62,580 nucleotides of DNA from a virus (IMGVR_UViG_3300025759_000093:1-62580); one strand, 5' to 3'; shown: positions 1 through 62,580, counted from the first letter of the stretch. The notes: generated by a model not told the origin, from the letters alone. Numbers and translations are program-made.

Positions 1-1706
1 TAGAAGATAAAGAAATAAATGGGTTCTTAATCGATAAGTTTAATCAGCACGGCTTGGACGTAGGTAAAACGCAGGGGACTTGTCCCCTGTGTTCATCTAC
101 ACGTAAACCTGAAAACCAAAAGAAAAAATGTGCTAGCTACGACTGGGAACGAGGTATAGGTACATGTCACAATTGTGATACACCTTTTCAGTTGCATACA
201 TTTAAACGTAAAGGTAAAGCTGAACGTGATTATGTTGTACCTGAACAAACAACCGTTGGTCAACTTGGTAATAAAGTTGTAGACTGGTTTAAAGATAGAG
301 GTATATCTGAACAAACATTAAAGCAATTAAAAGTTGGTGTTGGTAAAGAGTTTATGCCTCAAACTGGTAAGCAAGAAAATACAATACAATTTAATTATTT
401 AGTTGGTGGTAACTTAACTAATATTAAATACAGAGATGGACGTAAGAACTTTAAGCTATATAAAGGAGCTGAAAAAGTATTTTACAATATTGATAGTATT
501 GTAGGTCACGATGATTGTGTTATAGTTGAAGGTGAAATGGATGTGTTAGCTTTACATGAAGCTGGTATTACAAATGCTATATCAGTTCCAAACGGCGCTA
601 CACTTAATACAAACAATTTAGATTATTTAGATAACTGTATTGATTACTTTGAAGATAAGAAAAAGATAATCATAGCAGTTGATAATGATCCACCTGGTGT
701 TGCATTGCAGCAAGAGCTAATACGTAGGCTAGGTGCTGAGGTTTGTTTTATATCTACATTTGATGACTGCAAAGATGCTAATGAGTATCTATTAAAGCAC
801 GGATCTAAAGAGCTAATGTCACGCATAAAGCAAGCTCATCCAGTACCTCTTGAAAACGTTACAACGTTTAGAGATATTGAAGATGAAGTTACAGACTTTG
901 TACGTAATGGTTTTAAACGTGGCTTTACAGTTGGTTTACATAACTTTGATAAAATATTTAGTACATATACTAAACAATTTATTACAGTAACAGGTATACC
1001 TAGTTCAGGTAAGTCAGATTTTGTAGATCAAATGTGTGTAGGTTATAACAAAGAGTATGGCTGGAAAACTGCATTTGCATCTCCTGAAAATGCTCCTACA
1101 TATTTACACGCGCATAAGTTAATGCGTAAGGTATGGGGCGATATGCCAAATAAGGGCGATATAGGAGGTTCTAAATGGAATCAGGTTGCACAACACGTAA
1201 ATGATAATTTCTTTTTCATAGACATGGAAAGATACACATTAGAATCAGTGTTACGTAAAGGTGCAGAGCTTGTTAAGCGAAAAGGTATTAAATGCCTTGT
1301 GATTGATCCATATAATAAAGTAAGAGATGTTGATTGTCAAACAGAGGACGTCAACAAATATACTATGGAATACTTAACTAAAATAGAAACGTTTGCTAAA
1401 AAGTATGACGTGTTAGTATTCATAGTGGCACATCCTACCAAAATGTATAAGACACAAGATGGTAAGATTGAAGAGCCAACAATGTATAATATTAAAGGTG
1501 GTGGTGAATGGTACGATGCTAGTTATCATGGTTTATTAGTACACCGTGATTACGAAGCTAAAACAACTAAAGTTAAAGTTCTTAAATGTAAGTTTCAAAA
1601 CTTAGGCGAGAACGGAGCTGAAGCCCATTTTACTTGGGAACCTAGATCAGGTTGTTTTGTACCGCATGAAATGCCAGACCTTGAAGAACAAATGCCTTGG
1701 GACTAA
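1..1706 (+). CDS. primase-helicase, T7 gp4-like (5' partial)
   Basis: Bifunctional replication protein that would unwind DNA at the fork and prime the lagging strand. The reading frame is open to the window edge (codons in phase from base 3), so the N terminus is cut; a TTG at 54 is only the first in-frame start-like codon. Visible in order (numbered from 54): zinc-finger cysteine pairs CPLC (about 10-13) and CHNC (about 38-41); a TOPRIM domain with IVEGEMD (about 155) and AVDNDPPG (about 206); a DnaB-type helicase domain with Walker A GIPSSGKS (about 313), Walker B LVIDPYN (about 414) and a VAHPTK segment (about 458). This is the T7 gp4/Twinkle arrangement. It heads the plus-strand replication cluster and overlaps the next gene slightly. 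Confidence 0.93.
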   Translation, partial: EDKEINGFLIDKFNQHGLDVGKTQGTCPLCSSTRKPENQKKKCASYDWERGIGTCHNCDTPFQLHTFKRKGKAERDYVVPEQTTVGQLGNKVVDWFKDRGISEQTLKQLKVGVGKEFMPQTGKQENTIQFNYLVGGNLTNIKYRDGRKNFKLYKGAEKVFYNIDSIVGHDDCVIVEGEMDVLALHEAGITNAISVPNGATLNTNNLDYLDNCIDYFEDKKKIIIAVDNDPPGVALQQELIRRLGAEVCFISTFDDCKDANEYLLKHGSKELMSRIKQAHPVPLENVTTFRDIEDEVTDFVRNGFKRGFTVGLHNFDKIFSTYTKQFITVTGIPSSGKSDFVDQMCVGYNKEYGWKTAFASPENAPTYLHAHKLMRKVWGDMPNKGDIGGSKWNQVAQHVNDNFFFIDMERYTLESVLRKGAELVKRKGIKCLVIDPYNKVRDVDCQTEDVNKYTMEYLTKIETFAKKYDVLVFIVAHPTKMYKTQDGKIEEPTMYNIKGGGEWYDASYHGLLVHRDYEAKTTKVKVLKCKFQNLGENGAEAHFTWEPRSGCFVPHEMPDLEEQMPWD

Positions 1707-1960
1707 AAAGATTTTATGCTGACGATATTAAATGGACAGCTGAAGATAAAGAAGCGTACAGATGGTGTGTTAATCACGGAATTAAAATAGGTGTATTAGC
1801 TAATCAACCTGGTTACGACGTTGGATCTTGGAAAGTTCGTATCGTAGCAAACAATAAAGAAATGATTAGCCCAGGAGACTATAATAGAGCAGAGATATAT
1901 CCTAAAATATTTGAGCTATATCGGCACTATTACAATTTAAATACGAAACCAAATGGATAA
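1697..1960 (+). CDS. small hypothetical protein
   Basis: Unrecognised 87-residue protein. It probably starts at a TTG (1697) overlapping the end of the primase-helicase; no in-frame ATG exists before the middle of the gene. The sequence is soluble, with several Trp and Tyr residues and a WCVNHGI segment. Its last codons and stop lie inside the first copy of the repeated promoter-like motif (1933-1967), so coding and regulatory information overlap here. No function can be assigned; the operon position suggests a replication accessory role at most. Confidence 0.6.
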   Translation: MGLKRFYADDIKWTAEDKEAYRWCVNHGIKIGVLANQPGYDVGSWKVRIVANNKEMISPGDYNRAEIYPKIFELYRHYYNLNTKPNG

Positions 1961-1967
1961 TATAATT
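1933..1967 (+). promoter_or_regulatory. promoter-like composite motif, copy 1
   Basis: CAATTTAAATACGA, eight bases, then GGATAATAT, with an ATG exactly six bases after GATAAT. It matches seven copies in the right-hand early region in both sequence and spacing. Read as sigma-70-type geometry, ACAATT would be the -35, the spacer is 17 bases and GATAAT is the -10, so transcription would start at or next to the ATG of the following gene. Confidence 0.6.
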
Positions 1968-2228
1968 ATGAAAAAAACAACATTAATATTAGTAGTAATG
2001 TTTTCATTGCTATCTTTTACATCAGACCACGTTAGAGTTAATCCTATACAATACGATATGAGATTAAATTTTATACAAGAAAGATCAAGAATGCTTGAAG
2101 AAATGTTTGAAAAACAATACGAAGAAGGTACACTAACTAGTGATTATGCTTTTTTCTATGTGAAAATGGTACAAAGTTTAGACAGCTGTGCTGCTGATTT
2201 AAAACATTTTAAAGTTTTATTTAAGTGA
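1968..2228 (+). CDS. small exported protein
   Basis: An 86-residue protein beginning with a typical signal peptide: MKKTT, then a hydrophobic core rich in Leu, Val and Ser, ending near residue 20. An upstream in-frame ATG at 1953 falls within the promoter-like motif and would put five extra polar residues before the signal peptide, so ATG 1968 is chosen. The mature part is charged and helical, with one Cys near the C terminus. It is likely periplasmic or surface located. The function is unknown; small exported early phage proteins sometimes alter the host envelope, but nothing here proves that. Confidence 0.68.
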   Translation: MKKTTLILVVMFSLLSFTSDHVRVNPIQYDMRLNFIQERSRMLEEMFEKQYEEGTLTSDYAFFYVKMVQSLDSCAADLKHFKVLFK

Positions 2229-2911
2229 GAGAGTTAACATTTAAAAACGCTAGTGAAGCTTTTGATTTTTACTACGGAACAATACCTTATCAAGGCGTAG
2301 ACTTTGCAAGTACTAGAGCTATGTTTAATCAAGGCTTCATTATTGAAAAGCCATGGGAACGTATGATAGAAAATGAAAATCGTGGGTTCAACATGGAATA
2401 TGCCGAAGCTGAATGGCAGTGGTATTTATCTGGTGATCCTAACGTTGATAAGCTAGGTGAAATATATGGTAAAGTTCCTCAAATATGGGAGCGTATGGCA
2501 GATGCTGACGGTGAAGTTAATTCTAATTATGGTTGGCAATGGGAGAGAGATTATCAGCTAGATAAAATTGTTGCACAATTAAAAGATAATCCTGACACAA
2601 GGCAAGCTGCAATATCTATTTATGATGGTAAAGAAATAAATAAATATAAACATGATACGCCTTGCACTTATGCTGTACAGTTTACAGTTTTAAAAGGTAG
2701 ATTAAATATGTGTGTCGTGATGCGATCTAATGATCTGTGGTATGGCTTTTGTAATGATCAATACTGTTTCAGTAAATTACAAGAACTAGTATCAGAAAGA
2801 ACAAAATATAAAATGGGTACATACTATCATTTTGCACATAATCTACATATTTATAATGATAAATTACCTGAACAAAATACGTTAACATCAAGAGCTAGAA
2901 CATATGGATAA
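2225..2911 (+). CDS. thymidylate synthase-fold enzyme, probable dCMP hydroxymethylase
   Basis: Member of the ThyA/dCMP hydroxymethylase family, which transfers a one-carbon unit from methylenetetrahydrofolate to C5 of a pyrimidine nucleotide. Visible are catalytic Cys147 in DTPC, the phosphate-binding RSND (167-170) and the His208/Tyr210 pair in LHIY. The segment after RSND aligns without gaps to E. coli ThyA, and the residue matching ThyA Asn177, which reads the uracil edge, is Asp178 here. That Asn-to-Asp change is the known marker of cytosine-specific enzymes such as T4 gp42. The 228-residue length is near gp42 (246) and shorter than ThyA (264). The start is GTG 2225, overlapping the previous stop. 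Substrate choice is inferred. Confidence 0.8.
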   Translation: MRELTFKNASEAFDFYYGTIPYQGVDFASTRAMFNQGFIIEKPWERMIENENRGFNMEYAEAEWQWYLSGDPNVDKLGEIYGKVPQIWERMADADGEVNSNYGWQWERDYQLDKIVAQLKDNPDTRQAAISIYDGKEINKYKHDTPCTYAVQFTVLKGRLNMCVVMRSNDLWYGFCNDQYCFSKLQELVSERTKYKMGTYYHFAHNLHIYNDKLPEQNTLTSRARTYG

Positions 2912-3764
2912 AATTAATTATTATTTATACCATATACCGGGTAAAAAAATAGGTGTTACACGTGATCTTATATCTAGGGTTGTTGACCAGCAAGGCTACA
3001 GCTTAGACGAAATAGAAGTTCTAGATCAAAGTACAGATATTAATTATATATCTGACCGCGAATTAGAACTTCAACAGTCTTACGGCTACAGAGTTGACAG
3101 ACAAAAATATAAAGATCTATACATTAATAAAATAAAATCTAATATAATGCACATAAACGCGACAGAGCAGACCTCCACGTTCCCTTGTCCAGAATCTAAA
3201 CTTAAAGGTAGATTAATGGATCACATGGGTAAGACGTGGGAAACAACACATGGTACATTTGAAATAAACATGGATACTATTCAATGGATATTAAATAATG
3301 TAACAACATCTCAATACACAATGGAGAGATGTTATATATATAATAAAGCATTTGCTAAATATTTTCAAATAAAACCTCAAGGGCAGAAAGATGCTTATCA
3401 AGCATATTTCGATACTCTAACTAGTAGAGCAAACAGAAATGGTAATTGGAGATATGACAACGATGATAGCGAAAGGTTTCAAAAAATAAGAGACTGGGCA
3501 GGTGAAAGAGGCTTGTATACTAAAGGCGATACTAAAACTCAGTTCTGTAAGTTAATGGAAGAAGCTGGTGAATTAGGTAGAGCTGTATTAAAAGATGATA
3601 AAGCAGAGTTTGTAGATGCTATTGGCGATATGGTAGTTGTATTAACTAATATGGCTCATCTTGGTGGTACAACAATTGAAAAGTGTATAGATACAGCATA
3701 CAAAGTTATTTCTAAAAGAACTGGTAAAATGGTTAACGGAACATTTGTTAAAGATGAAAAGTAA
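2904..3764 (+). CDS. MazG-type NTP pyrophosphohydrolase with extra N-terminal domain
   Basis: The C-terminal third (about residues 208-275) is an all-alpha nucleotide pyrophosphohydrolase of the MazG type: metal-binding EE at 219-220, E223, and E235xxD238. Such enzymes hydrolyse (d)NTPs to monophosphates. Residues 1-70 resemble a degenerate GIY-YIG-like module (YYLYHIPGKKIGVT, then RV, QQGY and a GY segment), and residues 85-170 are an unrecognised linker domain. It lies between the thymidylate-synthase-like gene and a second pyrophosphatase-like gene, with overlaps on both sides, fitting a nucleotide-pool operon. The MazG call is firm; the N-terminal call is tentative. Confidence 0.82.
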   Translation: MDKINYYLYHIPGKKIGVTRDLISRVVDQQGYSLDEIEVLDQSTDINYISDRELELQQSYGYRVDRQKYKDLYINKIKSNIMHINATEQTSTFPCPESKLKGRLMDHMGKTWETTHGTFEINMDTIQWILNNVTTSQYTMERCYIYNKAFAKYFQIKPQGQKDAYQAYFDTLTSRANRNGNWRYDNDDSERFQKIRDWAGERGLYTKGDTKTQFCKLMEEAGELGRAVLKDDKAEFVDAIGDMVVVLTNMAHLGGTTIEKCIDTAYKVISKRTGKMVNGTFVKDEK

Positions 3765-4137
3765 AACTATTTTATTTAGAGATCCTGTTGTAGAAAGAGT
3801 CTGCGATAAGTTTGTTAAACGTTCAGATGTTGGTTATGCTAAGTACGGTAGAACATTACATGATGAAAGAACTGGCGGACATAAAAATCTAGCTGGTTAT
3901 TTAAATGATGTTCAAGAAGAATTAATGGATGCTATACTTTATATTCAAGCAGCTAAAGAAGAACTTAATGATAGTTCAGTTAATGAAGCTATAGCTGAAG
4001 TTAACAAAGCGTCATTTAGACCACCACACCCTTCACACGCTTCATCAGCGCAGCTAGACTGGGACGACGAAAATATACTAGGTGTTAATTCACCTTTACC
4101 AGGTGAAGAAGAAGAAGATGCGATCTCGCCGGTATAA
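3754..4137 (+). CDS. small all-alpha nucleotide pyrophosphohydrolase-like protein
   Basis: A 127-residue protein whose middle carries a helix of the form LNDVQEELMDAILYIQ. It resembles the short all-alpha NTP pyrophosphohydrolase-like proteins common in phages, with EE and D residues in the metal-binding helix. The front half has RSDVGYAKYG, also typical of that group. The C-terminal 40 residues are acidic, Pro/Ser rich and probably disordered. Start ATG 3754 overlaps the MazG gene by 11 bases and is preferred over an upstream TTG at 3745. Nucleotide-pool cleaning is the likely role. Confidence 0.65.
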   Translation: MKSKTILFRDPVVERVCDKFVKRSDVGYAKYGRTLHDERTGGHKNLAGYLNDVQEELMDAILYIQAAKEELNDSSVNEAIAEVNKASFRPPHPSHASSAQLDWDDENILGVNSPLPGEEEEDAISPV

Positions 4138-4567
4138 GAAACCAGGTCCTGTTAGATCTAAAAAGGTCAAGCATGATGGCATTACGTTTCAATCAGGTCT
4201 AGAAAAATATATGTACATAGCTTTAAAAAAAGCTAAGATAAAGGCTAAATATGAGGGACAAACTTACGAGCTTGTCCCTTCTTTTAACTTTAAAAATTCA
4301 TGTTATGAAAGACAAGCGAACTCTAAAGGGGAGTTCAAAGATAGAAGCGATAAGAAAATACGCGGAATACGTTATACGCCTGATTTTATTGGAGATAAGT
4401 TCATCATTGAATGTAAGGGTAGACCTAATGAGTCTTTCCCATTACGTTGGAAATTATTTAAAAAATACATTGCGTATAAAATGCCGGAGTATTCGTTATA
4501 TAAACCTCAAAATCAAAAGGAATGCGACGAAACCGTGAGCTTAATTCTTGGGAAAGAAAAGAATTAG
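4118..4567 (+). CDS. DUF1064-type endonuclease, Holliday-junction resolvase-like
   Basis: A 149-residue protein of the phage DUF1064/endonuclease I-like group of the PD-(D/E)XK superfamily. Signature elements are FQSGLEKYMY near the N terminus (the Glu before the core) and YTPDFIG followed about eight residues later by IECKG, giving the D...ExK catalytic set. A very basic N terminus (RSRRYKKPGPVRSKK) fits DNA binding. It would cut branched or junction DNA during replication, recombination or packaging. ATG 4118 is chosen because the upstream alternative at 4082 lies far inside the previous gene; a GAAGAAGAAG run precedes it. Confidence 0.8.
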   Translation: MRSRRYKKPGPVRSKKVKHDGITFQSGLEKYMYIALKKAKIKAKYEGQTYELVPSFNFKNSCYERQANSKGEFKDRSDKKIRGIRYTPDFIGDKFIIECKGRPNESFPLRWKLFKKYIAYKMPEYSLYKPQNQKECDETVSLILGKEKN

Positions 4568-4716
4568 CAAGAAGAAAATATGCTGAGCGTCAATTACAGA
4601 AGTTTATAGACTGGAGTATTGAAGCTAAAGGTTATTTAAAATATAAAGACTTAATTAAATATTCAGAAAAGTATGGCGAAGCTAACACTATTACCGTATC
4701 GAGAGAAAACCCGTAG
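4522..4716 (+). CDS. small basic hypothetical protein
   Basis: Unrecognised 64-residue protein, rich in Arg, Lys, Glu and Tyr, predicted mainly helical (ERKELARRKYAERQL). It overlaps the end of the endonuclease gene and the start of the next small gene, as usual in this tightly packed operon. Its coding probability rests on the overlapping chain of starts and stops. It has no cysteines or membrane segment, and no function can be proposed. Confidence 0.55.
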   Translation: MRRNRELNSWERKELARRKYAERQLQKFIDWSIEAKGYLKYKDLIKYSEKYGEANTITVSRENP

Positions 4717-4807
4717 AAAAAGACCGGGTGTTCATGCTAAAAGTAAGACGTCTAACTCTAAAGGCAGCGTCAACTATAAGAAAAAATACATAGGACAAGG
4801 AAGATGA
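4673..4807 (+). CDS. 44-residue basic protein of a marine-phage family
   Basis: A short open frame from ATG 4673 to TGA 4807, overlapping the previous gene by 44 bases and the next start by an ATGA. The product is very basic, with KRPGVHAKSKTSNSKGS and ending YKKKYIGQGR. From memory this KRPGxHAK...SK...NYKK...GQG layout recurs in small proteins of marine phages, which supports real coding, but the family has no known function. Its charge suggests nucleic-acid or ribosome contact. Confidence 0.62.
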   Translation: MAKLTLLPYREKTRRKRPGVHAKSKTSNSKGSVNYKKKYIGQGR

Positions 4808-5019
4808 AAGAAAAAACTTTAATTGAAATAAAAAATAAAGTTCAATCACTTACAAACGTTGTACAACACTTGTATACAGAGGTTGAATACTTAAGAACAG
4901 TATCTTTTGGTACGTTAGAAACAATGAAGCATATGTCTGAATATGATAGTGCTTTGGGTAAAGTAAAAAATAAAGTAAAAGAAACAAACAATGGAGATAA
5001 GCAACAAGATACTAAGTGA
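4804..5019 (+). CDS. small coiled-coil-like protein
   Basis: A 71-residue hydrophilic protein, predicted helical with heptad-like leucines and valines between residues 5 and 40. It starts in an ATGA overlap with the preceding gene and overlaps the ribonucleotide reductase start by 29 bases, so translation is probably coupled to the reductase. There is no recognisable domain. Position is the only hint that it might serve nucleotide metabolism. Confidence 0.58.
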   Translation: MKEKTLIEIKNKVQSLTNVVQHLYTEVEYLRTVSFGTLETMKHMSEYDSALGKVKNKVKETNNGDKQQDTK

Positions 5020-6853
5020 TATAACCGTTTACATGAAGTATGCTAAGTATATTCCCGAGTTAAATAGAAGAGAAACATGGGATGAGTTAGTTACTAGAAA
5101 CAAAAACATGCATATCAAAAAATACCCTGATCTTGCTGACTCTATTGAAGAAGCTTATAAGTTAGTATATGAAAAGAAAGTTTTACCGTCTATGCGATCG
5201 CTACAGTTCGGAGGTAAGCCTATTGAGATCTCGCCTAATCGAGTTTATAATTGTGCTTATCTACCTATTGATAGCATTGAGTCTTTTAATGAAATAATGT
5301 TTTTATTACTTGGTGGCACTGGAGTAGGATACTCTGTACAAAACCATCATGTTAGTAAACTGCCTTCAGTTAATCAACCATATAGTAAAAGAACTAGAAG
5401 ACATTTAATCGGCGACAGTATTGAAGGCTGGGCTGATGCAGTTAAGGTTTTAATTAAGTCTTATATGGGTCCTAAGAGATCATCTAAGATAACATTTGAT
5501 TATTCTGATATAAGACCAAAGGGAGCTCAATTAGTTACATCTGGAGGCAAAGCTCCAGGTCCACAGCCTTTGAAAGAATGTCTAGTAAAAGTAGCAGGAA
5601 TTTTAAATGATGTAGAAGACGGAGATAAATTAACTACATTACAAGCTCATGATATTGTTTGTCATATAGCTGACGCTGTATTAGCAGGCGGTATACGTAG
5701 AGCAGCTTTAATTAGTTTGTTTTCAGCAGATGACGAGGCAATGATAGGTTGTAAGTCTGGACACTGGTGGGAAGAAGCACCTCAACGAGGCAGAGCAAAC
5801 AACTCAGCTGTGCTTATGAGACATAAAATAAGTAAACAATTTTTTATGGATTTATGGAAACGTGTTGAGCTATCAGGAGCAGGTGAACCAGGTATTTATT
5901 TTAATAATGATAAAGACTGGGGAACAAACCCATGTTGTGAAATAGCTTTACGGCCATACCAGTTCTGTAATTTATGTGAGGTAAATGCTAGTGATATAGT
6001 AGATCAAAATGATTTTAACAAAAGATGTCAAGTAGCTTCTTTTATAGGTACACTCCAAGCAGGCTACACTGACTTTCATTATTTAAGAGACATATGGAAA
6101 GATACGACAGAGAAGGACGCCCTTATAGGTGTATCAATGACAGGGATAGGCTCTGCCGCTGTGCTGCAGTTGGATATGACGGACGCTGCAGATATAGTAG
6201 TAAAGCAAAACAGAAGACTAGCTAAGCTAATTGGTATTAAACCAGCTGCAAGATGTACAACCGTAAAGCCTGCTGGGACGACATCTCTGGCATTAGGAAC
6301 TTCATCCGGTATTCATGCATGGCATAATGATTATTATGTACGTAGAGTTAGAGTTGGTAAAAACGAAAGTATGTATAAATATTTAATTGAAAACCATCCT
6401 GACTTAATTGAAGATGAATACTTTAGACCTCATGATACTGCTGTTATTAGTATACCTCAAAAAGCTCCGGCTAATGCTATACTAAGAACTGAGTCACCAT
6501 TTGATTTACTTGAACGTATAAAGAAAGTAGCAACTGAGTGGGTTAAACCAGGTCATAAACGTGGTAGCAATACCCATAACGTTTCAGCTACTGTTAGTTT
6601 AAAAGCAGATGAGTGGGATAAAGCAGGTGAGTGGATGTGGGATAATAGAGATTATTATAACGGACTATCTGTATTACCATATGATGGTGGGACATATACT
6701 CAAGCTCCATTTGAAGATATAGATAAATCTAAATACGAAACTATGATGAAGAGTTTAACTGATGTTAATCTTACAGATATAGTAGAAGTTGAAGATGAAA
6801 CTGATCTAGCTGGCGAATTAGCTTGTGCAGGAGGCGCGTGTGAGATAGTATGA
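4991..6853 (+). CDS. nrdJ: ribonucleotide reductase, class II (adenosylcobalamin-dependent), monomeric type
   Basis: Converts ribonucleotides to deoxyribonucleotides using a radical made from adenosylcobalamin, independent of oxygen and with no second subunit. Visible are NCAYLP (about 87-92) holding one active-site Cys, NPCCEIAL (about 313-320) with the thiyl-radical Cys, KPAGTTSLALG in the barrel, and a C-terminal CAGGAC (Cys612 and Cys617) matching the CxxxxC relay pair of Lactobacillus-type enzymes. The 620-residue length is shorter than the roughly 740 of that enzyme, so the allosteric N-terminal part is reduced. No NrdB-like gene lies nearby. It is the largest gene of the nucleotide operon. 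Confidence 0.9.
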   Translation: MEISNKILSDITVYMKYAKYIPELNRRETWDELVTRNKNMHIKKYPDLADSIEEAYKLVYEKKVLPSMRSLQFGGKPIEISPNRVYNCAYLPIDSIESFNEIMFLLLGGTGVGYSVQNHHVSKLPSVNQPYSKRTRRHLIGDSIEGWADAVKVLIKSYMGPKRSSKITFDYSDIRPKGAQLVTSGGKAPGPQPLKECLVKVAGILNDVEDGDKLTTLQAHDIVCHIADAVLAGGIRRAALISLFSADDEAMIGCKSGHWWEEAPQRGRANNSAVLMRHKISKQFFMDLWKRVELSGAGEPGIYFNNDKDWGTNPCCEIALRPYQFCNLCEVNASDIVDQNDFNKRCQVASFIGTLQAGYTDFHYLRDIWKDTTEKDALIGVSMTGIGSAAVLQLDMTDAADIVVKQNRRLAKLIGIKPAARCTTVKPAGTTSLALGTSSGIHAWHNDYYVRRVRVGKNESMYKYLIENHPDLIEDEYFRPHDTAVISIPQKAPANAILRTESPFDLLERIKKVATEWVKPGHKRGSNTHNVSATVSLKADEWDKAGEWMWDNRDYYNGLSVLPYDGGTYTQAPFEDIDKSKYETMMKSLTDVNLTDIVEVEDETDLAGELACAGGACEIV

Positions 6854-7005
6854 AAAAGTTAATGATAATAGGAGGTATAGGTATGATCACAATGGCTGGC
6901 ACTAATATGATATGGCATAAGCAAAAACCAAAGTTTGGGCCAAATGAATTAGCAATAGCGGTTGGTGCTGTCACACTATCAGTCGGAGTTACTATAAGAT
7001 TTTGA
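6850..7005 (+). CDS. small membrane protein
   Basis: A 51-residue open frame starting in an ATGA overlap with the reductase stop. It has two hydrophobic stretches: residues 3-20 (MIIGGIGMITMAG type) and 33-49 (ELAIAVGAVTLSVGVTI), joined by a polar KQKPKFGPN loop, so it could be a two-pass hairpin membrane protein. Overlapping starts and stops on both sides support expression. The function is unknown. Confidence 0.6.
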   Translation: MKKLMIIGGIGMITMAGTNMIWHKQKPKFGPNELAIAVGAVTLSVGVTIRF

Positions 7006-7187
7006 AAAGCTCCTGGTTAAATGCCTACAATTTAATGATAGGCAAAACAACTTACGATGAGTTGTCTAAAAACAAAGTATTCTACTTGCCGGTAAATCAT
7101 GAAGATCCAGAAGTATTATTAAGATACTTTGAAGGTGAAGAAGAATATGAAAAATGTCAAACAATAAAACAAATAAAAGATGTGTGA
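7002..7187 (+). CDS. small acidic phage protein
   Basis: A 61-residue protein, probably starting at TTG 7002 overlapping the previous stop; an internal ATG at 7035 is the alternative. It contains YNLMIGKTTYDEL and ends with an acidic helix (EGEEEYEKCQTI). This resembles short conserved proteins near nucleotide genes of marine phages, whose function is not known to me. It overlaps the tiny Cys-rich frame that follows. Confidence 0.55.
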   Translation: MKSSWLNAYNLMIGKTTYDELSKNKVFYLPVNHEDPEVLLRYFEGEEEYEKCQTIKQIKDV

Positions 7188-7218
7188 ATATTGTAATGGC
7201 TACTGCGGTGGCTGCTAA
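7180..7218 (+). CDS. candidate 12-residue Cys-rich peptide
   Basis: A minimal open frame, ATG 7180 to TAA 7218, encoding MCEYCNGYCGGC with four Cys among twelve residues. It overlaps the previous gene by eight bases and ends just before the operon terminator at 7225, so it would be the last translated item of this transcript. Regular Cys spacing could bind a metal or form disulfides. Frames this short arise by chance, so this stays tentative. Confidence 0.35.
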   Translation: MCEYCNGYCGGC

Positions 7219-7224
7219 ATAATA

Positions 7225-7249
7225 AAAGGGGATCATTACGATCCCCTTT
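7225..7249. terminator. bidirectional rho-independent terminator
   Basis: Perfect 10-bp inverted repeat AAAGGGGATC / GATCCCCTTT with a 5-base loop (ATTAC). On the minus strand it is followed by a T-rich tract (TTTTATTATTT); on the plus strand the stem itself ends in TTT. It lies exactly where the plus-strand replication operon meets the end of the minus-strand late operon, so it can stop both. A second, weaker nested inverted repeat (GGAAC/GTTCC around TGGG/CCCA) lies at about 7260-7297. Confidence 0.85.
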
Positions 7250-7296
7250 CTTGGTTACAGGAACTTTTGGGTATGGTGCCCAGTTTTATCGTGTTC

Positions 7297-7827
7297 CTAT
7301 GATACATTACTACTAGAGCTTCTGCGCTTTCCCATGCCAACTTTCTTTTTTGCTTTAGTTACTTTTTGCTTCTCACCTTTGCTCATTTCACTCCAAGACT
7401 TAGGTGATTCACCACTAACTCTTTTAGATGGTCTACACACTTTAGTATTCTTGTTCTTTTCAGATCCACAAACATTTCCCTTTTCATCTTTCCACTCTTC
7501 TTTAAACCAACGTTTTAAGTTTGAACCTTCTTTAGTTTTGCGAACAGCAGACAATGGTGATCTCGATGTACTGTACATAGCCATAGCTTTACTCTTATCA
7601 TTGTCTCCCATTTTCATAGCCATTTTTCTAGCTCTCTCCATCTTAGCTGCATACTTAGGTCTCTTCTTGTTAAAGTTTTTCTGTTGCACAAATGCGCCAT
7701 TTATTTTCTGCATATTGCCTTTTCTTGTTTTATAAACCCACTTAGCTAATTCTTCAGCATTTAGATCTTTAAACTTACCGTCTGCATCAGGAGCGTCTGA
7801 GTCGTGCCATTTTAGTTTCTTCGCCAT
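7297..7827 (-). CDS. DUF5872-type basic protein
   Basis: A 176-residue basic protein. The central part (about 100-155) has the DUF5872 look: SNLKRWFKEEW, then G-CG, CRPSKRVS, ESPKSW and EMS segments, found in proteins of marine phages and large algal viruses. The N-terminal 60 residues are charged, and the tail is Lys/Ser rich (KKKVGMGKRRSSSSNVS). It is the last gene of the minus-strand late operon and ends just before the terminator. The family's function is unknown; high charge and late position suggest a DNA-associated virion component (inference). Confidence 0.75.
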   Translation of the reverse strand: MAKKLKWHDSDAPDADGKFKDLNAEELAKWVYKTRKGNMQKINGAFVQQKNFNKKRPKYAAKMERARKMAMKMGDNDKSKAMAMYSTSRSPLSAVRKTKEGSNLKRWFKEEWKDEKGNVCGSEKNKNTKVCRPSKRVSGESPKSWSEMSKGEKQKVTKAKKKVGMGKRRSSSSNVS

Positions 7828-7828
7828 A

Positions 7829-7987
7829 CTACTTTATGTTACCACCACGTTTTCTACACTTAGCTATATAACCACTAGCATACGCAGATGGAAACACATC
7901 GTATTTAGCTTTAGCTTTTTTATAACAAGCATCTTTTAAAGCTGCGGGTGAATCGTATTTATTAAAAGGTGTTTTACATTTTCTCAT
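7829..7987 (-). CDS. 52-residue basic protein
   Basis: A short frame between the DUF5872-type gene and the giant gene. It starts at ATG 7987, overlapping the giant gene's stop, and ends with TAG at 7829. The product has three Cys, many Lys, and the segment YDVFPSAYASGYIAKCRK. The VFPSAYASG core recurs in small basic proteins of marine phages and sometimes travels with the DUF5872-type gene (from memory). It fills an otherwise empty gap exactly. Confidence 0.68.
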   Translation of the reverse strand: MRKCKTPFNKYDSPAALKDACYKKAKAKYDVFPSAYASGYIAKCRKRGGNIK

Positions 7988-10900
7988 TTTCTTCTTGTTT
8001 TTGATCTTCTATTACTTGTTCTAAAACTAGATCTTCTGCTTTTACCTCTAGAACTTTGTTTCTTTTCAGATTTTAATTGCCAATCTGGCCATCCTAATAT
8101 CATCGCTACACTTTCCCACCACTCTTTTTCTTCTTCAAAAGCTCCTGTAAAGTTGTCATACTTTAACAAAGCTCTATCAAGAGGTATGTTTGTAGTTGCT
8201 GAAACTACTTTAGCTCCTGCTAAATAAGCTGGGTTATCAATAGCAAAACCTTTATCAAGCATTTCTTGTCTACGTTTTTTACTATCAAACTGATAAGCAG
8301 CACCTCTAATTTTAGATATTTTACTACTTATAGGTGGTGAAAACTGAAGCAGCTTCCAAGTAGCATCGACATATTCTGGTCTAGATCTTTTAGATCTTTC
8401 GTATATATCTAATAATAAATTCTTAATAACAGAGGCTGAAGCTCCGCCTATGCCTAAACCTCTCAACATAGAGTCAGACATACCATTCATAGTTCTATAT
8501 ATTTTTTTGTCATCTTCGTCGTCGTCTCCGTCACCTGCCCCAATAGCAAATAAAGCATTTTGTAAAGAGTTAAATATTAAGTTTTGAACAAACCCATAAT
8601 AAGCTATTTTACTTACATTAGTTTTCCAGTCTCCTCTGCCTGCTATTAAATCTTGTATAGATCTTTTTTGTATACGAGCATACTGCATAGGTGTATTAGC
8701 AAACATTAATATTAACCTTCCATAATCACTAGCTTGTTGTTGTGATATTTTATCAGGTCTACTTGATTGTTGAGATTCTTCTGATATTTCTTTCCACTCT
8801 TGTAATGCTTGTTCAGTAGCTTGCTTTTCATTAAGTCCACTGTTTTCCATTAAATCATTTATTCTATTACGATAATAAGTAGCACCACCAGCAGCTATAG
8901 CAAAGCTATCAGCAAACTGAGTAGGCGCATAACCTTTTTCCATTATATAAGCTATTGCACCTTTAGCTCTATTTTTAGCAGTCTTTGCAGCATCAGCTAT
9001 TTCAGATTCAGTTACATTTATTCTTAAACCTTGTCTTCTATCTTTTAGATAGTCAGAGTTCATTAACGTCATAAAGTCTTTCCAATACTGAGGTTGGTTG
9101 GCAAATGCAGCACCAGCTTTTAAAGGATTATTAAAATTCCAATTAACATAGTTTATAGCAGATATAGTTTGAAGTACTGCAGATCTTGTATTTAAAAACA
9201 TTATAGCAGCATTAGATCCATTAATGTAGTCTAATATTCTATTGCTAAGTCTAGTTCCTTCTGATGATCTGTTCTTACCAGTCTTAATACGTTTAATCAT
9301 GTTCTCCAGCGCATCTCTATATTTTCTTCCATACATAGCTTCTAGCTTATTTAAATTAGCCTCACTATATATTTTATCAATTCTTTGATTAAAGTCTTCG
9401 TAATACTTATATCTCTTAGTAGTATTAAGAAGCTGTTGTATATCAGTGCTTAATGTTCCAGCAGTCCAACCATTACTAGGATTAGACCAACCATCTCCTT
9501 TAGTTATTTTTAAAAGCTCTTGAGCAAACTCTATTAACTGAGGGTCATTTTCAATAATCTCAGTCATTTCTTTTAAGTCTGACGCATCTATTCCAGGTAT
9601 ATTAGTTATGCCTGTTGAATACCATAAATAAACTCTCAAGGCTTGTTCCTTAGTAAAACCTCCAATGCTTGTAGATTTATTTAAATCTTTAGGTATATTT
9701 AAATCTTTCTTAAGTTTCTTAAAATCATTTATCAACTGTAGTCTATCAGCCCTCAAATCGCCATCAGCTTTTGCTAAAGGATCTAGTAAATGTTTTTTGT
9801 ACCATGACATTTGTAAATTACCTAATGGTCCTTTAGCTAGGGTAGGATATATTAAACCTACTAAATCTTCAGCTGAATAAGGAATAAAGAATTTAAAGCT
9901 ATCTTTATCTTTACCAAGAAGTCTACCTTTTTCTTTAGATATTTCCTTCTTAAACATAGGATCTTTCTTCATAGTTATTAGCTGATCAAACTCTTGATCT
10001 AACCCTTGTGAAAACTTTAACTTAGCTTGTTGTACTCTAGACTTAACGTCTAATACACTCATGGCATCTTGAACAGCTTTAACATTTTGTAAAGCATCAT
10101 CAGCAAAGTAAAAGTCGTTGTATCCTTCAGCCGCTTTATCTACTAGCCAGTTGGCTTTTGCTTCACCAGTAGAATTACCTAAACCTATTATATTTTCTTT
10201 TTTAAATTCTAAACCTTCAGACTTTAAAAATTCATATATAGCTTCTTGAGATAGTGGTGACCTAGCTGTTAAAACAAATAGATCTTCATTACCTCTAGCA
10301 TCTTTTATTTTTTTAGCTAAATTAAATAGTGGACCTCGCTTGCCATCTCTTACAATATCAAAATCTGTAAAGTCCATTACAGCGCCTTGTTCAACTAGTT
10401 GAGATCCTTGCTCTGCAAATTGCTCAGCTGTAAGTTCACCCTCTGTTCCATCTGGCTTTGTCCAAAATACTAAACTGTTACTTTGAGCTAGTGTATCATC
10501 AAAATCAAATACTCTAATTTTCTTTATTGGTTGATCTAACTTATTTGCTAACCTTAACGCTTCATCTACACCAGCAGCTTTACTTAAAATATCTTCAGAA
10601 GTCATATCGTTAGATACGTTTAAAACTTTTGAATAGCTTAAGTCAGTAACATTTACACCTTTACTAGCTTTTAAACCTGGAGCTGTTTTCAAAAACTCAT
10701 TTAACCTTTGTTTAGCAACCTTTTGTGATATATCTCCATTTAATATTTGATATAGTAATTCTTGTTGCTTGGATATAACAGATGGTGTTATTTGATTTTC
10801 AGCTACATTAATACCATTGTTTTCAGCTACAGATTTGCCATTGCTCTCTATGAGGATATTAGGATCTACACCTTTATGGATCTTACCGTTTTCGTCTTCT

Positions 10901-13900
10901 CTAACTTGGCTATTTACATTTGGATTAAAGTATCTTATCCATATAGACTTAGTCCCCATTAAAATGTCATAAGCAAACTCTACAGGAGCATTAGCTGTAT
11001 AATTAAAAGGCTTACCGTCTACACCAATACCTTTTAACATTAGATCATTAACATATGGTAATAAACCTTGAAAGTAATTATTTAAAGCACCATCAACATA
11101 TAGATCGTAGTTACCTTGTAACATCCTGTTGAATAAAAACTTGCCTAAATCACTAGCCGGTTGAGTATGTTCTTCAACTGGTTTTAAACCTGTATAATTA
11201 GTAAACATTATAGGCGAAAATGTTCTCATCATGTGACCTTGGTAGGAGCTGGTAGAAGAAAGCATAGCTGCTACAAAAGGAGCATTACTAATATCATCTT
11301 GTATTAACTTATTTAAAGCGTCTAATACTTGTTTAAATCCTTTTTCTTTATCCTTCTGTTGCTGTTCAAAATCTTTCGTACCAAACTTTTCATTAAGCTT
11401 TACATAGCTCATACGTTTTAAACCTGGTATTATTTTACTAGCAAATTTTATTCCGTCTTCTTGTATTCTATCTAAAAACGCAGCAACTTGTTTAGCATTT
11501 AAAAAAGCAAAGTTACCACCATAATCTCTTTCACCAGTTTTATTACCGTCTAGATCTTTAACAGATACTGTTTTACCAGTAAAGGTTCCAGCTGAATTAA
11601 TTGTAAAAAATTCTTTAGGTACTAATGGTGCTAATACATTAGCTAACCATAACCTGTAGGCTTCTCTACCTTCAAAGCTTTTCATGTTGATTGGATCTAG
11701 TCCATTAGCTTTTAATATTTGATTCCAATTTTTTTGCTCTGCAAGAAGTTGTTCTCCAGTGCTAGCAGTAAATAGTTTTCTAGCTTTATCTATTTTTCTC
11801 TGTTGTGCTTTAGTCATTTTGACTCCTTTAGAAAACATCAACTCTGCTTTACCTTCAGATAACTTACTAGGAACTGGCAAGCCTTTATCTTGTAATGCCT
11901 CTCTAACCTCTTGATTTGTAAGCATACGTTCTGTTTGAGAAACTAAAGCTTTTATTCTAGCGCTAGTATTTCTATCTGCTAAGTTCATTTCACCAGCTGG
12001 TGTTATTCCAAATACTTCTTTAAACAAAGCAGGACTTATATTTTTATTCTTTTCAAAAGCAGATAAACCGGCTTTACTACCAGTCTTAGACATTTTAACT
12101 CTATCAGTCTTAGTATAGAAGTTATCTAATAATACTTTTTGTACACCAGTTGAAGTACCTCCAGGCGTTGATCCTTCAGGTAACATAGTAATTAAAGCTT
12201 CCGCATTTTTATTTATAAACTGCTGAGCATTTCTTACATCGTCTTTAGTTAAGTTTCCAGGTTTTGGTTTTATACCAAACATTTCTTGCACTTCTTGTAG
12301 GGCTATATTTTTTAAAGATTTAAAATCTAAATCTGCAATAGGCAGATTATCTACCTCAGCTCTAACTTTTTTAACAGCTTGTTCAACATCACCACTTAAT
12401 CTGCTCTTAAGTTTAATAGCTCTTTTAGGTTGTACAACAGGAGTATCATCTGCTTCTTCAACAGCTGCTAATCCTACTTGCTCTGTAACATCGTCAGTAA
12501 ACTCTTCACCTAAAACTCTTTTCGATGCTTCAATAGCTCTTGAAGGTAGAAACTTATTTATGTAAGCTGCTAAAGGTACGCCTGACTCTGGATCATAAGC
12601 TCTTATTAAATCTAATATACCACGCTCACCAGTTTCTATTTCATCAGTAAGTAATTGCCTATCAAAACCAGGAGCTTCACTTCTACGTTGTACTATTTTA
12701 TTTGTAATAGGTTTGAACTGTTCTATAATATCAAAAGCTGCAGCCTCACCTTGTTCGTCATATAATCTCTGAACCTCTTCACTAGGTCCTTTAGAAAGCT
12801 TACCATCAGATTCATCTTCTGGTGGAGCAGCTTGTAAATTAAAATCTTGTACGGAACTTTGAAAACTTTTTATATAGTTAAATACATCATCTCCAGTTTT
12901 TAGTGGAATTAAAAAACCAGTCTTAGGATTAAATTTATTAGCTAAGTTTTTAAGCATATATTTTAAACCTGATATTTTGCTAAAATCATATTTACTTAAA
13001 ACTCCTGTAGCAACCATATCTCCAAAAAGGTTTAACACTTCTTCAACATCTACACCTTGGTTTTTAACAAAGTCGTCATATTGCTCTTGAGTTATTTCTT
13101 GATTACTTAATTGAGTTTGCAACTCTCTTATAGTAGATGTATAAGCTTGTTTTCTATTTAAATAATTATTATAATCTTCTTGGGATATTTTGCCAGTTTC
13201 TTTGTTTATTTCTAATTGTTTTTCAGCTTGTTCTAAAGCTAACTGAGCAGACTCAACAACAACTCCATCTTTAACTATACCAGCTTTTCTATTTTCTATA
13301 TGAAATAGTTCATGCATAGGAGCAACAGCAGACATCGTCGCAATAAATCTATCTGAAGTTTGACCTATATTTCTAGCAATATTATCTCTAAATACTATTA
13401 TGTCTTGATCAATAAATGTACCGTTTGAATTTTTACCTCTAGCTTCTATTAATTGCTCTGCTCTATCTCCATAAAGTTCTCTTAGTTCTTCGACTGTTGT
13501 TTGGTCATTAACTTCTGTATACTTATTACCGTTTAACTCTTGTGTTACACCTACTATATTATTATAAAACTCAAACAACCCTTGGTTATAAGCGGCCATC
13601 GCAGGATCAAAAGCATCTTTTTGATCTTGAGCAGCTTTTGTTTTTCTAGTATTTAAAAGCTTTTCTATTTGCGTATCTACAGATTTATATTGATTAATAA
13701 ACTGTTGCTTTTGTTTTTTAATAGCTTTGCTTTCAGGATCTGCTCTACCACCTAGCTCTATTAGGTTATTTATATATTCTTTTCTTTGACTTATTAAATC
13801 AAATAATTCTATTTGTTGTGGCTCACTTAAAGCACTAAGCTTTTCTACGTTTTCTATATTTCTAAAAGCTGCTTGTTGTAATATTAAATCTTGTTCTGCT

Positions 13901-16377
13901 TTTAATATTTTCTTTTCTTTTTTAGATCTTTTAGTACCGTCGTTTAGAGCTGTTTCTATTTCTATTAATCTATCAAAGCTAGCTTTTTCAACTTTATAAT
14001 CATTTTTAGTTCTAACATTGTCCCCTAACATAGCGTACAAATTGCTACCAACACTAGGTCCTTGTATAGCTAAACTAGTTAAACCAACATTAAAAGCAAA
14101 CTCAGCATCTATACCATCTAGTATAGATTTATTTTCACCTAGTATATATATATCTGAAAGGTTATTACCTATTTGAGCCGCAGTTTCTTCAGCTATTTCA
14201 ACACCTACATTAATTCCTAAGTTTAAACCTTGATACATAGCTTTTTTAAACATAGTAGATCCTACAGGTGCTGCTATTCTGTTTAAGTTTTTCATATAGT
14301 TTAACGTACCTAGACGTTCACTGTACATGTCTACAGCTCCAGAAACTAATTGAGATCCTGCTTTTTGAAGTATGTTAAGATCTTTGACTCTATTAAGCTC
14401 TTCTATTTGATTTTTAGTTTCAGCTATTTCAAAAGGACTTAATAAACCAGAGTCTAACTTTTTTTCTAGTTCTACTATAGCTTTAGGCGCGTTACGTTGT
14501 GCTATATTTATTTCAGAACCTTTTAAACCGTAGCTCATATTAAAAAATATACCTTGAGCAATTTTACTAGCTCTAGCTTGAGCTAAATTAGCTTTAGCTT
14601 TTAGCTTAAATCTTTCAGGTCCAGAAGCTTTATTAATAGCTTTTTTACTAGGACTAGCCATCTTACCTCCAAATCTAGTCATAAGCACTGTGGCAATACT
14701 AGGCATACCTTCTGCAAAGCTTTGACTAACATATCCACTTAAAGCTCCAGCGTCCCAAGCATCACTCATTGAAGGCTTAGGCGCCATTGCTACGGCCATT
14801 TCTTGTTGTAAGCTCTCGTTGTAATCTAAAGATACGCCTTCTACTTTATTTAAAAAAGTAGATAAAGCTGTTGCATCTTCTTCACCTATAGTCTTGTCTA
14901 TAACCTCTCCTACCATTCCTAGTGTAGTTCCAACTGTGGCTGATGCAGCACCTAAAAATGATTGCTCCATACTTAAAATAGCTTTATCTAAAGAAGAAAA
15001 GTTTTTAGTAGCAAGTTCTAAACTTAAAGATACATCTCCTAGTTCGTTAGAGTCTGCTAGTAAAGAGTCACGCTCTTTGTTCCAAGCTATAATATCTTCA
15101 GCTAATTTTTCTCTTTTATCTAATAAACCACTAGATTTGTACTCATCAATAACACCGTTGTAAGATGTTAGTAAATCGTTATATTCTTTTTTAATAGCTT
15201 CAGGAGAATCATTGCTAATTCCATTCTTATCCATTACATCTAGCTGTTTTTGTATTTCTTCAGCTTGACTATTTAATTCTAAGAATTGTTCGTTATTATC
15301 TAGCTCATCTTGTTGCTCTTGTATAGACTTCATTTTATTAGAAATATCACTAGATCTAAGTTGAATATTTTTAGCTTGTAAATCCATTAAGCTAGGATTG
15401 TTAGACAAATCCATTACATCTTTAAAATCTAAACCTCCTTTAACTTGGTCAGCTAGCAAAGCGGTTAGCTTATTTCTATCTGTTTGAGTTAAGTCTTTAT
15501 TAGCATGATAGAAAGCATTAAGCTTATCTGACTTAACTTTGTTTAGTGTTTGAGTTTTTAATTGATCAGATGCTTTATCTATTACACTATCGCTTATTTC
15601 TCCAGTTTCTTTGTAATGCTTTACTTCTTGATAAACCTGGTCAGACATCCAGCTAGGCTTTTCATCATCTATAAATAATCTATCCACAGCGTTAGTGCCT
15701 ACCATTTTATTAAGTCTCTCCATTGGAGTTGGAGCTCCTTCTAATTCTACCGTTTCAAAACCAGACATAGGTTTATTTAAATCTTCTTCTATAAAATTAG
15801 CTAATAAAGTTTTCTTGTAATCTTCATTAGACTCATCTACATTAGATAAGGTTTTTCTATACTCTTCAACTAAAGGTTTTAACTTAGCAGCAGTCTCTGG
15901 TTCTCTAAATTCAAACTGATCTACTTGACTTAGTTTGTCATACTCATCTTGATTATGTTTTATTTCTGCAGCTATTAAAGGATTTTCTAAATCTTGTTGT
16001 ATTTCGTTTATATTATAAACAGGTTTAACAACTTGATCTGCAACCATGTTTATTTCTTCAGGTGGTAAAAAACCATTTTCTTCATCTTTATTATCTATAG
16101 CTTCAAACATAGCCTGAGCTAGATCCATATCTGGTTCTGGTAATTTATCACCAGCAGCTGAGTTGAGAAGATCTTCTTTATCAGGAACTATATTAAATAA
16201 ATCTTCCATCATTTGTTCTGAAGATGGAACATTATAATATTCAGACAAACCTTCTCTAACTTTTTCTAATACGTCAGGGTTTTGAATATCTTCTACAAAC
16301 TTTTCAAAATCTGGTAAGTTAAAATGCTTAACAGCTTTATCGTATAAAGATCTTAGTCGTTGTTCGTTTGGACTCAT
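7984..16377 (-). CDS. giant 2797-residue multidomain virion protein
   Basis: Very large late protein, probably packaged in the head and ejected with DNA. Recognisable islands: an N-terminal segment with LPDFEKFVEDIQNP; long coiled-coil stretches (about 350-450 and 850-1000); a zinc-metallopeptidase-like HELFH (about 1022-1026) in PMHELFHIENRK; a YDPESGVPLAAYINKFLP region (about 1260); a HAD-like domain starting VFDFDDTLAQ (about 1955) followed by FVLTARSP and DFYFADD, matching HAD motifs I, II and III; and a C-terminal part with FANTPMQYARIQKR, a hydrophobic segment and a GDGDDDEDD run. This patchwork fits the 'polyvalent protein' concept. No RNA-polymerase double-psi-barrel motif was seen. 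Roles of single domains are inferred. Confidence 0.8.
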   Translation of the reverse strand: MSPNEQRLRSLYDKAVKHFNLPDFEKFVEDIQNPDVLEKVREGLSEYYNVPSSEQMMEDLFNIVPDKEDLLNSAAGDKLPEPDMDLAQAMFEAIDNKDEENGFLPPEEINMVADQVVKPVYNINEIQQDLENPLIAAEIKHNQDEYDKLSQVDQFEFREPETAAKLKPLVEEYRKTLSNVDESNEDYKKTLLANFIEEDLNKPMSGFETVELEGAPTPMERLNKMVGTNAVDRLFIDDEKPSWMSDQVYQEVKHYKETGEISDSVIDKASDQLKTQTLNKVKSDKLNAFYHANKDLTQTDRNKLTALLADQVKGGLDFKDVMDLSNNPSLMDLQAKNIQLRSSDISNKMKSIQEQQDELDNNEQFLELNSQAEEIQKQLDVMDKNGISNDSPEAIKKEYNDLLTSYNGVIDEYKSSGLLDKREKLAEDIIAWNKERDSLLADSNELGDVSLSLELATKNFSSLDKAILSMEQSFLGAASATVGTTLGMVGEVIDKTIGEEDATALSTFLNKVEGVSLDYNESLQQEMAVAMAPKPSMSDAWDAGALSGYVSQSFAEGMPSIATVLMTRFGGKMASPSKKAINKASGPERFKLKAKANLAQARASKIAQGIFFNMSYGLKGSEINIAQRNAPKAIVELEKKLDSGLLSPFEIAETKNQIEELNRVKDLNILQKAGSQLVSGAVDMYSERLGTLNYMKNLNRIAAPVGSTMFKKAMYQGLNLGINVGVEIAEETAAQIGNNLSDIYILGENKSILDGIDAEFAFNVGLTSLAIQGPSVGSNLYAMLGDNVRTKNDYKVEKASFDRLIEIETALNDGTKRSKKEKKILKAEQDLILQQAAFRNIENVEKLSALSEPQQIELFDLISQRKEYINNLIELGGRADPESKAIKKQKQQFINQYKSVDTQIEKLLNTRKTKAAQDQKDAFDPAMAAYNQGLFEFYNNIVGVTQELNGNKYTEVNDQTTVEELRELYGDRAEQLIEARGKNSNGTFIDQDIIVFRDNIARNIGQTSDRFIATMSAVAPMHELFHIENRKAGIVKDGVVVESAQLALEQAEKQLEINKETGKISQEDYNNYLNRKQAYTSTIRELQTQLSNQEITQEQYDDFVKNQGVDVEEVLNLFGDMVATGVLSKYDFSKISGLKYMLKNLANKFNPKTGFLIPLKTGDDVFNYIKSFQSSVQDFNLQAAPPEDESDGKLSKGPSEEVQRLYDEQGEAAAFDIIEQFKPITNKIVQRRSEAPGFDRQLLTDEIETGERGILDLIRAYDPESGVPLAAYINKFLPSRAIEASKRVLGEEFTDDVTEQVGLAAVEEADDTPVVQPKRAIKLKSRLSGDVEQAVKKVRAEVDNLPIADLDFKSLKNIALQEVQEMFGIKPKPGNLTKDDVRNAQQFINKNAEALITMLPEGSTPGGTSTGVQKVLLDNFYTKTDRVKMSKTGSKAGLSAFEKNKNISPALFKEVFGITPAGEMNLADRNTSARIKALVSQTERMLTNQEVREALQDKGLPVPSKLSEGKAELMFSKGVKMTKAQQRKIDKARKLFTASTGEQLLAEQKNWNQILKANGLDPINMKSFEGREAYRLWLANVLAPLVPKEFFTINSAGTFTGKTVSVKDLDGNKTGERDYGGNFAFLNAKQVAAFLDRIQEDGIKFASKIIPGLKRMSYVKLNEKFGTKDFEQQQKDKEKGFKQVLDALNKLIQDDISNAPFVAAMLSSTSSYQGHMMRTFSPIMFTNYTGLKPVEEHTQPASDLGKFLFNRMLQGNYDLYVDGALNNYFQGLLPYVNDLMLKGIGVDGKPFNYTANAPVEFAYDILMGTKSIWIRYFNPNVNSQVREDENGKIHKGVDPNILIESNGKSVAENNGINVAENQITPSVISKQQELLYQILNGDISQKVAKQRLNEFLKTAPGLKASKGVNVTDLSYSKVLNVSNDMTSEDILSKAAGVDEALRLANKLDQPIKKIRVFDFDDTLAQSNSLVFWTKPDGTEGELTAEQFAEQGSQLVEQGAVMDFTDFDIVRDGKRGPLFNLAKKIKDARGNEDLFVLTARSPLSQEAIYEFLKSEGLEFKKENIIGLGNSTGEAKANWLVDKAAEGYNDFYFADDALQNVKAVQDAMSVLDVKSRVQQAKLKFSQGLDQEFDQLITMKKDPMFKKEISKEKGRLLGKDKDSFKFFIPYSAEDLVGLIYPTLAKGPLGNLQMSWYKKHLLDPLAKADGDLRADRLQLINDFKKLKKDLNIPKDLNKSTSIGGFTKEQALRVYLWYSTGITNIPGIDASDLKEMTEIIENDPQLIEFAQELLKITKGDGWSNPSNGWTAGTLSTDIQQLLNTTKRYKYYEDFNQRIDKIYSEANLNKLEAMYGRKYRDALENMIKRIKTGKNRSSEGTRLSNRILDYINGSNAAIMFLNTRSAVLQTISAINYVNWNFNNPLKAGAAFANQPQYWKDFMTLMNSDYLKDRRQGLRINVTESEIADAAKTAKNRAKGAIAYIMEKGYAPTQFADSFAIAAGGATYYRNRINDLMENSGLNEKQATEQALQEWKEISEESQQSSRPDKISQQQASDYGRLILMFANTPMQYARIQKRSIQDLIAGRGDWKTNVSKIAYYGFVQNLIFNSLQNALFAIGAGDGDDDEDDKKIYRTMNGMSDSMLRGLGIGGASASVIKNLLLDIYERSKRSRPEYVDATWKLLQFSPPISSKISKIRGAAYQFDSKKRRQEMLDKGFAIDNPAYLAGAKVVSATTNIPLDRALLKYDNFTGAFEEEKEWWESVAMILGWPDWQLKSEKKQSSRGKSRRSSFRTSNRRSKTRRK

Positions 16378-18017
16378 TAATATAGAGTTGGTTTGTTATT
16401 ATTAGATTTATTTTTGTATTGATCATATTTAGATTTAAACTGATAATACTCTTCGTTGATATTTCTCATTTCTTTCATTGCACTAAGAAGTTGACCTGCT
16501 GTTTCTATGTATTTGTAATCATCATCTAAATCTAATCCACCAAAGTTTGCGAACTTAGATATTCTTTTTCTCTCTTCATCAAAATCAACATCTTCTCCAG
16601 CATCTATTCTATTAGTTATATCTTTAATTTCTTTATCTATAAGTTCTTCTACAGGTACTAAACTTTTAAACTTTTTAACATCAGTACCAGTATATATTGT
16701 AGAATCAGCAAAGCCTTTATCAAAGTCTATTGTCTCAGTACCAGCATTTTCAGAATCTGTAGGTTCAGTAATAATTTTATTTTTAGTTAATAATTTTCCA
16801 ATACCATCAGAATCTATATTATCATTAAAAGCTTTCATTGCTATAAATCTCTTAGCTATTTGATCTTGTGTATTTGATAAAGCTGTCTCTTGCTCGGGTG
16901 TTAAATCAGAAGGTGCCTCATGCCATGAAGAGTTTTCAAGTTCGCTCATATTAGATAATCCCATAGAAGACAACCACTCTTCTTCTGATAGCCCAGACTC
17001 TTCAATTAATCTAGCAGAAATTTCTTGTATAGACATGCCATTACCACCGCTATCATCAACATTATCAGGAATATCATCTTGAAAAACAGACAACATTCTT
17101 TTATCATCTGACATTATGGTCTGCGTCATAGGACTATTTTCCATGTCTAGTAAAAGTTTTTCTCTTTGCTCTGGTATCATTGTTTGATACTCGTACTCAT
17201 ATCCTTCTGGTATATTTTCTATAGTTTGACCTGGATTAAATGGATCTGGACTACCTTTTTGTAACTTTATAGTTTCAAAATAAGGGCTAGGACCATCAGG
17301 GTTACTAGTTTTTTCAGCTAATGTAGTTGTTAACTGTGATATATCTGCCTTGTCATTATACAAGTTTATACCTTGGTTTTTCATAGCTATTAACTCATCT
17401 CCGTTTAACATAGACGCATTTCCAGTTTTCATATCTTCACTAAGAGTAAAATCAGCTTCTCCTTTCACAGCATCATTTGGTTTAAAGAAATATATATTTC
17501 CACCTCGCTCAGCTATTTGAATATCTCCACCTTCCATAAAAGCACCAAGCATATCTTTATTTTGCATAGATCCAGTTGACGATAAAGTACCGTCATTTAA
17601 AGATTTGCTGTACCCAGCTGTTTGTTCTGCTATATAACTTATTTGAGTTTGAAACTTAGGAACTAAACTTTTTATTTTAGCCAATGCCATATTACCTTCT
17701 TGTCTTGACATTTTACCACTTTGCATGTTGTTTTTAATTGTAAAATATTCGTCAACTTTTCCATTCCAAAAAGATACTATATTTTGATCTAACGCAGGGT
17801 CTCCGGTACTACCAAATTTGTTAGCCATACTGTACATACTCTGCATTTGGTTGTCCGTAAGTTCTTGTTGTTTTTGAACTTGAGCTTTTTGAGCTTTAAC
17901 TGTATTAGCCATTTGTATAGCTGTGTTAGCCATATACTTGACTTGGCTTTGTCCACCAGTTTTTATAAGCTCTTGCATTCGCCTATCTACTATTCTTTTT
18001 GGGTTTCTATAACTCAT
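16377..18017 (-). CDS. probable internal virion protein
   Basis: A 546-residue hydrophilic protein with no recognised fold. The N-terminal 80 residues are helical and Gln/Met rich (TAIQMANTVKAQKAQVQKQQ), like internal or ejection proteins of podoviruses. The middle holds Gly/Asn-rich segments (GGDIQIAERGGNIYFF), and the C-terminal half is acidic with long helices. It lies between the giant gene and a 230-residue Ala/Gln-rich protein, the usual place for ejected core proteins. Its start shares a base with nothing upstream, but a -1-frame extension of the previous gene stops eight bases before it. Confidence 0.62.
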   Translation of the reverse strand: MSYRNPKRIVDRRMQELIKTGGQSQVKYMANTAIQMANTVKAQKAQVQKQQELTDNQMQSMYSMANKFGSTGDPALDQNIVSFWNGKVDEYFTIKNNMQSGKMSRQEGNMALAKIKSLVPKFQTQISYIAEQTAGYSKSLNDGTLSSTGSMQNKDMLGAFMEGGDIQIAERGGNIYFFKPNDAVKGEADFTLSEDMKTGNASMLNGDELIAMKNQGINLYNDKADISQLTTTLAEKTSNPDGPSPYFETIKLQKGSPDPFNPGQTIENIPEGYEYEYQTMIPEQREKLLLDMENSPMTQTIMSDDKRMLSVFQDDIPDNVDDSGGNGMSIQEISARLIEESGLSEEEWLSSMGLSNMSELENSSWHEAPSDLTPEQETALSNTQDQIAKRFIAMKAFNDNIDSDGIGKLLTKNKIITEPTDSENAGTETIDFDKGFADSTIYTGTDVKKFKSLVPVEELIDKEIKDITNRIDAGEDVDFDEERKRISKFANFGGLDLDDDYKYIETAGQLLSAMKEMRNINEEYYQFKSKYDQYKNKSNNNKPTLY

Positions 18018-18024
18018 AATATTT

Positions 18025-18141
18025 TTAACTTATACCGTACATTGGATTATTCATGTCGTAATTATCAAATTCATTTTTAGCAATAACAGGAGTATTATCC
18101 TTGCCGCTCCCGGCTCCTACTTTGAAAAGTCTCCAAATGCA
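18025..18141 (-). other. -1-frame continuation of the preceding gene (possible frameshift extension)
   Basis: The 230-residue gene ends at TAG 18117, leaving a 99-base gap before the next ATG at 18017. In the -1 frame, sequence is open from 18141 to TAA 18025. A shift just before the stop would append about 31 residues beginning VGAGSGKDN and ending NPMYGIS, filling the gap to within seven bases of the next start. There is no ATG at its head, only one near its end. No canonical slippery heptamer is visible, so a sequencing error, a decayed C terminus or a non-ATG mini-gene are alternatives. Confidence 0.4.
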
Positions 18142-18809
18142 CTAGTAACGCTAGCTCCAGTTGCTATTGAATCTGATATGCCAGCTATAGAAGCTGCTCT
18201 AGCCGCTTGTGCATCTTTAGAGTTTTGCTGTGCATTTTCCATTAAACCAGCAGCTCTATCCATTTTTAATTCATGAAAACCAATAGCATCTTGCTGTTCC
18301 ATAGCATCTCCTCTTGATCTAAGCTCATCTACTCTTTGAGCACCTTGAGCTTTAGCCATAGCTACATTAGCCTCACCTTGAGCAGCCATCTTTCTGTTCT
18401 GAGTTTCTTGAGCTTGTATACTCGCAGCTATACCTCTTTTACTTTGCAAAGCAGCTTGAGCCAATGCTGTTGCACCTCCAGCAGCTTGGCCTGTTTCCAT
18501 CATTACATCTAAACTATTAGCTAAAGCTTGATCAGCTTGTTCTGCTTCCATTTTAAAAGCTTCTGTAGCTACAGTTAAATTAGCATATGGATTATTTAAA
18601 TCTTTAAATTGATTTTGCATATTCTCATATGGATTTTTAAATTCAGGCCTACTAGCTTCAAGATCAGCTAGCATTTGTTCTTGTGTTGATGCTATATCGT
18701 CTTGCTTAAATCTTTCTTTTTTAGCTGCATTTGCGTTTATAGAAGCAGTAGTAACACCTGCTAGAGCTACTGCACCTCCTATTATGATTGAACCTACTAT
18801 AAAACTCAT
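18117..18809 (-). CDS. Ala/Gln-rich internal virion protein
   Basis: A 230-residue protein that starts with a hydrophobic, possibly membrane-inserting segment (residues 3-25, VGSIIIGGAVALAGVTTASI). A long Ala/Gln/Met-rich helical body follows, with PYENMQNQF and PYANLTVATEAF. This layout is common in podovirus internal core or ejection proteins that form a channel across the cell envelope. It overlaps the cupin-like gene start by an ATGA and is followed by the possible -1-frame extension. Role inferred from composition and position. Confidence 0.6.
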   Translation of the reverse strand: MSFIVGSIIIGGAVALAGVTTASINANAAKKERFKQDDIASTQEQMLADLEASRPEFKNPYENMQNQFKDLNNPYANLTVATEAFKMEAEQADQALANSLDVMMETGQAAGGATALAQAALQSKRGIAASIQAQETQNRKMAAQGEANVAMAKAQGAQRVDELRSRGDAMEQQDAIGFHELKMDRAAGLMENAQQNSKDAQAARAASIAGISDSIATGASVTSAFGDFSK

Positions 18810-19396
18810 ATGTTTTCTTTTATTAAGTTAATTTGATCTAATGTTATTTCAGGATCTTTATAGTTATTAGCTATAACTTCCTTTTCAATATCTTCTATAT
18901 TAGTACTTTCAGTAGCATGAACAGTTACAAACTTACAACCTGTTTTAGAATAAATAATTCTTTGAGTACCAGGCTCTGTTATACCATAATGTGGTGCTAC
19001 CAAAGTTTCTATACCTTTATCTGTTAATACAAGCATCTCACCCTCCATTAAAAAGAAAGGATGTTTTTTCTTGTGTATTTTAGTTAACAATATTTGTCCA
19101 GCTGGATTATATATTTCTCTTATATAACAACCATCTGCAAACATGTGTTTAAGTGGGTTAAGCTTTTTAACTTCTTCACCTGTAATAAAATCAGGATTAC
19201 TATGTAATTTTTCACTTAGCTCTTCCATCTTAGCTCTATAGTGTTTCTTACGTTGAAGTTCTTTGCCTATCTCCCAAGCTTCTTCAAAGTCAAAAGCGTG
19301 TTTTAAACCTAATTCTTTTGTTTTTTCTACAAATTGTTTTTTAGCTTCTTCTTTTGTTATTGGATTATTTTTGATTTGATTATCTATTTCTTTCAT
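18806..19396 (-). CDS. cupin-like protein
   Basis: A 196-residue protein. Residues 1-75 are charged and helical. Residues 80-170 read as a small cupin-type beta barrel: LLTKIHKKKHPFFLMEGEMLVL, APHYGITEPGTQRIIY, then FVTVHATE, with His residues at the usual positions of cupin motif 1 and a PG turn. Similar single-domain cupins occur among structural genes of marine phages; whether they bind metal or sugar is not known. It lies between the tail-type proteins and the internal virion proteins. Confidence 0.6.
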   Translation of the reverse strand: MKEIDNQIKNNPITKEEAKKQFVEKTKELGLKHAFDFEEAWEIGKELQRKKHYRAKMEELSEKLHSNPDFITGEEVKKLNPLKHMFADGCYIREIYNPAGQILLTKIHKKKHPFFLMEGEMLVLTDKGIETLVAPHYGITEPGTQRIIYSKTGCKFVTVHATESTNIEDIEKEVIANNYKDPEITLDQINLIKENI

Positions 19397-19397
19397 A

Positions 19398-21326
19398 TTA
19401 AACTGATGATACGCTATAGTTTACACCTATAGAGTAAAGTTCTTTCATACCGCCTGGATCTGTTGTTGTATCTGTACTGAATGTTACATCCATATAGAAA
19501 CCTTTTATACCTGTCATTTTATCTCCAAATATAACTTCACCAGCAGCCGCTGTACTTTTATTAACTAAGTTAGCTACATATCTATTTTCTTTTCTAGTAA
19601 AGCCAGCGTGTCCTAAAGGTTGATTTTGAGGATTAGCATTTATACCAGTGTTACCTAAAGAGTCGTAAGCTCCTTCTAAGTAGCTATATATAGGATCACC
19701 TGAATCTCTACTTTTTACCCAGTCACCAGTCCATGTTCCTGTTAAAGTTCTTTTATCGTCAAAACCTGTTCTATCAGAAGTTAGTATACTTGCTTGCCAT
19801 CCATTATCTCCTTCATAGTCTACAGTTAAAAAGTTTTTCTGAAGTGAAGGTATTGAGTTAGCTATTATACTTACCTCAGCTTTATTGTTGATGCCGTAAA
19901 ATTGACTATGAGGTACGGCTGTGGAGTAGTGAGAATACATACCTGGTCTTATTAAAGTTGTATTATCATTCCACCAGTCTGAGTTTACAGTATAAAAAGT
20001 ACTTTTTAAACTACCAATTTGGCTTGGTTTATAAGTATAAAAACTAGGCCAACCAGATACTTGTTCATCAAAACCTAATGTAGCATATTTTACAGATCTT
20101 TTAGGTATAGTTTGTTGAGCTAAAGTTGTTGACTGAGTATAAGTAAAAGACTCATTAGGTTGTATAGAAACTACATACTGTTTGTTATACGCATCCCAAC
20201 CACCATATACTCTACTTCTGTTGAATGTTACAAGTTTAATACTTGTGATATTGTTTTGCTCAGCAGGTGTTATTGTTTTATTTAAAACTATAAAGTTATT
20301 ACCTGATAAATATTGTATTCCTTGAAAGTAAATATTTAAGTCTACATAATCACCAGTGTTGTTATACTGCACAAGTATTTTACTACCCATTACACCATAC
20401 TGAAAAGAATATCCAGCGTTACCTGTGTTAGGAACAGTGTTTGCATATCCTATCAAGTTTTGGTTATAATTAGCAGGGGCGCTAGTACCTACGCCAGGTA
20501 TAGTAGTTTGTGTAAATTCAAACTCATCTGTTAGCTCTGCAAACGAGTCTCTAAAATAATCACGCATACCATATTCTGATATTTCAGTTATGCCATCATG
20601 TGATAATCTTAACACTGCGTTTCTATTTCTATCAACAAAGTATTTTCTAAAAGCATATATAGCAAAAGACTCTGGGTTTTTACTTATACCATACTCACCT
20701 GTGTAAGGAACTATCTCACCTATAACTTGATTTGTTGTAGTAACATTACCTCCACCTTCAGCGTTATATATAGCAGATTTATCTATCAAAGCTCTACTAC
20801 ATTTATTTTCTTGTAGTACTATTAAGTTGTTTTCTTCAGCATATATCTTTTGTATAGATCCATATTGAGGATTAGCAGCTTTAGTTATGTTAGTTCCAAC
20901 AGCATATTCATTAGTTCTATTAATACCAGTTCTAGAATTATATATACCTGAATATATTAAAGCATTAAATCTATGTTGCTGTAAAGGTTCTTCTTCGTCT
21001 AGATAAGCTCTAACACCATAAGACATAGAAGCATCGTTAAAACCGCCTCTAAGATACATCTCTTCTATATAGAAGTTTTCTTTTACTCTAGATGCATTAA
21101 TATTAGTACCATTAAAAGGAGGTATTAAAGCTGCTACATATGAAACGCTCATTGGATTAGCATAAACATCGTTCATTGGCCAAGTACCATAACGAGCAGC
21201 AACACCGGTACTACCAGGCACAGTAACATTTCCAGTTTGCATCGAACCTTGTGGAGTTAAAATTCTTTTATTCCACATGCAATTGTAGTAGTCTACTTCT
21301 ATTATAGGTAAATTTACTGCACTCAT
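19398..21326 (-). CDS. crAss-like tail/collar structural protein
   Basis: A 642-residue late protein rich in Tyr, Asn and Thr, predicted mostly beta. Segments such as IQKIYAEENNLIVLQE, GEYGISKNPESFA and RNAVLRLSHDGITEIS match my recollection of the C-terminal part of 'tail stabilization' (muzzle-type) proteins of crAss-like phages. In those phages the feature sits in a larger protein; here it follows a separate 1644-residue gene, so the structure may be split over two genes. The start codon directly follows the recurring GTGATTATAAT box. Confidence 0.65.
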   Translation of the reverse strand: MSAVNLPIIEVDYYNCMWNKRILTPQGSMQTGNVTVPGSTGVAARYGTWPMNDVYANPMSVSYVAALIPPFNGTNINASRVKENFYIEEMYLRGGFNDASMSYGVRAYLDEEEPLQQHRFNALIYSGIYNSRTGINRTNEYAVGTNITKAANPQYGSIQKIYAEENNLIVLQENKCSRALIDKSAIYNAEGGGNVTTTNQVIGEIVPYTGEYGISKNPESFAIYAFRKYFVDRNRNAVLRLSHDGITEISEYGMRDYFRDSFAELTDEFEFTQTTIPGVGTSAPANYNQNLIGYANTVPNTGNAGYSFQYGVMGSKILVQYNNTGDYVDLNIYFQGIQYLSGNNFIVLNKTITPAEQNNITSIKLVTFNRSRVYGGWDAYNKQYVVSIQPNESFTYTQSTTLAQQTIPKRSVKYATLGFDEQVSGWPSFYTYKPSQIGSLKSTFYTVNSDWWNDNTTLIRPGMYSHYSTAVPHSQFYGINNKAEVSIIANSIPSLQKNFLTVDYEGDNGWQASILTSDRTGFDDKRTLTGTWTGDWVKSRDSGDPIYSYLEGAYDSLGNTGINANPQNQPLGHAGFTRKENRYVANLVNKSTAAAGEVIFGDKMTGIKGFYMDVTFSTDTTTDPGGMKELYSIGVNYSVSSV

Positions 21327-21354
21327 ATTATAATCACTTGTTTTTTAATCTGTT

Positions 21355-24300
21355 TTACGTTGGTAAAAATCTTATTACAAACTCTGATATAACTTTTGTA
21401 ATACCAAAGCCATTGTTATCTGTAACATCAATTCTAACATCTATATTGCTATCTACTATTATACTTCTTCCAGTAACACCTAGCAACACTTCACCTGGTA
21501 AAAGGCCTTGATCGTCTAAATATAAACCTGATTGTTCAACAGTATTAGCTTCTACATATTCTGTAGCGCCATCAAACTTTATTAATAATCTATATTTAAG
21601 CTCATTAGTGTTTGCATTTTGAAAAGTATTATTAACATTACCTCCATTAGTAGCAGCACTTAACGTTGTACTGTCTCCATTAGTGTTTGTCCATGTTTTT
21701 ACAACAGTACCATTAGACTCGTATGCAGTTGGATCTACTTCATTAGTATTATTTTTCAAATAATAAACGCCGCCACTTACACTAGCTCCATTTATTTGTG
21801 GTGCTACATTATTTATAAACAATTTAAAAGGTATAGAATATGTATTATATACATCTTTGTTAACTCCTTTAGCAGAGTTTAATACTTTGTATTCTAAATT
21901 TACATTAAATAATATATTATTAACATCATCATACTGGCTATTATAACCTGGAAAAGTTTCTGATAGTTTTATTAAAAATCTATTATTAGTGTCTGTACTT
22001 GAGAACTTTTCAAAAGATATACCTCCTCCAGCAACTGTAGTTCCATCAGAATATACAGGTTCTGATATACTTATATTTCTAATATTAATTTGTGCACTGC
22101 TAGAATCGTAATATTTTAATAAATTACCGTTTTGATCTCTCAGTTGTACAGTGGCAACTGTAGGATTAGAGCTATAACCAATGCTTTCTTGCACTATATA
22201 CCTTTGTTGAGCTGTAGTACTACCGTAAATATTAGAATAAGTAGGTATACTAATAATTTCTCTTACAAATTGATTTAGTTCTTTTATTGACCCAGCAGTA
22301 CTAGTTTCATAATATATTTCTAAATTAGAAACAGTAGGTGAAGTTTCATAGATAGCCGGTACAGCTGTTTTTTCAGAAGTTGGTTTAGCTGTTTCTGAGT
22401 CTTCCCCTAGCTTAAAATTATTATCTATTATTGCTGTTGGTGGGTCTGTATCTGCAGCGTATAAACCATTATAACTACCTCTCTTAAATAAGTTTTCAAA
22501 ATTACCTATAGTCTGCACTTTAGAAAATTGTTTGCCAGGGAATATAGGCATTGTATGATCGTTAGTGGTATAAAAAGGACTATTAGCTGTAGCTGTCCAA
22601 TCAGTTTGTCTAGCAGTTCTAGGTATTAACATGCTATCACTAGTAGAATAGTTTACTTGAACTGGTGAAGTTTCATTTAAAGCAGGTGGCACTTTATTAG
22701 CATTATCAGTTAATAATGTGGAAGTATTCAAAACTCCGTCACTTGATTGAGTACTAAAGTTTGTTTGCCTATTTTCTATATTACCAGAAGTAAGAATAAA
22801 ATCTATCTGAGGATAACCACTAGCTCCTGCGCTAGCCACTACAGCTGGTATAAATAACTTGTCTCCATTTTTATAATTAACACCATTAGAGGTTAATGTA
22901 ATAGTTAGTTCTTTCGTTCCTCCAACTGTTTTAACTTGCGCTGTTACTATAGCACCACTACCATTACCACCATCTGTAGCATTATTTTGTACAGCAATAC
23001 TTGTTACAGCAGTACCAGCAGTCATATCAGCTTGCACCGGTTGAAAATAACCAAAGCTTAAAGTTTTTAGAGGAGCAGGTTGAGCAGTATAATCCGCAGT
23101 AGCTGGAGCTGTTATTTCAAACTCTTTGTAATTTAATATATTGTTTATATAATAAGTATTAGCACCTGCAACAACCTTCATGCCTTCTAGTAGAGGAAAA
23201 GTTAAATACTCTATATCACCTATAGGATCTACTGTAACTTTGTTACTATCTTTTTCAAATGTACAGTTTAATTTAAAAGGCTTGATAACAGGTGTGCCAT
23301 CTAACAAGCTAGGCATATATACATTATAATAATCTTGCTGCAATTGTTTTACAACAACTTTATATGAGCTCCATCCTAGTGGATTACTAAAAAAGCTAAA
23401 AGTCATTTTAATTCCTCTATTTTGAACTCTGTAATTAGGTAGCTCAGTTACTATAGCACCTTTCCCATCAAGACCAATTAAAGTAACTAGATTACCTTGA
23501 GTAGAAGAACCATTTAAAACTCTATAAACATAAAAAGTAAAAGATTTACCTGGAAACTCAGGAGAATCGTCTGCGAAAGTATATTCAACTTTCATACCAG
23601 GTTGTATATTGTCATTTAATCCACCAGTTGGAACTATAGCATAAAATTGAGAATTGGTAGATATATTTGCAGAAACTGTTGTTATAATGGGATCATCGTA
23701 CAAGCCTGGATAGCCCTGGACTAGCGGTAACGATCCAGGTATAGTTTGTGTAAATAAAAGTTTTAATGAATCACCTGGCCAGTCTATTATACCAGCTCTA
23801 GTTTCTGGCACTGAAGCAGCCTGTGCTGGTAACAAAACAGACTCTCTATACGGGTGAAAGACAGTAGAGCCGCCATACGTAGCAGGTTGAGTTTTGTAAG
23901 GAACACCTGCTCCTGAAGAAGTTGGACTGTTTATTTGAAAACTATCTTCTTCTATGTTAGATATTATTACATCTGAAGATCTTCCATATCTATCTTGCAA
24001 TATTAAACCAACTTGATAAGTTCTATTTTGTTTTAAGCTGTGGTTAGGATATGCTACGTAGCTGTTTTTGTTAAATGTTTTAGGTCGTAAACTAAAATTA
24101 TCTTTACTATTAAATGGAATAACTGGTGCTTCACTTGGCTTTAATTTAGGGCTAGCTCCAACATAATAATTTAAATTTCCAGGAGAACTATGCCTATCGT
24201 AGAAGTTACCTAGTATTAATCTATTACCAGAAGAAGATAAAGTTTTAGCTCTTACTGGTGCATTATCATAAACTCTAGTAGTCTCTTGCGATCTTAAAGT

Positions 24301-26289
24301 TTTTATAGGTTCTTTTGACTCGTATGTATAAGTCAAGAAATTAGTACTATTAGTTGCTATTGAAGCTTCACTAACTTTAATTTTTTCTACTATGTTTATA
24401 TTGCTAGACATAGACTCTTTATAAAGTATTTCTATTTCAGATACTTTTAAATTATCTACTAACGTGTTAATAGGATATTCACAAGGTATTCTTAAGCCAA
24501 CTTGAGTAACGTCATTTTCCATTATCTCATTGTTTATGGTAGTCTGACCAGCTTTAGCTACTTGATCTATATAATTATTTGAACCTGATTTTGATTTTTC
24601 GCTATCTATTTCTTTTGTAAAATAACCACCTTGTTTAGGTATAAAAACCTCTTGAGTAAATGGAGATATTAAAGAATGTTGACCATCATCATATTTAAAT
24701 CTATATGCAAATCTTACAAACTTATCTTCTAAAAAAGCGCTATCACCTATAAACTCAGCATTATAATATTTGTTAGGCCAATGTATAGTAAGCACATCAT
24801 CTGGCTGTACAAGATCAGAAGCATTAGTAATAGGACTTATAGTACCGTTTTCAAATGATGTTAATTCAGCAATTAAAAAATATCTACCAGTAGTGTTTGG
24901 TTGAGGATTACCCGCCATGTGTACTATGTAGTATTTGTTTGGATCTAACCTAGGATGTGTAACTCTGCAATAAAGATTAGCAGCATCTCCAGTATTTTTA
25001 GTTAGCTTTCCTGGTATCATACGAGCAGGATAATTTGAACCAGTATTAGTAGTCGTAGGGTATTGCAAGTAATTATAAGGCGATCTACTACCATATTCAA
25101 ATATAGATCTTGAATATCCATAGTTGTTTGCTGTAGTGTCTGTATAGTAAACATTACCTGAGGTAGTAGCAGCAGCGTGTACAGTAAGTTTAGTTTGACC
25201 TTCTTTTAACCAAGGAGAAGAAACGTTTTTAGATGTAGGACAGTTAAAACCTACTACAACACTAGGAGTTATATATGAACCTGTAGTAATAGTAGTAAAA
25301 GGTGTTAAGTCTCTATCTGGAAATACCATGAAGCAGCCTAAAAAATCTTGTGGAAAAGTATAACTTCCGGTTGTTGGAGTTTCATAGACGTACGCTACTT
25401 TGAAAGTAATAACATCGCCTGGGTATGAGCCACTTGTTGCTATCATCCAACCATCTAGACCAATGTTGTTTCTTAAAATATCTTTTTGAGACTCTGTTAA
25501 ATACTCATTTGTTCCTGCTAGATTTGAACTAGCCTGAATTAATATTGGAGTATACAAAGCATCAAACTGCGTATCACCCAAAGTTCTAGCTTGAGTTGCT
25601 CCTATAATAGTCGTTTTTAAACTAAATGTTTCTGAAAGTTCTATTGGCTTGTGAGGGTAATACTTAGCGACAGAAACGTGATCTTCATGTGAATAATATG
25701 TATTATTATTTTCAGCAGTAACTACGTTTATTACTCTAGGTTGATTTCTATTATCAGTCCAGAATAATAAATCTTCTATCATTACTGTATCTAGTATAGG
25801 GCTGTTAATTGAAAAATTTAAAAACCTACCTCTTACTATTATTATAGTGTTCTTGGTAACAGTATCTACCATTATTATTCTACTTTGGTCGTATCTGTTT
25901 GGAGGAAAGTCTGCCGTTATAGGTTGAAAGTTTGATATTTGATCATCAGAACTATCTTGCCAGTTAGTAATAAATAAATAAACCTTATTTGTTTTTTCAT
26001 TTATATGCCAACCAATACATCTTGAAGTATAATTATCGTAACTAGTTAAATTTGATCTGTTGAGTGGTGGAACTGTAGGATTATTGTTTTCTACAGGTAT
26101 TATGTTAATACCTAAACTACTTAAAACTTCATTACCTAGTATATTTTCTAGAGCACCAACGTCATCTGCTTCAGATCTTGATACAGCAATATTTTTACCG
26201 TCTCTGTATTCGTCAGCACCCAATAGCCTAGCATCTAAGTCTTTATTCATTTTAGACTTAGTAAATGTATGTTGAAACTTTTTTTGCAT
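21355..26289 (-). CDS. large tail stabilization-type protein
   Basis: A 1644-residue, mainly beta protein with Ig-like, Thr/Asn/Ser-rich sequence. The N terminus, with SKMNKDLDARLLGADEYRDGKN and DVGALENILGN (positions about 12-50), is the signature of the phage tail stabilization family that starts with a MNKDxDxRLxxxxEYRDxxN motif. Such proteins form the tail stump below the connector rings in crAss-like phages. It lies downstream of the two connector/ring genes and upstream of the 642-residue gene. Its length may reflect extra carbohydrate-binding-like modules, inferred only from composition. Confidence 0.72.
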   Translation of the reverse strand: MQKKFQHTFTKSKMNKDLDARLLGADEYRDGKNIAVSRSEADDVGALENILGNEVLSSLGINIIPVENNNPTVPPLNRSNLTSYDNYTSRCIGWHINEKTNKVYLFITNWQDSSDDQISNFQPITADFPPNRYDQSRIIMVDTVTKNTIIIVRGRFLNFSINSPILDTVMIEDLLFWTDNRNQPRVINVVTAENNNTYYSHEDHVSVAKYYPHKPIELSETFSLKTTIIGATQARTLGDTQFDALYTPILIQASSNLAGTNEYLTESQKDILRNNIGLDGWMIATSGSYPGDVITFKVAYVYETPTTGSYTFPQDFLGCFMVFPDRDLTPFTTITTGSYITPSVVVGFNCPTSKNVSSPWLKEGQTKLTVHAAATTSGNVYYTDTTANNYGYSRSIFEYGSRSPYNYLQYPTTTNTGSNYPARMIPGKLTKNTGDAANLYCRVTHPRLDPNKYYIVHMAGNPQPNTTGRYFLIAELTSFENGTISPITNASDLVQPDDVLTIHWPNKYYNAEFIGDSAFLEDKFVRFAYRFKYDDGQHSLISPFTQEVFIPKQGGYFTKEIDSEKSKSGSNNYIDQVAKAGQTTINNEIMENDVTQVGLRIPCEYPINTLVDNLKVSEIEILYKESMSSNINIVEKIKVSEASIATNSTNFLTYTYESKEPIKTLRSQETTRVYDNAPVRAKTLSSSGNRLILGNFYDRHSSPGNLNYYVGASPKLKPSEAPVIPFNSKDNFSLRPKTFNKNSYVAYPNHSLKQNRTYQVGLILQDRYGRSSDVIISNIEEDSFQINSPTSSGAGVPYKTQPATYGGSTVFHPYRESVLLPAQAASVPETRAGIIDWPGDSLKLLFTQTIPGSLPLVQGYPGLYDDPIITTVSANISTNSQFYAIVPTGGLNDNIQPGMKVEYTFADDSPEFPGKSFTFYVYRVLNGSSTQGNLVTLIGLDGKGAIVTELPNYRVQNRGIKMTFSFFSNPLGWSSYKVVVKQLQQDYYNVYMPSLLDGTPVIKPFKLNCTFEKDSNKVTVDPIGDIEYLTFPLLEGMKVVAGANTYYINNILNYKEFEITAPATADYTAQPAPLKTLSFGYFQPVQADMTAGTAVTSIAVQNNATDGGNGSGAIVTAQVKTVGGTKELTITLTSNGVNYKNGDKLFIPAVVASAGASGYPQIDFILTSGNIENRQTNFSTQSSDGVLNTSTLLTDNANKVPPALNETSPVQVNYSTSDSMLIPRTARQTDWTATANSPFYTTNDHTMPIFPGKQFSKVQTIGNFENLFKRGSYNGLYAADTDPPTAIIDNNFKLGEDSETAKPTSEKTAVPAIYETSPTVSNLEIYYETSTAGSIKELNQFVREIISIPTYSNIYGSTTAQQRYIVQESIGYSSNPTVATVQLRDQNGNLLKYYDSSSAQINIRNISISEPVYSDGTTVAGGGISFEKFSSTDTNNRFLIKLSETFPGYNSQYDDVNNILFNVNLEYKVLNSAKGVNKDVYNTYSIPFKLFINNVAPQINGASVSGGVYYLKNNTNEVDPTAYESNGTVVKTWTNTNGDSTTLSAATNGGNVNNTFQNANTNELKYRLLIKFDGATEYVEANTVEQSGLYLDDQGLLPGEVLLGVTGRSIIVDSNIDVRIDVTDNNGFGITKVISEFVIRFLPT

Positions 26290-26293
26290 TTAA

Positions 26294-27520
26294 TTAGTGT
26301 TTAAGCCACTTTGATTGTCCTCTAAAAGTCTGAACTATCTCATCAAGCTTTAAGTTTTGTATTCTTAACTTTGCGTTTCTTGTTTTAACATAAGAGTCTC
26401 TCTTAAAAAATCCTTTAGTTGCGCCGTCAATATCTCTTCTAGTCATACATACTCTGTTTAGTATCTGAGCATATAAGGCTTCTTCTACCATTTTAGGTAC
26501 TATAGAGTTTAGCGTGTAAGAAAGACCGTCAGAGATGTAGCTTAATTGTATTACTTTATTTACCAAATTGCTACTAAAACTAAACTTACCTGTTCTTTCA
26601 TTTATACTAAACCAACCGTTAGTCTGCGATACCTCAGGATCCAAACCGTATCTTTGACCATAAGCCTGCTTCCACCATACGTAATCAAATACACCTGCAG
26701 CGCTATAAGCATCGTAGTTTCCTACTAAATCGTCTTGATTAGCTTTTTTCCACCTATCTTCTATTATAGATTGTGAAGCGTCTAAGTTAGTGTCGTAGCT
26801 ACTTTGTGAGGGTATACCTGTAGCTCCATCAGTTATGGGAAGCTCGTAAGGATTACCGCTAAGACCACTTAGTGGATATATAGTATGAAGAACACCTGAC
26901 GTATCTGCCCAAGCTACTCTTGTATAGTTAACATAGTCTTTAGGTATTGGAACACTTAAACCTGTAGGAACTGTTAACTCTTGAGACTTATAAGCTTTTA
27001 AAGTGTCATAAGATAATTCTTGCATTGCTCTTCTAGCATGAAACAAAACTTGTTTTCTTTGCAAGCTTTTTATCATTTGATCATCACCAACGTATATATT
27101 TAAAAAATTATCTATTACTTCGTTTAAAGTTAAATAACTATAACTACCCCAGTTATCTCCTCTAGCTATATCAGTTAGTTGTAAAAATATAAACGCCTGA
27201 TTAGGTATAGTTGATCCAACTACATCTTTTAATTCAACTGTATTATTTGTAGTGTTTGTGACTACTATATTTTCAACAGGTATTTGATTACTTGCGCTAG
27301 GTATAGTGGTCGATGTAGCTAATAAATGTAAGGTAAAATTACCCGTGTCTCTAACTTGCCTAGCAAAAGTATCATAATTGCTAATTAATACAGTGTTTAA
27401 ATCTGGAAAACTCCAAATATATTTATTTCCACCAGTAAGGTTTTGTATTGGTCCATATTGCCCTGCATAATATTGTGCGTCATTTTCTGTTATTGGGATT
27501 GTAGCGGATGTCTTAGTCAT
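26294..27520 (-). CDS. connector / ring protein
   Basis: A 408-residue protein. The middle (about 135-200) has NEVIDNFLNIYVGDDQMIKS, FHARRAMQELSYD and VPIPKDYVNYTRVAW; this module is frequent in head-tail connector proteins of podoviruses, including the ring proteins of crAss-like phages. The C terminus has conserved-looking helices (VEEALYAQILNRV). The gene order, capsid to small connector to this protein to stabilization protein, supports a ring position beneath the portal. Start ATG 27520 lies three bases from the upstream stop. Confidence 0.68.
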   Translation of the reverse strand: MTKTSATIPITENDAQYYAGQYGPIQNLTGGNKYIWSFPDLNTVLISNYDTFARQVRDTGNFTLHLLATSTTIPSASNQIPVENIVVTNTTNNTVELKDVVGSTIPNQAFIFLQLTDIARGDNWGSYSYLTLNEVIDNFLNIYVGDDQMIKSLQRKQVLFHARRAMQELSYDTLKAYKSQELTVPTGLSVPIPKDYVNYTRVAWADTSGVLHTIYPLSGLSGNPYELPITDGATGIPSQSSYDTNLDASQSIIEDRWKKANQDDLVGNYDAYSAAGVFDYVWWKQAYGQRYGLDPEVSQTNGWFSINERTGKFSFSSNLVNKVIQLSYISDGLSYTLNSIVPKMVEEALYAQILNRVCMTRRDIDGATKGFFKRDSYVKTRNAKLRIQNLKLDEIVQTFRGQSKWLKH

Positions 27521-27523
27521 GTG

Positions 27524-28282
27524 TTAGCTTTTTTCATTTACATCTTGCTGATTAGAAAGACCAGCGGCTGTTTGTACTATTTCTGGATCTCTTATTATAA
27601 CACCAGCATACATTAATATTTTTGTAATAAGTTCTGTTTGATCTACGTCTGATATTTCAAAGTCCTTACTAACACCATTAGCTACTGGGTCAAATATATA
27701 TTGACCTACACTTCCGACAGTATAATTCCAAACAGGATCAATTGGCTTTTTAACATACTCTAATGTGTAAGTTTTAGCAGGACTACCATTAGCTCCAGCT
27801 GCTACTTTAGCTATAGCAGGTAATATTTTTATAGTTGTTCCCTCTATATAGCATATAGGATAATCTTCAGTGGGAGTTGTCAATGGTGAACGTCTATACG
27901 AAAGAAAATCGTGACGTGTAACTTTTTCTACTTCAACAGGTAGGTTTGAACCATTAGTATATTCTAACATGCCAAATCTATGAACAGCAGGGTTTTGAGC
28001 ACTAAAATCATAGCTGCCAAGATTATTTACGACTGTAACGTTGACATCTGCTGATGTTTCAAAAGTAGCTATTTTTTCTCTAAGAAGTTTAACACGGTCA
28101 GCGTACTCTGTAGTTTCTTGTGGTACTCTTAGCATTTGATTTAAATCTTCAAAGTAACTTTCAAATATCTCTAATTGTACTTGTCTACCTAGAGTGTTAA
28201 ATTCATAAGGCGTTAAGTAACCTCTTTGCTCTTTATTAAGAATACTTAATACAGTTGTATATACCGTGTTTACGTCTATCAT
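27524..28282 (-). CDS. connector / ring protein, smaller
   Basis: A 252-residue protein with an N-terminal helical motif, LNKEQRGYLTPYEFNTLGRQVQLEIFESYFEDLNQ (given here only to locate residues 14-48; key residues G20, Y21, P24, F27, Q33 and E36). This resembles the head-completion/ring proteins next to the capsid gene in crAss-like phages. The later part is beta-rich and carries KILPAIAKV. Its leader contains a hairpin with a U-run (28291-28320), so expression may be separated from the capsid genes. Confidence 0.65.
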   Translation of the reverse strand: MIDVNTVYTTVLSILNKEQRGYLTPYEFNTLGRQVQLEIFESYFEDLNQMLRVPQETTEYADRVKLLREKIATFETSADVNVTVVNNLGSYDFSAQNPAVHRFGMLEYTNGSNLPVEVEKVTRHDFLSYRRSPLTTPTEDYPICYIEGTTIKILPAIAKVAAGANGSPAKTYTLEYVKKPIDPVWNYTVGSVGQYIFDPVANGVSKDFEISDVDQTELITKILMYAGVIIRDPEIVQTAAGLSNQQDVNEKS

Positions 28283-28290
28283 AGTGTATG

Positions 28291-28320
28291 TTTAAAAAAA
28301 AGGGTGGCGTATACCACCCT
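28291..28320 (-). terminator. rho-independent terminator or leader hairpin
   Basis: On the minus strand AGGGTGG, a six-base loop, CCACCCT and then a run of seven to eight T. It lies between the stop of the 266-residue gene (28337) and the start of the ring-protein gene (28282). A GTGATTATAATAT box lies directly upstream (28321-28333), so it is either a terminator of the upstream genes or the first feature of a new transcript. Confidence 0.78.
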
Positions 28321-28336
28321 ATATTATAATCACTTG

Positions 28337-29137
28337 TTATTTTAGTTTTTTATCTATAGATCGATAAACTTCTAAACCTTCATCAGTTTTAAACCATGAA
28401 GCCATAGCTGAATATGGATTTTCATCAAAAGGAACATTCATCAACTTACGACCATTGCTAGCCCAAGTAAAAGATCTATTATCAGCACTTAGATTAACTA
28501 TACCTGACTCAACTGCTACTATAGCAAAGTTTCTAAGTATTACATTTTCATCATTAGCTAAATCTAAAAACAATTGTGGTTGTTGTTTAGCAAACAATAA
28601 TAAGTCTCTTCTTAATTCCTTAGAAGATAACTTAGCAACTTCTGATCCAACCTCTACTCTTAGTACTGCTTCCGCTTGGTCTATATCCATTTCGTAAGCT
28701 GTGTTTAATGCTTCTATTTCGTATTCTAAATCTTCCATCTCTGTTTCTGCTTCTAAGACGGTATCTAGTTCTCGAAATATTTTTCCTTTATGTGGATGTA
28801 TATTTAAAAACTCTTGTAAGTTTCTTTTTTCTTTAGGTACAAATAAGTGCCCATTATCAAATACTATATGCTTTAAAGTAATCTGTCCTTCTTGTTCATC
28901 TACAAAAATACTTTTTTGATTTGTAGCATATCTCATTTCTCTTTCATAACCTTGTTTTGGATCAAACCAAACTAAAGGGTATCTCTGAGTATGTTTACAA
29001 GGTAATGTATAAGTTAGTGGCGATTTGTTACCTACAAGATAATAATTTCTATCTTTATATTCCCAGTTATCTACTGGTTTTTTTATTTCAGGCGCAGCTT
29101 TTTTGACTGGAGCCTTTTTTACTTTTGTTTCTTCCAT
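28337..29137 (-). CDS. conserved phage structural-region protein
   Basis: A 266-residue protein with a Lys/Pro/Ala-rich N terminus (EETKVKKAPVKKAAPEIKKP). A beta-rich part follows (about 25-95, including NYYLVGNKSPLTYTLPCKH), then an acidic helical part (LNIHPHKGKIF at about 107, followed by many Glu). The C-terminal SKELRRDLLLFAKQQPQLFLDL segment is typical of a small phage family near capsid genes, perhaps head completion; I do not know an assigned role. It is bounded by terminator hairpins on both sides, so it may be transcribed as a single-gene unit. Confidence 0.55.
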   Translation of the reverse strand: MEETKVKKAPVKKAAPEIKKPVDNWEYKDRNYYLVGNKSPLTYTLPCKHTQRYPLVWFDPKQGYEREMRYATNQKSIFVDEQEGQITLKHIVFDNGHLFVPKEKRNLQEFLNIHPHKGKIFRELDTVLEAETEMEDLEYEIEALNTAYEMDIDQAEAVLRVEVGSEVAKLSSKELRRDLLLFAKQQPQLFLDLANDENVILRNFAIVAVESGIVNLSADNRSFTWASNGRKLMNVPFDENPYSAMASWFKTDEGLEVYRSIDKKLK

Positions 29138-29162
29138 AATATAATATAATATAAATAATTAA

Positions 29163-29188
29163 TAAAGACCCCGCCGAAGCGGGATCTT
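29163..29188 (-). terminator. rho-independent terminator after capsid genes
   Basis: On the minus strand AAGATCCCGC, a TTCG tetraloop, GCGGGGTCTT, then TTTATT: a 10-bp stem with one G-U wobble. It lies right after the 117-residue gene that follows the major capsid protein, so it would end the highly expressed capsid transcript and reduce expression of the 266-residue gene. Confidence 0.85.
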
Positions 29189-29202
29189 AAATATAACCTT
29201 AA

Positions 29203-29556
29203 TTAACTTAAAGCTGATGTAAGCTTTAAAGTAATTACTGGTGTGATACTTCCTACTAGTACTCCAGTAGCTGTAACTTTTTGTTCAACAACTGGTCCAA
29301 CAATAGCTGGTCCAGATGTTCCTGCAGCATTACCAAAAACACCTGCAAACAGATCTAAATATTCTGCTTCAGTCTTAGTGAAAGAGTTAGATCCACCTTT
29401 AGTATAGACAATATTAGCTTTTGCTAATTTGTTTGATCCCATATCTAAAGCGTAAATAACATCAACAGTAAGTGTGTTACTTGATATAACAGCTGTAAGT
29501 TGCAATATGCCATCGGCTTGTGCAACTTGATTAACGTCTAATTTTACTAAACCCAT
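29203..29556 (-). CDS. small beta-rich capsid-associated protein
   Basis: A 117-residue protein, low in charge and rich in Val, Thr, Gly and Ala, predicted beta (ILQLTAVISSNTLTVDVIYALD). It follows the major capsid gene and precedes a strong terminator, so it is probably co-expressed with the capsid at high level. A decoration or head auxiliary protein is the natural guess; no family signature was recognised. Confidence 0.58.
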   Translation of the reverse strand: MGLVKLDVNQVAQADGILQLTAVISSNTLTVDVIYALDMGSNKLAKANIVYTKGGSNSFTKTEAEYLDLFAGVFGNAAGTSGPAIVGPVVEQKVTATGVLVGSITPVITLKLTSALS

Positions 29557-29587
29557 AATTTCTATATTTTTAAATGTTAATAAATAA

Positions 29588-31063
29588 TTAAGCTCCTTTG
29601 AATAACACGAAGTTATTAGCAGCTTGAGTTACTAAACATCTTTCAGATAAGAAATTAACTCTCATTGTATCAAGATCAGAAGTGTAAGCTCCACCTACAG
29701 AACCAGTGATCCAAGCTTTGAATCGTCTGTCTTCAGTTTCAGAAGCTCTAAATCTTACGTGTAAGAAAGGACGTCTGATATTTGATCCTAACATTTGATC
29801 GTATACTGTAGATGTACCAGCTGGTATCATAACACCGTCAATAGCGCTAGACATACCTCGTGTAGTAGCATCGTTTAAGTATTTCCAGTCAGTTTTATAG
29901 AAGTCATAAGAACCTCTTCTGAAACCAGAGAAACCAAAGTTAAGAGCCATTTCAGCTTCGTTATCAAATAAACCGTAAGAAGCAGCTTGAGTTGAAGCAA
30001 AACCACCATTAGTAGCAGCTAACATATCATCAAAATCAAGAGCAGTTTGTCTTGATAAAAATAACATATTTTCTTCAATAGCACCTTGCTTATCTAATTG
30101 CTTAAGGATAGCATCAAAATCTGCTAACGCACCTGAACCAGGAGCAGCAGCACCAGCAAAACCAGAGTATACATTACCTCTTGCTTCGATAGCAGCAAAT
30201 AAACCTTCAGTACCTTTAATAGCAGAACCATTTGCTCCAGTAGGACCAAACCCAGTTCCAAAAGTACCAGCATTAGCGTTAAGCTCACCTTCAACCATTG
30301 CCATTTCTAAATAGTCTTCAAATCTTAGTCTAGTTTCAGACTCAGCTTTTAAATACCATAAGTATCCAGAAGTACCATCTTCAGTAGCAACTTCGATCCA
30401 GCCAATTTGAGCTGTATCAGATCCACTTAATTCATAGTTATCTTTTAAGATAATTGGAGAATTAGTGAAAGTAGTTACATTAGGCTCGATAGCTTGCTTC
30501 ATTCCTTCACTTCCTTTTGGAAATTCAGAACCATAAACAAATAAACTATTTGTACCAGTTGTGTTAGTTAAAGCAGCTCCCTCATAAGCGTGACATTCTA
30601 ATGTATAACCATTAGTAGTAGCATTATCAGTATTAGATAATACTAAAGCTTTAAGAGTTACTAAACCAGTAGCGTTGTCAGAGATTAAAATTGTATTACC
30701 AACTCTAATACCTGAACTAGCTGGGTTACCAGCACCTGGAGTAATAGTTACTCTAAACTTAGGAAAAGCTTTACCAGCAGCAGCAACAACAACGTTATCA
30801 TATGCTACGTGTAATCTATTTTGTTCAGACCAAATTACTTGATCTGATGTCATTGGCATTTCAGCGCCAACCATTCTTAGGAAACCAGATAATGTTCTGT
30901 TTCCGTATCTCTCTACTTCTTGCTCATAAAGCTCAGGTAGATATTGTTGTGCCCATTGTCCATTAGCTAAGTTATTAAAATCTATGTAATTGTCTTGTAC
31001 AGTGACTTGACTTGGCATAGGTGTAATACTTGCTGGAAATGAACCTCCATTTACAAAACTCAT
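29588..31063 (-). CDS. major capsid protein, crAss-like HK97 fold
   Basis: A 491-residue shell protein. Segments seen in crAss-like capsid proteins are present: QQYLPELYEQEVERYGNRT (about 39-57), a central Gly/Ala-rich domain, then FRASETEDRRFKAW, SVGGAYTSDLDTMRVNFLSER and AANNFVLFKG near the C terminus. Amino-acid composition (high Gly, Ala, Thr, Asn) and somewhat higher G+C than its neighbours fit a highly expressed protein. It lies downstream of the portal and scaffold genes and upstream of a terminator. Confidence 0.88.
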   Translation of the reverse strand: MSFVNGGSFPASITPMPSQVTVQDNYIDFNNLANGQWAQQYLPELYEQEVERYGNRTLSGFLRMVGAEMPMTSDQVIWSEQNRLHVAYDNVVVAAAGKAFPKFRVTITPGAGNPASSGIRVGNTILISDNATGLVTLKALVLSNTDNATTNGYTLECHAYEGAALTNTTGTNSLFVYGSEFPKGSEGMKQAIEPNVTTFTNSPIILKDNYELSGSDTAQIGWIEVATEDGTSGYLWYLKAESETRLRFEDYLEMAMVEGELNANAGTFGTGFGPTGANGSAIKGTEGLFAAIEARGNVYSGFAGAAAPGSGALADFDAILKQLDKQGAIEENMLFLSRQTALDFDDMLAATNGGFASTQAASYGLFDNEAEMALNFGFSGFRRGSYDFYKTDWKYLNDATTRGMSSAIDGVMIPAGTSTVYDQMLGSNIRRPFLHVRFRASETEDRRFKAWITGSVGGAYTSDLDTMRVNFLSERCLVTQAANNFVLFKGA

Positions 31064-31076
31064 GTTCTATTTTTTA

Positions 31077-32258
31077 TTATGATTTTTTATTTTTGATTTT
31101 CAACCTAGAACTATCAACACCAGTTATTGCTTTTACTTTCCAACCATTAGACAAAGTCGCCTCTGTAGCTAAAGGTTTTGGATCTTGATTAATGTTTTTA
31201 GATTTTGCAATAACATCTCTAGTAGCATCGGCTTTGCCTTGCTCGTAAAAATGTTGAGCTAATCTATCAGCATTTCTCATAGCGTAAATAGCTTTATGGT
31301 AACCGTCCAAATCTGTTATGCTTCCTGTTTCATCAGTAAATTTACTAATAACTTTTGAAACATCAGACTGAGCGTTTGCCATTTCAGTTGGATTAGAAAC
31401 ACTATATCTAAACGCTTTGTCTCCTAAGTTAAATTCAAAACCTTTGAATTTATTAGTGAAGAAGTCCTCAGTGTTTTTAACAAAGTCATTTCTTTTCTCT
31501 TGTATGGTTTGTTGTTCTTGGTTGTATCGTTGGAAAAAATCCATTGCTTTTTTCTGCTCATTAGTAACAGATGGCCTCAACTTGATTTCATCATAATATT
31601 TACTTTTCATTTGCTCTAAAAAGTTCTTGGCTTTCGCAACTTCTTCTTTGTATGCAAGCTTTTGCTTACGTACAAATCTTTCTTCGTCCGTCTCTTCATC
31701 AAACTTAAAATTATCTTCCATTACGAAGCTAATTTCATCGTCTGTAAGATGCGGTCTAGTCTTTTTATAATATTCTCTAACAAGTAAACTGTCATCGAAT
31801 TTAGTGTAATCTTTATTTAAAGTAACATAATCTTCAACAGTTCCACCTGTTTCTTGCATAAATTTCACAAGCTTTTCTACGTTTTCAGGCAGTTGTACTC
31901 CAGAAACTCTTTCGTCTCTAATAGCATCTTTTGCTTGTTTTTCTAATTTATCAGCTTCTTTAGAAACTGGTTTTTCTTGAATTACCGTGACCTCTTTGTC
32001 CTCATTTTTGTCTTCGACTTTTTCTGGGGTAAGCTCTTCAAGTTTTGATTCGGGTGCTCTCTCCTCCACTTTTTCCACATCTGTGGCTTGTTTATTCTCA
32101 TCCACGACTCCTGTGCTTTGCTTTGGAACGGCATCTTCTTCTTTTTTAGTTAAATCTATTTTTGTTACTTTTTTATCACCTGCTAGTTTCTTTGGTCTAC
32201 CAGGTTTTCTTTTCATTTTAAATTCCCCTTCTTGAGGAACCTCTTTTTCATTTGCCAT
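31077..32258 (-). CDS. capsid scaffolding protein
   Basis: A 393-residue, strongly charged protein between portal and major capsid genes, the standard scaffold position. The N-terminal third is Lys/Glu rich and probably disordered (KMKRKPGRPKKLAGD, then long acidic stretches). The middle is coiled coil (FLEQMKSKYYDEIKL, FQRYNQEQQTIQEKR), and the C terminus is basic (DSSRLKIKNKKS), as expected for docking to capsid subunits. No protease motif was seen. It shares an unusual repeated AT leader with the 266-residue gene. Confidence 0.72.
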   Translation of the reverse strand: MANEKEVPQEGEFKMKRKPGRPKKLAGDKKVTKIDLTKKEEDAVPKQSTGVVDENKQATDVEKVEERAPESKLEELTPEKVEDKNEDKEVTVIQEKPVSKEADKLEKQAKDAIRDERVSGVQLPENVEKLVKFMQETGGTVEDYVTLNKDYTKFDDSLLVREYYKKTRPHLTDDEISFVMEDNFKFDEETDEERFVRKQKLAYKEEVAKAKNFLEQMKSKYYDEIKLRPSVTNEQKKAMDFFQRYNQEQQTIQEKRNDFVKNTEDFFTNKFKGFEFNLGDKAFRYSVSNPTEMANAQSDVSKVISKFTDETGSITDLDGYHKAIYAMRNADRLAQHFYEQGKADATRDVIAKSKNINQDPKPLATEATLSNGWKVKAITGVDSSRLKIKNKKS

Positions 32259-32287
32259 AATATAATATAATATAAATTAATAAAGTA

Positions 32288-34705
32288 TTACATACCTTCA
32301 GGTAGTATACTGTCTAGTGGATCTTGTAAACTCTCGATAGACGATGGATCCTCAAAGTCTATTGCATCTAATTGTTTTTGCTTTTGATTAGCTATAGCAC
32401 TTTGTTGAGTGCCAACTATTCTAGCTCTTTTATCTTTTCTATCTTCTATATCTTTTTCTCTTTGTGCTTCGACACCTATCTTCTGTTCTCCAAGCTCTTT
32501 GTTATACATGAACTCAAGCTCCATTAATTCTCTTTTAATTTGAGCTTCAACTCTCATACGCTCTACTTCAAAGCTAGATTTACCTTTTTCAAATTTAAGT
32601 TTAGTATCTAATACCGCTTGTTGCTTCTGTACTTCTGCCATAGCAGCAGCTTCACTAGCTTCGGCATTAGCAGCTGCTTGTGCTTGTATGTTTGCTAAGT
32701 TAGCAGCTTGTGCAGCTTCAGCAGCTTTCTTACGCTTCAACTTAATCATTTGATTAGCTAGCTTAAGATTATTTATTTGCCTAATATCTATAGCATCTTC
32801 TAGATTTATACTGCCACTAGCTAGTGCTGCTTGAATATTTGCTTCTAACATTTCTTTCTCTTGCTCATCTGGAACTAAATCCATATACAAGCCAAAGTCA
32901 TATAAGTGGATATTTTGTAAATCATCTAATTGACCTACGTTCCAAGTTGATATACTATTTTTTAAAGCCTCTTCAGTTAAAGCAAACTCTATGCTATCAG
33001 CAGTTCTTAAAACTATATTTTCACAAGTTCTTACTGTTAAGTATAAATAAGCATTTAATATATGTTTAGTAGCTGTATTTGAATTTGCAGCTGCAAGCTT
33101 TTGCAAGCCTACTAGTGAATCTGAGTTTGGTTGACTACCGTCTCTAGCTTCATTAAGCCCGGTTACGTCTCTTATCATTTGTAGATAATACTGATAAGTT
33201 TGTATTAAAGAATTTATTTTTCCACCACCATCACTTTTAACTAACTCTTGTATTGGTACTCTACCATTATTAGGATCTCCTTCAGTAGTCATTGATCTAC
33301 CTAAAATACTACCAGTTTGGAAATACATGTTTAAAGCTTCTTTAGCATTATATGTAGTACCATTACCTAAGTCTACTTCTGCTAGTCCATCAACATCTAA
33401 GTATACACCATCAGGTATTACTTTAGATATTACTTGTTGTATTTTTAAATGAGTTATTTGTATCATATCAGCAAAGCCCATCATACGACTTACTAAACTT
33501 TCTATTCTACCATGATACATTTTAGGTGCACATATGTTGTAGTTCATGTTTACCTTAACTAAGTTAGATTTTGGTCTTGTCATATTTTCAGACATTTTCC
33601 ACTCTAACATCATATCATATCCTAGAACCTTAGCACCAGTATATAGAACTTCTATTGATCTACTAACTCTATCAAAGTTATCATTTTGTTCTGGATTAAA
33701 AGTATCTGGTTTTTCTAAAGCTTTTTCTAAACCTGTAGCAGTCTTTTTTATTTTAAATACTTGCTCGCTATATGTTTTGTATTCAAAATACATTATGTAT
33801 ATAGCATTACCGTCTCTTCTGCCATTGTAATTATATAAATAATTACTATTACCTTGATACTGTTGTAATCTTTCTAGTTCTGAATCTGTAAGTTGAGGAA
33901 ACTGCTTTTTAGCATCGGCTAAAGTTATAGGTTTAACTTCGCCTACGTACCATAAATCTTCAAAGTTTGGATCTTCACTGTAAGAATAAACCATACGAGC
34001 TGGATCTACATATTCTACAGTAACACCTTCAGCTTTGTTAAAGTTAGTTTTTACAGCACTCATACCTAACACTACTAAATCTTCAAGTAATCTCTTTTTA
34101 GTTAGATCATATCTATTCATCTGCAAAGAGTTATTTACTGCTTCTTCACAAGCTATTTCTGAAGCTTGTTTGTAGCTTAGTTGCATGTGCAAATCTAACT
34201 CATCTTTATTTTCAGGTAGTTCTGAAGGGGTATCACTATTAAATAAATCTAGGTCTAAAGTTTGTTGTAAAGATATTAAAAAATCTTTTGCTTGCATATC
34301 TCTTAATATGTCTTCAGCATACTTTGATCTTTGTTGTCTTGATTCTGGATCCTGAGCAAAGGCTTTTATATCATAAACCTTATCGTCCATGCCATTGACA
34401 ACTATATCTACAAACTTAGGTATTATAGGAACTGGTTTCCAGTCTAAATTAAGATATGATAAATCACCGTTTATAGCTAATTCATCTTTATACTTTTGAA
34501 CAGGTTGCTCAGCTCTTGAATAAAGCCTACGCATTCTGAAATTATTATAATTAGTATTAAATCTGTTTTCAACTCCAGATCTTGTTCCGCTAAACCAATC
34601 ACCCTCTATAGCCATTGCAACCTGCCTGCCATAGTCGATACTTTGTTTAACCTCATCAGGTACTACCTGATCTGGAAAAGAGCTATAAGTGTTTGTAATC
34701 TTCAT
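32288..34705 (-). CDS. portal protein, crAss-like
   Basis: An 805-residue portal that forms the dodecameric vertex for DNA entry. Recognisable pieces: NYNICAPKMYHGRIESLVSR (about 388-407), a PDGVYLDVDGLAEVDLG segment, GSILGRSMTTEGDPNN, and RDVTGLNEARDGSQPNSDSLVG (about 533-553) in the clip/stem region, as in crAss-like portals. The C-terminal 200 residues are a long Ala/Gln/Glu/Lys helix (barrel-like extension). The start codon directly follows the large terminase stop, giving tight coupling. Confidence 0.87.
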   Translation of the reverse strand: MKITNTYSSFPDQVVPDEVKQSIDYGRQVAMAIEGDWFSGTRSGVENRFNTNYNNFRMRRLYSRAEQPVQKYKDELAINGDLSYLNLDWKPVPIIPKFVDIVVNGMDDKVYDIKAFAQDPESRQQRSKYAEDILRDMQAKDFLISLQQTLDLDLFNSDTPSELPENKDELDLHMQLSYKQASEIACEEAVNNSLQMNRYDLTKKRLLEDLVVLGMSAVKTNFNKAEGVTVEYVDPARMVYSYSEDPNFEDLWYVGEVKPITLADAKKQFPQLTDSELERLQQYQGNSNYLYNYNGRRDGNAIYIMYFEYKTYSEQVFKIKKTATGLEKALEKPDTFNPEQNDNFDRVSRSIEVLYTGAKVLGYDMMLEWKMSENMTRPKSNLVKVNMNYNICAPKMYHGRIESLVSRMMGFADMIQITHLKIQQVISKVIPDGVYLDVDGLAEVDLGNGTTYNAKEALNMYFQTGSILGRSMTTEGDPNNGRVPIQELVKSDGGGKINSLIQTYQYYLQMIRDVTGLNEARDGSQPNSDSLVGLQKLAAANSNTATKHILNAYLYLTVRTCENIVLRTADSIEFALTEEALKNSISTWNVGQLDDLQNIHLYDFGLYMDLVPDEQEKEMLEANIQAALASGSINLEDAIDIRQINNLKLANQMIKLKRKKAAEAAQAANLANIQAQAAANAEASEAAAMAEVQKQQAVLDTKLKFEKGKSSFEVERMRVEAQIKRELMELEFMYNKELGEQKIGVEAQREKDIEDRKDKRARIVGTQQSAIANQKQKQLDAIDFEDPSSIESLQDPLDSILPEGM

Positions 34706-36931
34706 TTATTTTATTATTTGTGAAATAGATCCTTTATTATTGTATCTACGTATACCTAAACTAACAGGTGCTACACTTCTTGTTGGAACCGGTCTATACT
34801 TGTTTTTGTTACAAGCCATAATTGCCAAACCAGAACTTATAGCGGCATCGTATTTAGTTCTATTATTTATGTTAAATCTCGCCCAATCATCTAATGTTTT
34901 TTGGAAATACATATTACCATATCCCGTTTCTATTTGACCTACAAAATTTTCAATATAATATTCTATTGCAGCAGCGTGTGCTTGCTTAATATCTTCGCTT
35001 GAGTTAGGTATACCACCTATCTCTCTTTCGGTTATTGATAGCTTATTGTAAAGTTTGTCAGGTCTATTCATACTAAACCCTCTATAACCTCTACGCTTCA
35101 AATAATATAACAACCTTGGTTTATTATTTTCAGCTAACAACGGCATCCCATAAAAATGTAATGCCATTAAAACGTCTTCAAAAAATATTTCAGCTGTCTG
35201 TGGTCTAGCTATATATTCTAAGAAAAATTGATTAGCAGGAGAGTTTTCCATGCTGAACTTTGTCAATCCATGAAGTGCTCCTTTACTGCCGCGACCATCA
35301 ACAGTACCGCTAATATCGTAAGAATCACAGCCGAAAGCTCCAATATGTTCGTTAGCGGGGTATTTAATTCCATTTTTTATTATTACGTTGTTTTGAATGT
35401 TAAAGTCTGGTACCCAAGAAACTAAAAATCTACCTTTATTGTTTGGTATAAATACTACTTTAGTATCTTTTATTCCGTTTTCCCAGGCAAAATTTCCTTT
35501 AGTGATACCAACACTATTGTTTAATTCTTCGTTAAAATCTATTTGTTGATATATTCTAGTTAAGTTGAATAAGCTATCTTTTGTTTCGTCTCTAAAAGCA
35601 TGTTGTTCCGTACGTGGAAATTGCCTATAGTATTCATTTAAAGCGTCTTGATCGTGCTTTAATCCTTCGACTTCGTTTTCCCAGTGTTTGATAACTCCCG
35701 TCGTAATAACCGTACCATCAATTGTTTTGATTGGATCTTTTGGAGATGTGAAGATAGGAAGTCCGTAAGTATCCATGAATCCTTCGTAGTTCCATTCCAT
35801 AGGTATGAACAAGCTGTAGAGTCCAGAAGCTGTTTGTCCGTTTTTATTTCTTTCAGTAACGTCTGAATTGTAGTATAATTTTTTGAAGTTGTCCCCACCT
35901 TTGTCTAAAGCATTTGAAGTTGAGCCCATCATACATTTACCTACGATTCTAGAACCAAGACGTAATGTAGTTTTTGTAACCCTCCAGTTGTTTAATATAT
36001 TATCAGGTCTTTCCCACTTACCACTTTCATCATGCGCTAGTATTTTTAGCTTTTCACCATCGTAAGAGTTATCACCAGTATTTTTCCAGTCAATAGTTGT
36101 ATCAAGTCCATCTAGTTCTTCTAGTTGCTCATTATTTTCCAACTTTCTTCTAGTAAGTTTGGATGCTGGAACCCTATATGCCAACTCAGTCTTTGGCCGA
36201 TCCATACCGTCTTGAATTGGTTTGAAGAAAAACGGATAGTTAACGGATATTGGTACAACCTTATCTGTAAACATTTTTTTAGCATCTGCACCTGACTTAC
36301 TGAGTATACCAAATCTTGAGTCAGAAGAAATGGTTGCTTTATTGACAAGTTCTGCTGATGCCATAAATGAAAACCCAGATCGTCTGTTTTTAAGATAGCA
36401 CATTCCATAACATCTGTTATCTGCTTTACAGGCTTCCCAAAATATAAAGAAGAGTCTATTTGATTCTCTATATTCAGGTGCTCCAACATCAATCTTTGAC
36501 CATTGGAGGTACATGTAATGTGTACCAGTAATATAAGTAGGAATATTATTATTATAAAACCAGTAACCTTGTTCTCTTCTTTTGAATTCTTCGTCGATAT
36601 AATCATACCACTTCTCTTTAAAATCTAACGGATATTCTTCCCAATCAAATCTAGTCTTTATTCTTTGTAGTTCTTTTGGATATTCAAATCTTTCCCAGTA
36701 TTGTTCCTCTTGTTTTTTGCTTCGTTTATACGGTTCATCTGCTGTTGGTAAAGCAATGCGGAGACCTTGTATTTCAATAACTGATTCAATTTTACCTGTT
36801 TTACTTATTACTACAAAATCATACTCCACGTTATAACCGTACTCCCACTTTTTATATCTGTTGTTTTTAGCTAATATCTTAGGATTTACAACGTCCTTAA
36901 TTTCTTTCCAAAGCGTCTGTTCGTAACTCAC
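34706..36931 (-). CDS. terminase large subunit, crAss-like
   Basis: Packaging motor ATPase and nuclease, 741 residues. An ATPase P-loop variant KNRRSGFSF lies at about residue 182, the Walker B segment ILAHDESG at about 300 and coupling motif GST at about 335. The RNase-H-like nuclease begins FGCDSYDISGT (about 537), with a further acidic EDVLMALHFYG region. The sequence style (RRSGFS in place of GKS) is that of crAss-like terminases. It overlaps the small upstream gene by four bases. Confidence 0.9.
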   Translation of the reverse strand: MSYEQTLWKEIKDVVNPKILAKNNRYKKWEYGYNVEYDFVVISKTGKIESVIEIQGLRIALPTADEPYKRSKKQEEQYWERFEYPKELQRIKTRFDWEEYPLDFKEKWYDYIDEEFKRREQGYWFYNNNIPTYITGTHYMYLQWSKIDVGAPEYRESNRLFFIFWEACKADNRCYGMCYLKNRRSGFSFMASAELVNKATISSDSRFGILSKSGADAKKMFTDKVVPISVNYPFFFKPIQDGMDRPKTELAYRVPASKLTRRKLENNEQLEELDGLDTTIDWKNTGDNSYDGEKLKILAHDESGKWERPDNILNNWRVTKTTLRLGSRIVGKCMMGSTSNALDKGGDNFKKLYYNSDVTERNKNGQTASGLYSLFIPMEWNYEGFMDTYGLPIFTSPKDPIKTIDGTVITTGVIKHWENEVEGLKHDQDALNEYYRQFPRTEQHAFRDETKDSLFNLTRIYQQIDFNEELNNSVGITKGNFAWENGIKDTKVVFIPNNKGRFLVSWVPDFNIQNNVIIKNGIKYPANEHIGAFGCDSYDISGTVDGRGSKGALHGLTKFSMENSPANQFFLEYIARPQTAEIFFEDVLMALHFYGMPLLAENNKPRLLYYLKRRGYRGFSMNRPDKLYNKLSITEREIGGIPNSSEDIKQAHAAAIEYYIENFVGQIETGYGNMYFQKTLDDWARFNINNRTKYDAAISSGLAIMACNKNKYRPVPTRSVAPVSLGIRRYNNKGSISQIIK

Positions 36932-37209
36932 TTACTTCGCCCTTCTGCAAAACCTTTAAATGATTTTACTTCTTTTTCTACTTTATTATTATCACCTGAT
37001 AAAATAGATTCTTCCTCTTCTATTCTTTGCAGTATTTCAAAAGCATCCATTATACAGAGCTTTTTAGTAGCTGCCGCGTTCTTTAATCTATCAGCTGACA
37101 CATCATCGTCTGTATGTGTAATGATTTTTTCTTCAGCTACTTTAATTAACTCGTCTACAGCTTTACGCCCAGCTCGGATTATGTTCTTTCTCGTTTCCTT
37201 CGTACTCAT
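36928..37209 (-). CDS. possible terminase small subunit
   Basis: A 93-residue helical, charged protein placed directly before, and overlapping, the large terminase gene. It contains RAGRKAVDELIKVAEEKI and SADRLKNAAATKKLCIMDAFEIL, and a polar tail. Position and size fit a small terminase subunit, but no HTH could be identified with confidence, so the role is inferred from context. Confidence 0.5.
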   Translation of the reverse strand: MSTKETRKNIIRAGRKAVDELIKVAEEKIITHTDDDVSADRLKNAAATKKLCIMDAFEILQRIEEEESILSGDNNKVEKEVKSFKGFAEGRSK

Positions 37210-37747
37210 GAGTTAAAGCTATGTCATTTGATTTCATACAATATAAACGTTCATTATCAATGATAAATTCAAACTCAGAGTTTGGCGTAAACGTTACAAG
37301 TGTTCCAGGTGTTATTCCTATGGCTTCTAAGGAGCTATTAGTATATTTCATTATACCAACGTTAGGTTGCTCTTTATTAATGCTTAAATAATCTTTATTT
37401 AAAATAGGTTTTACAAAGCAATAAGGTCCATGAGGTTTATTGTTATACATGTATATTTGATCAGGAGTACAAAAGTATAAATCATCTTTAAAATACATAG
37501 AGCTATTACGTTCTTTTCCCTTTTGATCATACCATCTTCTAAATATATTATGATGCACATATACATTGTCACCTATCTTTATGTGTGAGCTATAAGCAGC
37601 TGGCACCGATACAACAACTGCTTGCTTGCTCACAAATCGGTGGTTCTCTATGGTGGTATTTATGATAAGCGTTTTATCGCCTACCTTTCTTATATTATCA
37701 TACCTACTATTAAGAGGTTTGATAATAAAGTTATATAAACTTTTCAT
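37163..37747 (-). CDS. conserved phage protein, beta-rich
   Basis: A 194-residue protein, mainly beta, with KIGDNVYVHHNIFRRWYD (about 75-92) followed by GKERNSSMYFKDDLYF and PDQIYMY. This block recurs in marine phages and has a faint resemblance to a GroES-like chaperonin fold (hydrophobic loop, then GDxVxVHHN), but that is only an impression. It overlaps the next two genes and lies in the block between the methyltransferase and the terminase. Confidence 0.55.
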   Translation of the reverse strand: MKSLYNFIIKPLNSRYDNIRKVGDKTLIINTTIENHRFVSKQAVVVSVPAAYSSHIKIGDNVYVHHNIFRRWYDQKGKERNSSMYFKDDLYFCTPDQIYMYNNKPHGPYCFVKPILNKDYLSINKEQPNVGIMKYTNSSLEAIGITPGTLVTFTPNSEFEFIIDNERLYCMKSNDIALTHEYEGNEKEHNPSWA

Positions 37748-37971
37748 TAATATTTCAAATCATACTCAACTGATATAGCCATATTACGATTGAACTTTTT
37801 CCAAGGAAGAACTTCTTTTGATTTTGTTATATATATATTATAAGACTGATCGTTATCATCAAATAATATATCTGATATTACATGGCCACCGTATACTTCT
37901 TGCTGTAGTGAATAATGCATTGCATCATTTTTATAATCTGATCCAATACTTATTTTTCTAATTACTGACAT
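37747..37971 (-). CDS. small conserved phage protein
   Basis: A 74-residue protein with ISIGSDYKNDAMHYSLQQEVYGGH, then an alternating pattern ending PWKKFNRNMAISVEYDL. A similar SIGxDYKxAMHY pattern occurs in small proteins near terminase genes of other marine phages, from memory. It is predicted beta-rich, with no signal peptide. Its stop overlaps the start of the 194-residue gene; function unknown. Confidence 0.58.
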   Translation of the reverse strand: MSVIRKISIGSDYKNDAMHYSLQQEVYGGHVISDILFDDNDQSYNIYITKSKEVLPWKKFNRNMAISVEYDLKY

Positions 37972-38221
37972 CTTGTTTCTTTTCTCTTTTCCATTTACCA
38001 GTTGTCATATCAATATTTATACTTCCATATTTTTCTTTTAAAATATTTTTAGTATTTTTAACAACTTCGTTAGTGTCAGCTAGTTCATGAAGTAACGCAT
38101 GTTTTCTAGACTCTATATAGCCTATTTCACACATTATTCTGTTAACCTTGTCTTGTTGATTTTTAATTTCTTCAAACTCTTTCTCATCTAATATTCCAGA
38201 GTCTACTGTTACTTTACTCAT
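37958..38221 (-). CDS. coiled-coil protein, paralogue of the gene at 47756-48091
   Basis: An 87-residue protein: a long coiled-coil helix (residues 10-65) followed by ILKEKYGSINIDMTTGKW. The last block closely matches the end of the coiled coil encoded at 47756-48091 (ILEKKYGNVNISLADGEW), so the two are paralogues in the same operon about 10 kb apart. A structural or chaperone-like role is possible; no family name is known to me. Confidence 0.6.
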   Translation of the reverse strand: MSKVTVDSGILDEKEFEEIKNQQDKVNRIMCEIGYIESRKHALLHELADTNEVVKNTKNILKEKYGSINIDMTTGKWKREKKQDVSN

Positions 38222-38227
38222 TTTATT

Positions 38228-38791
38228 TTATTTAATTATTGCCCAAGATGTATCTTTAAATTGCTTAATGTTATTGCCAAAAGTTTCTGTTACAGCTTGC
38301 TTTACAGTATCCCAACTGTAATCATGACCAGCTATTATACCGCCTTTTTTTACTACTCTAATACAATCTTTAATATCTCTCAGCACATCTTCGTATTCAT
38401 GACTAGCATCTATATACGCAAAGTCAAAATATTCATCATCATAGTTATTTATAACATTGTAACTATAATCTTTAATATGATTTATAAAATCAAAATATTT
38501 TATATTATTATTAAATTCAGCTTCAACTTCTTTCCATGTGTGGTTAAATATATTGTTAAAGCTTTCTTTTCCCTCAAATGGATCTATACATACTATTTCA
38601 TTAAAAATACCAGAAGCAGCTATTATCTTAGCAGACTCACCCATATAGCTTCCTATTTCTAACGCTTTTGAATTATCAGGTAATATATCATTAATATAAC
38701 TTATTAAATCTACAAAACCTAAAAATTGATAATTCTTATTATTATCACTTCTGCGCCACTCAAGGTTTGCATTAAACCTTTGTGTTATCAT
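38228..38791 (-). CDS. class I SAM-dependent methyltransferase
   Basis: A 187-residue Rossmann-fold methyltransferase of the Methyltransf_24 type. Motif I is ALEIGSYMGESA (about 43-54); VCIDPFEG follows as the acidic motif after strand 2; DFAYIDASHEYEDV (about 123-136) is motif IV; and GGIIAGHDY follows. This subgroup usually methylates small molecules or sugars. With a glycosyltransferase in the same late operon, a role in glycan or surface modification is possible, but the substrate is unknown. Confidence 0.82.
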   Translation of the reverse strand: MITQRFNANLEWRRSDNNKNYQFLGFVDLISYINDILPDNSKALEIGSYMGESAKIIAASGIFNEIVCIDPFEGKESFNNIFNHTWKEVEAEFNNNIKYFDFINHIKDYSYNVINNYDDEYFDFAYIDASHEYEDVLRDIKDCIRVVKKGGIIAGHDYSWDTVKQAVTETFGNNIKQFKDTSWAIIK

Positions 38792-38792
38792 T

Positions 38793-39068
38793 TTAGTATA
38801 TAGCTACGCAATCTGTTCCAACTTTTAATTTAGTAGCTAACATAGGTGTTCTATCACCTACAACTGTCCCTGGTTGTACGCTTTTAAATACCACGTCGTT
38901 ACCAGCTTCTGTTGTAATAGTAATATCTTGTGCTGAGGACTTACCGTTGTATATTACAACTCCTCTTTCAGATGTATTTGCTATTGCACCTGTTCCAGCT
39001 GTTAAAGCTACGGCATCGTGTCCAAAAACTCTAGGCTCTGAAGCCGTGTTTCCTATTAATCCTCGCAT
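38793..39068 (-). CDS. small beta-rich virion-type protein
   Basis: A 91-residue protein of low charge, rich in Gly, Thr, Val and Ala, with GVVIYNGKSSAQDITITTEAGNDVVF and VQPGTVVGD. It resembles small beta proteins that decorate heads or plug connectors; no defined family was recognised. It lies between the holin-like gene and the methyltransferase, within two bases of its neighbours. Confidence 0.55.
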   Translation of the reverse strand: MRGLIGNTASEPRVFGHDAVALTAGTGAIANTSERGVVIYNGKSSAQDITITTEAGNDVVFKSVQPGTVVGDRTPMLATKLKVGTDCVAIY

Positions 39069-39070
39069 TT

Positions 39071-39520
39071 TTATTTATTTATTTTTGTTATTTTTTCAGC
39101 ACCACGACTTCCGAAGTATGCTACATAAACTGTTACCAGTAATGTTTTTAATAAGTTTATCCAAGCATCATCAACTTGAAACTGTAAGTGAAAAGAATCT
39201 ACAGCCATCATAAACACGGCTGATGCTGTTAAAAATATAAGAGCTAATGGTCTAGTATTTTTACTTAACCAAGAGTCTGACTTCATATCAGCTCTCCACC
39301 TGCTTGATACTTCTTTTAATTCTTGAAGATCTTGCTCAATAAGTTTCATAGCTTGCTCTTTATCAACTGCCTTAATCTTATTATCACTTGTTATAAGATT
39401 TTTTACAACACCAAGTGTTCCTTGGTTAGGAAGTATATCGCCAATAGCGTCTAATACTTTAGGTGCTTTACTAGCTAAAAATGCACCTACTTTAGTTTCT
39501 TTAAATGTTTTCTTTTCCAT
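39071..39520 (-). CDS. holin, 3TM type
   Basis: A 149-residue protein of the GTA/phage 3TM holin type. A polar helical N-terminal half ends with SSRWRADMKSDSWLSKNTRPL (about 73-93), a very typical entry to the membrane domain. Hydrophobic segments follow at about 94-112 (ALIFLTASAVFMMAV) and 120-137 (INLLKTLLVTVYVAYFG). It would form the membrane lesion releasing the amidase encoded 2.8 kb away in the same operon. Confidence 0.75.
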   Translation of the reverse strand: MEKKTFKETKVGAFLASKAPKVLDAIGDILPNQGTLGVVKNLITSDNKIKAVDKEQAMKLIEQDLQELKEVSSRWRADMKSDSWLSKNTRPLALIFLTASAVFMMAVDSFHLQFQVDDAWINLLKTLLVTVYVAYFGSRGAEKITKINK

Positions 39521-40953
39521 TAAAAGTCAAATTTTTTAGTTTTTAAAGCTTCCATATTTTTAGCATACTGTTTTTCTAATCTTTGTACAGCATTAGAATG
39601 TGGAGCATTTTGTTTATCTTTTAAAAACTGATCACTAAGCCTATCAGACTCTGCTTTTCTTAATCTATCTTGAGTATTAGTTCCTTTAAAAACATCTGGA
39701 AAATTAGTTTTAAATTGTTCTAAAGCTTTTGAAGATTTTTCATAAGCAGAGGCTCTATCCTTACTGTTAGTTCCAAATAAACTTTCAGAAATAAGAGATG
39801 CATTAGCATTTACACCTCCTTTTTCTTTAGCTTCTGCAGCTAACTCAGCAAGCGTTGTAGTACCACCAGGAACAACTTCACCTTTTTTATTTACTTTAGT
39901 ATAAACAAACTTCATGTTGTTTACTCTTTCTTTAGTATTTTTACCAAGGTTATCGTAATCTTGTCCTGGTACTATCTCTACAGTTGCACCATTATTACCA
40001 TAAGGAATTTGTAATTCTTTTTTGTTACCAGTTGTTGAAGCAGATTTTAATCTATCACGATATGTACTATAACTTTTTTTAAAGTCACCATATTCAGCTG
40101 TAACGTCTTGCATGCCTTTAGTAAACTGTCTATTATAATCTGCATCACTACCCTGGTCGTTTTTCTTAAATTTATTATAACTTGCTGCATTTTCAAGCGT
40201 CTTGTCAATACCTACTCCTTGAAAATTATCAGCAGTTATAGTCTTAGTATTAAAACCCATATCCCCACTTTCATTACTTCTCATACGTTGGTTTTCTACA
40301 AAACTACCAGTACTAGGATTAAACTGCACGTAGCTTCCACTGTAAGGTGTTTTTTTACTTTGAGAATTACCACTTATATCAGTATCATTTGAAATTTCAA
40401 AAGCTCCAGGTCCAAACCTTTTAACCATTGATGGACCAAACTTTTCATTCATAGAAACTTTTTCAGTATCTGCAACTCTACGCTTTCTACCCATTTGTTT
40501 TATAAAAGACAAAGGTGTATCAGACTCATACATATTAGGTGGTCCTGTTAGTTTGTTAGGTTTAGGTCTCATATCTTTTTGTTCTAGATTATCTCCAGCT
40601 TTATAAGCGTTTTTCTCCCAAGGTAAAGACTTATCACTTTCGTTAAAATCTTCTCTGTCTACCTTTTTAATACCTTCACCGTCTAAGTTATGATATACAG
40701 CATTGTCATCATAATCTAATTTACCATCCATCATATCTCTAAGATGATGCTCTTCATGTGATTGAGCATTTTTTCTTATAGGATCATTTGGCTTAATATT
40801 TTTATTAATGATCATAGTTCCGTTTTTATTTGCTTTAGCAACTAAACCACTATTATCCTGCATGTTGTCAGGCGTAAATGGAACCTCATATCTAGCTACT
40901 GGATCTACGTCCAATGGGCTTTTAAGCTTGAAACCTCTTCTTGTTTTCTTCAT
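39520..40953 (-). CDS. late protein with HExxH metalloprotease-like motif
   Basis: A 477-residue hydrophilic protein. Residues 66-70 are HEEHH within AQSHEEHHLRDMMDGKLDYDD, an HExxH zinc-binding pattern, followed about 45 residues later by PWEKNAYKAGD, whose Glu could be a third ligand. The remainder is polar and Lys/Asn rich, probably partly disordered, with a helical C terminus. It overlaps the holin-like gene by one base. A peptidase acting on the cell wall or on virion proteins is possible; activity is not established. Confidence 0.55.
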   Translation of the reverse strand: MKKTRRGFKLKSPLDVDPVARYEVPFTPDNMQDNSGLVAKANKNGTMIINKNIKPNDPIRKNAQSHEEHHLRDMMDGKLDYDDNAVYHNLDGEGIKKVDREDFNESDKSLPWEKNAYKAGDNLEQKDMRPKPNKLTGPPNMYESDTPLSFIKQMGRKRRVADTEKVSMNEKFGPSMVKRFGPGAFEISNDTDISGNSQSKKTPYSGSYVQFNPSTGSFVENQRMRSNESGDMGFNTKTITADNFQGVGIDKTLENAASYNKFKKNDQGSDADYNRQFTKGMQDVTAEYGDFKKSYSTYRDRLKSASTTGNKKELQIPYGNNGATVEIVPGQDYDNLGKNTKERVNNMKFVYTKVNKKGEVVPGGTTTLAELAAEAKEKGGVNANASLISESLFGTNSKDRASAYEKSSKALEQFKTNFPDVFKGTNTQDRLRKAESDRLSDQFLKDKQNAPHSNAVQRLEKQYAKNMEALKTKKFDF

Positions 40954-40962
40954 AATTTTATT

Positions 40963-41304
40963 TTAACATCTCCAACGTTTTCTAGCTGCCTTACCTCTTT
41001 CACTAGTCCAAGACTTAGACCTTGCACAAAAAGACTTTCTACGTTTGGCATCTTTACTACCTGGTTTAACATTTTTCTTAGTCACAGGTGCTGATAGAGT
41101 ACTACCTGGATTTTCTTTTTTATACTTTGCTCTGCCTGCTGCAGTCATACCTGCACCCTCTTTTACAGATAAAAAGTTTCTACCTTTACCTTTTGTTGTT
41201 TTACGTAATGATGGGCCACTTGATTTTACACAGCTACCCTTTGAACCTGGTCTAGTGCCAGGAACTCTTCTATAACCTCGCCAACAAGATAGACCACTTT
41301 CCAT
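40963..41304 (-). CDS. DUF6321-like basic protein
   Basis: A 113-residue, very basic Cys-containing protein with CWRGYRRVPGTRPGSKGSC at the N terminus, KEGAGMTAAGRAKYKKENPG in the middle and RRKSFCARSKSW near the end. This pattern is well known from marine phages and algal viruses (DUF6321-like, from memory). Its function is unknown; Lys/Arg content and late expression fit packaging with DNA. Start and stop fit between neighbours with gaps of three to nine bases. Confidence 0.78.
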   Translation of the reverse strand: MESGLSCWRGYRRVPGTRPGSKGSCVKSSGPSLRKTTKGKGRNFLSVKEGAGMTAAGRAKYKKENPGSTLSAPVTKKNVKPGSKDAKRRKSFCARSKSWTSERGKAARKRWRC

Positions 41305-41307
41305 AAT

Positions 41308-41541
41308 TTATTTTTTATAAGATTTTAAAAACTCTACTAACACTTTTAAATCAGACTTAACCTCAGCTAAACTTACTTTAACTTCCTCCATGTTCTTAGC
41401 CATTGTCTCATGCCTTTTTTCAAAAGTTGCTTTAACCTCTCTAATACTAAAAAAGAAAAACTTATACAAAGCATAAGACGCTGCAACTGCTACTACCAGC
41501 GATAATCCAAATTCTCTTACTAAGTCTAATACTTCTTTCAT
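41308..41541 (-). CDS. small membrane-anchored coiled-coil protein
   Basis: A 77-residue protein with one N-terminal transmembrane segment (residues 10-31, FGLSLVVAVAASYALYKFFFF) and a long charged coiled coil behind it. It lies with two other small membrane proteins next to the amidase, so it is probably part of the lysis set (holin-like or spanin-like), although it lacks a lipobox. Confidence 0.62.
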   Translation of the reverse strand: MKEVLDLVREFGLSLVVAVAASYALYKFFFFSIREVKATFEKRHETMAKNMEEVKVSLAEVKSDLKVLVEFLKSYKK

Positions 41542-41954
41542 TATAGTTTTCTACCTTTTTTATCTACTTTAACTTCTTTTACTATTACTCTAGTACTAGG
41601 CTTTTTGTTTTGTAATTCTTCTAATTGCCTATTAAGTTCTTCTAACTTACCATCAGCCTCTGTACCATCTTTAATCATACTAGCAGTTATATTAACTTCT
41701 TCTTTTAATATATCTTGTGTTTGCTCTAGCATTTCTACTTGGTCTTTTAACTGTATAATCATTTTTTCATTCCACTCTTCTTTTAACTCATACTCTAAAC
41801 GAGTGACTTCTATAGGTGGTAGTTTTTTAGCTTCTTCAATATCTGCTTGCAATGTGTAATACATACCCACAAAAGAGGCTGTAACCATTATTATTGCTAC
41901 TACAGTTTTTAAGTCAAGTTGTATGTTGGTGTTTTCAGAGATCTTTGTACTCAT
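41541..41954 (-). CDS. membrane-anchored coiled-coil protein, spanin-like
   Basis: A 137-residue protein from ATG 41954; a further upstream ATG at 41996 would overlap the amidase by 62 bases. One transmembrane segment at about residues 15-32 (VVAIIMVTASFVGMYY) is followed by a coiled coil of about 85 residues and a basic tail (VIVKEVKVDKKGRKL). One-pass topology with a long coiled coil next to an amidase fits an inner-membrane spanin subunit; this is inference from architecture. Confidence 0.62.
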   Translation of the reverse strand: MSTKISENTNIQLDLKTVVAIIMVTASFVGMYYTLQADIEEAKKLPPIEVTRLEYELKEEWNEKMIIQLKDQVEMLEQTQDILKEEVNITASMIKDGTEADGKLEELNRQLEELQNKKPSTRVIVKEVKVDKKGRKL

Positions 41955-42348
41955 TAGTTGCGTCAAATGATGGGCATGCTTTGTTGGCAAACTCATTGTG
42001 TGAATAAATAGCAGCGTCCGGATACATAGCTTTTAATGTTTTAAGCACATGTAACAGACCTTCTTTTTGTTCTGGTGTTCTAGTATCTTTCGGGGTCTTA
42101 CCGTCTTCCTCAACGCCACCACAATAGCATATACCGATAGAATTACGATTATGCCCTGAACAATGAGCCCCGATTTTAGCTATATCTCTACCTTTCTGTA
42201 TATCTCCATTTATGTCAATGTAGAAATGATAGCCTATATCTGACCAGCCGCGACCTTCAACGTGCCATTTTCTTATAGTGTCAACACTTATATCTTGGCC
42301 TTCTCTTGTAGCTGAGCAGTGAATTATTATTTCTTTAATTTGTCTCAT
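41935..42348 (-). CDS. N-acetylmuramoyl-L-alanine amidase, T7 lysozyme-like
   Basis: A 137-residue endolysin of the amidase_2 family that cleaves the lactyl-alanine bond of peptidoglycan. Zinc ligands are visible: His10 (IIIHCSA), His117 (SHNEF) and Cys125 (ACPSFD); Tyr40 (GYHF) and Lys123 match the catalytic Tyr46 and Lys128 of T7 lysozyme. There is no signal peptide, so it needs a holin. The start overlaps the stop of a small membrane gene by ATGA, and the end overlaps the spanin-like gene. Confidence 0.92.
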   Translation of the reverse strand: MRQIKEIIIHCSATREGQDISVDTIRKWHVEGRGWSDIGYHFYIDINGDIQKGRDIAKIGAHCSGHNRNSIGICYCGGVEEDGKTPKDTRTPEQKEGLLHVLKTLKAMYPDAAIYSHNEFANKACPSFDATNEYKDL

Positions 42349-42503
42349 TTTCTATTTTTTAACAAATACCACTTGTGAGCAGTATAGCCTAATGTTGTTA
42401 ATAACAATAGTATAGATAATACAGGCTCTAGCCATCCTAGACTAACAACCGTAGCTGATGTTATATTTAAACAGTACAGCTTTAAATCATCTAATGTATT
42501 CAT
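42345..42503 (-). CDS. small membrane protein in lysis cluster
   Basis: A 52-residue frame, ATG 42503 to TGA 42345, whose stop overlaps the amidase start (ATGA). It has one hydrophobic segment (about residues 15-42, rich in Leu, Val and Thr) and a basic end (HKWYLLKNRK). Size, charge pattern and the coupling to the amidase suggest an accessory holin or antiholin; sequence alone cannot decide. Confidence 0.62.
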   Translation of the reverse strand: MNTLDDLKLYCLNITSATVVSLGWLEPVLSILLLLTTLGYTAHKWYLLKNRK

Positions 42504-42670
42504 CTTTGAGCTAACAAAGCAGGATTACCTTTATACTCTATATTGTCAATCTTTTTTAATGTAGGTGTGATAGTAGAATTATTAGACATCATAATTCTAG
42601 TTCCTAGAGGCTTGCAACCACAGGATAGTTTTTTACCTGCTGGTTTTTGTTTTTGTCCGTAACTTGGCAT
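42500..42670 (-). CDS. small basic protein
   Basis: A 56-residue frame from ATG 42670 to TGA 42500, overlapping the next start by ATGA. The N-terminal part contains KKLSCGCKPLG and the rest is polar, ending GNPALLAQR. The chain of overlapping stops and starts supports translation. Upstream lies a GTGATTATAATAA box (42704-42716). Function unknown. Confidence 0.55.
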   Translation of the reverse strand: MPSYGQKQKPAGKKLSCGCKPLGTRIMMSNNSTITPTLKKIDNIEYKGNPALLAQR

Positions 42671-42733
42671 AATTTTAAATTTTACGTTTATACTGTTGCT
42701 GTATTATTATAATCACACAATATTTAAATGCTT

Positions 42734-43840
42734 TTACACATTGTCATATTTTCTTTTCTTTTTGTGATCATATTTTAAATCACCAGCTAATTTAGATATA
42801 TGCTTCTCGTCGTTAAGCATTTGTTTTTTACTACCACCATGCTTAGCATCGTAGTTTACATCTCTCTTTAAATAACTCATGTGAGCTGCGTCATCTCTTT
42901 CTGTAGCTTTTAAATTCTTTTTAGTTACCTTAGTATGAGCATGATCTCCATACATACCTGTACCCTCGTATTGAATTGGAGCAATTGATTGATCTTTTTG
43001 GTAATCATATCTAGTTCCTTTTGGAGTTTTGTTTTCAGTACTTGGAGAATATGAATCTTTGCCAGGATTTTGTAATCCATAAGAAGGCATATCAACACTA
43101 TGTTTAGTTCTCTCTGCTTCACCTTTTTTCTTATTGAATTTAGGTTTTATTTTAACACCAGCTGGTCCTTTACTGTACATACCTGGAGCATCTTCTATTT
43201 CAGCTTTTAAATTATCAGGTAATTTATATTGATCACCTACTAAAGCTTTGCTTGGTCCATCATACATTCCAAAAGTAGAAGTTTGAGGAGTTGAACTAGC
43301 ACCAGCATATAAATCTTTATATCTATCTACACTTGTGTCTTCAACCATACTACCATAAGTAGTTGGAGGAGGCGTAACACCTGTAGTTGGTTCAGCTGCT
43401 GGCTGTGGGTTAGGCGTACCAGGATCACTAGCTATGCTACTCATTAATTTTTCTTGACCAAACTTAGAAGCTGAAACTTTATTAGTTGGCTGTGTTATGT
43501 TAGGATTGTTTTCAAGTACTTTTCTGTTTTGAGGTCCTGCAGCTCTGTTAATAGATTGAGGTTCTTCAGCCATTCCTTGTGTTTCTGGCATTGGAGCAAC
43601 CATAGGAAAAGCAGATCCTTTTCTTCCAACTTGTTGGATGTATTCTATTTTTTTAGCAGGTCTACTCATGCTGTAAGCAGCCATACCTTTTAGTGTATCT
43701 TCGTTCATAGGTTTAGTATTGTCTTGTTTTGGCTCTATAATAAAATTAGTACCATCAGCAGTTTCATTTTGAATAGGCGATAATTCAGCTTTATCTTTTT
43801 GTTTTAAATCTATTTTTAATCTTTTACTTGCTAGTGTCAT
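42734..43840 (-). CDS. disordered late protein
   Basis: A 368-residue hydrophilic protein rich in Pro, Lys, Gly and Ser, most likely disordered (ASDPGTPNPQPAAEPTTG, GVTPPPTTYG). Short repeats of the type GMYxxGPS/GMYSKGPAG occur, and a His/Asp/Lys-rich C-terminal part (AHMSYLKRDVNYDAKHGG) follows. It overlaps the HTH-like gene by four bases. Late operon position suggests a virion-associated or assembly function; no family recognised. Confidence 0.55.
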   Translation of the reverse strand: MTLASKRLKIDLKQKDKAELSPIQNETADGTNFIIEPKQDNTKPMNEDTLKGMAAYSMSRPAKKIEYIQQVGRKGSAFPMVAPMPETQGMAEEPQSINRAAGPQNRKVLENNPNITQPTNKVSASKFGQEKLMSSIASDPGTPNPQPAAEPTTGVTPPPTTYGSMVEDTSVDRYKDLYAGASSTPQTSTFGMYDGPSKALVGDQYKLPDNLKAEIEDAPGMYSKGPAGVKIKPKFNKKKGEAERTKHSVDMPSYGLQNPGKDSYSPSTENKTPKGTRYDYQKDQSIAPIQYEGTGMYGDHAHTKVTKKNLKATERDDAAHMSYLKRDVNYDAKHGGSKKQMLNDEKHISKLAGDLKYDHKKKRKYDNV

Positions 43841-44274
43841 ATTATTCTTTTATCTCTATTGGCAAATGATATAGCTTTAGCTGTAACTTTCCAAGAGTAT
43901 TTATTACTGTTGTTTAATTTTTTAGTAGGCATTTCTTCTTCACCCAACATAATACGGTACATACGACTAATTAGTTGTTTACACTTGTAGGAAACTTTAT
44001 ATATATGATATTTTTGGGTAGTGCGATTTCGTTCTCTCCACACAACTATCCACCCTTGTTTCAATAATCTGTTCCAGCGTCTGTTATCCCAACTATACGA
44101 GTACGTACCTTGTTTAAAATCATGTTTGGTAAAGTGGTCTAATGCGTCTAAATATATCAACAGTTCTAAGTCTGCATCATTTAGGTTGCTAGTTTTACAA
44201 GCCCACTTTCTTATTATTCTATAATGTTTAAGTAAATTTAATTCTTTTAAATCACTAGATGATAATCTTCTCAT
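43837..44274 (-). CDS. winged-helix-like conserved phage protein
   Basis: A 145-residue basic protein with HYRIIRKWACKTSNLNDADLELL (about 17-39), DFKQGTYSYSWDNRRWNRLLKQGWI and RERNRTTQKYHIYKVS. The helix, helix, then WI-turn-hairpin order is that of a winged helix, and the sequence resembles conserved proteins in marine Bacteroidota phages (memory, not searched). A DNA-binding role in late expression or packaging is possible. Followed by a small basic tail. Confidence 0.6.
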   Translation of the reverse strand: MRRLSSSDLKELNLLKHYRIIRKWACKTSNLNDADLELLIYLDALDHFTKHDFKQGTYSYSWDNRRWNRLLKQGWIVVWRERNRTTQKYHIYKVSYKCKQLISRMYRIMLGEEEMPTKKLNNSNKYSWKVTAKAISFANRDKRII

Positions 44275-44946
44275 CTACATACAATTTTTTCTATAGAAAG
44301 ACTTATGTGTTTTTCCTTTGCTTTTAAGTTTAATACATTTAGCATCTTGTCTTGCAGTTTTTTTCTGAGCTCTGTTAGATTTCTTAGCGGATCTTTTTTC
44401 ACCTCTAAGTCCTTTCATTGCTTGTCTTTTTTCTTTGCCAGACAAGCTGCTTTTTATATCTGCTTTGTCTGATTTAAACTTATCTTTTATTTGACCTTTG
44501 TTTTGCTTTGACTCCGCACGTCTTTCCTTACCAGTCATATTCATGTCGTAGTCATCAGTGTAAATTAAGTTACCATCTTCGTCTCTCATTTCTGGATCAT
44601 ATTCGTCGCTTTCTTCTTCTTCTTCATTCATACTATCTCTTAAAGCTTCTAACGCATCTTTTTCTTCCGCTAGTTTAACTCTTTGAAAAAAGTCTCCAAC
44701 TTCAGATCTTGAATAATCAGTGTCTGATGGTATTAAGTCTGTGCTTGCGTCTTTTTCTCTATCGGTGGCTACAGCTACTGGTCTATCATTTTGATCATCA
44801 GTTGTATCATCTGAATCTTGATCTAACATGTCAGTCATACCTGGTGTAATAACTGAAAAAGGTGAGTCACCACCTTTAATCATAGACTTGAAAGAGTCTG
44901 CAAAATTACCTCCGTTATATTTTATTCCTTTACGCAATCTACTCAT
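44275..44946 (-). CDS. acidic/basic two-part late protein
   Basis: A 223-residue protein. The first half is acidic (SMNEEEEESDEYDPEM at about 107-122), with an N terminus of NGGNFADSFKSMIKGG. The second half is strongly basic (SGKEKRQAMKG, KRSAKKSNRAQKKTARQ), ending CIKLKSKGKTHKSFYRKNCM with two Cys. Such block charge is typical of disordered assembly or DNA-binding proteins. It directly follows groES in the operon; function unknown. Confidence 0.55.
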   Translation of the reverse strand: MSRLRKGIKYNGGNFADSFKSMIKGGDSPFSVITPGMTDMLDQDSDDTTDDQNDRPVAVATDREKDASTDLIPSDTDYSRSEVGDFFQRVKLAEEKDALEALRDSMNEEEEESDEYDPEMRDEDGNLIYTDDYDMNMTGKERRAESKQNKGQIKDKFKSDKADIKSSLSGKEKRQAMKGLRGEKRSAKKSNRAQKKTARQDAKCIKLKSKGKTHKSFYRKNCM

Positions 44947-44949
44947 AAC

Positions 44950-45210
44950 TTATATTATTACTACAACGTCATTTTCTTTTATAACTTTGTATTGTTTGTT
45001 TTTTATTTCTATACCAAAGCCAGATGCTTTATCATAATATATTTTATCACCAGCATCTACATCTATTACATCAGTACCTGGCTCTATAACTAGAGCCTTG
45101 CGGTACCTTATATCTTCTCTCTGCTTTTCAGCGAGTATTAAACCTCCTGTAGTTCTAGCATTTGTATCCTTTATAGGTTTTATTACTATATATTTGCCTA
45201 CTGCTTTCAT
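44950..45210 (-). CDS. groES: co-chaperonin GroES
   Basis: An 86-residue Hsp10 lid protein for the GroEL chamber. Visible are the N-terminal strand KYIVIKPIKD, a mobile loop with ARTTGGLILAEKQ (the TGGLIL part docks on GroEL), a shared VIEPGTDVIDVDAGDKIYYDK core and the C-terminal strand YKVIKENDVVVII. It is shorter than bacterial GroES (about 97), mainly in the roof loop. Its start overlaps the stop of groEL by four bases, so translation is coupled, in the order groEL-groES, the reverse of the usual bacterial order. Confidence 0.9.
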   Translation of the reverse strand: MKAVGKYIVIKPIKDTNARTTGGLILAEKQREDIRYRKALVIEPGTDVIDVDAGDKIYYDKASGFGIEIKNKQYKVIKENDVVVII

Positions 45211-46754
45211 ATTCTAATATTGTTTATTACACAATCAGTAGACAGTATAGTAGTCGCTACAGAAGCCGCGTTTGTTAAAGCGCTTTTAGTAACTAACAAA
45301 GGATCTATTATTCCGGCTTTTACCATATCCACCGTATTTCCTGTAACCACATCTAATCCTCTACCGTCTTCGTCTGGGTCAACATGTTCTGTTATACCAG
45401 CATTACGCAATATTGTTTCGTAAGGTTTACGTATAGAACAATATAATACTTCTTCACCTATGTTTGATGGTTTTAAATTTTGTGAAGCATTTAATAAAGC
45501 TATACCGCCACCTGGCACTATACCTTCTTTTACTGCGGCTTTAGTAGCGCAAATAGCATCTTCTACTCTGTCTCTTTTTTCTTTTAACTCTAATTCAGAG
45601 TTAGCACCTACTTTAACAGTAGCTACTTTAGCTTTTAGTCTAGCTAATCTTTTTTCTATTCTAATAACTGTATTAGGATTTTTATTAGTAGATAATTCTT
45701 TTTTAAGTCTATCAACTATTTCTTTAACGTTATCATTATTTTCTAAATCTACTTTTAATAATGTATCGCTTTTATCAGTTACAGATTTTAAACATCTACC
45801 TAAGTGATCTATACCTACAACATCCATGTCGTCACCTAAATCTTCATTTATTAAGGTAGCTCCAGTAACAGCACATAAATCTTCTAATACTTCTGCTTTA
45901 GTTATACCATAATGAGGAGCACTTATAATATTAACTTTTATATTGCCTTTTGTTTTGTTCATAGCTAAAGCACTTGATACTTGAGTATCTACATTGCCTA
46001 TTATTAATAAACTTTCATTATGTTTTATAACATACTCTAATACGTTTTGTATTTTTCTAACGTTATCTATAGTAGACTCTGATATTAATACAAGTGGGTT
46101 ATTTAGCTCACACACGTTTAGCTCTTTATTAGTAACAAAATGATTAGAGGTTAAACCATGTTCATACTGTACGCCTTCTATTAATTCTACACTAGTATCA
46201 GCTTTGTCAGTTGTTTCCATTATTACAACTCCTGTTTCATTTACCATTTTAAAAGCCTCACCTATTATAGATCCTAACTCTTTATCATTGTTTGCAGATA
46301 TAGTAGCTACTTGATCTATTTTATCTCCTGTTACTTTTTGAGAGTTTTTAGTTACGTACTCTAAAACTTTAACAACTCCACTATTGATACCTTCTTTCAT
46401 AGCTCTAACGTCGTCTAGTAAGCTATGTGATTCTGCCTCTTTTAATATTGCGTGAGCAAGTATCGTTGCCGTGGTAGTTCCATCACCAGCTTCCTTAACA
46501 GTTCTTTGTGCAGCTTCTTTTATAAGTGTTGCACCAATATTTTCTAACGGATCTTGTAGTGTTATTGAATTAGCTACTGTAACTCCGTCTTTTGTAATTT
46601 GTGGGTGTCCATTACTATCCTCTAGTATAACACATTTACCACTTGCTCCTAGCGTTGAACCTACAGCATTAGTAAGTTTCTCTACGCCAGTTAAGACCTG
46701 GCTTCTAGCTGTATCGCCAAAAGCCAAGTCTTTTACTAACTTGATTTCTTCCAT
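45207..46754 (-). CDS. groEL: chaperonin GroEL
   Basis: A 515-residue Hsp60 that folds proteins in an ATP-driven double ring. ATPase signatures are present: ITKDGVTVANSI (53-64), GDGTTTA (90-96), VPGGGIAL near 400, and IIDPLLVTKSAL near 475 with the conserved Asp. The apical domain is present but divergent. It is shorter than bacterial GroEL (548) and ends DCVINNIRI without the Gly-Gly-Met tail. The gene overlaps groES by four bases, so the phage carries a complete chaperonin pair. Clients are probably capsid, fibre or giant virion proteins (inference). Confidence 0.93.
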   Translation of the reverse strand: MEEIKLVKDLAFGDTARSQVLTGVEKLTNAVGSTLGASGKCVILEDSNGHPQITKDGVTVANSITLQDPLENIGATLIKEAAQRTVKEAGDGTTTATILAHAILKEAESHSLLDDVRAMKEGINSGVVKVLEYVTKNSQKVTGDKIDQVATISANNDKELGSIIGEAFKMVNETGVVIMETTDKADTSVELIEGVQYEHGLTSNHFVTNKELNVCELNNPLVLISESTIDNVRKIQNVLEYVIKHNESLLIIGNVDTQVSSALAMNKTKGNIKVNIISAPHYGITKAEVLEDLCAVTGATLINEDLGDDMDVVGIDHLGRCLKSVTDKSDTLLKVDLENNDNVKEIVDRLKKELSTNKNPNTVIRIEKRLARLKAKVATVKVGANSELELKEKRDRVEDAICATKAAVKEGIVPGGGIALLNASQNLKPSNIGEEVLYCSIRKPYETILRNAGITEHVDPDEDGRGLDVVTGNTVDMVKAGIIDPLLVTKSALTNAASVATTILSTDCVINNIRI

Positions 46755-46776
46755 ATTAAATTTAATTGTATTTTAT

Positions 46777-47067
46777 TTATTTAAAAGTTTTTACTACTTT
46801 TGGTCCTTTTACAAACTCCAGTTTTTTTGTGTAATGAGCTATTGAAGCATCTATAGCATCTTCAGCACCTGGTAGTGTTTCTCTTCTTGTAACATCTATC
46901 CATTGATCATTTTCAGGATGTTTGTATTCGGTTTGATAAAAGCCATTTGGTAATTGAACAACTCTCCAGTTGCTTTTGGTAGTTATTGATTTCCATAGTT
47001 CAATGGTTTTTTCATCTGGTTGTGGTGCACTAGACCACGTGTTAGTGCGGGTATATAAAAATGTCAT
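46777..47067 (-). CDS. small conserved phage protein
   Basis: A 96-residue soluble protein with RTNTWSSAPQPDE, SNWRVVQLPNGFYQTEYKHP and ETLPGAEDAIDASIAHYT. It is probably an alpha/beta fold, and resembles short proteins near GroEL or tail genes in marine phages from memory. No catalytic motif is visible. It lies directly upstream of groEL in the operon. Confidence 0.58.
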   Translation of the reverse strand: MTFLYTRTNTWSSAPQPDEKTIELWKSITTKSNWRVVQLPNGFYQTEYKHPENDQWIDVTRRETLPGAEDAIDASIAHYTKKLEFVKGPKVVKTFK

Positions 47068-47071
47068 TTGG

Positions 47072-47734
47072 TTAATTTGCTTTTGCCACGTTTTTTAACG
47101 AAGCGGTTTTTAATGTTCCGTCTTTTACTTCTTGAGGTACCCAAGAAAACAATCTTGTATCTGCAACATCGTGCAGTAAAATGGTCTTGTCGGTTACTTT
47201 CCAGTCATAAAAGTACTCATAGCCAAATAAGGCTACGTCTGGTTGCATAAACTCTATAATAGCGTTGTTGAATAACTTACCGCCATTTGCCCACTTAACA
47301 TCGTCATATGTGTTTAAACAATCATATATAACTCTGCTTTTTGGAATGGCTCCGTATATTGCACAGTCTATTAGAGTATTATGGTTTTGTGTTCTTTTCA
47401 TGCCAGCAAAGAAACAGTGCTTATCTGTTAAATGCTCATACACATGATCAAACGATTTTATTGGCTTACAGTCTACATCTAAGTATATGCCGCCAAATTT
47501 TTCTAATAATAGTAATCTTATTCTATCGCATATAAATGCTGCTGGTATTTCGTTTTGTGGATCAATATATGATTTCAAATATATATCATCTTTAAATTCT
47601 TCAAAAACTTCATTACCCCACAATCTATAAGCGTAGTCTTTATTCATTAGCTGTATCTCTCTACAAAATTCAGCGCAGTGTTCTGGTATAGGATTATTAC
47701 CTATCCACAACTGGTGTATTACCTTTGGTATCAT
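47072..47734 (-). CDS. glycosyltransferase, GT32-like (DXD motif)
   Basis: A 220-residue family member of the 'glycosyltransferase sugar-binding region containing DXD motif' group (Och1-like, GT32). It starts IPKVIHQLWIGNNPIP, continues YRLWGNEVFEEF, and carries the diagnostic AFICDRIRLLLLEKFGGIYLDVDC block (residues about 67-89; key D71, R72, and the DVD ending near 89). It would use a nucleotide sugar to glycosylate a protein or glycan. Placed between fibre genes and groEL; virion or host-surface glycosylation are both possible. Confidence 0.85.
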   Translation of the reverse strand: MIPKVIHQLWIGNNPIPEHCAEFCREIQLMNKDYAYRLWGNEVFEEFKDDIYLKSYIDPQNEIPAAFICDRIRLLLLEKFGGIYLDVDCKPIKSFDHVYEHLTDKHCFFAGMKRTQNHNTLIDCAIYGAIPKSRVIYDCLNTYDDVKWANGGKLFNNAIIEFMQPDVALFGYEYFYDWKVTDKTILLHDVADTRLFSWVPQEVKDGTLKTASLKNVAKAN

Positions 47735-47755
47735 TTAATTTAATTTAATTTTTAA

Positions 47756-48091
47756 TTATCCTCCCCAGTTTGCTCCTTTGCCTGATCCTGATCCTGAACT
47801 TGAACTCATATTAAATGATGGATCTTTTCCTAAATCTATTTCTGGTTCTTTATCTTCATTGTTAGAAGTCCACTCACCATCTGCTAGACTTATGTTAACG
47901 TTTCCATATTTCTTTTCAAGAATTTTAGTTAAATTTTCTTGTTCAACAGTTACTTTTTTTAATTCTTGTTTTAACTCGTCTTTATGTAAAGACATTTGAG
48001 CTAGACTTATAGATATATTGCTTATTCTGCTTTGTATCTGTTTTATCTTTTCTAGCTCCACTTTTTCTATATAATTTGATTTATGTGCCAT
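47756..48091 (-). CDS. coiled-coil protein, paralogue of the gene at 37958-38221
   Basis: A 111-residue protein from ATG 48091 (an earlier ATG at 48133 would add 14 residues). The body is a coiled coil; ILEKKYGNVNISLADGEW repeats the block at the end of the gene at 37958-38221. The C terminus is a Ser/Gly-rich tail (SSSSGSGSGKGANWGG). The choice of start rests on length agreement with the paralogue; a GTGATTATATATA box lies upstream. Unknown function, probably structural. Confidence 0.58.
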   Translation of the reverse strand: MAHKSNYIEKVELEKIKQIQSRISNISISLAQMSLHKDELKQELKKVTVEQENLTKILEKKYGNVNISLADGEWTSNNEDKEPEIDLGKDPSFNMSSSSGSGSGKGANWGG

Positions 48092-48146
48092 TTGCTTTAT
48101 TTTAGTTATTATCTTATATATATAATCACGCATTTTTTATTGTTTT

Positions 48147-48563
48147 TTACTTACAGTTTCCTAAGTTTGTAACCTCACCATCTTCATTTACATCTATAAA
48201 TCCTCCTTTTTGACTTCCATTGTCATACTTGTATGTTGAAGCTCCAAGGGTTGTTGTTCCACTACTGTTACTATATACAACATCATCTACATCAGGATAT
48301 GTACCAGAACCATTGTGATATGCTGTATCTTCTGTTGCTACTAAACTACAAGCTTCGCCTGCTCCTCCTTCTTGTCCTTCAGAATTATAAGAAAATGCAG
48401 TTAAGTTAGATAAACCATAGAAGTCTGACATTGCTGTAGTTGCTCCAGCACTTTTACTAGCATAAGTACCTAGTGTTGCATTTAAAGCTACGTTAGATAA
48501 CGATACGTTAAACTCAGTTGCTATATCATTAATACTTATTTGACCAGAACTAGGTAAGCCCAT
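48147..48563 (-). CDS. small tail-tip/fibre-type protein
   Basis: A 138-residue protein starting GLPSSGQISINDIATEF, a common N terminus of small tail proteins in phages of this type. A Gly/Ser/Asn-rich body with SNLTAFSYNSEGQEGGAG and repeated VYSNSSGTT-like sequence follows, ending GFIDVNEDGEVTNLGNC. It overlaps the fibre gene by one base. It is probably displayed at the tail tip; binding partner unknown. Confidence 0.6.
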   Translation of the reverse strand: MGLPSSGQISINDIATEFNVSLSNVALNATLGTYASKSAGATTAMSDFYGLSNLTAFSYNSEGQEGGAGEACSLVATEDTAYHNGSGTYPDVDDVVYSNSSGTTTLGASTYKYDNGSQKGGFIDVNEDGEVTNLGNCK

Positions 48564-49825
48564 TATATTAATCTTTTCAAGCCATCAACTTGTTTTGATA
48601 AGTCTTTTATAGCTTCTATTAATAATGGAACTAACTTTTCATACTTAACAGCTTTGTAGCCATTATCTCTAGTATCTACAACTTCTGGTAATACTTTTTC
48701 TATTTCTTGAGCTATAACACCTACATCATGGCCGCTATTGCCGTGGACTTCTTCTTTTTCTATCCAATCAAACTCTATACCTTGTATTTTATTTACTTTG
48801 TCTAAAGCTTTGTCAATACTTTTAATGTTGTCTTTTAATCTAATATCAGAACTAGAATAAGCAACTATATCATTTGAAGCATCTATTCTACCAGTTGTTG
48901 CTGATGCATTTGCACCAACACCTAAAGATTTTGTTATTTTAGTTCCTCCATTTCCATAAACTATAAGTCTTTGAGTACCACTACTAGTAGCAATTCCACT
49001 AGATAATGTAATTCCAGTTCTTACTTGGAATGCAGTTCCATCACTTCTAGTAGTACCTACACCAACTCCAGTGTTTGAGCTATTGCCCCATCCATTGACA
49101 ATATTGCAACCAGCAAACGTGTTTTGGTCTGTAGTTAGAGCCAAAAGAGGATTTCCTGAAGTATCAGGCATTCGTATACCACATCCTACACCTTCTACTC
49201 TTATCATTCCACTAGAAACATGTAGCTTATCAACAGGACTAACAGTTCCAATACCTACTAGGCCTGAGGAATTAATAAGCAAATCTGCGTTAGAAGTTGT
49301 GGCAGCTGCGCCAAAACCTAGTCTAATATTAGCATTACCTATCACGGCAAATCCTGCAGAACCTCTACCAGTATACACTACAGTTTCATAATTATTTTGC
49401 ACTTTAATACCATTAGTACCTGCCGATCCAAGCGTATCTAAATTTAATGCATTTCCTACTCCTGTAACTCTTATATTACCAGCAACAGCTAATTTCTCTG
49501 CAGGGCTAGTAGTTCCAATACCAACGTTGCCTCCAGAAAGTATTGTCATTTTCTCTGAGCCATTGGTCCAAAGAGCTAATGTTGAAGCTTTATAATTAAG
49601 AAGATTAACCTGACCGTTAGAAGCATTGTTTATTATCTGAAACCCATTGGAATTAGTGTCTGATGAGTTTGACATTTTAAGTCTTGTTTGTCCAGTTGAG
49701 TCGTTTCTAACATGAAGATAAGTGGCATTGGCTGTTGATGCCACTTCTAGTTTTGAGTCTGGACTAGTTGTTCCAATACCTACACTACCATCAACACTTA
49801 TACCATCTAAAAAATTTATAGCCAT
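48563..49825 (-). CDS. tail fibre with S74 chaperone domain
   Basis: A 420-residue fibre: N terminus MAINFLDGISVDGSVGIGTTSP (position for locating the anchor, with G-rich repeats of the type GIGTTSP recurring at about 16, 99 and 193), beta-rich shaft, and a C-terminal intramolecular chaperone. The latter starts SSSDIRLKDNIKSID (about 330), followed by VGVIAQEIEKVLPEVV and YEKLVPLLIEAIKDL, the S74 pattern which cleaves itself at the Ser/Asp start after trimerisation. It would be the receptor-binding fibre. The neighbour at 49848 shares its MAINFLD N terminus. Confidence 0.85.
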   Translation of the reverse strand: MAINFLDGISVDGSVGIGTTSPDSKLEVASTANATYLHVRNDSTGQTRLKMSNSSDTNSNGFQIINNASNGQVNLLNYKASTLALWTNGSEKMTILSGGNVGIGTTSPAEKLAVAGNIRVTGVGNALNLDTLGSAGTNGIKVQNNYETVVYTGRGSAGFAVIGNANIRLGFGAAATTSNADLLINSSGLVGIGTVSPVDKLHVSSGMIRVEGVGCGIRMPDTSGNPLLALTTDQNTFAGCNIVNGWGNSSNTGVGVGTTRSDGTAFQVRTGITLSSGIATSSGTQRLIVYGNGGTKITKSLGVGANASATTGRIDASNDIVAYSSSDIRLKDNIKSIDKALDKVNKIQGIEFDWIEKEEVHGNSGHDVGVIAQEIEKVLPEVVDTRDNGYKAVKYEKLVPLLIEAIKDLSKQVDGLKRLI

Positions 49826-49847
49826 TTAATTTGATTTTTTTTTTATA

Positions 49848-51107
49848 TTATCCCATTTTTTGAATCAATGCTGTTAAGCTTTGAGCCGTGCTTGTTGTAG
49901 CTGTTACTACATTAACACTTGTTCTATCTACTTTAGCAAATACTGTTTCTTTACTTGCTGTATCATATAGTTCACAAGTGACATTGTTTGTTCCAAAATT
50001 ATGAGTAAATGTGTGAGTGGTAGTATTTGAACTAGTTAATACTTTTTGTCTAGCTGCTACTTGTAGACCAACATTACTAGCAAAATCAGGCCCAGCATAA
50101 ATACCTTGACTTGTAACTCCCGTTATTTGACCAGTTGCATTAACCGTAATTCTTGGTACTAAAGAAGCATCACCATATGTACCTGCAGTTACAGTTGTTG
50201 GTTTAAGAGTGACTGCACCAGCTTGTGATACTTGAAAATTAGTTTGTGAAAAACTTGCAATACCAGGTGTAGTAGTTGTAGCTAAGCCAATGTTATTTTG
50301 AACAGTAACCCAGTCTGTTAATGCTGTTGGTGCATCTGAATCAGCTATAAGCAAATCACCTACTTCAACGACCTCTGTAAAGAAATTACCAGCTGCTGTT
50401 ACAACATATACCCAACCTTGTTTAATACTCGACGATGGAGATGAATCAAGATCTGGAGTGTTAGTAGCAGCGTTATAGCCACCTTGAAATATTAAAGCTC
50501 CTGAACCAGCTGATGAAGCATCAACATAAGCTTTAGTAGCTGCGTCTGTATTAGCAACAGGAGTTGCTAATTGCTGAAGCTTAAAACCTCCCATACTCAC
50601 AACTGCAGTAGCAGCAGCAAAATTACTAAAAGGTATATGACTCATTTTAGTTTTATTAACCGCTAATTGTTCTGAAGTATCTCCAGCAGTTCTAAGTATA
50701 TAACCCGCTCCAGTACTCGAAGTAGCCGTAGCTGCGTTTATAATGTTATTAGCTGTAGCTGCATAGTTAGCAGCAATATTTATATTATTGCTACTTGCTG
50801 ATATTGTTAACCCAGTTCCGGTGGTTCCACCTGAAAAGAATACAACATCAGTTGAACCATCACTACCTGTAAGAGTTATTTTTCCTTGGTTTACATTTGC
50901 AGCTGCTGCTGGTAATGTGTATGTAGCTCCACTTGCTGCTGGATCTACCCACTCAGTTCCGTTATAATACTTAAATGCTTTAGCAGATCCTGAATCGAAC
51001 CATATCTTACCTTCAGCTACTGATGGAGCTGTGCTATCTACTTGTAGTTTAGCATCAAGTAATTGGTTAGCATTTAAGTCTAAATTATCTAAAAAATTTA
51101 TTGCCAT
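49848..51107 (-). CDS. tail fibre protein
   Basis: A 419-residue fibre protein. It shares the N-terminal MAINFLD with the adjoining S74 fibre, suggesting a common attachment site. A Gly/Ala/Thr-rich shaft contains GKIWFDSGSAKAFKYYNGTEW (about 33-53) and GFKLQQLATPVANTDAATKAYVD, both frequent in phage tail fibres. The C terminus is a beta domain with HTFTHNFGTNNVTCELYD, similar to host-binding tips. No chaperone domain is present. Confidence 0.78.
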   Translation of the reverse strand: MAINFLDNLDLNANQLLDAKLQVDSTAPSVAEGKIWFDSGSAKAFKYYNGTEWVDPAASGATYTLPAAAANVNQGKITLTGSDGSTDVVFFSGGTTGTGLTISASSNNINIAANYAATANNIINAATATSSTGAGYILRTAGDTSEQLAVNKTKMSHIPFSNFAAATAVVSMGGFKLQQLATPVANTDAATKAYVDASSAGSGALIFQGGYNAATNTPDLDSSPSSSIKQGWVYVVTAAGNFFTEVVEVGDLLIADSDAPTALTDWVTVQNNIGLATTTTPGIASFSQTNFQVSQAGAVTLKPTTVTAGTYGDASLVPRITVNATGQITGVTSQGIYAGPDFASNVGLQVAARQKVLTSSNTTTHTFTHNFGTNNVTCELYDTASKETVFAKVDRTSVNVVTATTSTAQSLTALIQKMG

Positions 51108-51112
51108 TTTGT

Positions 51113-51622
51113 TTAGTTTAAATACGCCTTACCTGAAAAGGCTGCGCTAAATGTTATTGTTAATGAGTTTGTGTTATTATATGTTACGTTTCCGTATTTG
51201 ATAACGTTAGAATCACTTACTACTTCTACAGAGCAAAATTTATCTAAGTTATGTGTTATAGTCCAAGTAGTAGATGGTATACTTTGAGTAAATATAAAAT
51301 TAGCATCTGTTGGAATATTAACAACTTCAAAGTCTACTTGATTAGTTAATGTTTGAGAAATATCTATGAAGTTTCCTTTTCCTTTTAATTTTACATTATT
51401 TATAGTACCATCTAGTTGGTCTGTTAACTTTAAATCTACTTCACCGCCTTGAGTACCTGTATTGGCATCAACAGCGGTCAATGTGTAAGTAGTATTTATT
51501 AAAGTTTTTAAATCTGTTAACCTCAATTGCTTTGTACGTGCATCATCTGCCATATCGGAGATGATCATTCGATCATCCCCTATTGGCGTAGTCTTTAATG
51601 GATAAGAATATATGACAGCCAA
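51113..51622 (-). CDS. fibre-type structural protein
   Basis: A 169-residue protein starting with a YSYPLKTTPIGDDRMIISDMADD segment (positions 5-27), often found at the head of small fibre or baseplate proteins. The tail part, TWTITHNLDKFCSVEVVSD, resembles the TITHNLGxxxxxV tip of other fibres (compare HTFTHNFG in the gene at 49848). It probably forms a short fibre or adaptor. Fifth position from the operon head, tightly spaced with neighbours. Confidence 0.65.
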   Translation of the reverse strand: MAVIYSYPLKTTPIGDDRMIISDMADDARTKQLRLTDLKTLINTTYTLTAVDANTGTQGGEVDLKLTDQLDGTINNVKLKGKGNFIDISQTLTNQVDFEVVNIPTDANFIFTQSIPSTTWTITHNLDKFCSVEVVSDSNVIKYGNVTYNNTNSLTITFSAAFSGKAYLN

Positions 51623-51625
51623 GAT

Positions 51626-52699
51626 CTACTTATTACCTGATCTTGTTTTCATATGCTTAGTAAGAATCATACTTGGTCCTTTGTACATGGCTGGTTTACC
51701 ATTACCTTTAGCATATTTCCCCATCTTCATACCTGATTGAGCTCCGTATTGAATTTTACCACCCATAGATGGACCTTTCATTCCTGCTTTCATCATCGAT
51801 GTTCCTTTATTGTACATAGCTGCTCCAGCAACTGTTGCTCCTGCTTTCTTATTTTCCGCTTCTGATTTAACTTCAGCTTTAGCTCCTTTTGCTACAGGTG
51901 CAGCTTTTGTATTAGCTTTCTTCTTAACAACTGGTTCTCCTTTTGGTGCTGGCTTAGCCGGTTGCTTAGCTGGTTGCTTAGCTGGTGAAGTCTCCTGAGC
52001 TGATGTTCTCTTAGCTTCTGCAGCTTTCTTAGCTTTTGTTGCTTCGTTCTTAGCTTTTTGCGCGTCAGTTAACTTTGTTTCTTGTACATCTACCTTTTTA
52101 GTAGATTCATTTTTCTTCTTTGCTCTAGCTAATTTTATTCTATCTTTCTTTTTACCTCTAGCTTCTTTTCTATCGGCTCTCATTTCTTTTCTAGACTCCT
52201 TAACAGCAGCTTTTTTCTCTTTTCTGTTTTCTTTAACCTCAGCTCTTTTGTTTTTACGTATGTCTTTTCTCTTAGCTTTTGCTTCGTCTTTAGTAATTTC
52301 TCCTCTTAGTCGTGCAGCTCTTACTTCTTTCTTAGCAGCTCTAGCTTCTTTTCTTTCAGACTTGTTTTCTTGTCGTTTAGTTTTTCTAGCTGCCTTGTTA
52401 GTTTCTCTTTTATCTTTACGAGCGTCTTTAATTTCGTTTCTTTTAGTCTTTCTTGCAGCTTGTTTTGCTTTTCTTTTAGCTTTACCCGCTTTAACCGCTT
52501 TAACAGATTGTAAAGACTTTTTTTCTTCTCTTGTAGCTTTTTTATCAGCCTTCTTATCAGCTCGTTTAGCTTGTCTATCAGCTTTATCTGCCTTTCTAGC
52601 AGACTTAATGTCAGCTTTTGCAGATTTTTTTGCAGCTTTAATAGCAGCTTTAGCCGCTTTCTTAGCTTTTCTTTTTCTTTTTTCTAATGGTGATTCCAT
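51626..52699 (-). CDS. Lys/Arg/Ala-rich histone H1-like protein
   Basis: A 357-residue protein. Residues 5-210 consist almost entirely of Lys, Ala, Arg, Glu and Asp in repeats such as KADKADRQAKRADKKADKKA and RKEARAAKKEVRAARLRG, predicted as a very long charged helix. A Pro/Ala/Lys linker (KQPAKQPAKPAPKGE) resembles histone H1 tails. The last 70 residues are Gly/Met/Lys rich (MYNKGTSMMKAGMKGPSMGG). It is the first gene of the minus-strand operon. DNA compaction or a virion helix are possible; low complexity prevents a homology-based call. Confidence 0.6.
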   Translation of the reverse strand: MESPLEKRKRKAKKAAKAAIKAAKKSAKADIKSARKADKADRQAKRADKKADKKATREEKKSLQSVKAVKAGKAKRKAKQAARKTKRNEIKDARKDKRETNKAARKTKRQENKSERKEARAAKKEVRAARLRGEITKDEAKAKRKDIRKNKRAEVKENRKEKKAAVKESRKEMRADRKEARGKKKDRIKLARAKKKNESTKKVDVQETKLTDAQKAKNEATKAKKAAEAKRTSAQETSPAKQPAKQPAKPAPKGEPVVKKKANTKAAPVAKGAKAEVKSEAENKKAGATVAGAAMYNKGTSMMKAGMKGPSMGGKIQYGAQSGMKMGKYAKGNGKPAMYKGPSMILTKHMKTRSGNK

Positions 52700-53103
52700 A
52701 TCATATATTATTTATCTATAATCTTTGTGTTATAGTTTGTTTTTTAATCCTATTTAGTTTATGTCGCTTATCCATCGCGTACATTATAGTAATTCACTTG
52801 TATTTCACGATATTTACCCTATAGAAGGGTGACACTTACCTGTTATTAAGTAGCTTTAAGGGGCTAATGTCACTATATATTAGAAATATTGGAGTATTGC
52901 ATAGCGCCACCACAATATAATTTTGTGTAAATAAGAAAATGAAATATATAATTGCGGGTCCCCATTGTTTTATATAATTTAATTGTTATATATGACATTT
53001 ATTTAATATATTATTGTGTCAATGTTATATATATATTGTACAAACTAATTACGACTTATGTTGGATAATATAAATGTAAATAAAATATATAAATAAACTA
53101 ACA
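52700..53103. other. divergent noncoding region between late and early operons
   Basis: About 400 AT-rich bases with late genes leaving to the left and early genes to the right, the place for divergent promoters and possibly an origin. Contents: a small hairpin ACCCT/AGGGT (about 52817-52831), long TA-only stretches (about 52975-53035), a G-rich island (GCGGGTCCCC at about 52953), and promoter motif copy 2 (53041-53072) at the right end. A 23-codon open frame (52761-52832) looks like chance. No direct iterons were recognised. Confidence 0.5.
53041..53072 (+). promoter_or_regulatory. promoter-like composite motif, copy 2
   Basis: CAAACTAATTACGA, eight bases, GGATAATATA. This is the first plus-strand copy in the early region. 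Here the nearest ATG is followed at once by a stop, and the first gene begins at 53104, 35 bases beyond the -10-like GATAAT, so this copy would give a normal short leader. Confidence 0.6.
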
Positions 53104-53232
53104 ATGAAAAACTTAATTAACAACATCGAACTAACAATATTAAAATTATCACTCATATCATTTATATCAACAGTAATATATATGATAGTAGAATATGGAA
53201 TTATTAACTACATATCATTCAATGGAATTTAA
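53104..53232 (+). CDS. 42-residue membrane protein
   Basis: The first early frame, ATG 53104 to TAA 53232, directly after motif copy 2. The sequence is hydrophobic from about residue 11 to 32 (ILKLSLISFISTVIYMIV), with a short polar N terminus (KNLINNIE), so it is likely one transmembrane helix. Being the first product of an early transcript, a host-membrane function such as exclusion is imaginable but not shown. Confidence 0.5.
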   Translation: MKNLINNIELTILKLSLISFISTVIYMIVEYGIINYISFNGI

Positions 53233-53307
53233 TTAATGTAAATTATTGAGATAATATGTGTAACACTTCTCAACTAATTTTAACTAATAAACAAAGTTAC
53301 ACTCTTA

Positions 53308-53340
53308 CAAACTAACAACGAACTAAACTGGATAATAATA
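53308..53340 (+). promoter_or_regulatory. promoter-like composite motif, copy 3
   Basis: CAAACTAACAACGA, eight bases, GGATAATAA. It lies 40 bases before ATG 53380. An inverted repeat GTGTAAC/GTTACAC (about 53259-53302) sits immediately upstream and might be an operator. Confidence 0.58.
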
Positions 53341-53379
53341 ATAACTAAACTAAATATAAATAAATAAAATATAATAACT

Positions 53380-53634
53380 ATGAAAACTAATAACTTAACT
53401 ACAAAAAGATTTGTAATCAGAAAATCATTACTCGGAACTAATTCAGTAATTACTTTCACTAACAAAAAAGGCTATAAATTCACTTATGATCATGATGAAA
53501 TTTACTCAACATTTCAAGAAAAGTTTGAAAGTATGCCGTGTTTCCAACAGTACAAATCTTATACAAATAGTAATACTGTTCCAAAATTCTGCAGAGAATT
53601 AAGTGAAATCTTAGATCATCAAGTTTCTGAGTAA
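53380..53634 (+). CDS. small early protein
   Basis: An 84-residue basic protein, no known family: a beta-like first half (SVITFTNKKGYKFTYDHDE) and a helical second half with two Cys (MPCFQQY, KFCRELSEIL). It is preceded by motif copy 3 and followed by a 175-base noncoding stretch holding a tRNA-like structure. Function unknown; typical early host-interaction size. Confidence 0.58.
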   Translation: MKTNNLTTKRFVIRKSLLGTNSVITFTNKKGYKFTYDHDEIYSTFQEKFESMPCFQQYKSYTNSNTVPKFCRELSEILDHQVSE

Positions 53635-53694
53635 TAAAATAAAGTCCAGTTAGTTCTACTCGTTTACTGGTAAATCAAATATGAATGAGTAATA

Positions 53695-53754
53695 TAGCCG
53701 ACGGGTATATAAATACTTGGGAAAGAGGTGAGGTTCGACTCCTCACTCGGTTAC
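53695..53754 (+). ncRNA. tRNA-like structure lacking normal D/anticodon arms
   Basis: The noncoding stretch 53635-53809 contains a foldable element. A 7-bp closing stem TAGCCGA (53695-53701) / TCGGTTA (53747-53753), containing one G-U pair, is directly continuous with a 6-bp hairpin GTGAGG/CCTCAC whose loop is TTCGACT, a textbook tRNA T-loop, in the coaxial position a T-arm would have. Between them only 26 bases (53702-53727) replace D and anticodon arms, with a possible GTAT/ATAC stem. No CCA and no anticodon with U33 can be found. A second upstream pairing, ACTCGTT/AATGAGT (about 53658-53690), may extend the structure. Confidence 0.4.
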
Positions 53755-53786
53755 AAACTAAATACTATCCAAAGTGGATAATATAA
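53754..53786 (+). promoter_or_regulatory. promoter-like composite motif, copy 4
   Basis: CAAACTAAATACTA, eight bases, GGATAATATA; one base differs in the 14-base box (ACTA for ACGA). It begins at the base following the 7-bp stem of the tRNA-like element and precedes ATG 53810 with a leader of about 20 bases. Confidence 0.58.
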
Positions 53787-53809
53787 TAAACTAAATAAAA
53801 TTAATAACT

Positions 53810-54010
53810 ATGTATAATGTAAATAATCCTTCAAACTGGTCTTGGTCAAAAGCTTTTGACGAAATGGAAAAGACTGTAAATCAAGCTGAACTTACTCAGC
53901 AATGTATAAATCACGTTCTCAATTATCCCGGAGAAGCTAATGGTGTCTTCATGACATTAAGTAAATCTCAACAAGATGATGTGTATGAACTACTAAATCA
54001 AGTGCTATGA
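53810..54010 (+). CDS. small early protein
   Basis: A 66-residue acidic protein, mostly helical (WSWSKAFDEMEKTVNQAEL; SKSQQDDVYELLNQVL). No domain recognised. It starts 20 bases after motif copy 4 and its end overlaps the next start by four bases (ATGA), so both are translated from one transcript. Confidence 0.6.
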   Translation: MYNVNNPSNWSWSKAFDEMEKTVNQAELTQQCINHVLNYPGEANGVFMTLSKSQQDDVYELLNQVL

Positions 54011-54213
54011 ATAATCTAAATACTACAATAGACAAAATAGCAATGTCAGAATTTGACATGCACTATTATCAACTCGGTGACAATGAGAAACAATGGTGTC
54101 ATGATGAAATGGTGAATAATCCAAAGTGGCTAAAGAAAGATTGGGAAGATCCATTATTTTGTGTAGCTGATAAGTGGAAAGCTGGTTTACCAATATATAA
54201 AACTTATAAATAA
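54007..54213 (+). CDS. small early protein
   Basis: A 68-residue protein rich in Trp, Tyr and Asp (EKQWCHDEMVNNPKWLKKDWED), starting in an ATGA overlap. The high aromatic content suggests a compact protein-binding module. No family is recognised, and no membrane segment or signal peptide is present. Confidence 0.58.
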   Translation: MNNLNTTIDKIAMSEFDMHYYQLGDNEKQWCHDEMVNNPKWLKKDWEDPLFCVADKWKAGLPIYKTYK

Positions 54214-54232
54214 ACAAATAAAAACAAATAAT

Positions 54233-54391
54233 ATGATAGATAACTATGAATTTGAAATATACTATGGTGACATTGAAGAACCACTATATTTAACTAATGA
54301 TAAAAACTATATTTGCGATGAAATGAGAGATTTCATGGAAGAATTAGGAATAATAATGAATGAAGTAATATATAAAGTAGAAAAAATATGA
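54233..54391 (+). CDS. small acidic early protein
   Basis: A 52-residue acidic protein, ATG 54233 to TGA 54391 with an ATGA overlap to the next gene: EFEIYYGDIEEPLYLTND, then helical DEMRDFMEELGIIMNEVIY. Strong negative charge is common in early inhibitors that mimic nucleic acid, but no target can be inferred. Confidence 0.55.
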   Translation: MIDNYEFEIYYGDIEEPLYLTNDKNYICDEMRDFMEELGIIMNEVIYKVEKI

Positions 54392-54645
54392 ATAAAATAA
54401 TATTAACAATTGGAGTAGCAAGTTCTTTACTAGCTTCTCCTGCAAAAAAAGATGGTACAATAGTAAACTCAGTAGAAAGAAACAAATATCTACTAAGTGA
54501 AGCTATAAACAATATCCAAGATATGAAAGAGTGGATGCAGAGTGATGTAGACAAAGATAATATAATTACAGATTTAGGTGAATATTATATTGAATATCTT
54601 AATGAAACTGAAGATATGTTACTTGAGTTTTCTAATACAAAATAA
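54388..54645 (+). CDS. small exported early protein
   Basis: An 85-residue protein with an N-terminal signal-peptide-like stretch (KIILTIGVASSLLASPA, cleavage probably near residue 18-19). A mature acidic helical part follows (YLLSEAINNIQDMKEWMQSDV; YYIEYLNETEDMLLEF). The last codons (ACA AAA TAA) form the beginning of motif copy 5. Probable periplasmic location; function unknown. Confidence 0.6.
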   Translation: MNKIILTIGVASSLLASPAKKDGTIVNSVERNKYLLSEAINNIQDMKEWMQSDVDKDNIITDLGEYYIEYLNETEDMLLEFSNTK

Positions 54646-54672
54646 ATACGACAACTAATGGATAATAACAAT
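54638..54672 (+). promoter_or_regulatory. promoter-like composite motif, copy 5
   Basis: CAAAATAAATACGA, eight bases, GGATAATAA, then ATG exactly six bases after GATAAT. An earlier ATG at 54658 is formed by the motif itself (AATGGATAAT), which is why the longer reading of the next gene is rejected. Confidence 0.62.
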
Positions 54673-54921
54673 ATGAAATACATAAACACAGACAACTTAA
54701 CAGCAATCAATTATGGTGACGGTGAAATCAAACTCATGATCTTCAACAAACATAAATCTCCTTATGGTTACTCACCTCGCGACTTAGTTGTCTCACTGTT
54801 CAGTGTTTCAATAAAAGAATTTACGTACAACTATGTACAGTCGGAAGTAGACAAAGTGTATTCTACTTTCAACTATGATGAAATACACGAACTAATAACT
54901 AAAATAAATAACAATGACTAA
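54673..54921 (+). CDS. small early protein
   Basis: An 82-residue protein starting at ATG 54673 next to motif copy 5. Sequence: beta-like KYINTDNLTAINYGDGEIKLMIF, then PRDLVVSLFSVSI and a C-terminal helix. No domain recognised. The last bases overlap the next gene by eight. If transcription starts at the motif, this mRNA has practically no leader. Confidence 0.6.
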   Translation: MKYINTDNLTAINYGDGEIKLMIFNKHKSPYGYSPRDLVVSLFSVSIKEFTYNYVQSEVDKVYSTFNYDEIHELITKINNND

Positions 54922-55078
54922 AACTCTTAAAAAAATAGCAATATACCTAACAGAGTGGCACATGTTAAAAATATATGCTACCGTAATGACTACAGCTTTC
55001 TTATGTATTTGGATTCCAACTATGTTTATAGCTATCAAAAATGTAATAATGCAAGTAATCTTACCACTATTTAAATAA
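54914..55078 (+). CDS. 54-residue membrane protein
   Basis: ATG 54914 to TAA 55078, overlapping the previous gene. A basic N terminus (TKTLKKIAIYLTEWH) is followed by a strongly hydrophobic region (residues 20-52, including VMTTAFLCIWIPTMFIAI). It would sit in the inner membrane. Small early membrane proteins often affect superinfection or host transport; nothing specific can be read here. Confidence 0.55.
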   Translation: MTKTLKKIAIYLTEWHMLKIYATVMTTAFLCIWIPTMFIAIKNVIMQVILPLFK

Positions 55079-55079
55079 T

Positions 55080-55313
55080 ATGAAACTAACTAACGAAGAA
55101 AAAGACGAAATTACTTGGAGAGTGGTTGACTCACTATATGAAAAACTAGCTAACGAGTTAGAATATGAACTTGAAGATCATAATAACTTTACAGAAACTA
55201 ACGATGAATTTCTAGATTTATTCAATGAAATGACTATAAAAATAGTAAAATATATGAGAAGTGAACTGTTCTCTCCAGGAACAAGTGAAGACTTAGAACT
55301 TTATAAAAGATAA
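55080..55313 (+). CDS. small acidic early protein
   Basis: A 77-residue, Glu/Asp-rich helical protein (EEKDEITWRVVDSLYEKLANELEYEL), starting one base after the previous stop. No cysteine or membrane part. Unrecognised; the amphipathic helices suggest an oligomer or a protein-binding inhibitor. Confidence 0.57.
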   Translation: MKLTNEEKDEITWRVVDSLYEKLANELEYELEDHNNFTETNDEFLDLFNEMTIKIVKYMRSELFSPGTSEDLELYKR

Positions 55314-55316
55314 AAT

Positions 55317-55487
55317 ATGACAGAACAACAAGCAATTGAAGCAATCGCTAATGATATACAGGATGGTATCTACGGTTGGACACAGAAATGTGGAACAGAG
55401 TGGCAGAAGTGGACATATTCACTAATGCAAGCAACAAAAATATATAATGGTGAACTAATAATAGACTTAGAAAATGGAAGCAATTGA
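55317..55487 (+). CDS. small early protein
   Basis: A 56-residue protein, ATG 55317 to TGA 55487: TEQQAIEAIANDIQDG, then aromatic YGWTQKCGTEWQKWTYSL and a C-terminal beta-like IYNGELIIDL. It overlaps the next gene by 14 bases. Unrecognised; single Cys, no membrane segment. Confidence 0.53.
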   Translation: MTEQQAIEAIANDIQDGIYGWTQKCGTEWQKWTYSLMQATKIYNGELIIDLENGSN

Positions 55488-55650
55488 TAGATCTCACGAG
55501 TGGGAAGGCGCGTTTGAAGACGCTAAAACTAAAAAAGCAGTAATGTTTCTAATGATAGAAGAAGTTACAACAAGCACTCCTAATGATCAAGAATTAGGCA
55601 AAAGAATAAGAAAAATAATAAATAACTACAAAAGAAATGAAGACAATTAA
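55474..55650 (+). CDS. small early protein
   Basis: A 58-residue protein, ATG 55474 to TAA 55650, overlapping genes at both ends. It begins MEAIDRSHEWEGAFED, has a hydrophobic-helical middle (KKAVMFLMIEEVT) and a basic C terminus (KRIRKIINNYKRNED). Unrecognised; it might be a small DNA-binding helical protein by charge alone. Confidence 0.53.
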   Translation: MEAIDRSHEWEGAFEDAKTKKAVMFLMIEEVTTSTPNDQELGKRIRKIINNYKRNEDN

Positions 55651-55780
55651 ATTTTACCCAAGTAATAGATCAATAATAAGATTAGACGGCAAAATGTATA
55701 AAGGTTATACAATTGGAAATATACCTGATGATATTCAAGGATGGTTTAACTATAAAGGATTAACGTTTGTTACAAATTAA
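55637..55780 (+). CDS. small early protein
   Basis: A 47-residue protein, ATG 55637 to TAA 55780: KTIKFYPSNRSIIRLDGKMY, then YTIGNIPDDIQGWFNYKG. Predicted as a small beta fold. Its last codons (ACA AAT TAA) form the start of motif copy 6, so the end of this gene and the next promoter-like element coincide. Confidence 0.55.
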   Translation: MKTIKFYPSNRSIIRLDGKMYKGYTIGNIPDDIQGWFNYKGLTFVTN

Positions 55781-55807
55781 ATACGATTACTATTGGATAA
55801 TATATAC
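55773..55807 (+). promoter_or_regulatory. promoter-like composite motif, copy 6
   Basis: CAAATTAAATACGA, eight bases, GGATAATATA, and ATG 55808 exactly six bases after GATAAT. A TTG at 55793 inside the motif is not considered a start. Confidence 0.62.
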
Positions 55808-56041
55808 ATGAATACAACAACAATACAAACAAAAGCATGTAAATGTGGCAAAGAGCTACATCCAGTAAGAATTAAGTACGGTTATAACACTTGTGTTAGC
55901 TGTAGCAACGTAGAGCGTTATGGTTGCGCTCCAGTTATCAACCATAAAACTGGCAATAGTATACAAATACTTAGTCGTGAAGATGCTATTAAAATAGCAA
56001 AACTAACTAGACGTAAAGGTTATGGTACTATGCTAAGATAA
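55808..56041 (+). CDS. small zinc-ribbon-like protein
   Basis: A 77-residue protein with a CKCG pair and, about 20 residues on, CVSCSN, an arrangement that can bind one zinc, followed by YGCAPVINHKTGNSIQILS and a basic C-terminal helix (IAKLTRRKGYGTMLR). The GCAPVINHKTGN segment recurs in small phage proteins from memory. It probably binds nucleic acid or a protein. Starts at motif copy 6; followed by the first structured leader. Confidence 0.6.
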   Translation: MNTTTIQTKACKCGKELHPVRIKYGYNTCVSCSNVERYGCAPVINHKTGNSIQILSREDAIKIAKLTRRKGYGTMLR

Positions 56042-56161
56042 CGGGCATGAGTGTGATGCTGTAACTCGACCTAAAAACATACGAGCGTTAACTCGCGAAA
56101 TAGTGCCTTACAATTTAAAATAAGGTCAGCTCATACTTAATCGGTATGGGCTTTTCGTGGT
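56042..56161 (+). promoter_or_regulatory. structured leader / attenuator-like element, copy 1
   Basis: A 120-base noncoding stretch between two early genes. Its 3' end forms AGCTCATAC (56128-56136) / GTATGGGCT (56144-56152), a 9-bp stem with one G-U pair, then TTT and CGTGGT directly before ATG 56162. Upstream, CCTTA/TAAGG (56106-56125) forms another stem. Further up, CGAG at 56082 can pair with CTCG at either 56065 or 56092, mutually exclusive options. The 3' stem has a sequence- and structure-matched partner at 58099-58126. Confidence 0.6.
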
Positions 56162-56332
56162 ATGAGTAAACAACAACAAACAATTACCAAACAACTACAA
56201 AACTTGTACTCTTGGACACAATTCTATCAAGAAGTTGGTAATAAAGATCAAATAAGAAAGTGTCAAACTCAAATCGCCGAGTTAAAAAAGGCGTATAATC
56301 AATTAAAATCTAATAAAAATGGCAAAAAATAG
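56162..56332 (+). CDS. small early protein behind hairpin leader
   Basis: A 56-residue polar protein, Lys/Gln-rich helical (QQTITKQLQNLYSWTQFYQEVG; QIRKCQTQIAELKKAYNQL), ATG 56162 six bases after the U-run of the leader hairpin. Overlaps the next gene by 14 bases. Coiled-coil potential; function unknown. The unusual start context suggests its translation may depend on opening the hairpin. Confidence 0.57.
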   Translation: MSKQQQTITKQLQNLYSWTQFYQEVGNKDQIRKCQTQIAELKKAYNQLKSNKNGKK

Positions 56333-56687
56333 AACGCTAAACGAAATTAGACAATCAAAAGAGTATCAAATAGCTAAACATAATGCAGATTTACAAGCAG
56401 AAGTAGCTAAAAATACTAATAAAAACCCTAATGTAACAACTTCTAATCCTTTTGAACACGAAGAAGTAGATAAAACTGTTGATCAAATTGTAGAAGACTT
56501 ACAACCTGTAATATATGATACTATATTTGAACTAATTTGTAATGAAATGAGTACAAAATATGTATTTGACTCATCAGAATACTTAACTGAAGCAGGTTTA
56601 GAACTATTTGAAGACGAATGGTTCGAGTTTTATCATGAAAATCATGGTAAAATAATGCATAAACTAATGCTTTGCTACAAAACTTAA
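56319..56687 (+). CDS. acidic early protein
   Basis: A 122-residue protein: basic N-terminal 25 residues (KNRTLNEIRQSKEYQIAKHN) followed by an acidic helical body (FEHEEVDKTVDQIVEDLQPVIYD; LFEDEWFEFYHENHG). No domain recognised. It starts inside the previous gene and ends four bases before the next, so is part of the same operon. Confidence 0.58.
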   Translation: MAKNRTLNEIRQSKEYQIAKHNADLQAEVAKNTNKNPNVTTSNPFEHEEVDKTVDQIVEDLQPVIYDTIFELICNEMSTKYVFDSSEYLTEAGLELFEDEWFEFYHENHGKIMHKLMLCYKT

Positions 56688-56691
56688 AATA

Positions 56692-56889
56692 ATGAATAAA
56701 TTTAACGGAATGGAGTCGAAACTTATAATCGACGCACTTGACTGCTACGTAACGCAGGTAGAAAAAGATATATTAGAATTAGAAAAAGATGGTAAAAGAT
56801 CTATATTTGCACCAGGTTTTTATACTAATATATCAAAAGAGTTAAAAGACAAAGTAAGATCTATGACTAAAAAACAAATTACAAACTAA
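56692..56889 (+). CDS. small early protein
   Basis: A 65-residue helical protein (ESKLIIDALDCYVTQVEKDILELEKDG; KELKDKVRSMTKKQITN), one Cys. The last codons ACA AAC TAA belong to motif copy 7. Not recognised; might pair with the neighbouring acidic protein as they are co-transcribed. Confidence 0.56.
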   Translation: MNKFNGMESKLIIDALDCYVTQVEKDILELEKDGKRSIFAPGFYTNISKELKDKVRSMTKKQITN

Positions 56890-56916
56890 ATACGAACACT
56901 AAAGGATAATATAAAC
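56882..56916 (+). promoter_or_regulatory. promoter-like composite motif, copy 7
   Basis: CAAACTAAATACGA, eight bases, GGATAATATA, ATG 56917 exactly six bases after GATAAT. This copy equals the consensus of the 14-base box. Its first bases are the final sense codon and stop of the upstream gene. Confidence 0.66.
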
Positions 56917-57138
56917 ATGTTATACGATAAATTAAAACCACATATCAAAGCCAAGATGAAAGAAAATGCTGAAGAGTATGAATCTGTAAATTGGCTACTT
57001 GATAAACTTAAAAACAAAGACCATTACTCTGACTTAACTATTGAGCAGATAAGATCTATTTGTACATTTGGCGATGTATGGTATTACGATCTTACGCAAA
57101 AAGAGTTAATATGGGGTGATTGGCTAATAAAACAATAA
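56917..57138 (+). CDS. small early protein
   Basis: A 73-residue protein: basic helix (YDKLKPHIKAKMKENAEEYESV), then DLTIEQIRSICTFGDVWYYDLTQKELIWGDWL. Aromatic C-terminal part. Unrecognised. Starts at motif copy 7, so its transcript would be leaderless or nearly so. The next gene's ATG follows two bases after the stop. Confidence 0.57.
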   Translation: MLYDKLKPHIKAKMKENAEEYESVNWLLDKLKNKDHYSDLTIEQIRSICTFGDVWYYDLTQKELIWGDWLIKQ

Positions 57139-57140
57139 AT

Positions 57141-57491
57141 ATGAACGAAGAACAACTAGCTTTAGATACATTAAAAGCACTAGGTGCTAAAGATACATCA
57201 AGTCCATCTCAAATAAAAAGAGGTACAACTTGCTTTACATTACCGACAGGTGACTGCATATCTGAACATAAAACAGGTTATATTAGAAAAAATATACTAA
57301 ACAAAAATGGTAGTATTTACACCTGTTATCAGCTAAATCCACAATATAAATCCTCTCACAAAGTTATTTCATGGAATGGAAAACTATATGAGTTCGATAC
57401 AAACAAAAGAATGCTGATAAACAATAGAGCTGAAAGGCTAAAAAGACTTGTATTATATACTATTAAGCAAATAAACAAAGCAAATGGATGA
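57141..57491 (+). CDS. basic early protein
   Basis: A 116-residue basic protein from ATG 57141 (a TTG at 57120 overlaps the previous gene and is less likely). It has EEQLALDTLKALGAKD, a beta-like KRGTTCFTLPTGDCISEHKTGYIR segment and a C-terminal basic helix (RAERLKRLVLYTIKQI). Two or three Cys. A nucleic-acid-binding role would fit the charge; no family recognised. Confidence 0.57.
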   Translation: MNEEQLALDTLKALGAKDTSSPSQIKRGTTCFTLPTGDCISEHKTGYIRKNILNKNGSIYTCYQLNPQYKSSHKVISWNGKLYEFDTNKRMLINNRAERLKRLVLYTIKQINKANG

Positions 57492-57573
57492 TGACAAGCG
57501 AGACTTAGCGTTAATACTGTTTGGATTAGCGCTAATACTTTACACAATTTTACTAACTACTAACTTAATTTAA
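57484..57573 (+). CDS. 29-residue membrane micropeptide
   Basis: ATG 57484 to TAA 57573, overlapping the previous gene by eight bases. DDDKRD at the N terminus, then one hydrophobic helix (LALILFGLALILYTILL). Single-pass micropeptide, likely inner membrane. The overlap architecture matches the other operon members, but at this length chance cannot be excluded. Confidence 0.45.
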   Translation: MDDDKRDLALILFGLALILYTILLTTNLI

Positions 57574-57578
57574 CAAAA

Positions 57579-58028
57579 ATGGAATCAAAAGAACCAACAA
57601 ACGAAAAAATAATAGAAGCCGTAAAAAGTTATTATGGCTTAAAAATAGATGAAAATGCTTACGATAATGCAGATATTTATGCTTATGAAGAAAACACTGT
57701 AGACGGTTACTCTGTATATGTAGTAGCTCACGACATGAGAAACGTAAGTATATGCGAAGATGTGTATTATTACGATAGTGATGTACCATCAGCTATTATG
57801 GAGATGATAAGATATTCAAATGGACATTGTACATTATATGCAGATGACTATTTTCTAGATGATATATACTTTGACGATATGTTACTAGAAGAATTTTCAG
57901 AAATAGCAGATAAGATATATGACGAAATTATGAATGAAGACAGTGATTATAACTTTGACATGGCAGAACTGCAATGGCTAAAGGAAGAATTTACTGAATC
58001 AGAAGAAATTAATCAGACTGTTAGTTAG
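57579..58028 (+). CDS. highly acidic early protein
   Basis: A 149-residue protein with very high Asp/Glu/Tyr content (DENAYDNADIYAYEENTVDGYS; YADDYFLDDIYFDDMLLEEF). A central beta-like portion includes YSVYVVAHDMRNVSICEDVYYY. The charge resembles DNA-mimic inhibitors of host nucleases or restriction enzymes, but this is composition only; there is no known anti-restriction motif. It ends just before the second structured leader. Confidence 0.58.
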   Translation: MESKEPTNEKIIEAVKSYYGLKIDENAYDNADIYAYEENTVDGYSVYVVAHDMRNVSICEDVYYYDSDVPSAIMEMIRYSNGHCTLYADDYFLDDIYFDDMLLEEFSEIADKIYDEIMNEDSDYNFDMAELQWLKEEFTESEEINQTVS

Positions 58029-58132
58029 TTAATAGTAGTTTAGTTTCCACGATAAACTGTCGTCTTAAACACTAAGGGAGTAGATATTAAGACAGGTCAG
58101 CTCGTACTCAAAAGGTACGGGCTTTTCGTGGT
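58029..58132 (+). promoter_or_regulatory. structured leader / attenuator-like element, copy 2
   Basis: A 104-base noncoding stretch. The 3' hairpin AGCTCGTAC (58099-58107) / GTACGGGCT (58115-58123) is followed by TTT, then CGTGGT and ATG 58133, as in copy 1. Relative to copy 1, one A-T pair has become a G-C pair by changes on both arms, evidence that the stem itself matters. Upstream a perfect 7-bp stem GTCTTAA (58062-58068) / TTAAGAC (58087-58093) replaces the CCTTA/TAAGG of copy 1, and AGTTT/AAACT forms a further small stem. Confidence 0.62.
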
Positions 58133-58348
58133 ATGAATACAATAAACATGATGAAAGCATTTATGTTACTAGGTGATCTAGATGCTACAAGCACAGAAAA
58201 GTTAAGCGATGCAAGAGTTGCTTACAAAGAAAGAATAGCTTTTGCTACAATGAGAGCTAGTATACCTGATTGGCAACCACCAAGCAACTGGAATAGTTTA
58301 ACTAACAAACAAAAACTAGACAGACTTGATAAGTTACAATCAGTATGA
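58133..58348 (+). CDS. small early protein behind hairpin leader
   Basis: A 71-residue protein starting at ATG 58133 directly after leader copy 2. Met-rich helix (INMMKAFMLLGDLDATS), basic middle and PDWQPPSNWNSLTNKQKLDRLDKL. Overlaps the oxygenase start by four bases (ATGA), so a hairpin switch here would also govern the oxygenase. Confidence 0.57.
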   Translation: MNTINMMKAFMLLGDLDATSTEKLSDARVAYKERIAFATMRASIPDWQPPSNWNSLTNKQKLDRLDKLQSV

Positions 58349-58959
58349 ACTATAAAATAGAAGAAAATATAATACCTTCTTGGGCTGTTAGCTATTTGCA
58401 AAAATACACTGAAGAAGCTATACGAAAAACTCAACCATATTTAGGCCAACCAAAAGAAAATGGATCTGGCGCTTATTGGGGTGGTATTGATATGGCTTCA
58501 AGTTTACCTATTGCAAGTGCTAATGAAAACGCTATGTTGTTTTCTGTATATACTTCTAACTTTATGTATGACTTAATTACTAAGTATATACCAAAGCCGT
58601 ACTTATTTAATGATCAAATAGTAGTGAAAAATAAAGATGTTAATATGCCTTTTCAACCTCACTATGACAATCAATATGGCCCTTTTCCTGATGACAAAAG
58701 CCTCTTAACTATAAATTGTATGTTAGTTTTAGATGATTTTACTGATGAAAACGGCACAATTGAAGTACTTGACAACAATAAATGGGTAAGTTTATACCCT
58801 AAAACAGGTGATATAGTATTAATAGAAGGTAACTGTGTACACAGATCTTCTCCTAATACAACAGATAAACCAAGAAGAGCATACTTATGTGTGTATTCTA
58901 ATAAATCAATAGGTAAAAACTTTCAAAAAGGTTTTTATTACGAAGCGTTTACAAACTAA
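58345..58959 (+). CDS. 2-oxoglutarate/Fe(II) dioxygenase, PhyH-like
   Basis: A 204-residue jelly-roll oxygenase. Iron ligands: His106 and Asp108 in QPHYDNQ, distal His166 in NCVHRSSPN; Arg177/Arg178 (KPRRAY) for 2-oxoglutarate. Additional PhyH-like features are NCMLVLDDFTDENGTIEVL and KTGDIVLIEGN. Hydroxylates an unknown small molecule, protein or base. Translationally coupled to the small upstream gene; the stop codon region (ACA AAC TAA) begins motif copy 8. Confidence 0.78.
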   Translation: MNYKIEENIIPSWAVSYLQKYTEEAIRKTQPYLGQPKENGSGAYWGGIDMASSLPIASANENAMLFSVYTSNFMYDLITKYIPKPYLFNDQIVVKNKDVNMPFQPHYDNQYGPFPDDKSLLTINCMLVLDDFTDENGTIEVLDNNKWVSLYPKTGDIVLIEGNCVHRSSPNTTDKPRRAYLCVYSNKSIGKNFQKGFYYEAFTN

Positions 58960-58986
58960 ATACGATAACTAACGGATAATATTAAT
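58952..58986 (+). promoter_or_regulatory. promoter-like composite motif, copy 8
   Basis: CAAACTAAATACGA, eight bases, GGATAATAT, ATG 58987 exactly six bases after GATAAT. Last copy before the replication and transcription genes at the right end. Confidence 0.66.
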
Positions 58987-59304
58987 ATGAAAGAAGATGC
59001 AATCGAAAAATTAGCTCAACTATTATTTGATAAAATAATGGAAAAGCAAGAAGATGCTGATGCAGAATATGCAGAGCAAATACAAAAACTAGTTAGTCAA
59101 GGCTATACTATATCTGATATTACAAGTAATAAAACAGATGAGTTAGGTTTAAACGCTGAAGAAAGACTAGTAGGCGAACTAGCTAGACTGCAAACAATCA
59201 TGATGATCTTTGAAGACAAAGAAGAATATGAAAAAGCAGCAATGATACAAAAGAAAATAGAAAAAATAAATTTTAAATTAAATCATGGAAGTGGAAAATA
59301 TTAA
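58987..59304 (+). CDS. UVR-motif-like helical protein
   Basis: A 105-residue acidic helical protein. The C-terminal part reads ARLQTIMMIFEDKEEYEKAAMIQKKIEKI (residues about 70-98; key EDKEEYEKAAMIQ), matching the UVR helical hairpin found in UvrB/UvrC and other proteins (L-x(7)-EDYExAAxxRDxI type). It overlaps the ligase gene by 20 bases. Probably a protein-protein interaction module linked to replication or repair. Confidence 0.6.
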   Translation: MKEDAIEKLAQLLFDKIMEKQEDADAEYAEQIQKLVSQGYTISDITSNKTDELGLNAEERLVGELARLQTIMMIFEDKEEYEKAAMIQKKIEKINFKLNHGSGKY

Positions 59305-60124
59305 AGCAATGCTTGCTCACAAATACAATGAGGACAAAGCAGATTACCCCGCATTCATACAACCAAAACTAGATGGCGTACGCTGTCTATTTACTGCCAA
59401 AGGCGCGTTCTCTCGTGCTAATAACCAGTTTATGAATGTAGAACACATTGAACAGGCTCTAAAGCCTTTCTTTGCAAAAAACCCTACAGCTGTGCTTGAT
59501 GGCGAGCTGTATAATCATGGGCTAAAAGATGACTTTGAAAAGATCATCTCACTAGTTAAAAAGAAAAAACCAACAGACGCTGACAAGGCAGAAGCTGCAG
59601 AACTAGTACAATACCATGTATATGATATAGCTAGTATGACAATAGGTACTTATAGCACTAGACTAAGTTACATTACTACAAACTTAACTTATACATATCC
59701 TATATGTAAAGTTGAAACTAAAGTTGTTATGGATTTTGACGAAGCATTATCTCTACACAAGAAAAACCTTAAACGAGGTTACGAAGGTAGTATATACAGA
59801 TCATTTGCAGGTAAGTACAAAGGTACTAGATCATGGGATCTTATGAAGTTTAAAGACTTTCACGATGCAGAAGCTACAATTATTGGCTATGAAATAGGTA
59901 AAGGTAAGCGTGAAGGTACACTAGGTAAGTTTATTATGCAAGATTATGAAGGTAATGAGTTTGGTTGTCCTCCAGGTAAAGGCTACAACTACAAAGACTT
60001 AGCTAATATGCTAGAAAATATACACGACTACATCGGTCAGTATGCTACATTTACATACTTTGAACGAACTAAAGCAGGTAGTTACAGACATCCACATTAT
60101 AAAGCAATAAGAAATTATGAATGA
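59285..60124 (+). CDS. ATP-dependent DNA ligase, short phage type
   Basis: A 279-residue ligase. Nucleotidyltransferase motif I is KLDGVR with the AMP-accepting Lys28. Further motifs: FSRANNQF (III-like) and DGELYNHGL (about 76), EGSIYR (IV, about 167), and SWDLMKFK (V). The OB domain is present but short (GTLGKFIMQDYEGNEF). It seals nicks during phage replication or recombination. Start ATG 59285 is the first within the overlap with the upstream gene. Confidence 0.88.
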   Translation: MEVENIKAMLAHKYNEDKADYPAFIQPKLDGVRCLFTAKGAFSRANNQFMNVEHIEQALKPFFAKNPTAVLDGELYNHGLKDDFEKIISLVKKKKPTDADKAEAAELVQYHVYDIASMTIGTYSTRLSYITTNLTYTYPICKVETKVVMDFDEALSLHKKNLKRGYEGSIYRSFAGKYKGTRSWDLMKFKDFHDAEATIIGYEIGKGKREGTLGKFIMQDYEGNEFGCPPGKGYNYKDLANMLENIHDYIGQYATFTYFERTKAGSYRHPHYKAIRNYE

Positions 60125-60287
60125 TTATAAAGCAACAGGTCTAGCTGAAGGCTGGATAAATACAAGCAATGAAGATGAAATAATCGAAGCTTGGCAATAC
60201 TTACACGATACTGGTCTTGCATATAAATTGCAAGGATGGTTTGGTAGAACTGCACAAAGTTTATTAGAAGCAGGGGAAATACAATGA
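60117..60287 (+). CDS. small conserved phage protein
   Basis: A 56-residue acidic protein, ATG 60117 to TGA 60287, overlapping the ligase end and the next gene (ATGA). EDEIIEAWQYLHDTGLAYKLQGWFGRTAQSLLEAG is the core (given only as location, residues 19-53; key W23, Y25, D28, G30, Q36, W38). The EAWQYLxDTGLxxxLQGWFGRTA pattern is frequent in small proteins of many phages, with unknown function. Confidence 0.68.
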   Translation: MNDYKATGLAEGWINTSNEDEIIEAWQYLHDTGLAYKLQGWFGRTAQSLLEAGEIQ

Positions 60288-60448
60288 GTGATCCAATAAG
60301 CTATATGCCTTGGCTTCTCAAGAAAGAGGAGCCTTGGGCTAGTGTAAACACAGGTTTTTACAAATGTGAAATGTGTGGTAATGATATTACAAAAGAAGAT
60401 TATGAATTCTGTGACATATGTCCAGACTGTTTAGACGAAGAAATATGA
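60284..60448 (+). CDS. small zinc-ribbon protein
   Basis: A 54-residue protein with CEMC (about 30-33), then CDICPDC (about 45-51), enough for one or two zinc sites. The N-terminal part is hydrophobic-aromatic (ISYMPWLL). ATGA overlaps at both ends. Possibly a nucleic-acid or ribosome-binding ribbon; family not identified. Confidence 0.6.
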   Translation: MSDPISYMPWLLKKEEPWASVNTGFYKCEMCGNDITKEDYEFCDICPDCLDEEI

Positions 60449-60570
60449 AAAAACTAATAATAACAATAGCAACTGGCTCATTATTAGCTAGTTGCGCTAG
60501 TACTAAATGTGTAGGTTCACTACATAAAACTAAATATAAACATAAACATACATGCGCAGCATTTAGATAA
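60445..60570 (+). CDS. small lipoprotein
   Basis: A 41-residue protein with a lipoprotein signal: MKKLIITIATGSLL, then lipobox LASC with Cys at about residue 17, then Ser-Thr. The mature peptide is about 25 residues, basic, with a KYKHKHTC segment and two more Cys. It would be lipidated and tethered to the envelope. Early-expressed small phage lipoproteins elsewhere block receptors or superinfection (T5 Llp is an example); such a role is inferred. Confidence 0.62.
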   Translation: MKKLIITIATGSLLASCASTKCVGSLHKTKYKHKHTCAAFR

Positions 60571-60656
60571 TGAGAAAATTAATATGGCAATTATATAACG
60601 ACAATATGATAAGTATTGAAGTTGCTCACATGTTATTAGACAAACACTATGAATAG
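60570..60656 (+). CDS. 28-residue early micropeptide
   Basis: ATG 60570 (overlapping the previous TAA by one base) to TAG 60656; overlaps the next start by eight bases. Sequence RKLIWQLYNDNMISIEVAHMLLDKHYE forms one amphipathic helix (27 residues after Met; W5, L7 and L22 on one side). The stop-start overlaps suggest translation, otherwise unsupported. Confidence 0.42.
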   Translation: MRKLIWQLYNDNMISIEVAHMLLDKHYE

Positions 60657-60831
60657 TATGTGGGAAAACATAGCTAAAAAAAGACGATGCTTAAGCCACA
60701 AGTCTTATGTTAAAGCTACAATGGCTACAATACAGTGCGATATAGCTAAACATGCTATAAACACTGGAACAGTTGACTTTGAAAAACGTAAATTATTTTT
60801 AAAATATAAAAATTATTATGAAAAACTCTGA
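60649..60831 (+). CDS. small basic early protein
   Basis: A 60-residue basic protein: WENIAKKRRCLSHKSYV, ATMATIQCDIAKHAI, FEKRKLFLKYKNYYEKL. Two Cys, mostly helical. No family recognised; position in the cluster before the regulator genes suggests an early role. Confidence 0.52.
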   Translation: MNSMWENIAKKRRCLSHKSYVKATMATIQCDIAKHAINTGTVDFEKRKLFLKYKNYYEKL

Positions 60832-60964
60832 TTGGATAATATATTATTCGCAAAAATGGCTTGATGAAGAAATAAATTCAAGAGGTTTAAAAAACGAGCA
60901 TGAGCTATACTGGGCAACACTGCACAGTGACAATAGGCTTAAAGATACTAAAGTAAAGGGCTAA
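60818..60964 (+). CDS. 48-residue early protein
   Basis: ATG 60818 to TAA 60964, overlapping neighbours on both sides. SDWIIYYSQKWLDEEINSRG, then ELYWATLHSDNRLKD. Aromatic and helical. The codons for DWIIYY resemble the GGATAATAT element by chance, but lack the upstream box. Function unknown. Confidence 0.5.
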   Translation: MKNSDWIIYYSQKWLDEEINSRGLKNEHELYWATLHSDNRLKDTKVKG

Positions 60965-61584
60965 TGTCACAACGCGCTATGACATATCTAAATAATAAGC
61001 GCATTGTATATCGTAGGTACTCGCCAGATGAGCCAACAACTAGTTACGACTGGGGTTGGTACTATGCTGACGGTACTTACGGCTATTACAGTTTGTTTAA
61101 CACAAAGGCAAAGATAAATACCTATAGATCCTTAAAATGGCATTTGTTAGTATTGTGGTATCTTAATCCTGACATGGATAAAACACAGTTTTCTGAACTA
61201 GCAAGTGTAATAACTCATAAACCTAATGGGTTTACTACATTTACATTATCGCCTAACATATTAAACAACATTATAAACGAAGTATATATACAAGATCTTG
61301 AACAACCACCAAAAAATAAACTACGTAAAATAGTATTTAAAGATGGTTCAGGTCTTAGTGTAAGTGAAAAATTAAGTATTGTTGGCTCAATAATAGGTAG
61401 AGGTAAATCAATACTACAACAAGATATTTACGAAGCTATGCTACAGGTGCATGATAACGGTGTTATCACTATACCTAAAATAGCAAAAGTTCTAGGTTGC
61501 ACACCAAGAACAATACATAGAAACATGGGTGAAGAACTCAAAAAAGAAAAACAAGAGTTAAATAACAAACATGAAAAAGTATAA
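60964..61584 (+). CDS. HTH protein, likely regulator
   Basis: A 206-residue protein. The N-terminal half is aromatic and beta/alpha (YDWGWYYADGTYGYYSLF). The C-terminal part (about 140-195) has a helix-turn-helix: QDIYEAMLQVHDNGVITIPKIAKVLGCTPRTIHRNMGEEL (location only, key I171, A174, L177, T181, R183, T184, I185). It overlaps the sigma factor gene by 14 bases, so they are co-translated; a transcriptional regulator or a partner of the sigma factor is plausible. Confidence 0.65.
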   Translation: MSQRAMTYLNNKRIVYRRYSPDEPTTSYDWGWYYADGTYGYYSLFNTKAKINTYRSLKWHLLVLWYLNPDMDKTQFSELASVITHKPNGFTTFTLSPNILNNIINEVYIQDLEQPPKNKLRKIVFKDGSGLSVSEKLSIVGSIIGRGKSILQQDIYEAMLQVHDNGVITIPKIAKVLGCTPRTIHRNMGEELKKEKQELNNKHEKV

Positions 61585-62320
61585 TGTACAAAACTACATA
61601 AGGCTCAAAGAAGATATAAAGTTAGCTATGCCAGTTAATAAAGAATATTCTTTTTATACTCGTGACGAACTTATAATTAGATTTATGCCGCTTGTAGAAA
61701 ACATTTCAAAAAAGTTTGCTACATCTCAAGAAGCGTCAGGTGTTATGTCTATATTAGATATAATACAAGAAGGCTATGTTAATTTAATAAAAGCAGTAGA
61801 TAAAATAGACTGGGAAAAACTTATTGACTCTGATGATGTTGAATTAAGTTTGAAGTCTTTTTTATCTAAGCGAGTTAGAGGTGGCATACGTAGAGCTATT
61901 GATAAAAATAGAGGTACAATGCGTATACCTGAGCACAAGATGGAACAAATAAGAAAAGATGGAGGTAAAGATAAAAAAATGGTTGCTATGTTTTTTAATA
62001 GCATATTTTTAAGTATTGATGCTACACCATCTAATGAGGATATGGTTTATCAAATACCTGATAAATCAGATCCATACAATGAGCAATTGTTAAATGCTTA
62101 TTTATTAAGTTTATTAAACAAATATCTAACTGAAAACGAAGTTTTTGTATTAAGCAAGAGTTATGGTCTTGACGGCGATAAAATGTCAGCTAAGAAAATA
62201 GCTGAAGCTTTAGACATAAAAGGCGTGTCAGCTTACGTAAGAGTTTCTGAACTTAAAAAGCAAGCTGTACAAAAGCTAATTGACAACGTAGATCACTCGC
62301 AAGTGCTTGACTACCTGTAA
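61571..62320 (+). CDS. sigma-70 family RNA polymerase sigma factor
   Basis: A 249-residue protein with sigma-factor regions. Region 2: RDELIIRFMPLVENISKKF (about 31-49), ILDIIQEGYVNLIKAVDKIDW (about 62-82; key QEGYxxLxKAxDK) and SKRVRGGIRRAIDK. A MRIPEHK segment follows as in region 3 starts. Region 4 includes LTENEVFVLSKSYGLDG, SAKKIAEALDI and AYVRVSELKKQAVQKL with the HTH. It would redirect host RNA polymerase, perhaps to the repeated motif found upstream of early or late genes. No phage polymerase was seen here. Confidence 0.84.
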   Translation: MKKYNVQNYIRLKEDIKLAMPVNKEYSFYTRDELIIRFMPLVENISKKFATSQEASGVMSILDIIQEGYVNLIKAVDKIDWEKLIDSDDVELSLKSFLSKRVRGGIRRAIDKNRGTMRIPEHKMEQIRKDGGKDKKMVAMFFNSIFLSIDATPSNEDMVYQIPDKSDPYNEQLLNAYLLSLLNKYLTENEVFVLSKSYGLDGDKMSAKKIAEALDIKGVSAYVRVSELKKQAVQKLIDNVDHSQVLDYL

Positions 62321-62350
62321 ATTAATAAATAAATATGTGATTATAATAGT

Positions 62351-62580
62351 ATGACAATATACCAAAAATTATCCAAAATTCAACAAGAGTTTAAATCGAA
62401 GAAAAGTAGATACAACTCTTTCGGCAAGTATTATTTCCGATCTGCCGAAGACATCCTAGAAGCTACAAAACCCTTTTTAAAGGAGCTAAACGTAACAGTA
62501 ACAATACAAGAAGACTTAATTAGTTTTGAGCCTCCTGTATTAAAAGTTACAGCAACTGTAGCTGATGATAAAGACAGCTT
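62351..62580 (+). CDS. ERF-type single-strand annealing recombinase (3' partial)
   Basis: The gene begins at ATG 62351 and runs off the window (76 residues visible). IYQKLSKIQQEF, then YNSFGKYYFRSAEDILEATKPFLKE (residues about 21-45; key SFG, YFRSAEDI) is the hallmark of the ERF superfamily of phage recombinases that anneal complementary strands. Preceded by a GTGATTATAATAG box at 62337. With the ligase and the primase-helicase it belongs to the replication/recombination module. Confidence 0.8.
   Translation, partial: MTIYQKLSKIQQEFKSKKSRYNSFGKYYFRSAEDILEATKPFLKELNVTVTIQEDLISFEPPVLKVTATVADDKDS

Follow-up and report, generated by a model that had tools for sequence, protein, structure and literature searches.

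A repeated promoter-like motif in uncultured marine phages, probably read through a phage sigma factor and in part placed to yield leaderless mRNAs

Why would a phage genome place the same two sequence blocks, held at one fixed distance, in front of gene after gene, and why does the second block so often end just short of a start codon? We addressed this question in the virus record IMGVR_UViG_3300025759_000093, a stretch of 62,580 nt (62.6 kb) that we call the window and number along its + strand. The motif CAAACTAAATACGA-N8-GGATAATA occurs there eight times, always on the + strand and with 0-2 mismatches per copy, where the chance expectation is 0 (100 dinucleotide shuffles gave no copy). 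A sequence-only reading of the window had listed eight copies, and every one was recovered at its site. Its placement of five ATGs exactly six bases after GATAAT was likewise correct (1968, 54673, 55808, 56917 and 58987), but the spacer between ACAAAC and GATAAT, which it gave as 17 bases, is actually 18 (TAAATACGA plus 8 plus G).

Apart from the first, the copies are found in the rightward arm of the window, which carries small unknown genes, a ligase, a helix-turn-helix (HTH) protein and a sigma factor; the structural genes (portal, terminase, GroEL, tail fibre) run leftward. The first copy (1933-1968; box 1933-1946, GGATAATA 1955-1962) sits after the primase/helicase, and its predicted +1 is the A of the ATG at 1968, which would make the gene at 1968-2228 leaderless; the N-terminus of its product, MKKTTLILVVMFSL, resembles a signal peptide. 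The copies at 53041-53076 (GGATAATA at 53063-53070), 53308-53343 and 53754-53789 have predicted +1 positions at G53076, A53343 and A53789, and would give leaders of 28 nt to the ATG at 53104, 37 nt to the ATG at 53380 and 21 nt to the ATG at 53810. For the remaining copies the predicted +1 again coincides with the A of the ATG: 54638-54673, 55773-55808 (whose gene encodes a Cys-rich product of 77 aa), and two copies with 0 mismatches, 56882-56917 and 58952-58987. These assignments correct gene starts, for example to 1968 from 1953 and to 54673 from 54658, the latter a listed ORF start that overlaps the -10 box.

Other sequence features were seen around the cluster. A tRNA-like sequence, GAGGTTCGACTCCTCACTCGGTTA, occupies 53685-53753, directly 5' of the copy at 53754, and ARAGORN calls no tRNA there; Rfam and tRNA searches gave no match. 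The intergenic segments 56027-56165 and 58030-58138 share an ending, GGTCAGCTC(A/G)TACT...GGTA(T/C)GGGCTTTTCGTGGTATGA, just 5' of a gene start, and a short hairpin that shows a compensatory change (CATAC/GTATG versus CGTAC/GTACG) and has no Rfam match; it is possibly a small RNA or a regulatory hairpin. The divergent region 5' of the cluster holds a conserved inverted repeat, AGTGTGACAnTAGCCTGTTACT ... GGCTAATGTCAC, present in the window (52826-52880) and in about 20 relatives, often with a T run after it and in most cases 70-760 bp ahead of the first promoter copy; it is a candidate operator, terminator or origin. A host-type promoter, TTG-N18-TAATTTTG, at 52897-52925, also 5' of the cluster, was not conserved in relatives and was rejected.

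The motif is widespread among related viruses. An exact scan found it in at least 118 IMG/VR stretches of viral contigs, and among 50 long records 44 carry it, with 264 copies in total and none for a reversed-pattern control; all but three of these copies (261 of 264) lie on the majority strand of their record. Sequence context was taken from the window and from regions of 38 related phage contigs, with up to 4 mismatches allowed, a set that by coincidence also comprises 264 copies. As the contigs are metagenomic fragments that are mutually related, copy counts are not independent of one another. The motif lies 5' of orthologous genes in about 32 contigs for the family of the gene at 55808, 27 for that at 58987, 23 for that at 56917 and 30 for that at 53380, and the eight spacer bases vary among these sites. 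An objection that the motif might be absent from orthologous sites in related phages, which the sequence-only reading had named as a finding that would refute it, therefore does not apply, with roughly 23-32 contigs carrying it there.

Comparison of terminases places the window closest to Manatee Spring podovirus ctfjg026 (63%), followed by Flavobacterium elemo phages (44%) and Cellulophaga phages phi13:2 and phi38:1 (37-39%). The motif, the sigma factor and the HTH protein are all absent from the assembled genome ctfjg026 and from the cultured phages elemoF, phi38:1 and phi13:2. The nearest named relative, MW202828.1, is without motif, sigma or HTH protein, and carries a different repeated element, the palindrome GTGTCGTTAACGACAC, 5' of many of its early genes (4500-11800). 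The hosts of this uncultured marine virus group are probably Flavobacteria.

The 264 copies from 38 contigs and the window share one architecture: a box of 17 bp, TTACAAACTAAATACGA, then a spacer of exactly 8 variable bases, then GGATAATA. A logo built from 450 copies reads TTA-CAAACTAAATACGA-N8-GGATAATA-TAAAT[A/G], and its flanks are unbiased because flanking positions played no part in site selection. The distance from box to -10 is rigid: 8 bases in 235 of 240 pairs, 7 in one and 9 in none. If GATAAT is numbered -12 to -7, then +1 falls on motif position 35. All 202 copies without an ATG at that position have a purine there (115 G, 87 A), a rule seen at no neighboring position. In copies with the box, position 35 is a purine in 242 of 242 (100%) and begins an ATG in 25%, and the base at -1 is a pyrimidine in 81%; for R-GATAATA sites from the same DNA without the box (GGATAATA/AGATAATA, n=136), the figures for position 35 are 59% purine and 3% ATG. 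The fixed purine in the presence of the box, as against 59% in its absence, makes this position look like the start point of a promoter.

The geometry is also that of a sigma-70 promoter, with a hexamer that ends at -7, a purine +1 seven bases downstream, and ACAAAC lying 18 bp from GATAAT, within the 16-18 bp of a sigma-70 -35 distance; conservation runs on to -22, beyond a plain -35 element. The promoter reading first proposed for the window thus gains support from the fixed spacing, the strand bias, the position just 5' of genes and the +1 purine. Taken together, the data bear out the earlier reading in substance and support a promoter class that is specific to these phages, has sigma-70 geometry and includes a predicted leaderless subset, from which we infer transcription.

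We examined start codon placement in the 255 copies followed by an ORF of 35 aa or more, which we took as the downstream gene. The first start codon lies exactly at +1 in 61 of them, drawn from 19 protein families and 26 contigs including the window. Other offsets up to 45 average 3.7 copies each, giving a Poisson P of about 2e-51 for +1, a value to be read with the non-independence of the counts in mind. An ATG is also frequent at -2 (mostly ATGTAA), because the initiator often reads AATGTAA; as a start codon it was rejected, since just 5 of 75 such ATGs open an ORF. An ATG occurs at +1 in 62 copies and opens an ORF of that minimum length in all but one of them, and this difference from the ATGs at -2 indicates that the +1 ATGs are real starts. 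It is therefore well supported that leaderless mRNAs would arise from roughly one copy in four, those whose ATG lies at the predicted +1, as the earlier reading had proposed for its five genes.

In pairs of leaderless and leadered homologues the commonest N-terminal offset is 0 (229 of 498 pairs). That the two forms most often begin at the same first residue supports the start codons, and it indicates that leader length evolves. The leaderless form is found in 12 of 32 members of the family of the gene at 55808, in 9 of 23 for that at 56917, in 15 of 27 for that at 58987, and in none of the 36 motif-linked members for that at 53380. The earlier suggestion that an invariant distance reflects selection for leaderless expression is thus fair for the subset only, since a gene that is leaderless in one phage may have a homologue with a leader in another. 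Short A-rich leaders (60% A, 4% G) are present in about 70% of copies, and A stands at -3 in 143 of 167 leadered starts. In 5 of 264 copies an apparent start codon lies upstream of +1 and overlaps the -10 box (four at -6, one at -8), and three of these have no in-frame ATG, GTG or TTG alternative nearby. Such starts would be unusable from the predicted transcript, and they count against the explanation that we favor.

That explanation, which we hold with good though not complete confidence, is a phage-specific promoter of sigma-70 type, read by host RNA polymerase with a phage sigma factor and possibly with help from the HTH protein. It builds on computed properties (motif, spacing, +1 purine, ATG placement, gene linkage and presence in relatives). 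The -10 element would be GGATAAT(A), with an obligatory purine +1 seven bases downstream, and the upstream box of 17 bp, spanning roughly -38 to -22, would stand at a rigid distance from it. The most likely reader of the motif would be host RNA polymerase equipped with the sigma encoded at 61571, and the adjacent HTH protein (60964) may act on the upstream box. Where the ATG is +1, as in about one copy in four, the mRNA would be leaderless and translated by recognition of its 5'-AUG; the other copies would yield short leaders, rich in A, poor in G and with A at -3, which would suit the initiation mode of Bacteroidota.

The candidate cognate factor is a sigma-70-family protein with regions 2 and 4 (61571-62320, + strand). 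Its profile matches are FliA (8e-11) and SigA (1e-10), and its fold matches are sigma chains, from an AlphaFold model of moderate quality (pLDDT 76, pTM 0.46). Adjoining it is the gene for a conserved protein of 206 aa with a C-terminal helix-turn-helix (60964-61584, + strand), whose model is fairly confident and found no fold match in the PDB (best E 0.76). The sigma gene is present in 39 of the 50 long records and the HTH gene in 38, both on the motif strand, the latter always alongside the former, and every record that is not truncated on the sigma side encodes both. The 6 records with motif and no sigma are contigs that stop short of the expected sigma locus, and when records were picked by terminase alone, all four with a full sigma gene also had the motif. 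The Gln and Thr with which SigA reads -12, which we take to be Q437 and T440 in E. coli numbering, are replaced in the phage sigma by Gly and Arg, invariant in 34 phage sigmas. Judged from established sigma-70 genetics, this replacement would fit a G rather than a T at -12. The sigma at 61571 is thus likely to be the cognate factor for the motif. Its region 4 would span just the outer part of the 17-bp box, which makes the HTH protein the natural candidate for a reader of this box. No motif was found within 2 kb upstream of the sigma operon in the window, and we count this against the explanation.

It is possible, more specifically, that the class is bipartite: a reprogrammed sigma would read GGATAAT, an obligate HTH partner would read the 17-bp box at fixed phase, and +1 would be the AUG. 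We regard this version as a serious, if tentative, possibility.

Alternatively, host RNA polymerase with its own sigma could read the -10 element while a phage activator such as the HTH protein binds the box, as in T4 middle (MotA-type) promoters, leaving the phage sigma to serve other genes. This is unlikely, despite an upstream box that exceeds a normal -35 element in length and ends at -22, and an HTH gene that always adjoins the sigma gene. Host sigma-A uses TAnnTTTG (PMC9723704), which is absent from the motif; the consensus has no TAnnTTTG -7 box with a TTG near -33, in agreement with the earlier claim that it differs from the usual Bacteroidota -7/-33 promoter. TAnnTTTG is not enriched in the window either (102 occurrences, 96 expected). 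The near-invariant GATAAT in turn argues for a dedicated sigma. Finally, the full motif (up to 2 mismatches) is essentially absent from 119 flavobacterial genomes, with four copies in 3 of them, and host genomes do not use it as a regulon.

Perfect or one-mismatch copies were also seen in long bacterial contigs, including Flavobacteriaceae MAGs. In two MAGs the motif lies 5' of a small gene for a secreted-protein-like product, one of them with two copies, and in a third it lies upstream of a gene whose product looks, by appearance, TerB-like, beside parA/parB. Perhaps such host genes are switched on by the phage sigma.

A phage-encoded RNA polymerase, of T7/N4 type or like the crAss-like virion polymerase, is a far less probable reader. 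Conservation over 17 contiguous bp is reminiscent of phage polymerase promoters, and one virion protein weakly matches a crassvirus muzzle domain, below the cut-off; against this, the geometry is exactly sigma-70-like, and the 34 window proteins scanned matched no polymerase family. A search of 28 records with PF00940 (T7-type RNAP) gave no match, as did its control, which likewise matched nowhere. A virion RNA polymerase was rejected on the absence of DFDxD from the large structural proteins examined. Least probable of all is that the motif acts as RNA (in processing, antitermination or as a translation signal) or as an operator or iteron, a reading suggested by the frequent overlap of copies with the stop codon and 3' end of the gene before them, but one that leaves the -35/-10/+1 geometry and the 100% +1 purine unexplained, with RNA structure not beyond that of shuffles in six copies and no Rfam match. 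No rival accounts equally well for the +1 purine and the rigid GATAAT.

Reading by a phage sigma would provide a sequence-level handle on gene control in widespread uncultured marine Bacteroidota phages, with a promoter tied to a specific sigma/HTH pair. Leaderless translation would become testable in a phylum that is without Shine-Dalgarno signals and rarely leaderless. Should the bipartite version be true, precise transcript starts would let these phages use translation from a +1 AUG, which their hosts hardly use. Our literature searches found no report on this promoter, on a Bacteroidota phage sigma, or on leaderless genes of Bacteroidota phages.

Phage-sigma-dependent promoters include the middle and late promoters of Bacillus phage SPO1 and the late promoters of T4. 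Like these, the class proposed here is a dedicated one, repeated 5' of phage genes and linked to a phage sigma gene, which occurs in the same phages and is absent together with the motif in the named relatives. It differs from them in its consensus, rigid spacing, 17-bp upstream box, Bacteroidota host phylum and predicted leaderless subset. A likeness to sigma-28/FliA, among the group 3 sigma factors, is seen in the best profile match of the phage sigma, and the FliA consensus has a GATAA core with G at -12, as does the phage motif. The phage motif, however, lacks the GCC before GATAA and has CTAAA near -30 rather than -35, and the RIPEH segment of the phage sigma resembles SigA instead. With the sigma-A promoters of Flavobacteria (PMC9723704, PMC6847099) the motif shares the host group, and its leadered copies keep the A at -3 of starts described for Flavobacterium johnsoniae (PMC6847099); unlike those promoters, it does not match TAnnTTTG, and 5.5% of mRNAs are leaderless in Flavobacterium psychrophilum (PMC9723704). 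A parallel to the leaderless copies is found in Deinococcus-Thermus and Actinobacteria, whose -10-adjacent leaderless genes have a -10 element just 5' of the ATG that starts the transcript at the start codon (PMC3160421, PMC12340547). Here, unlike in those groups, the arrangement belongs to phages of a phylum in which a survey predicted such genes in 1 of 37 genomes (Bacteroidetes/Chlorobi; PMC3160421).
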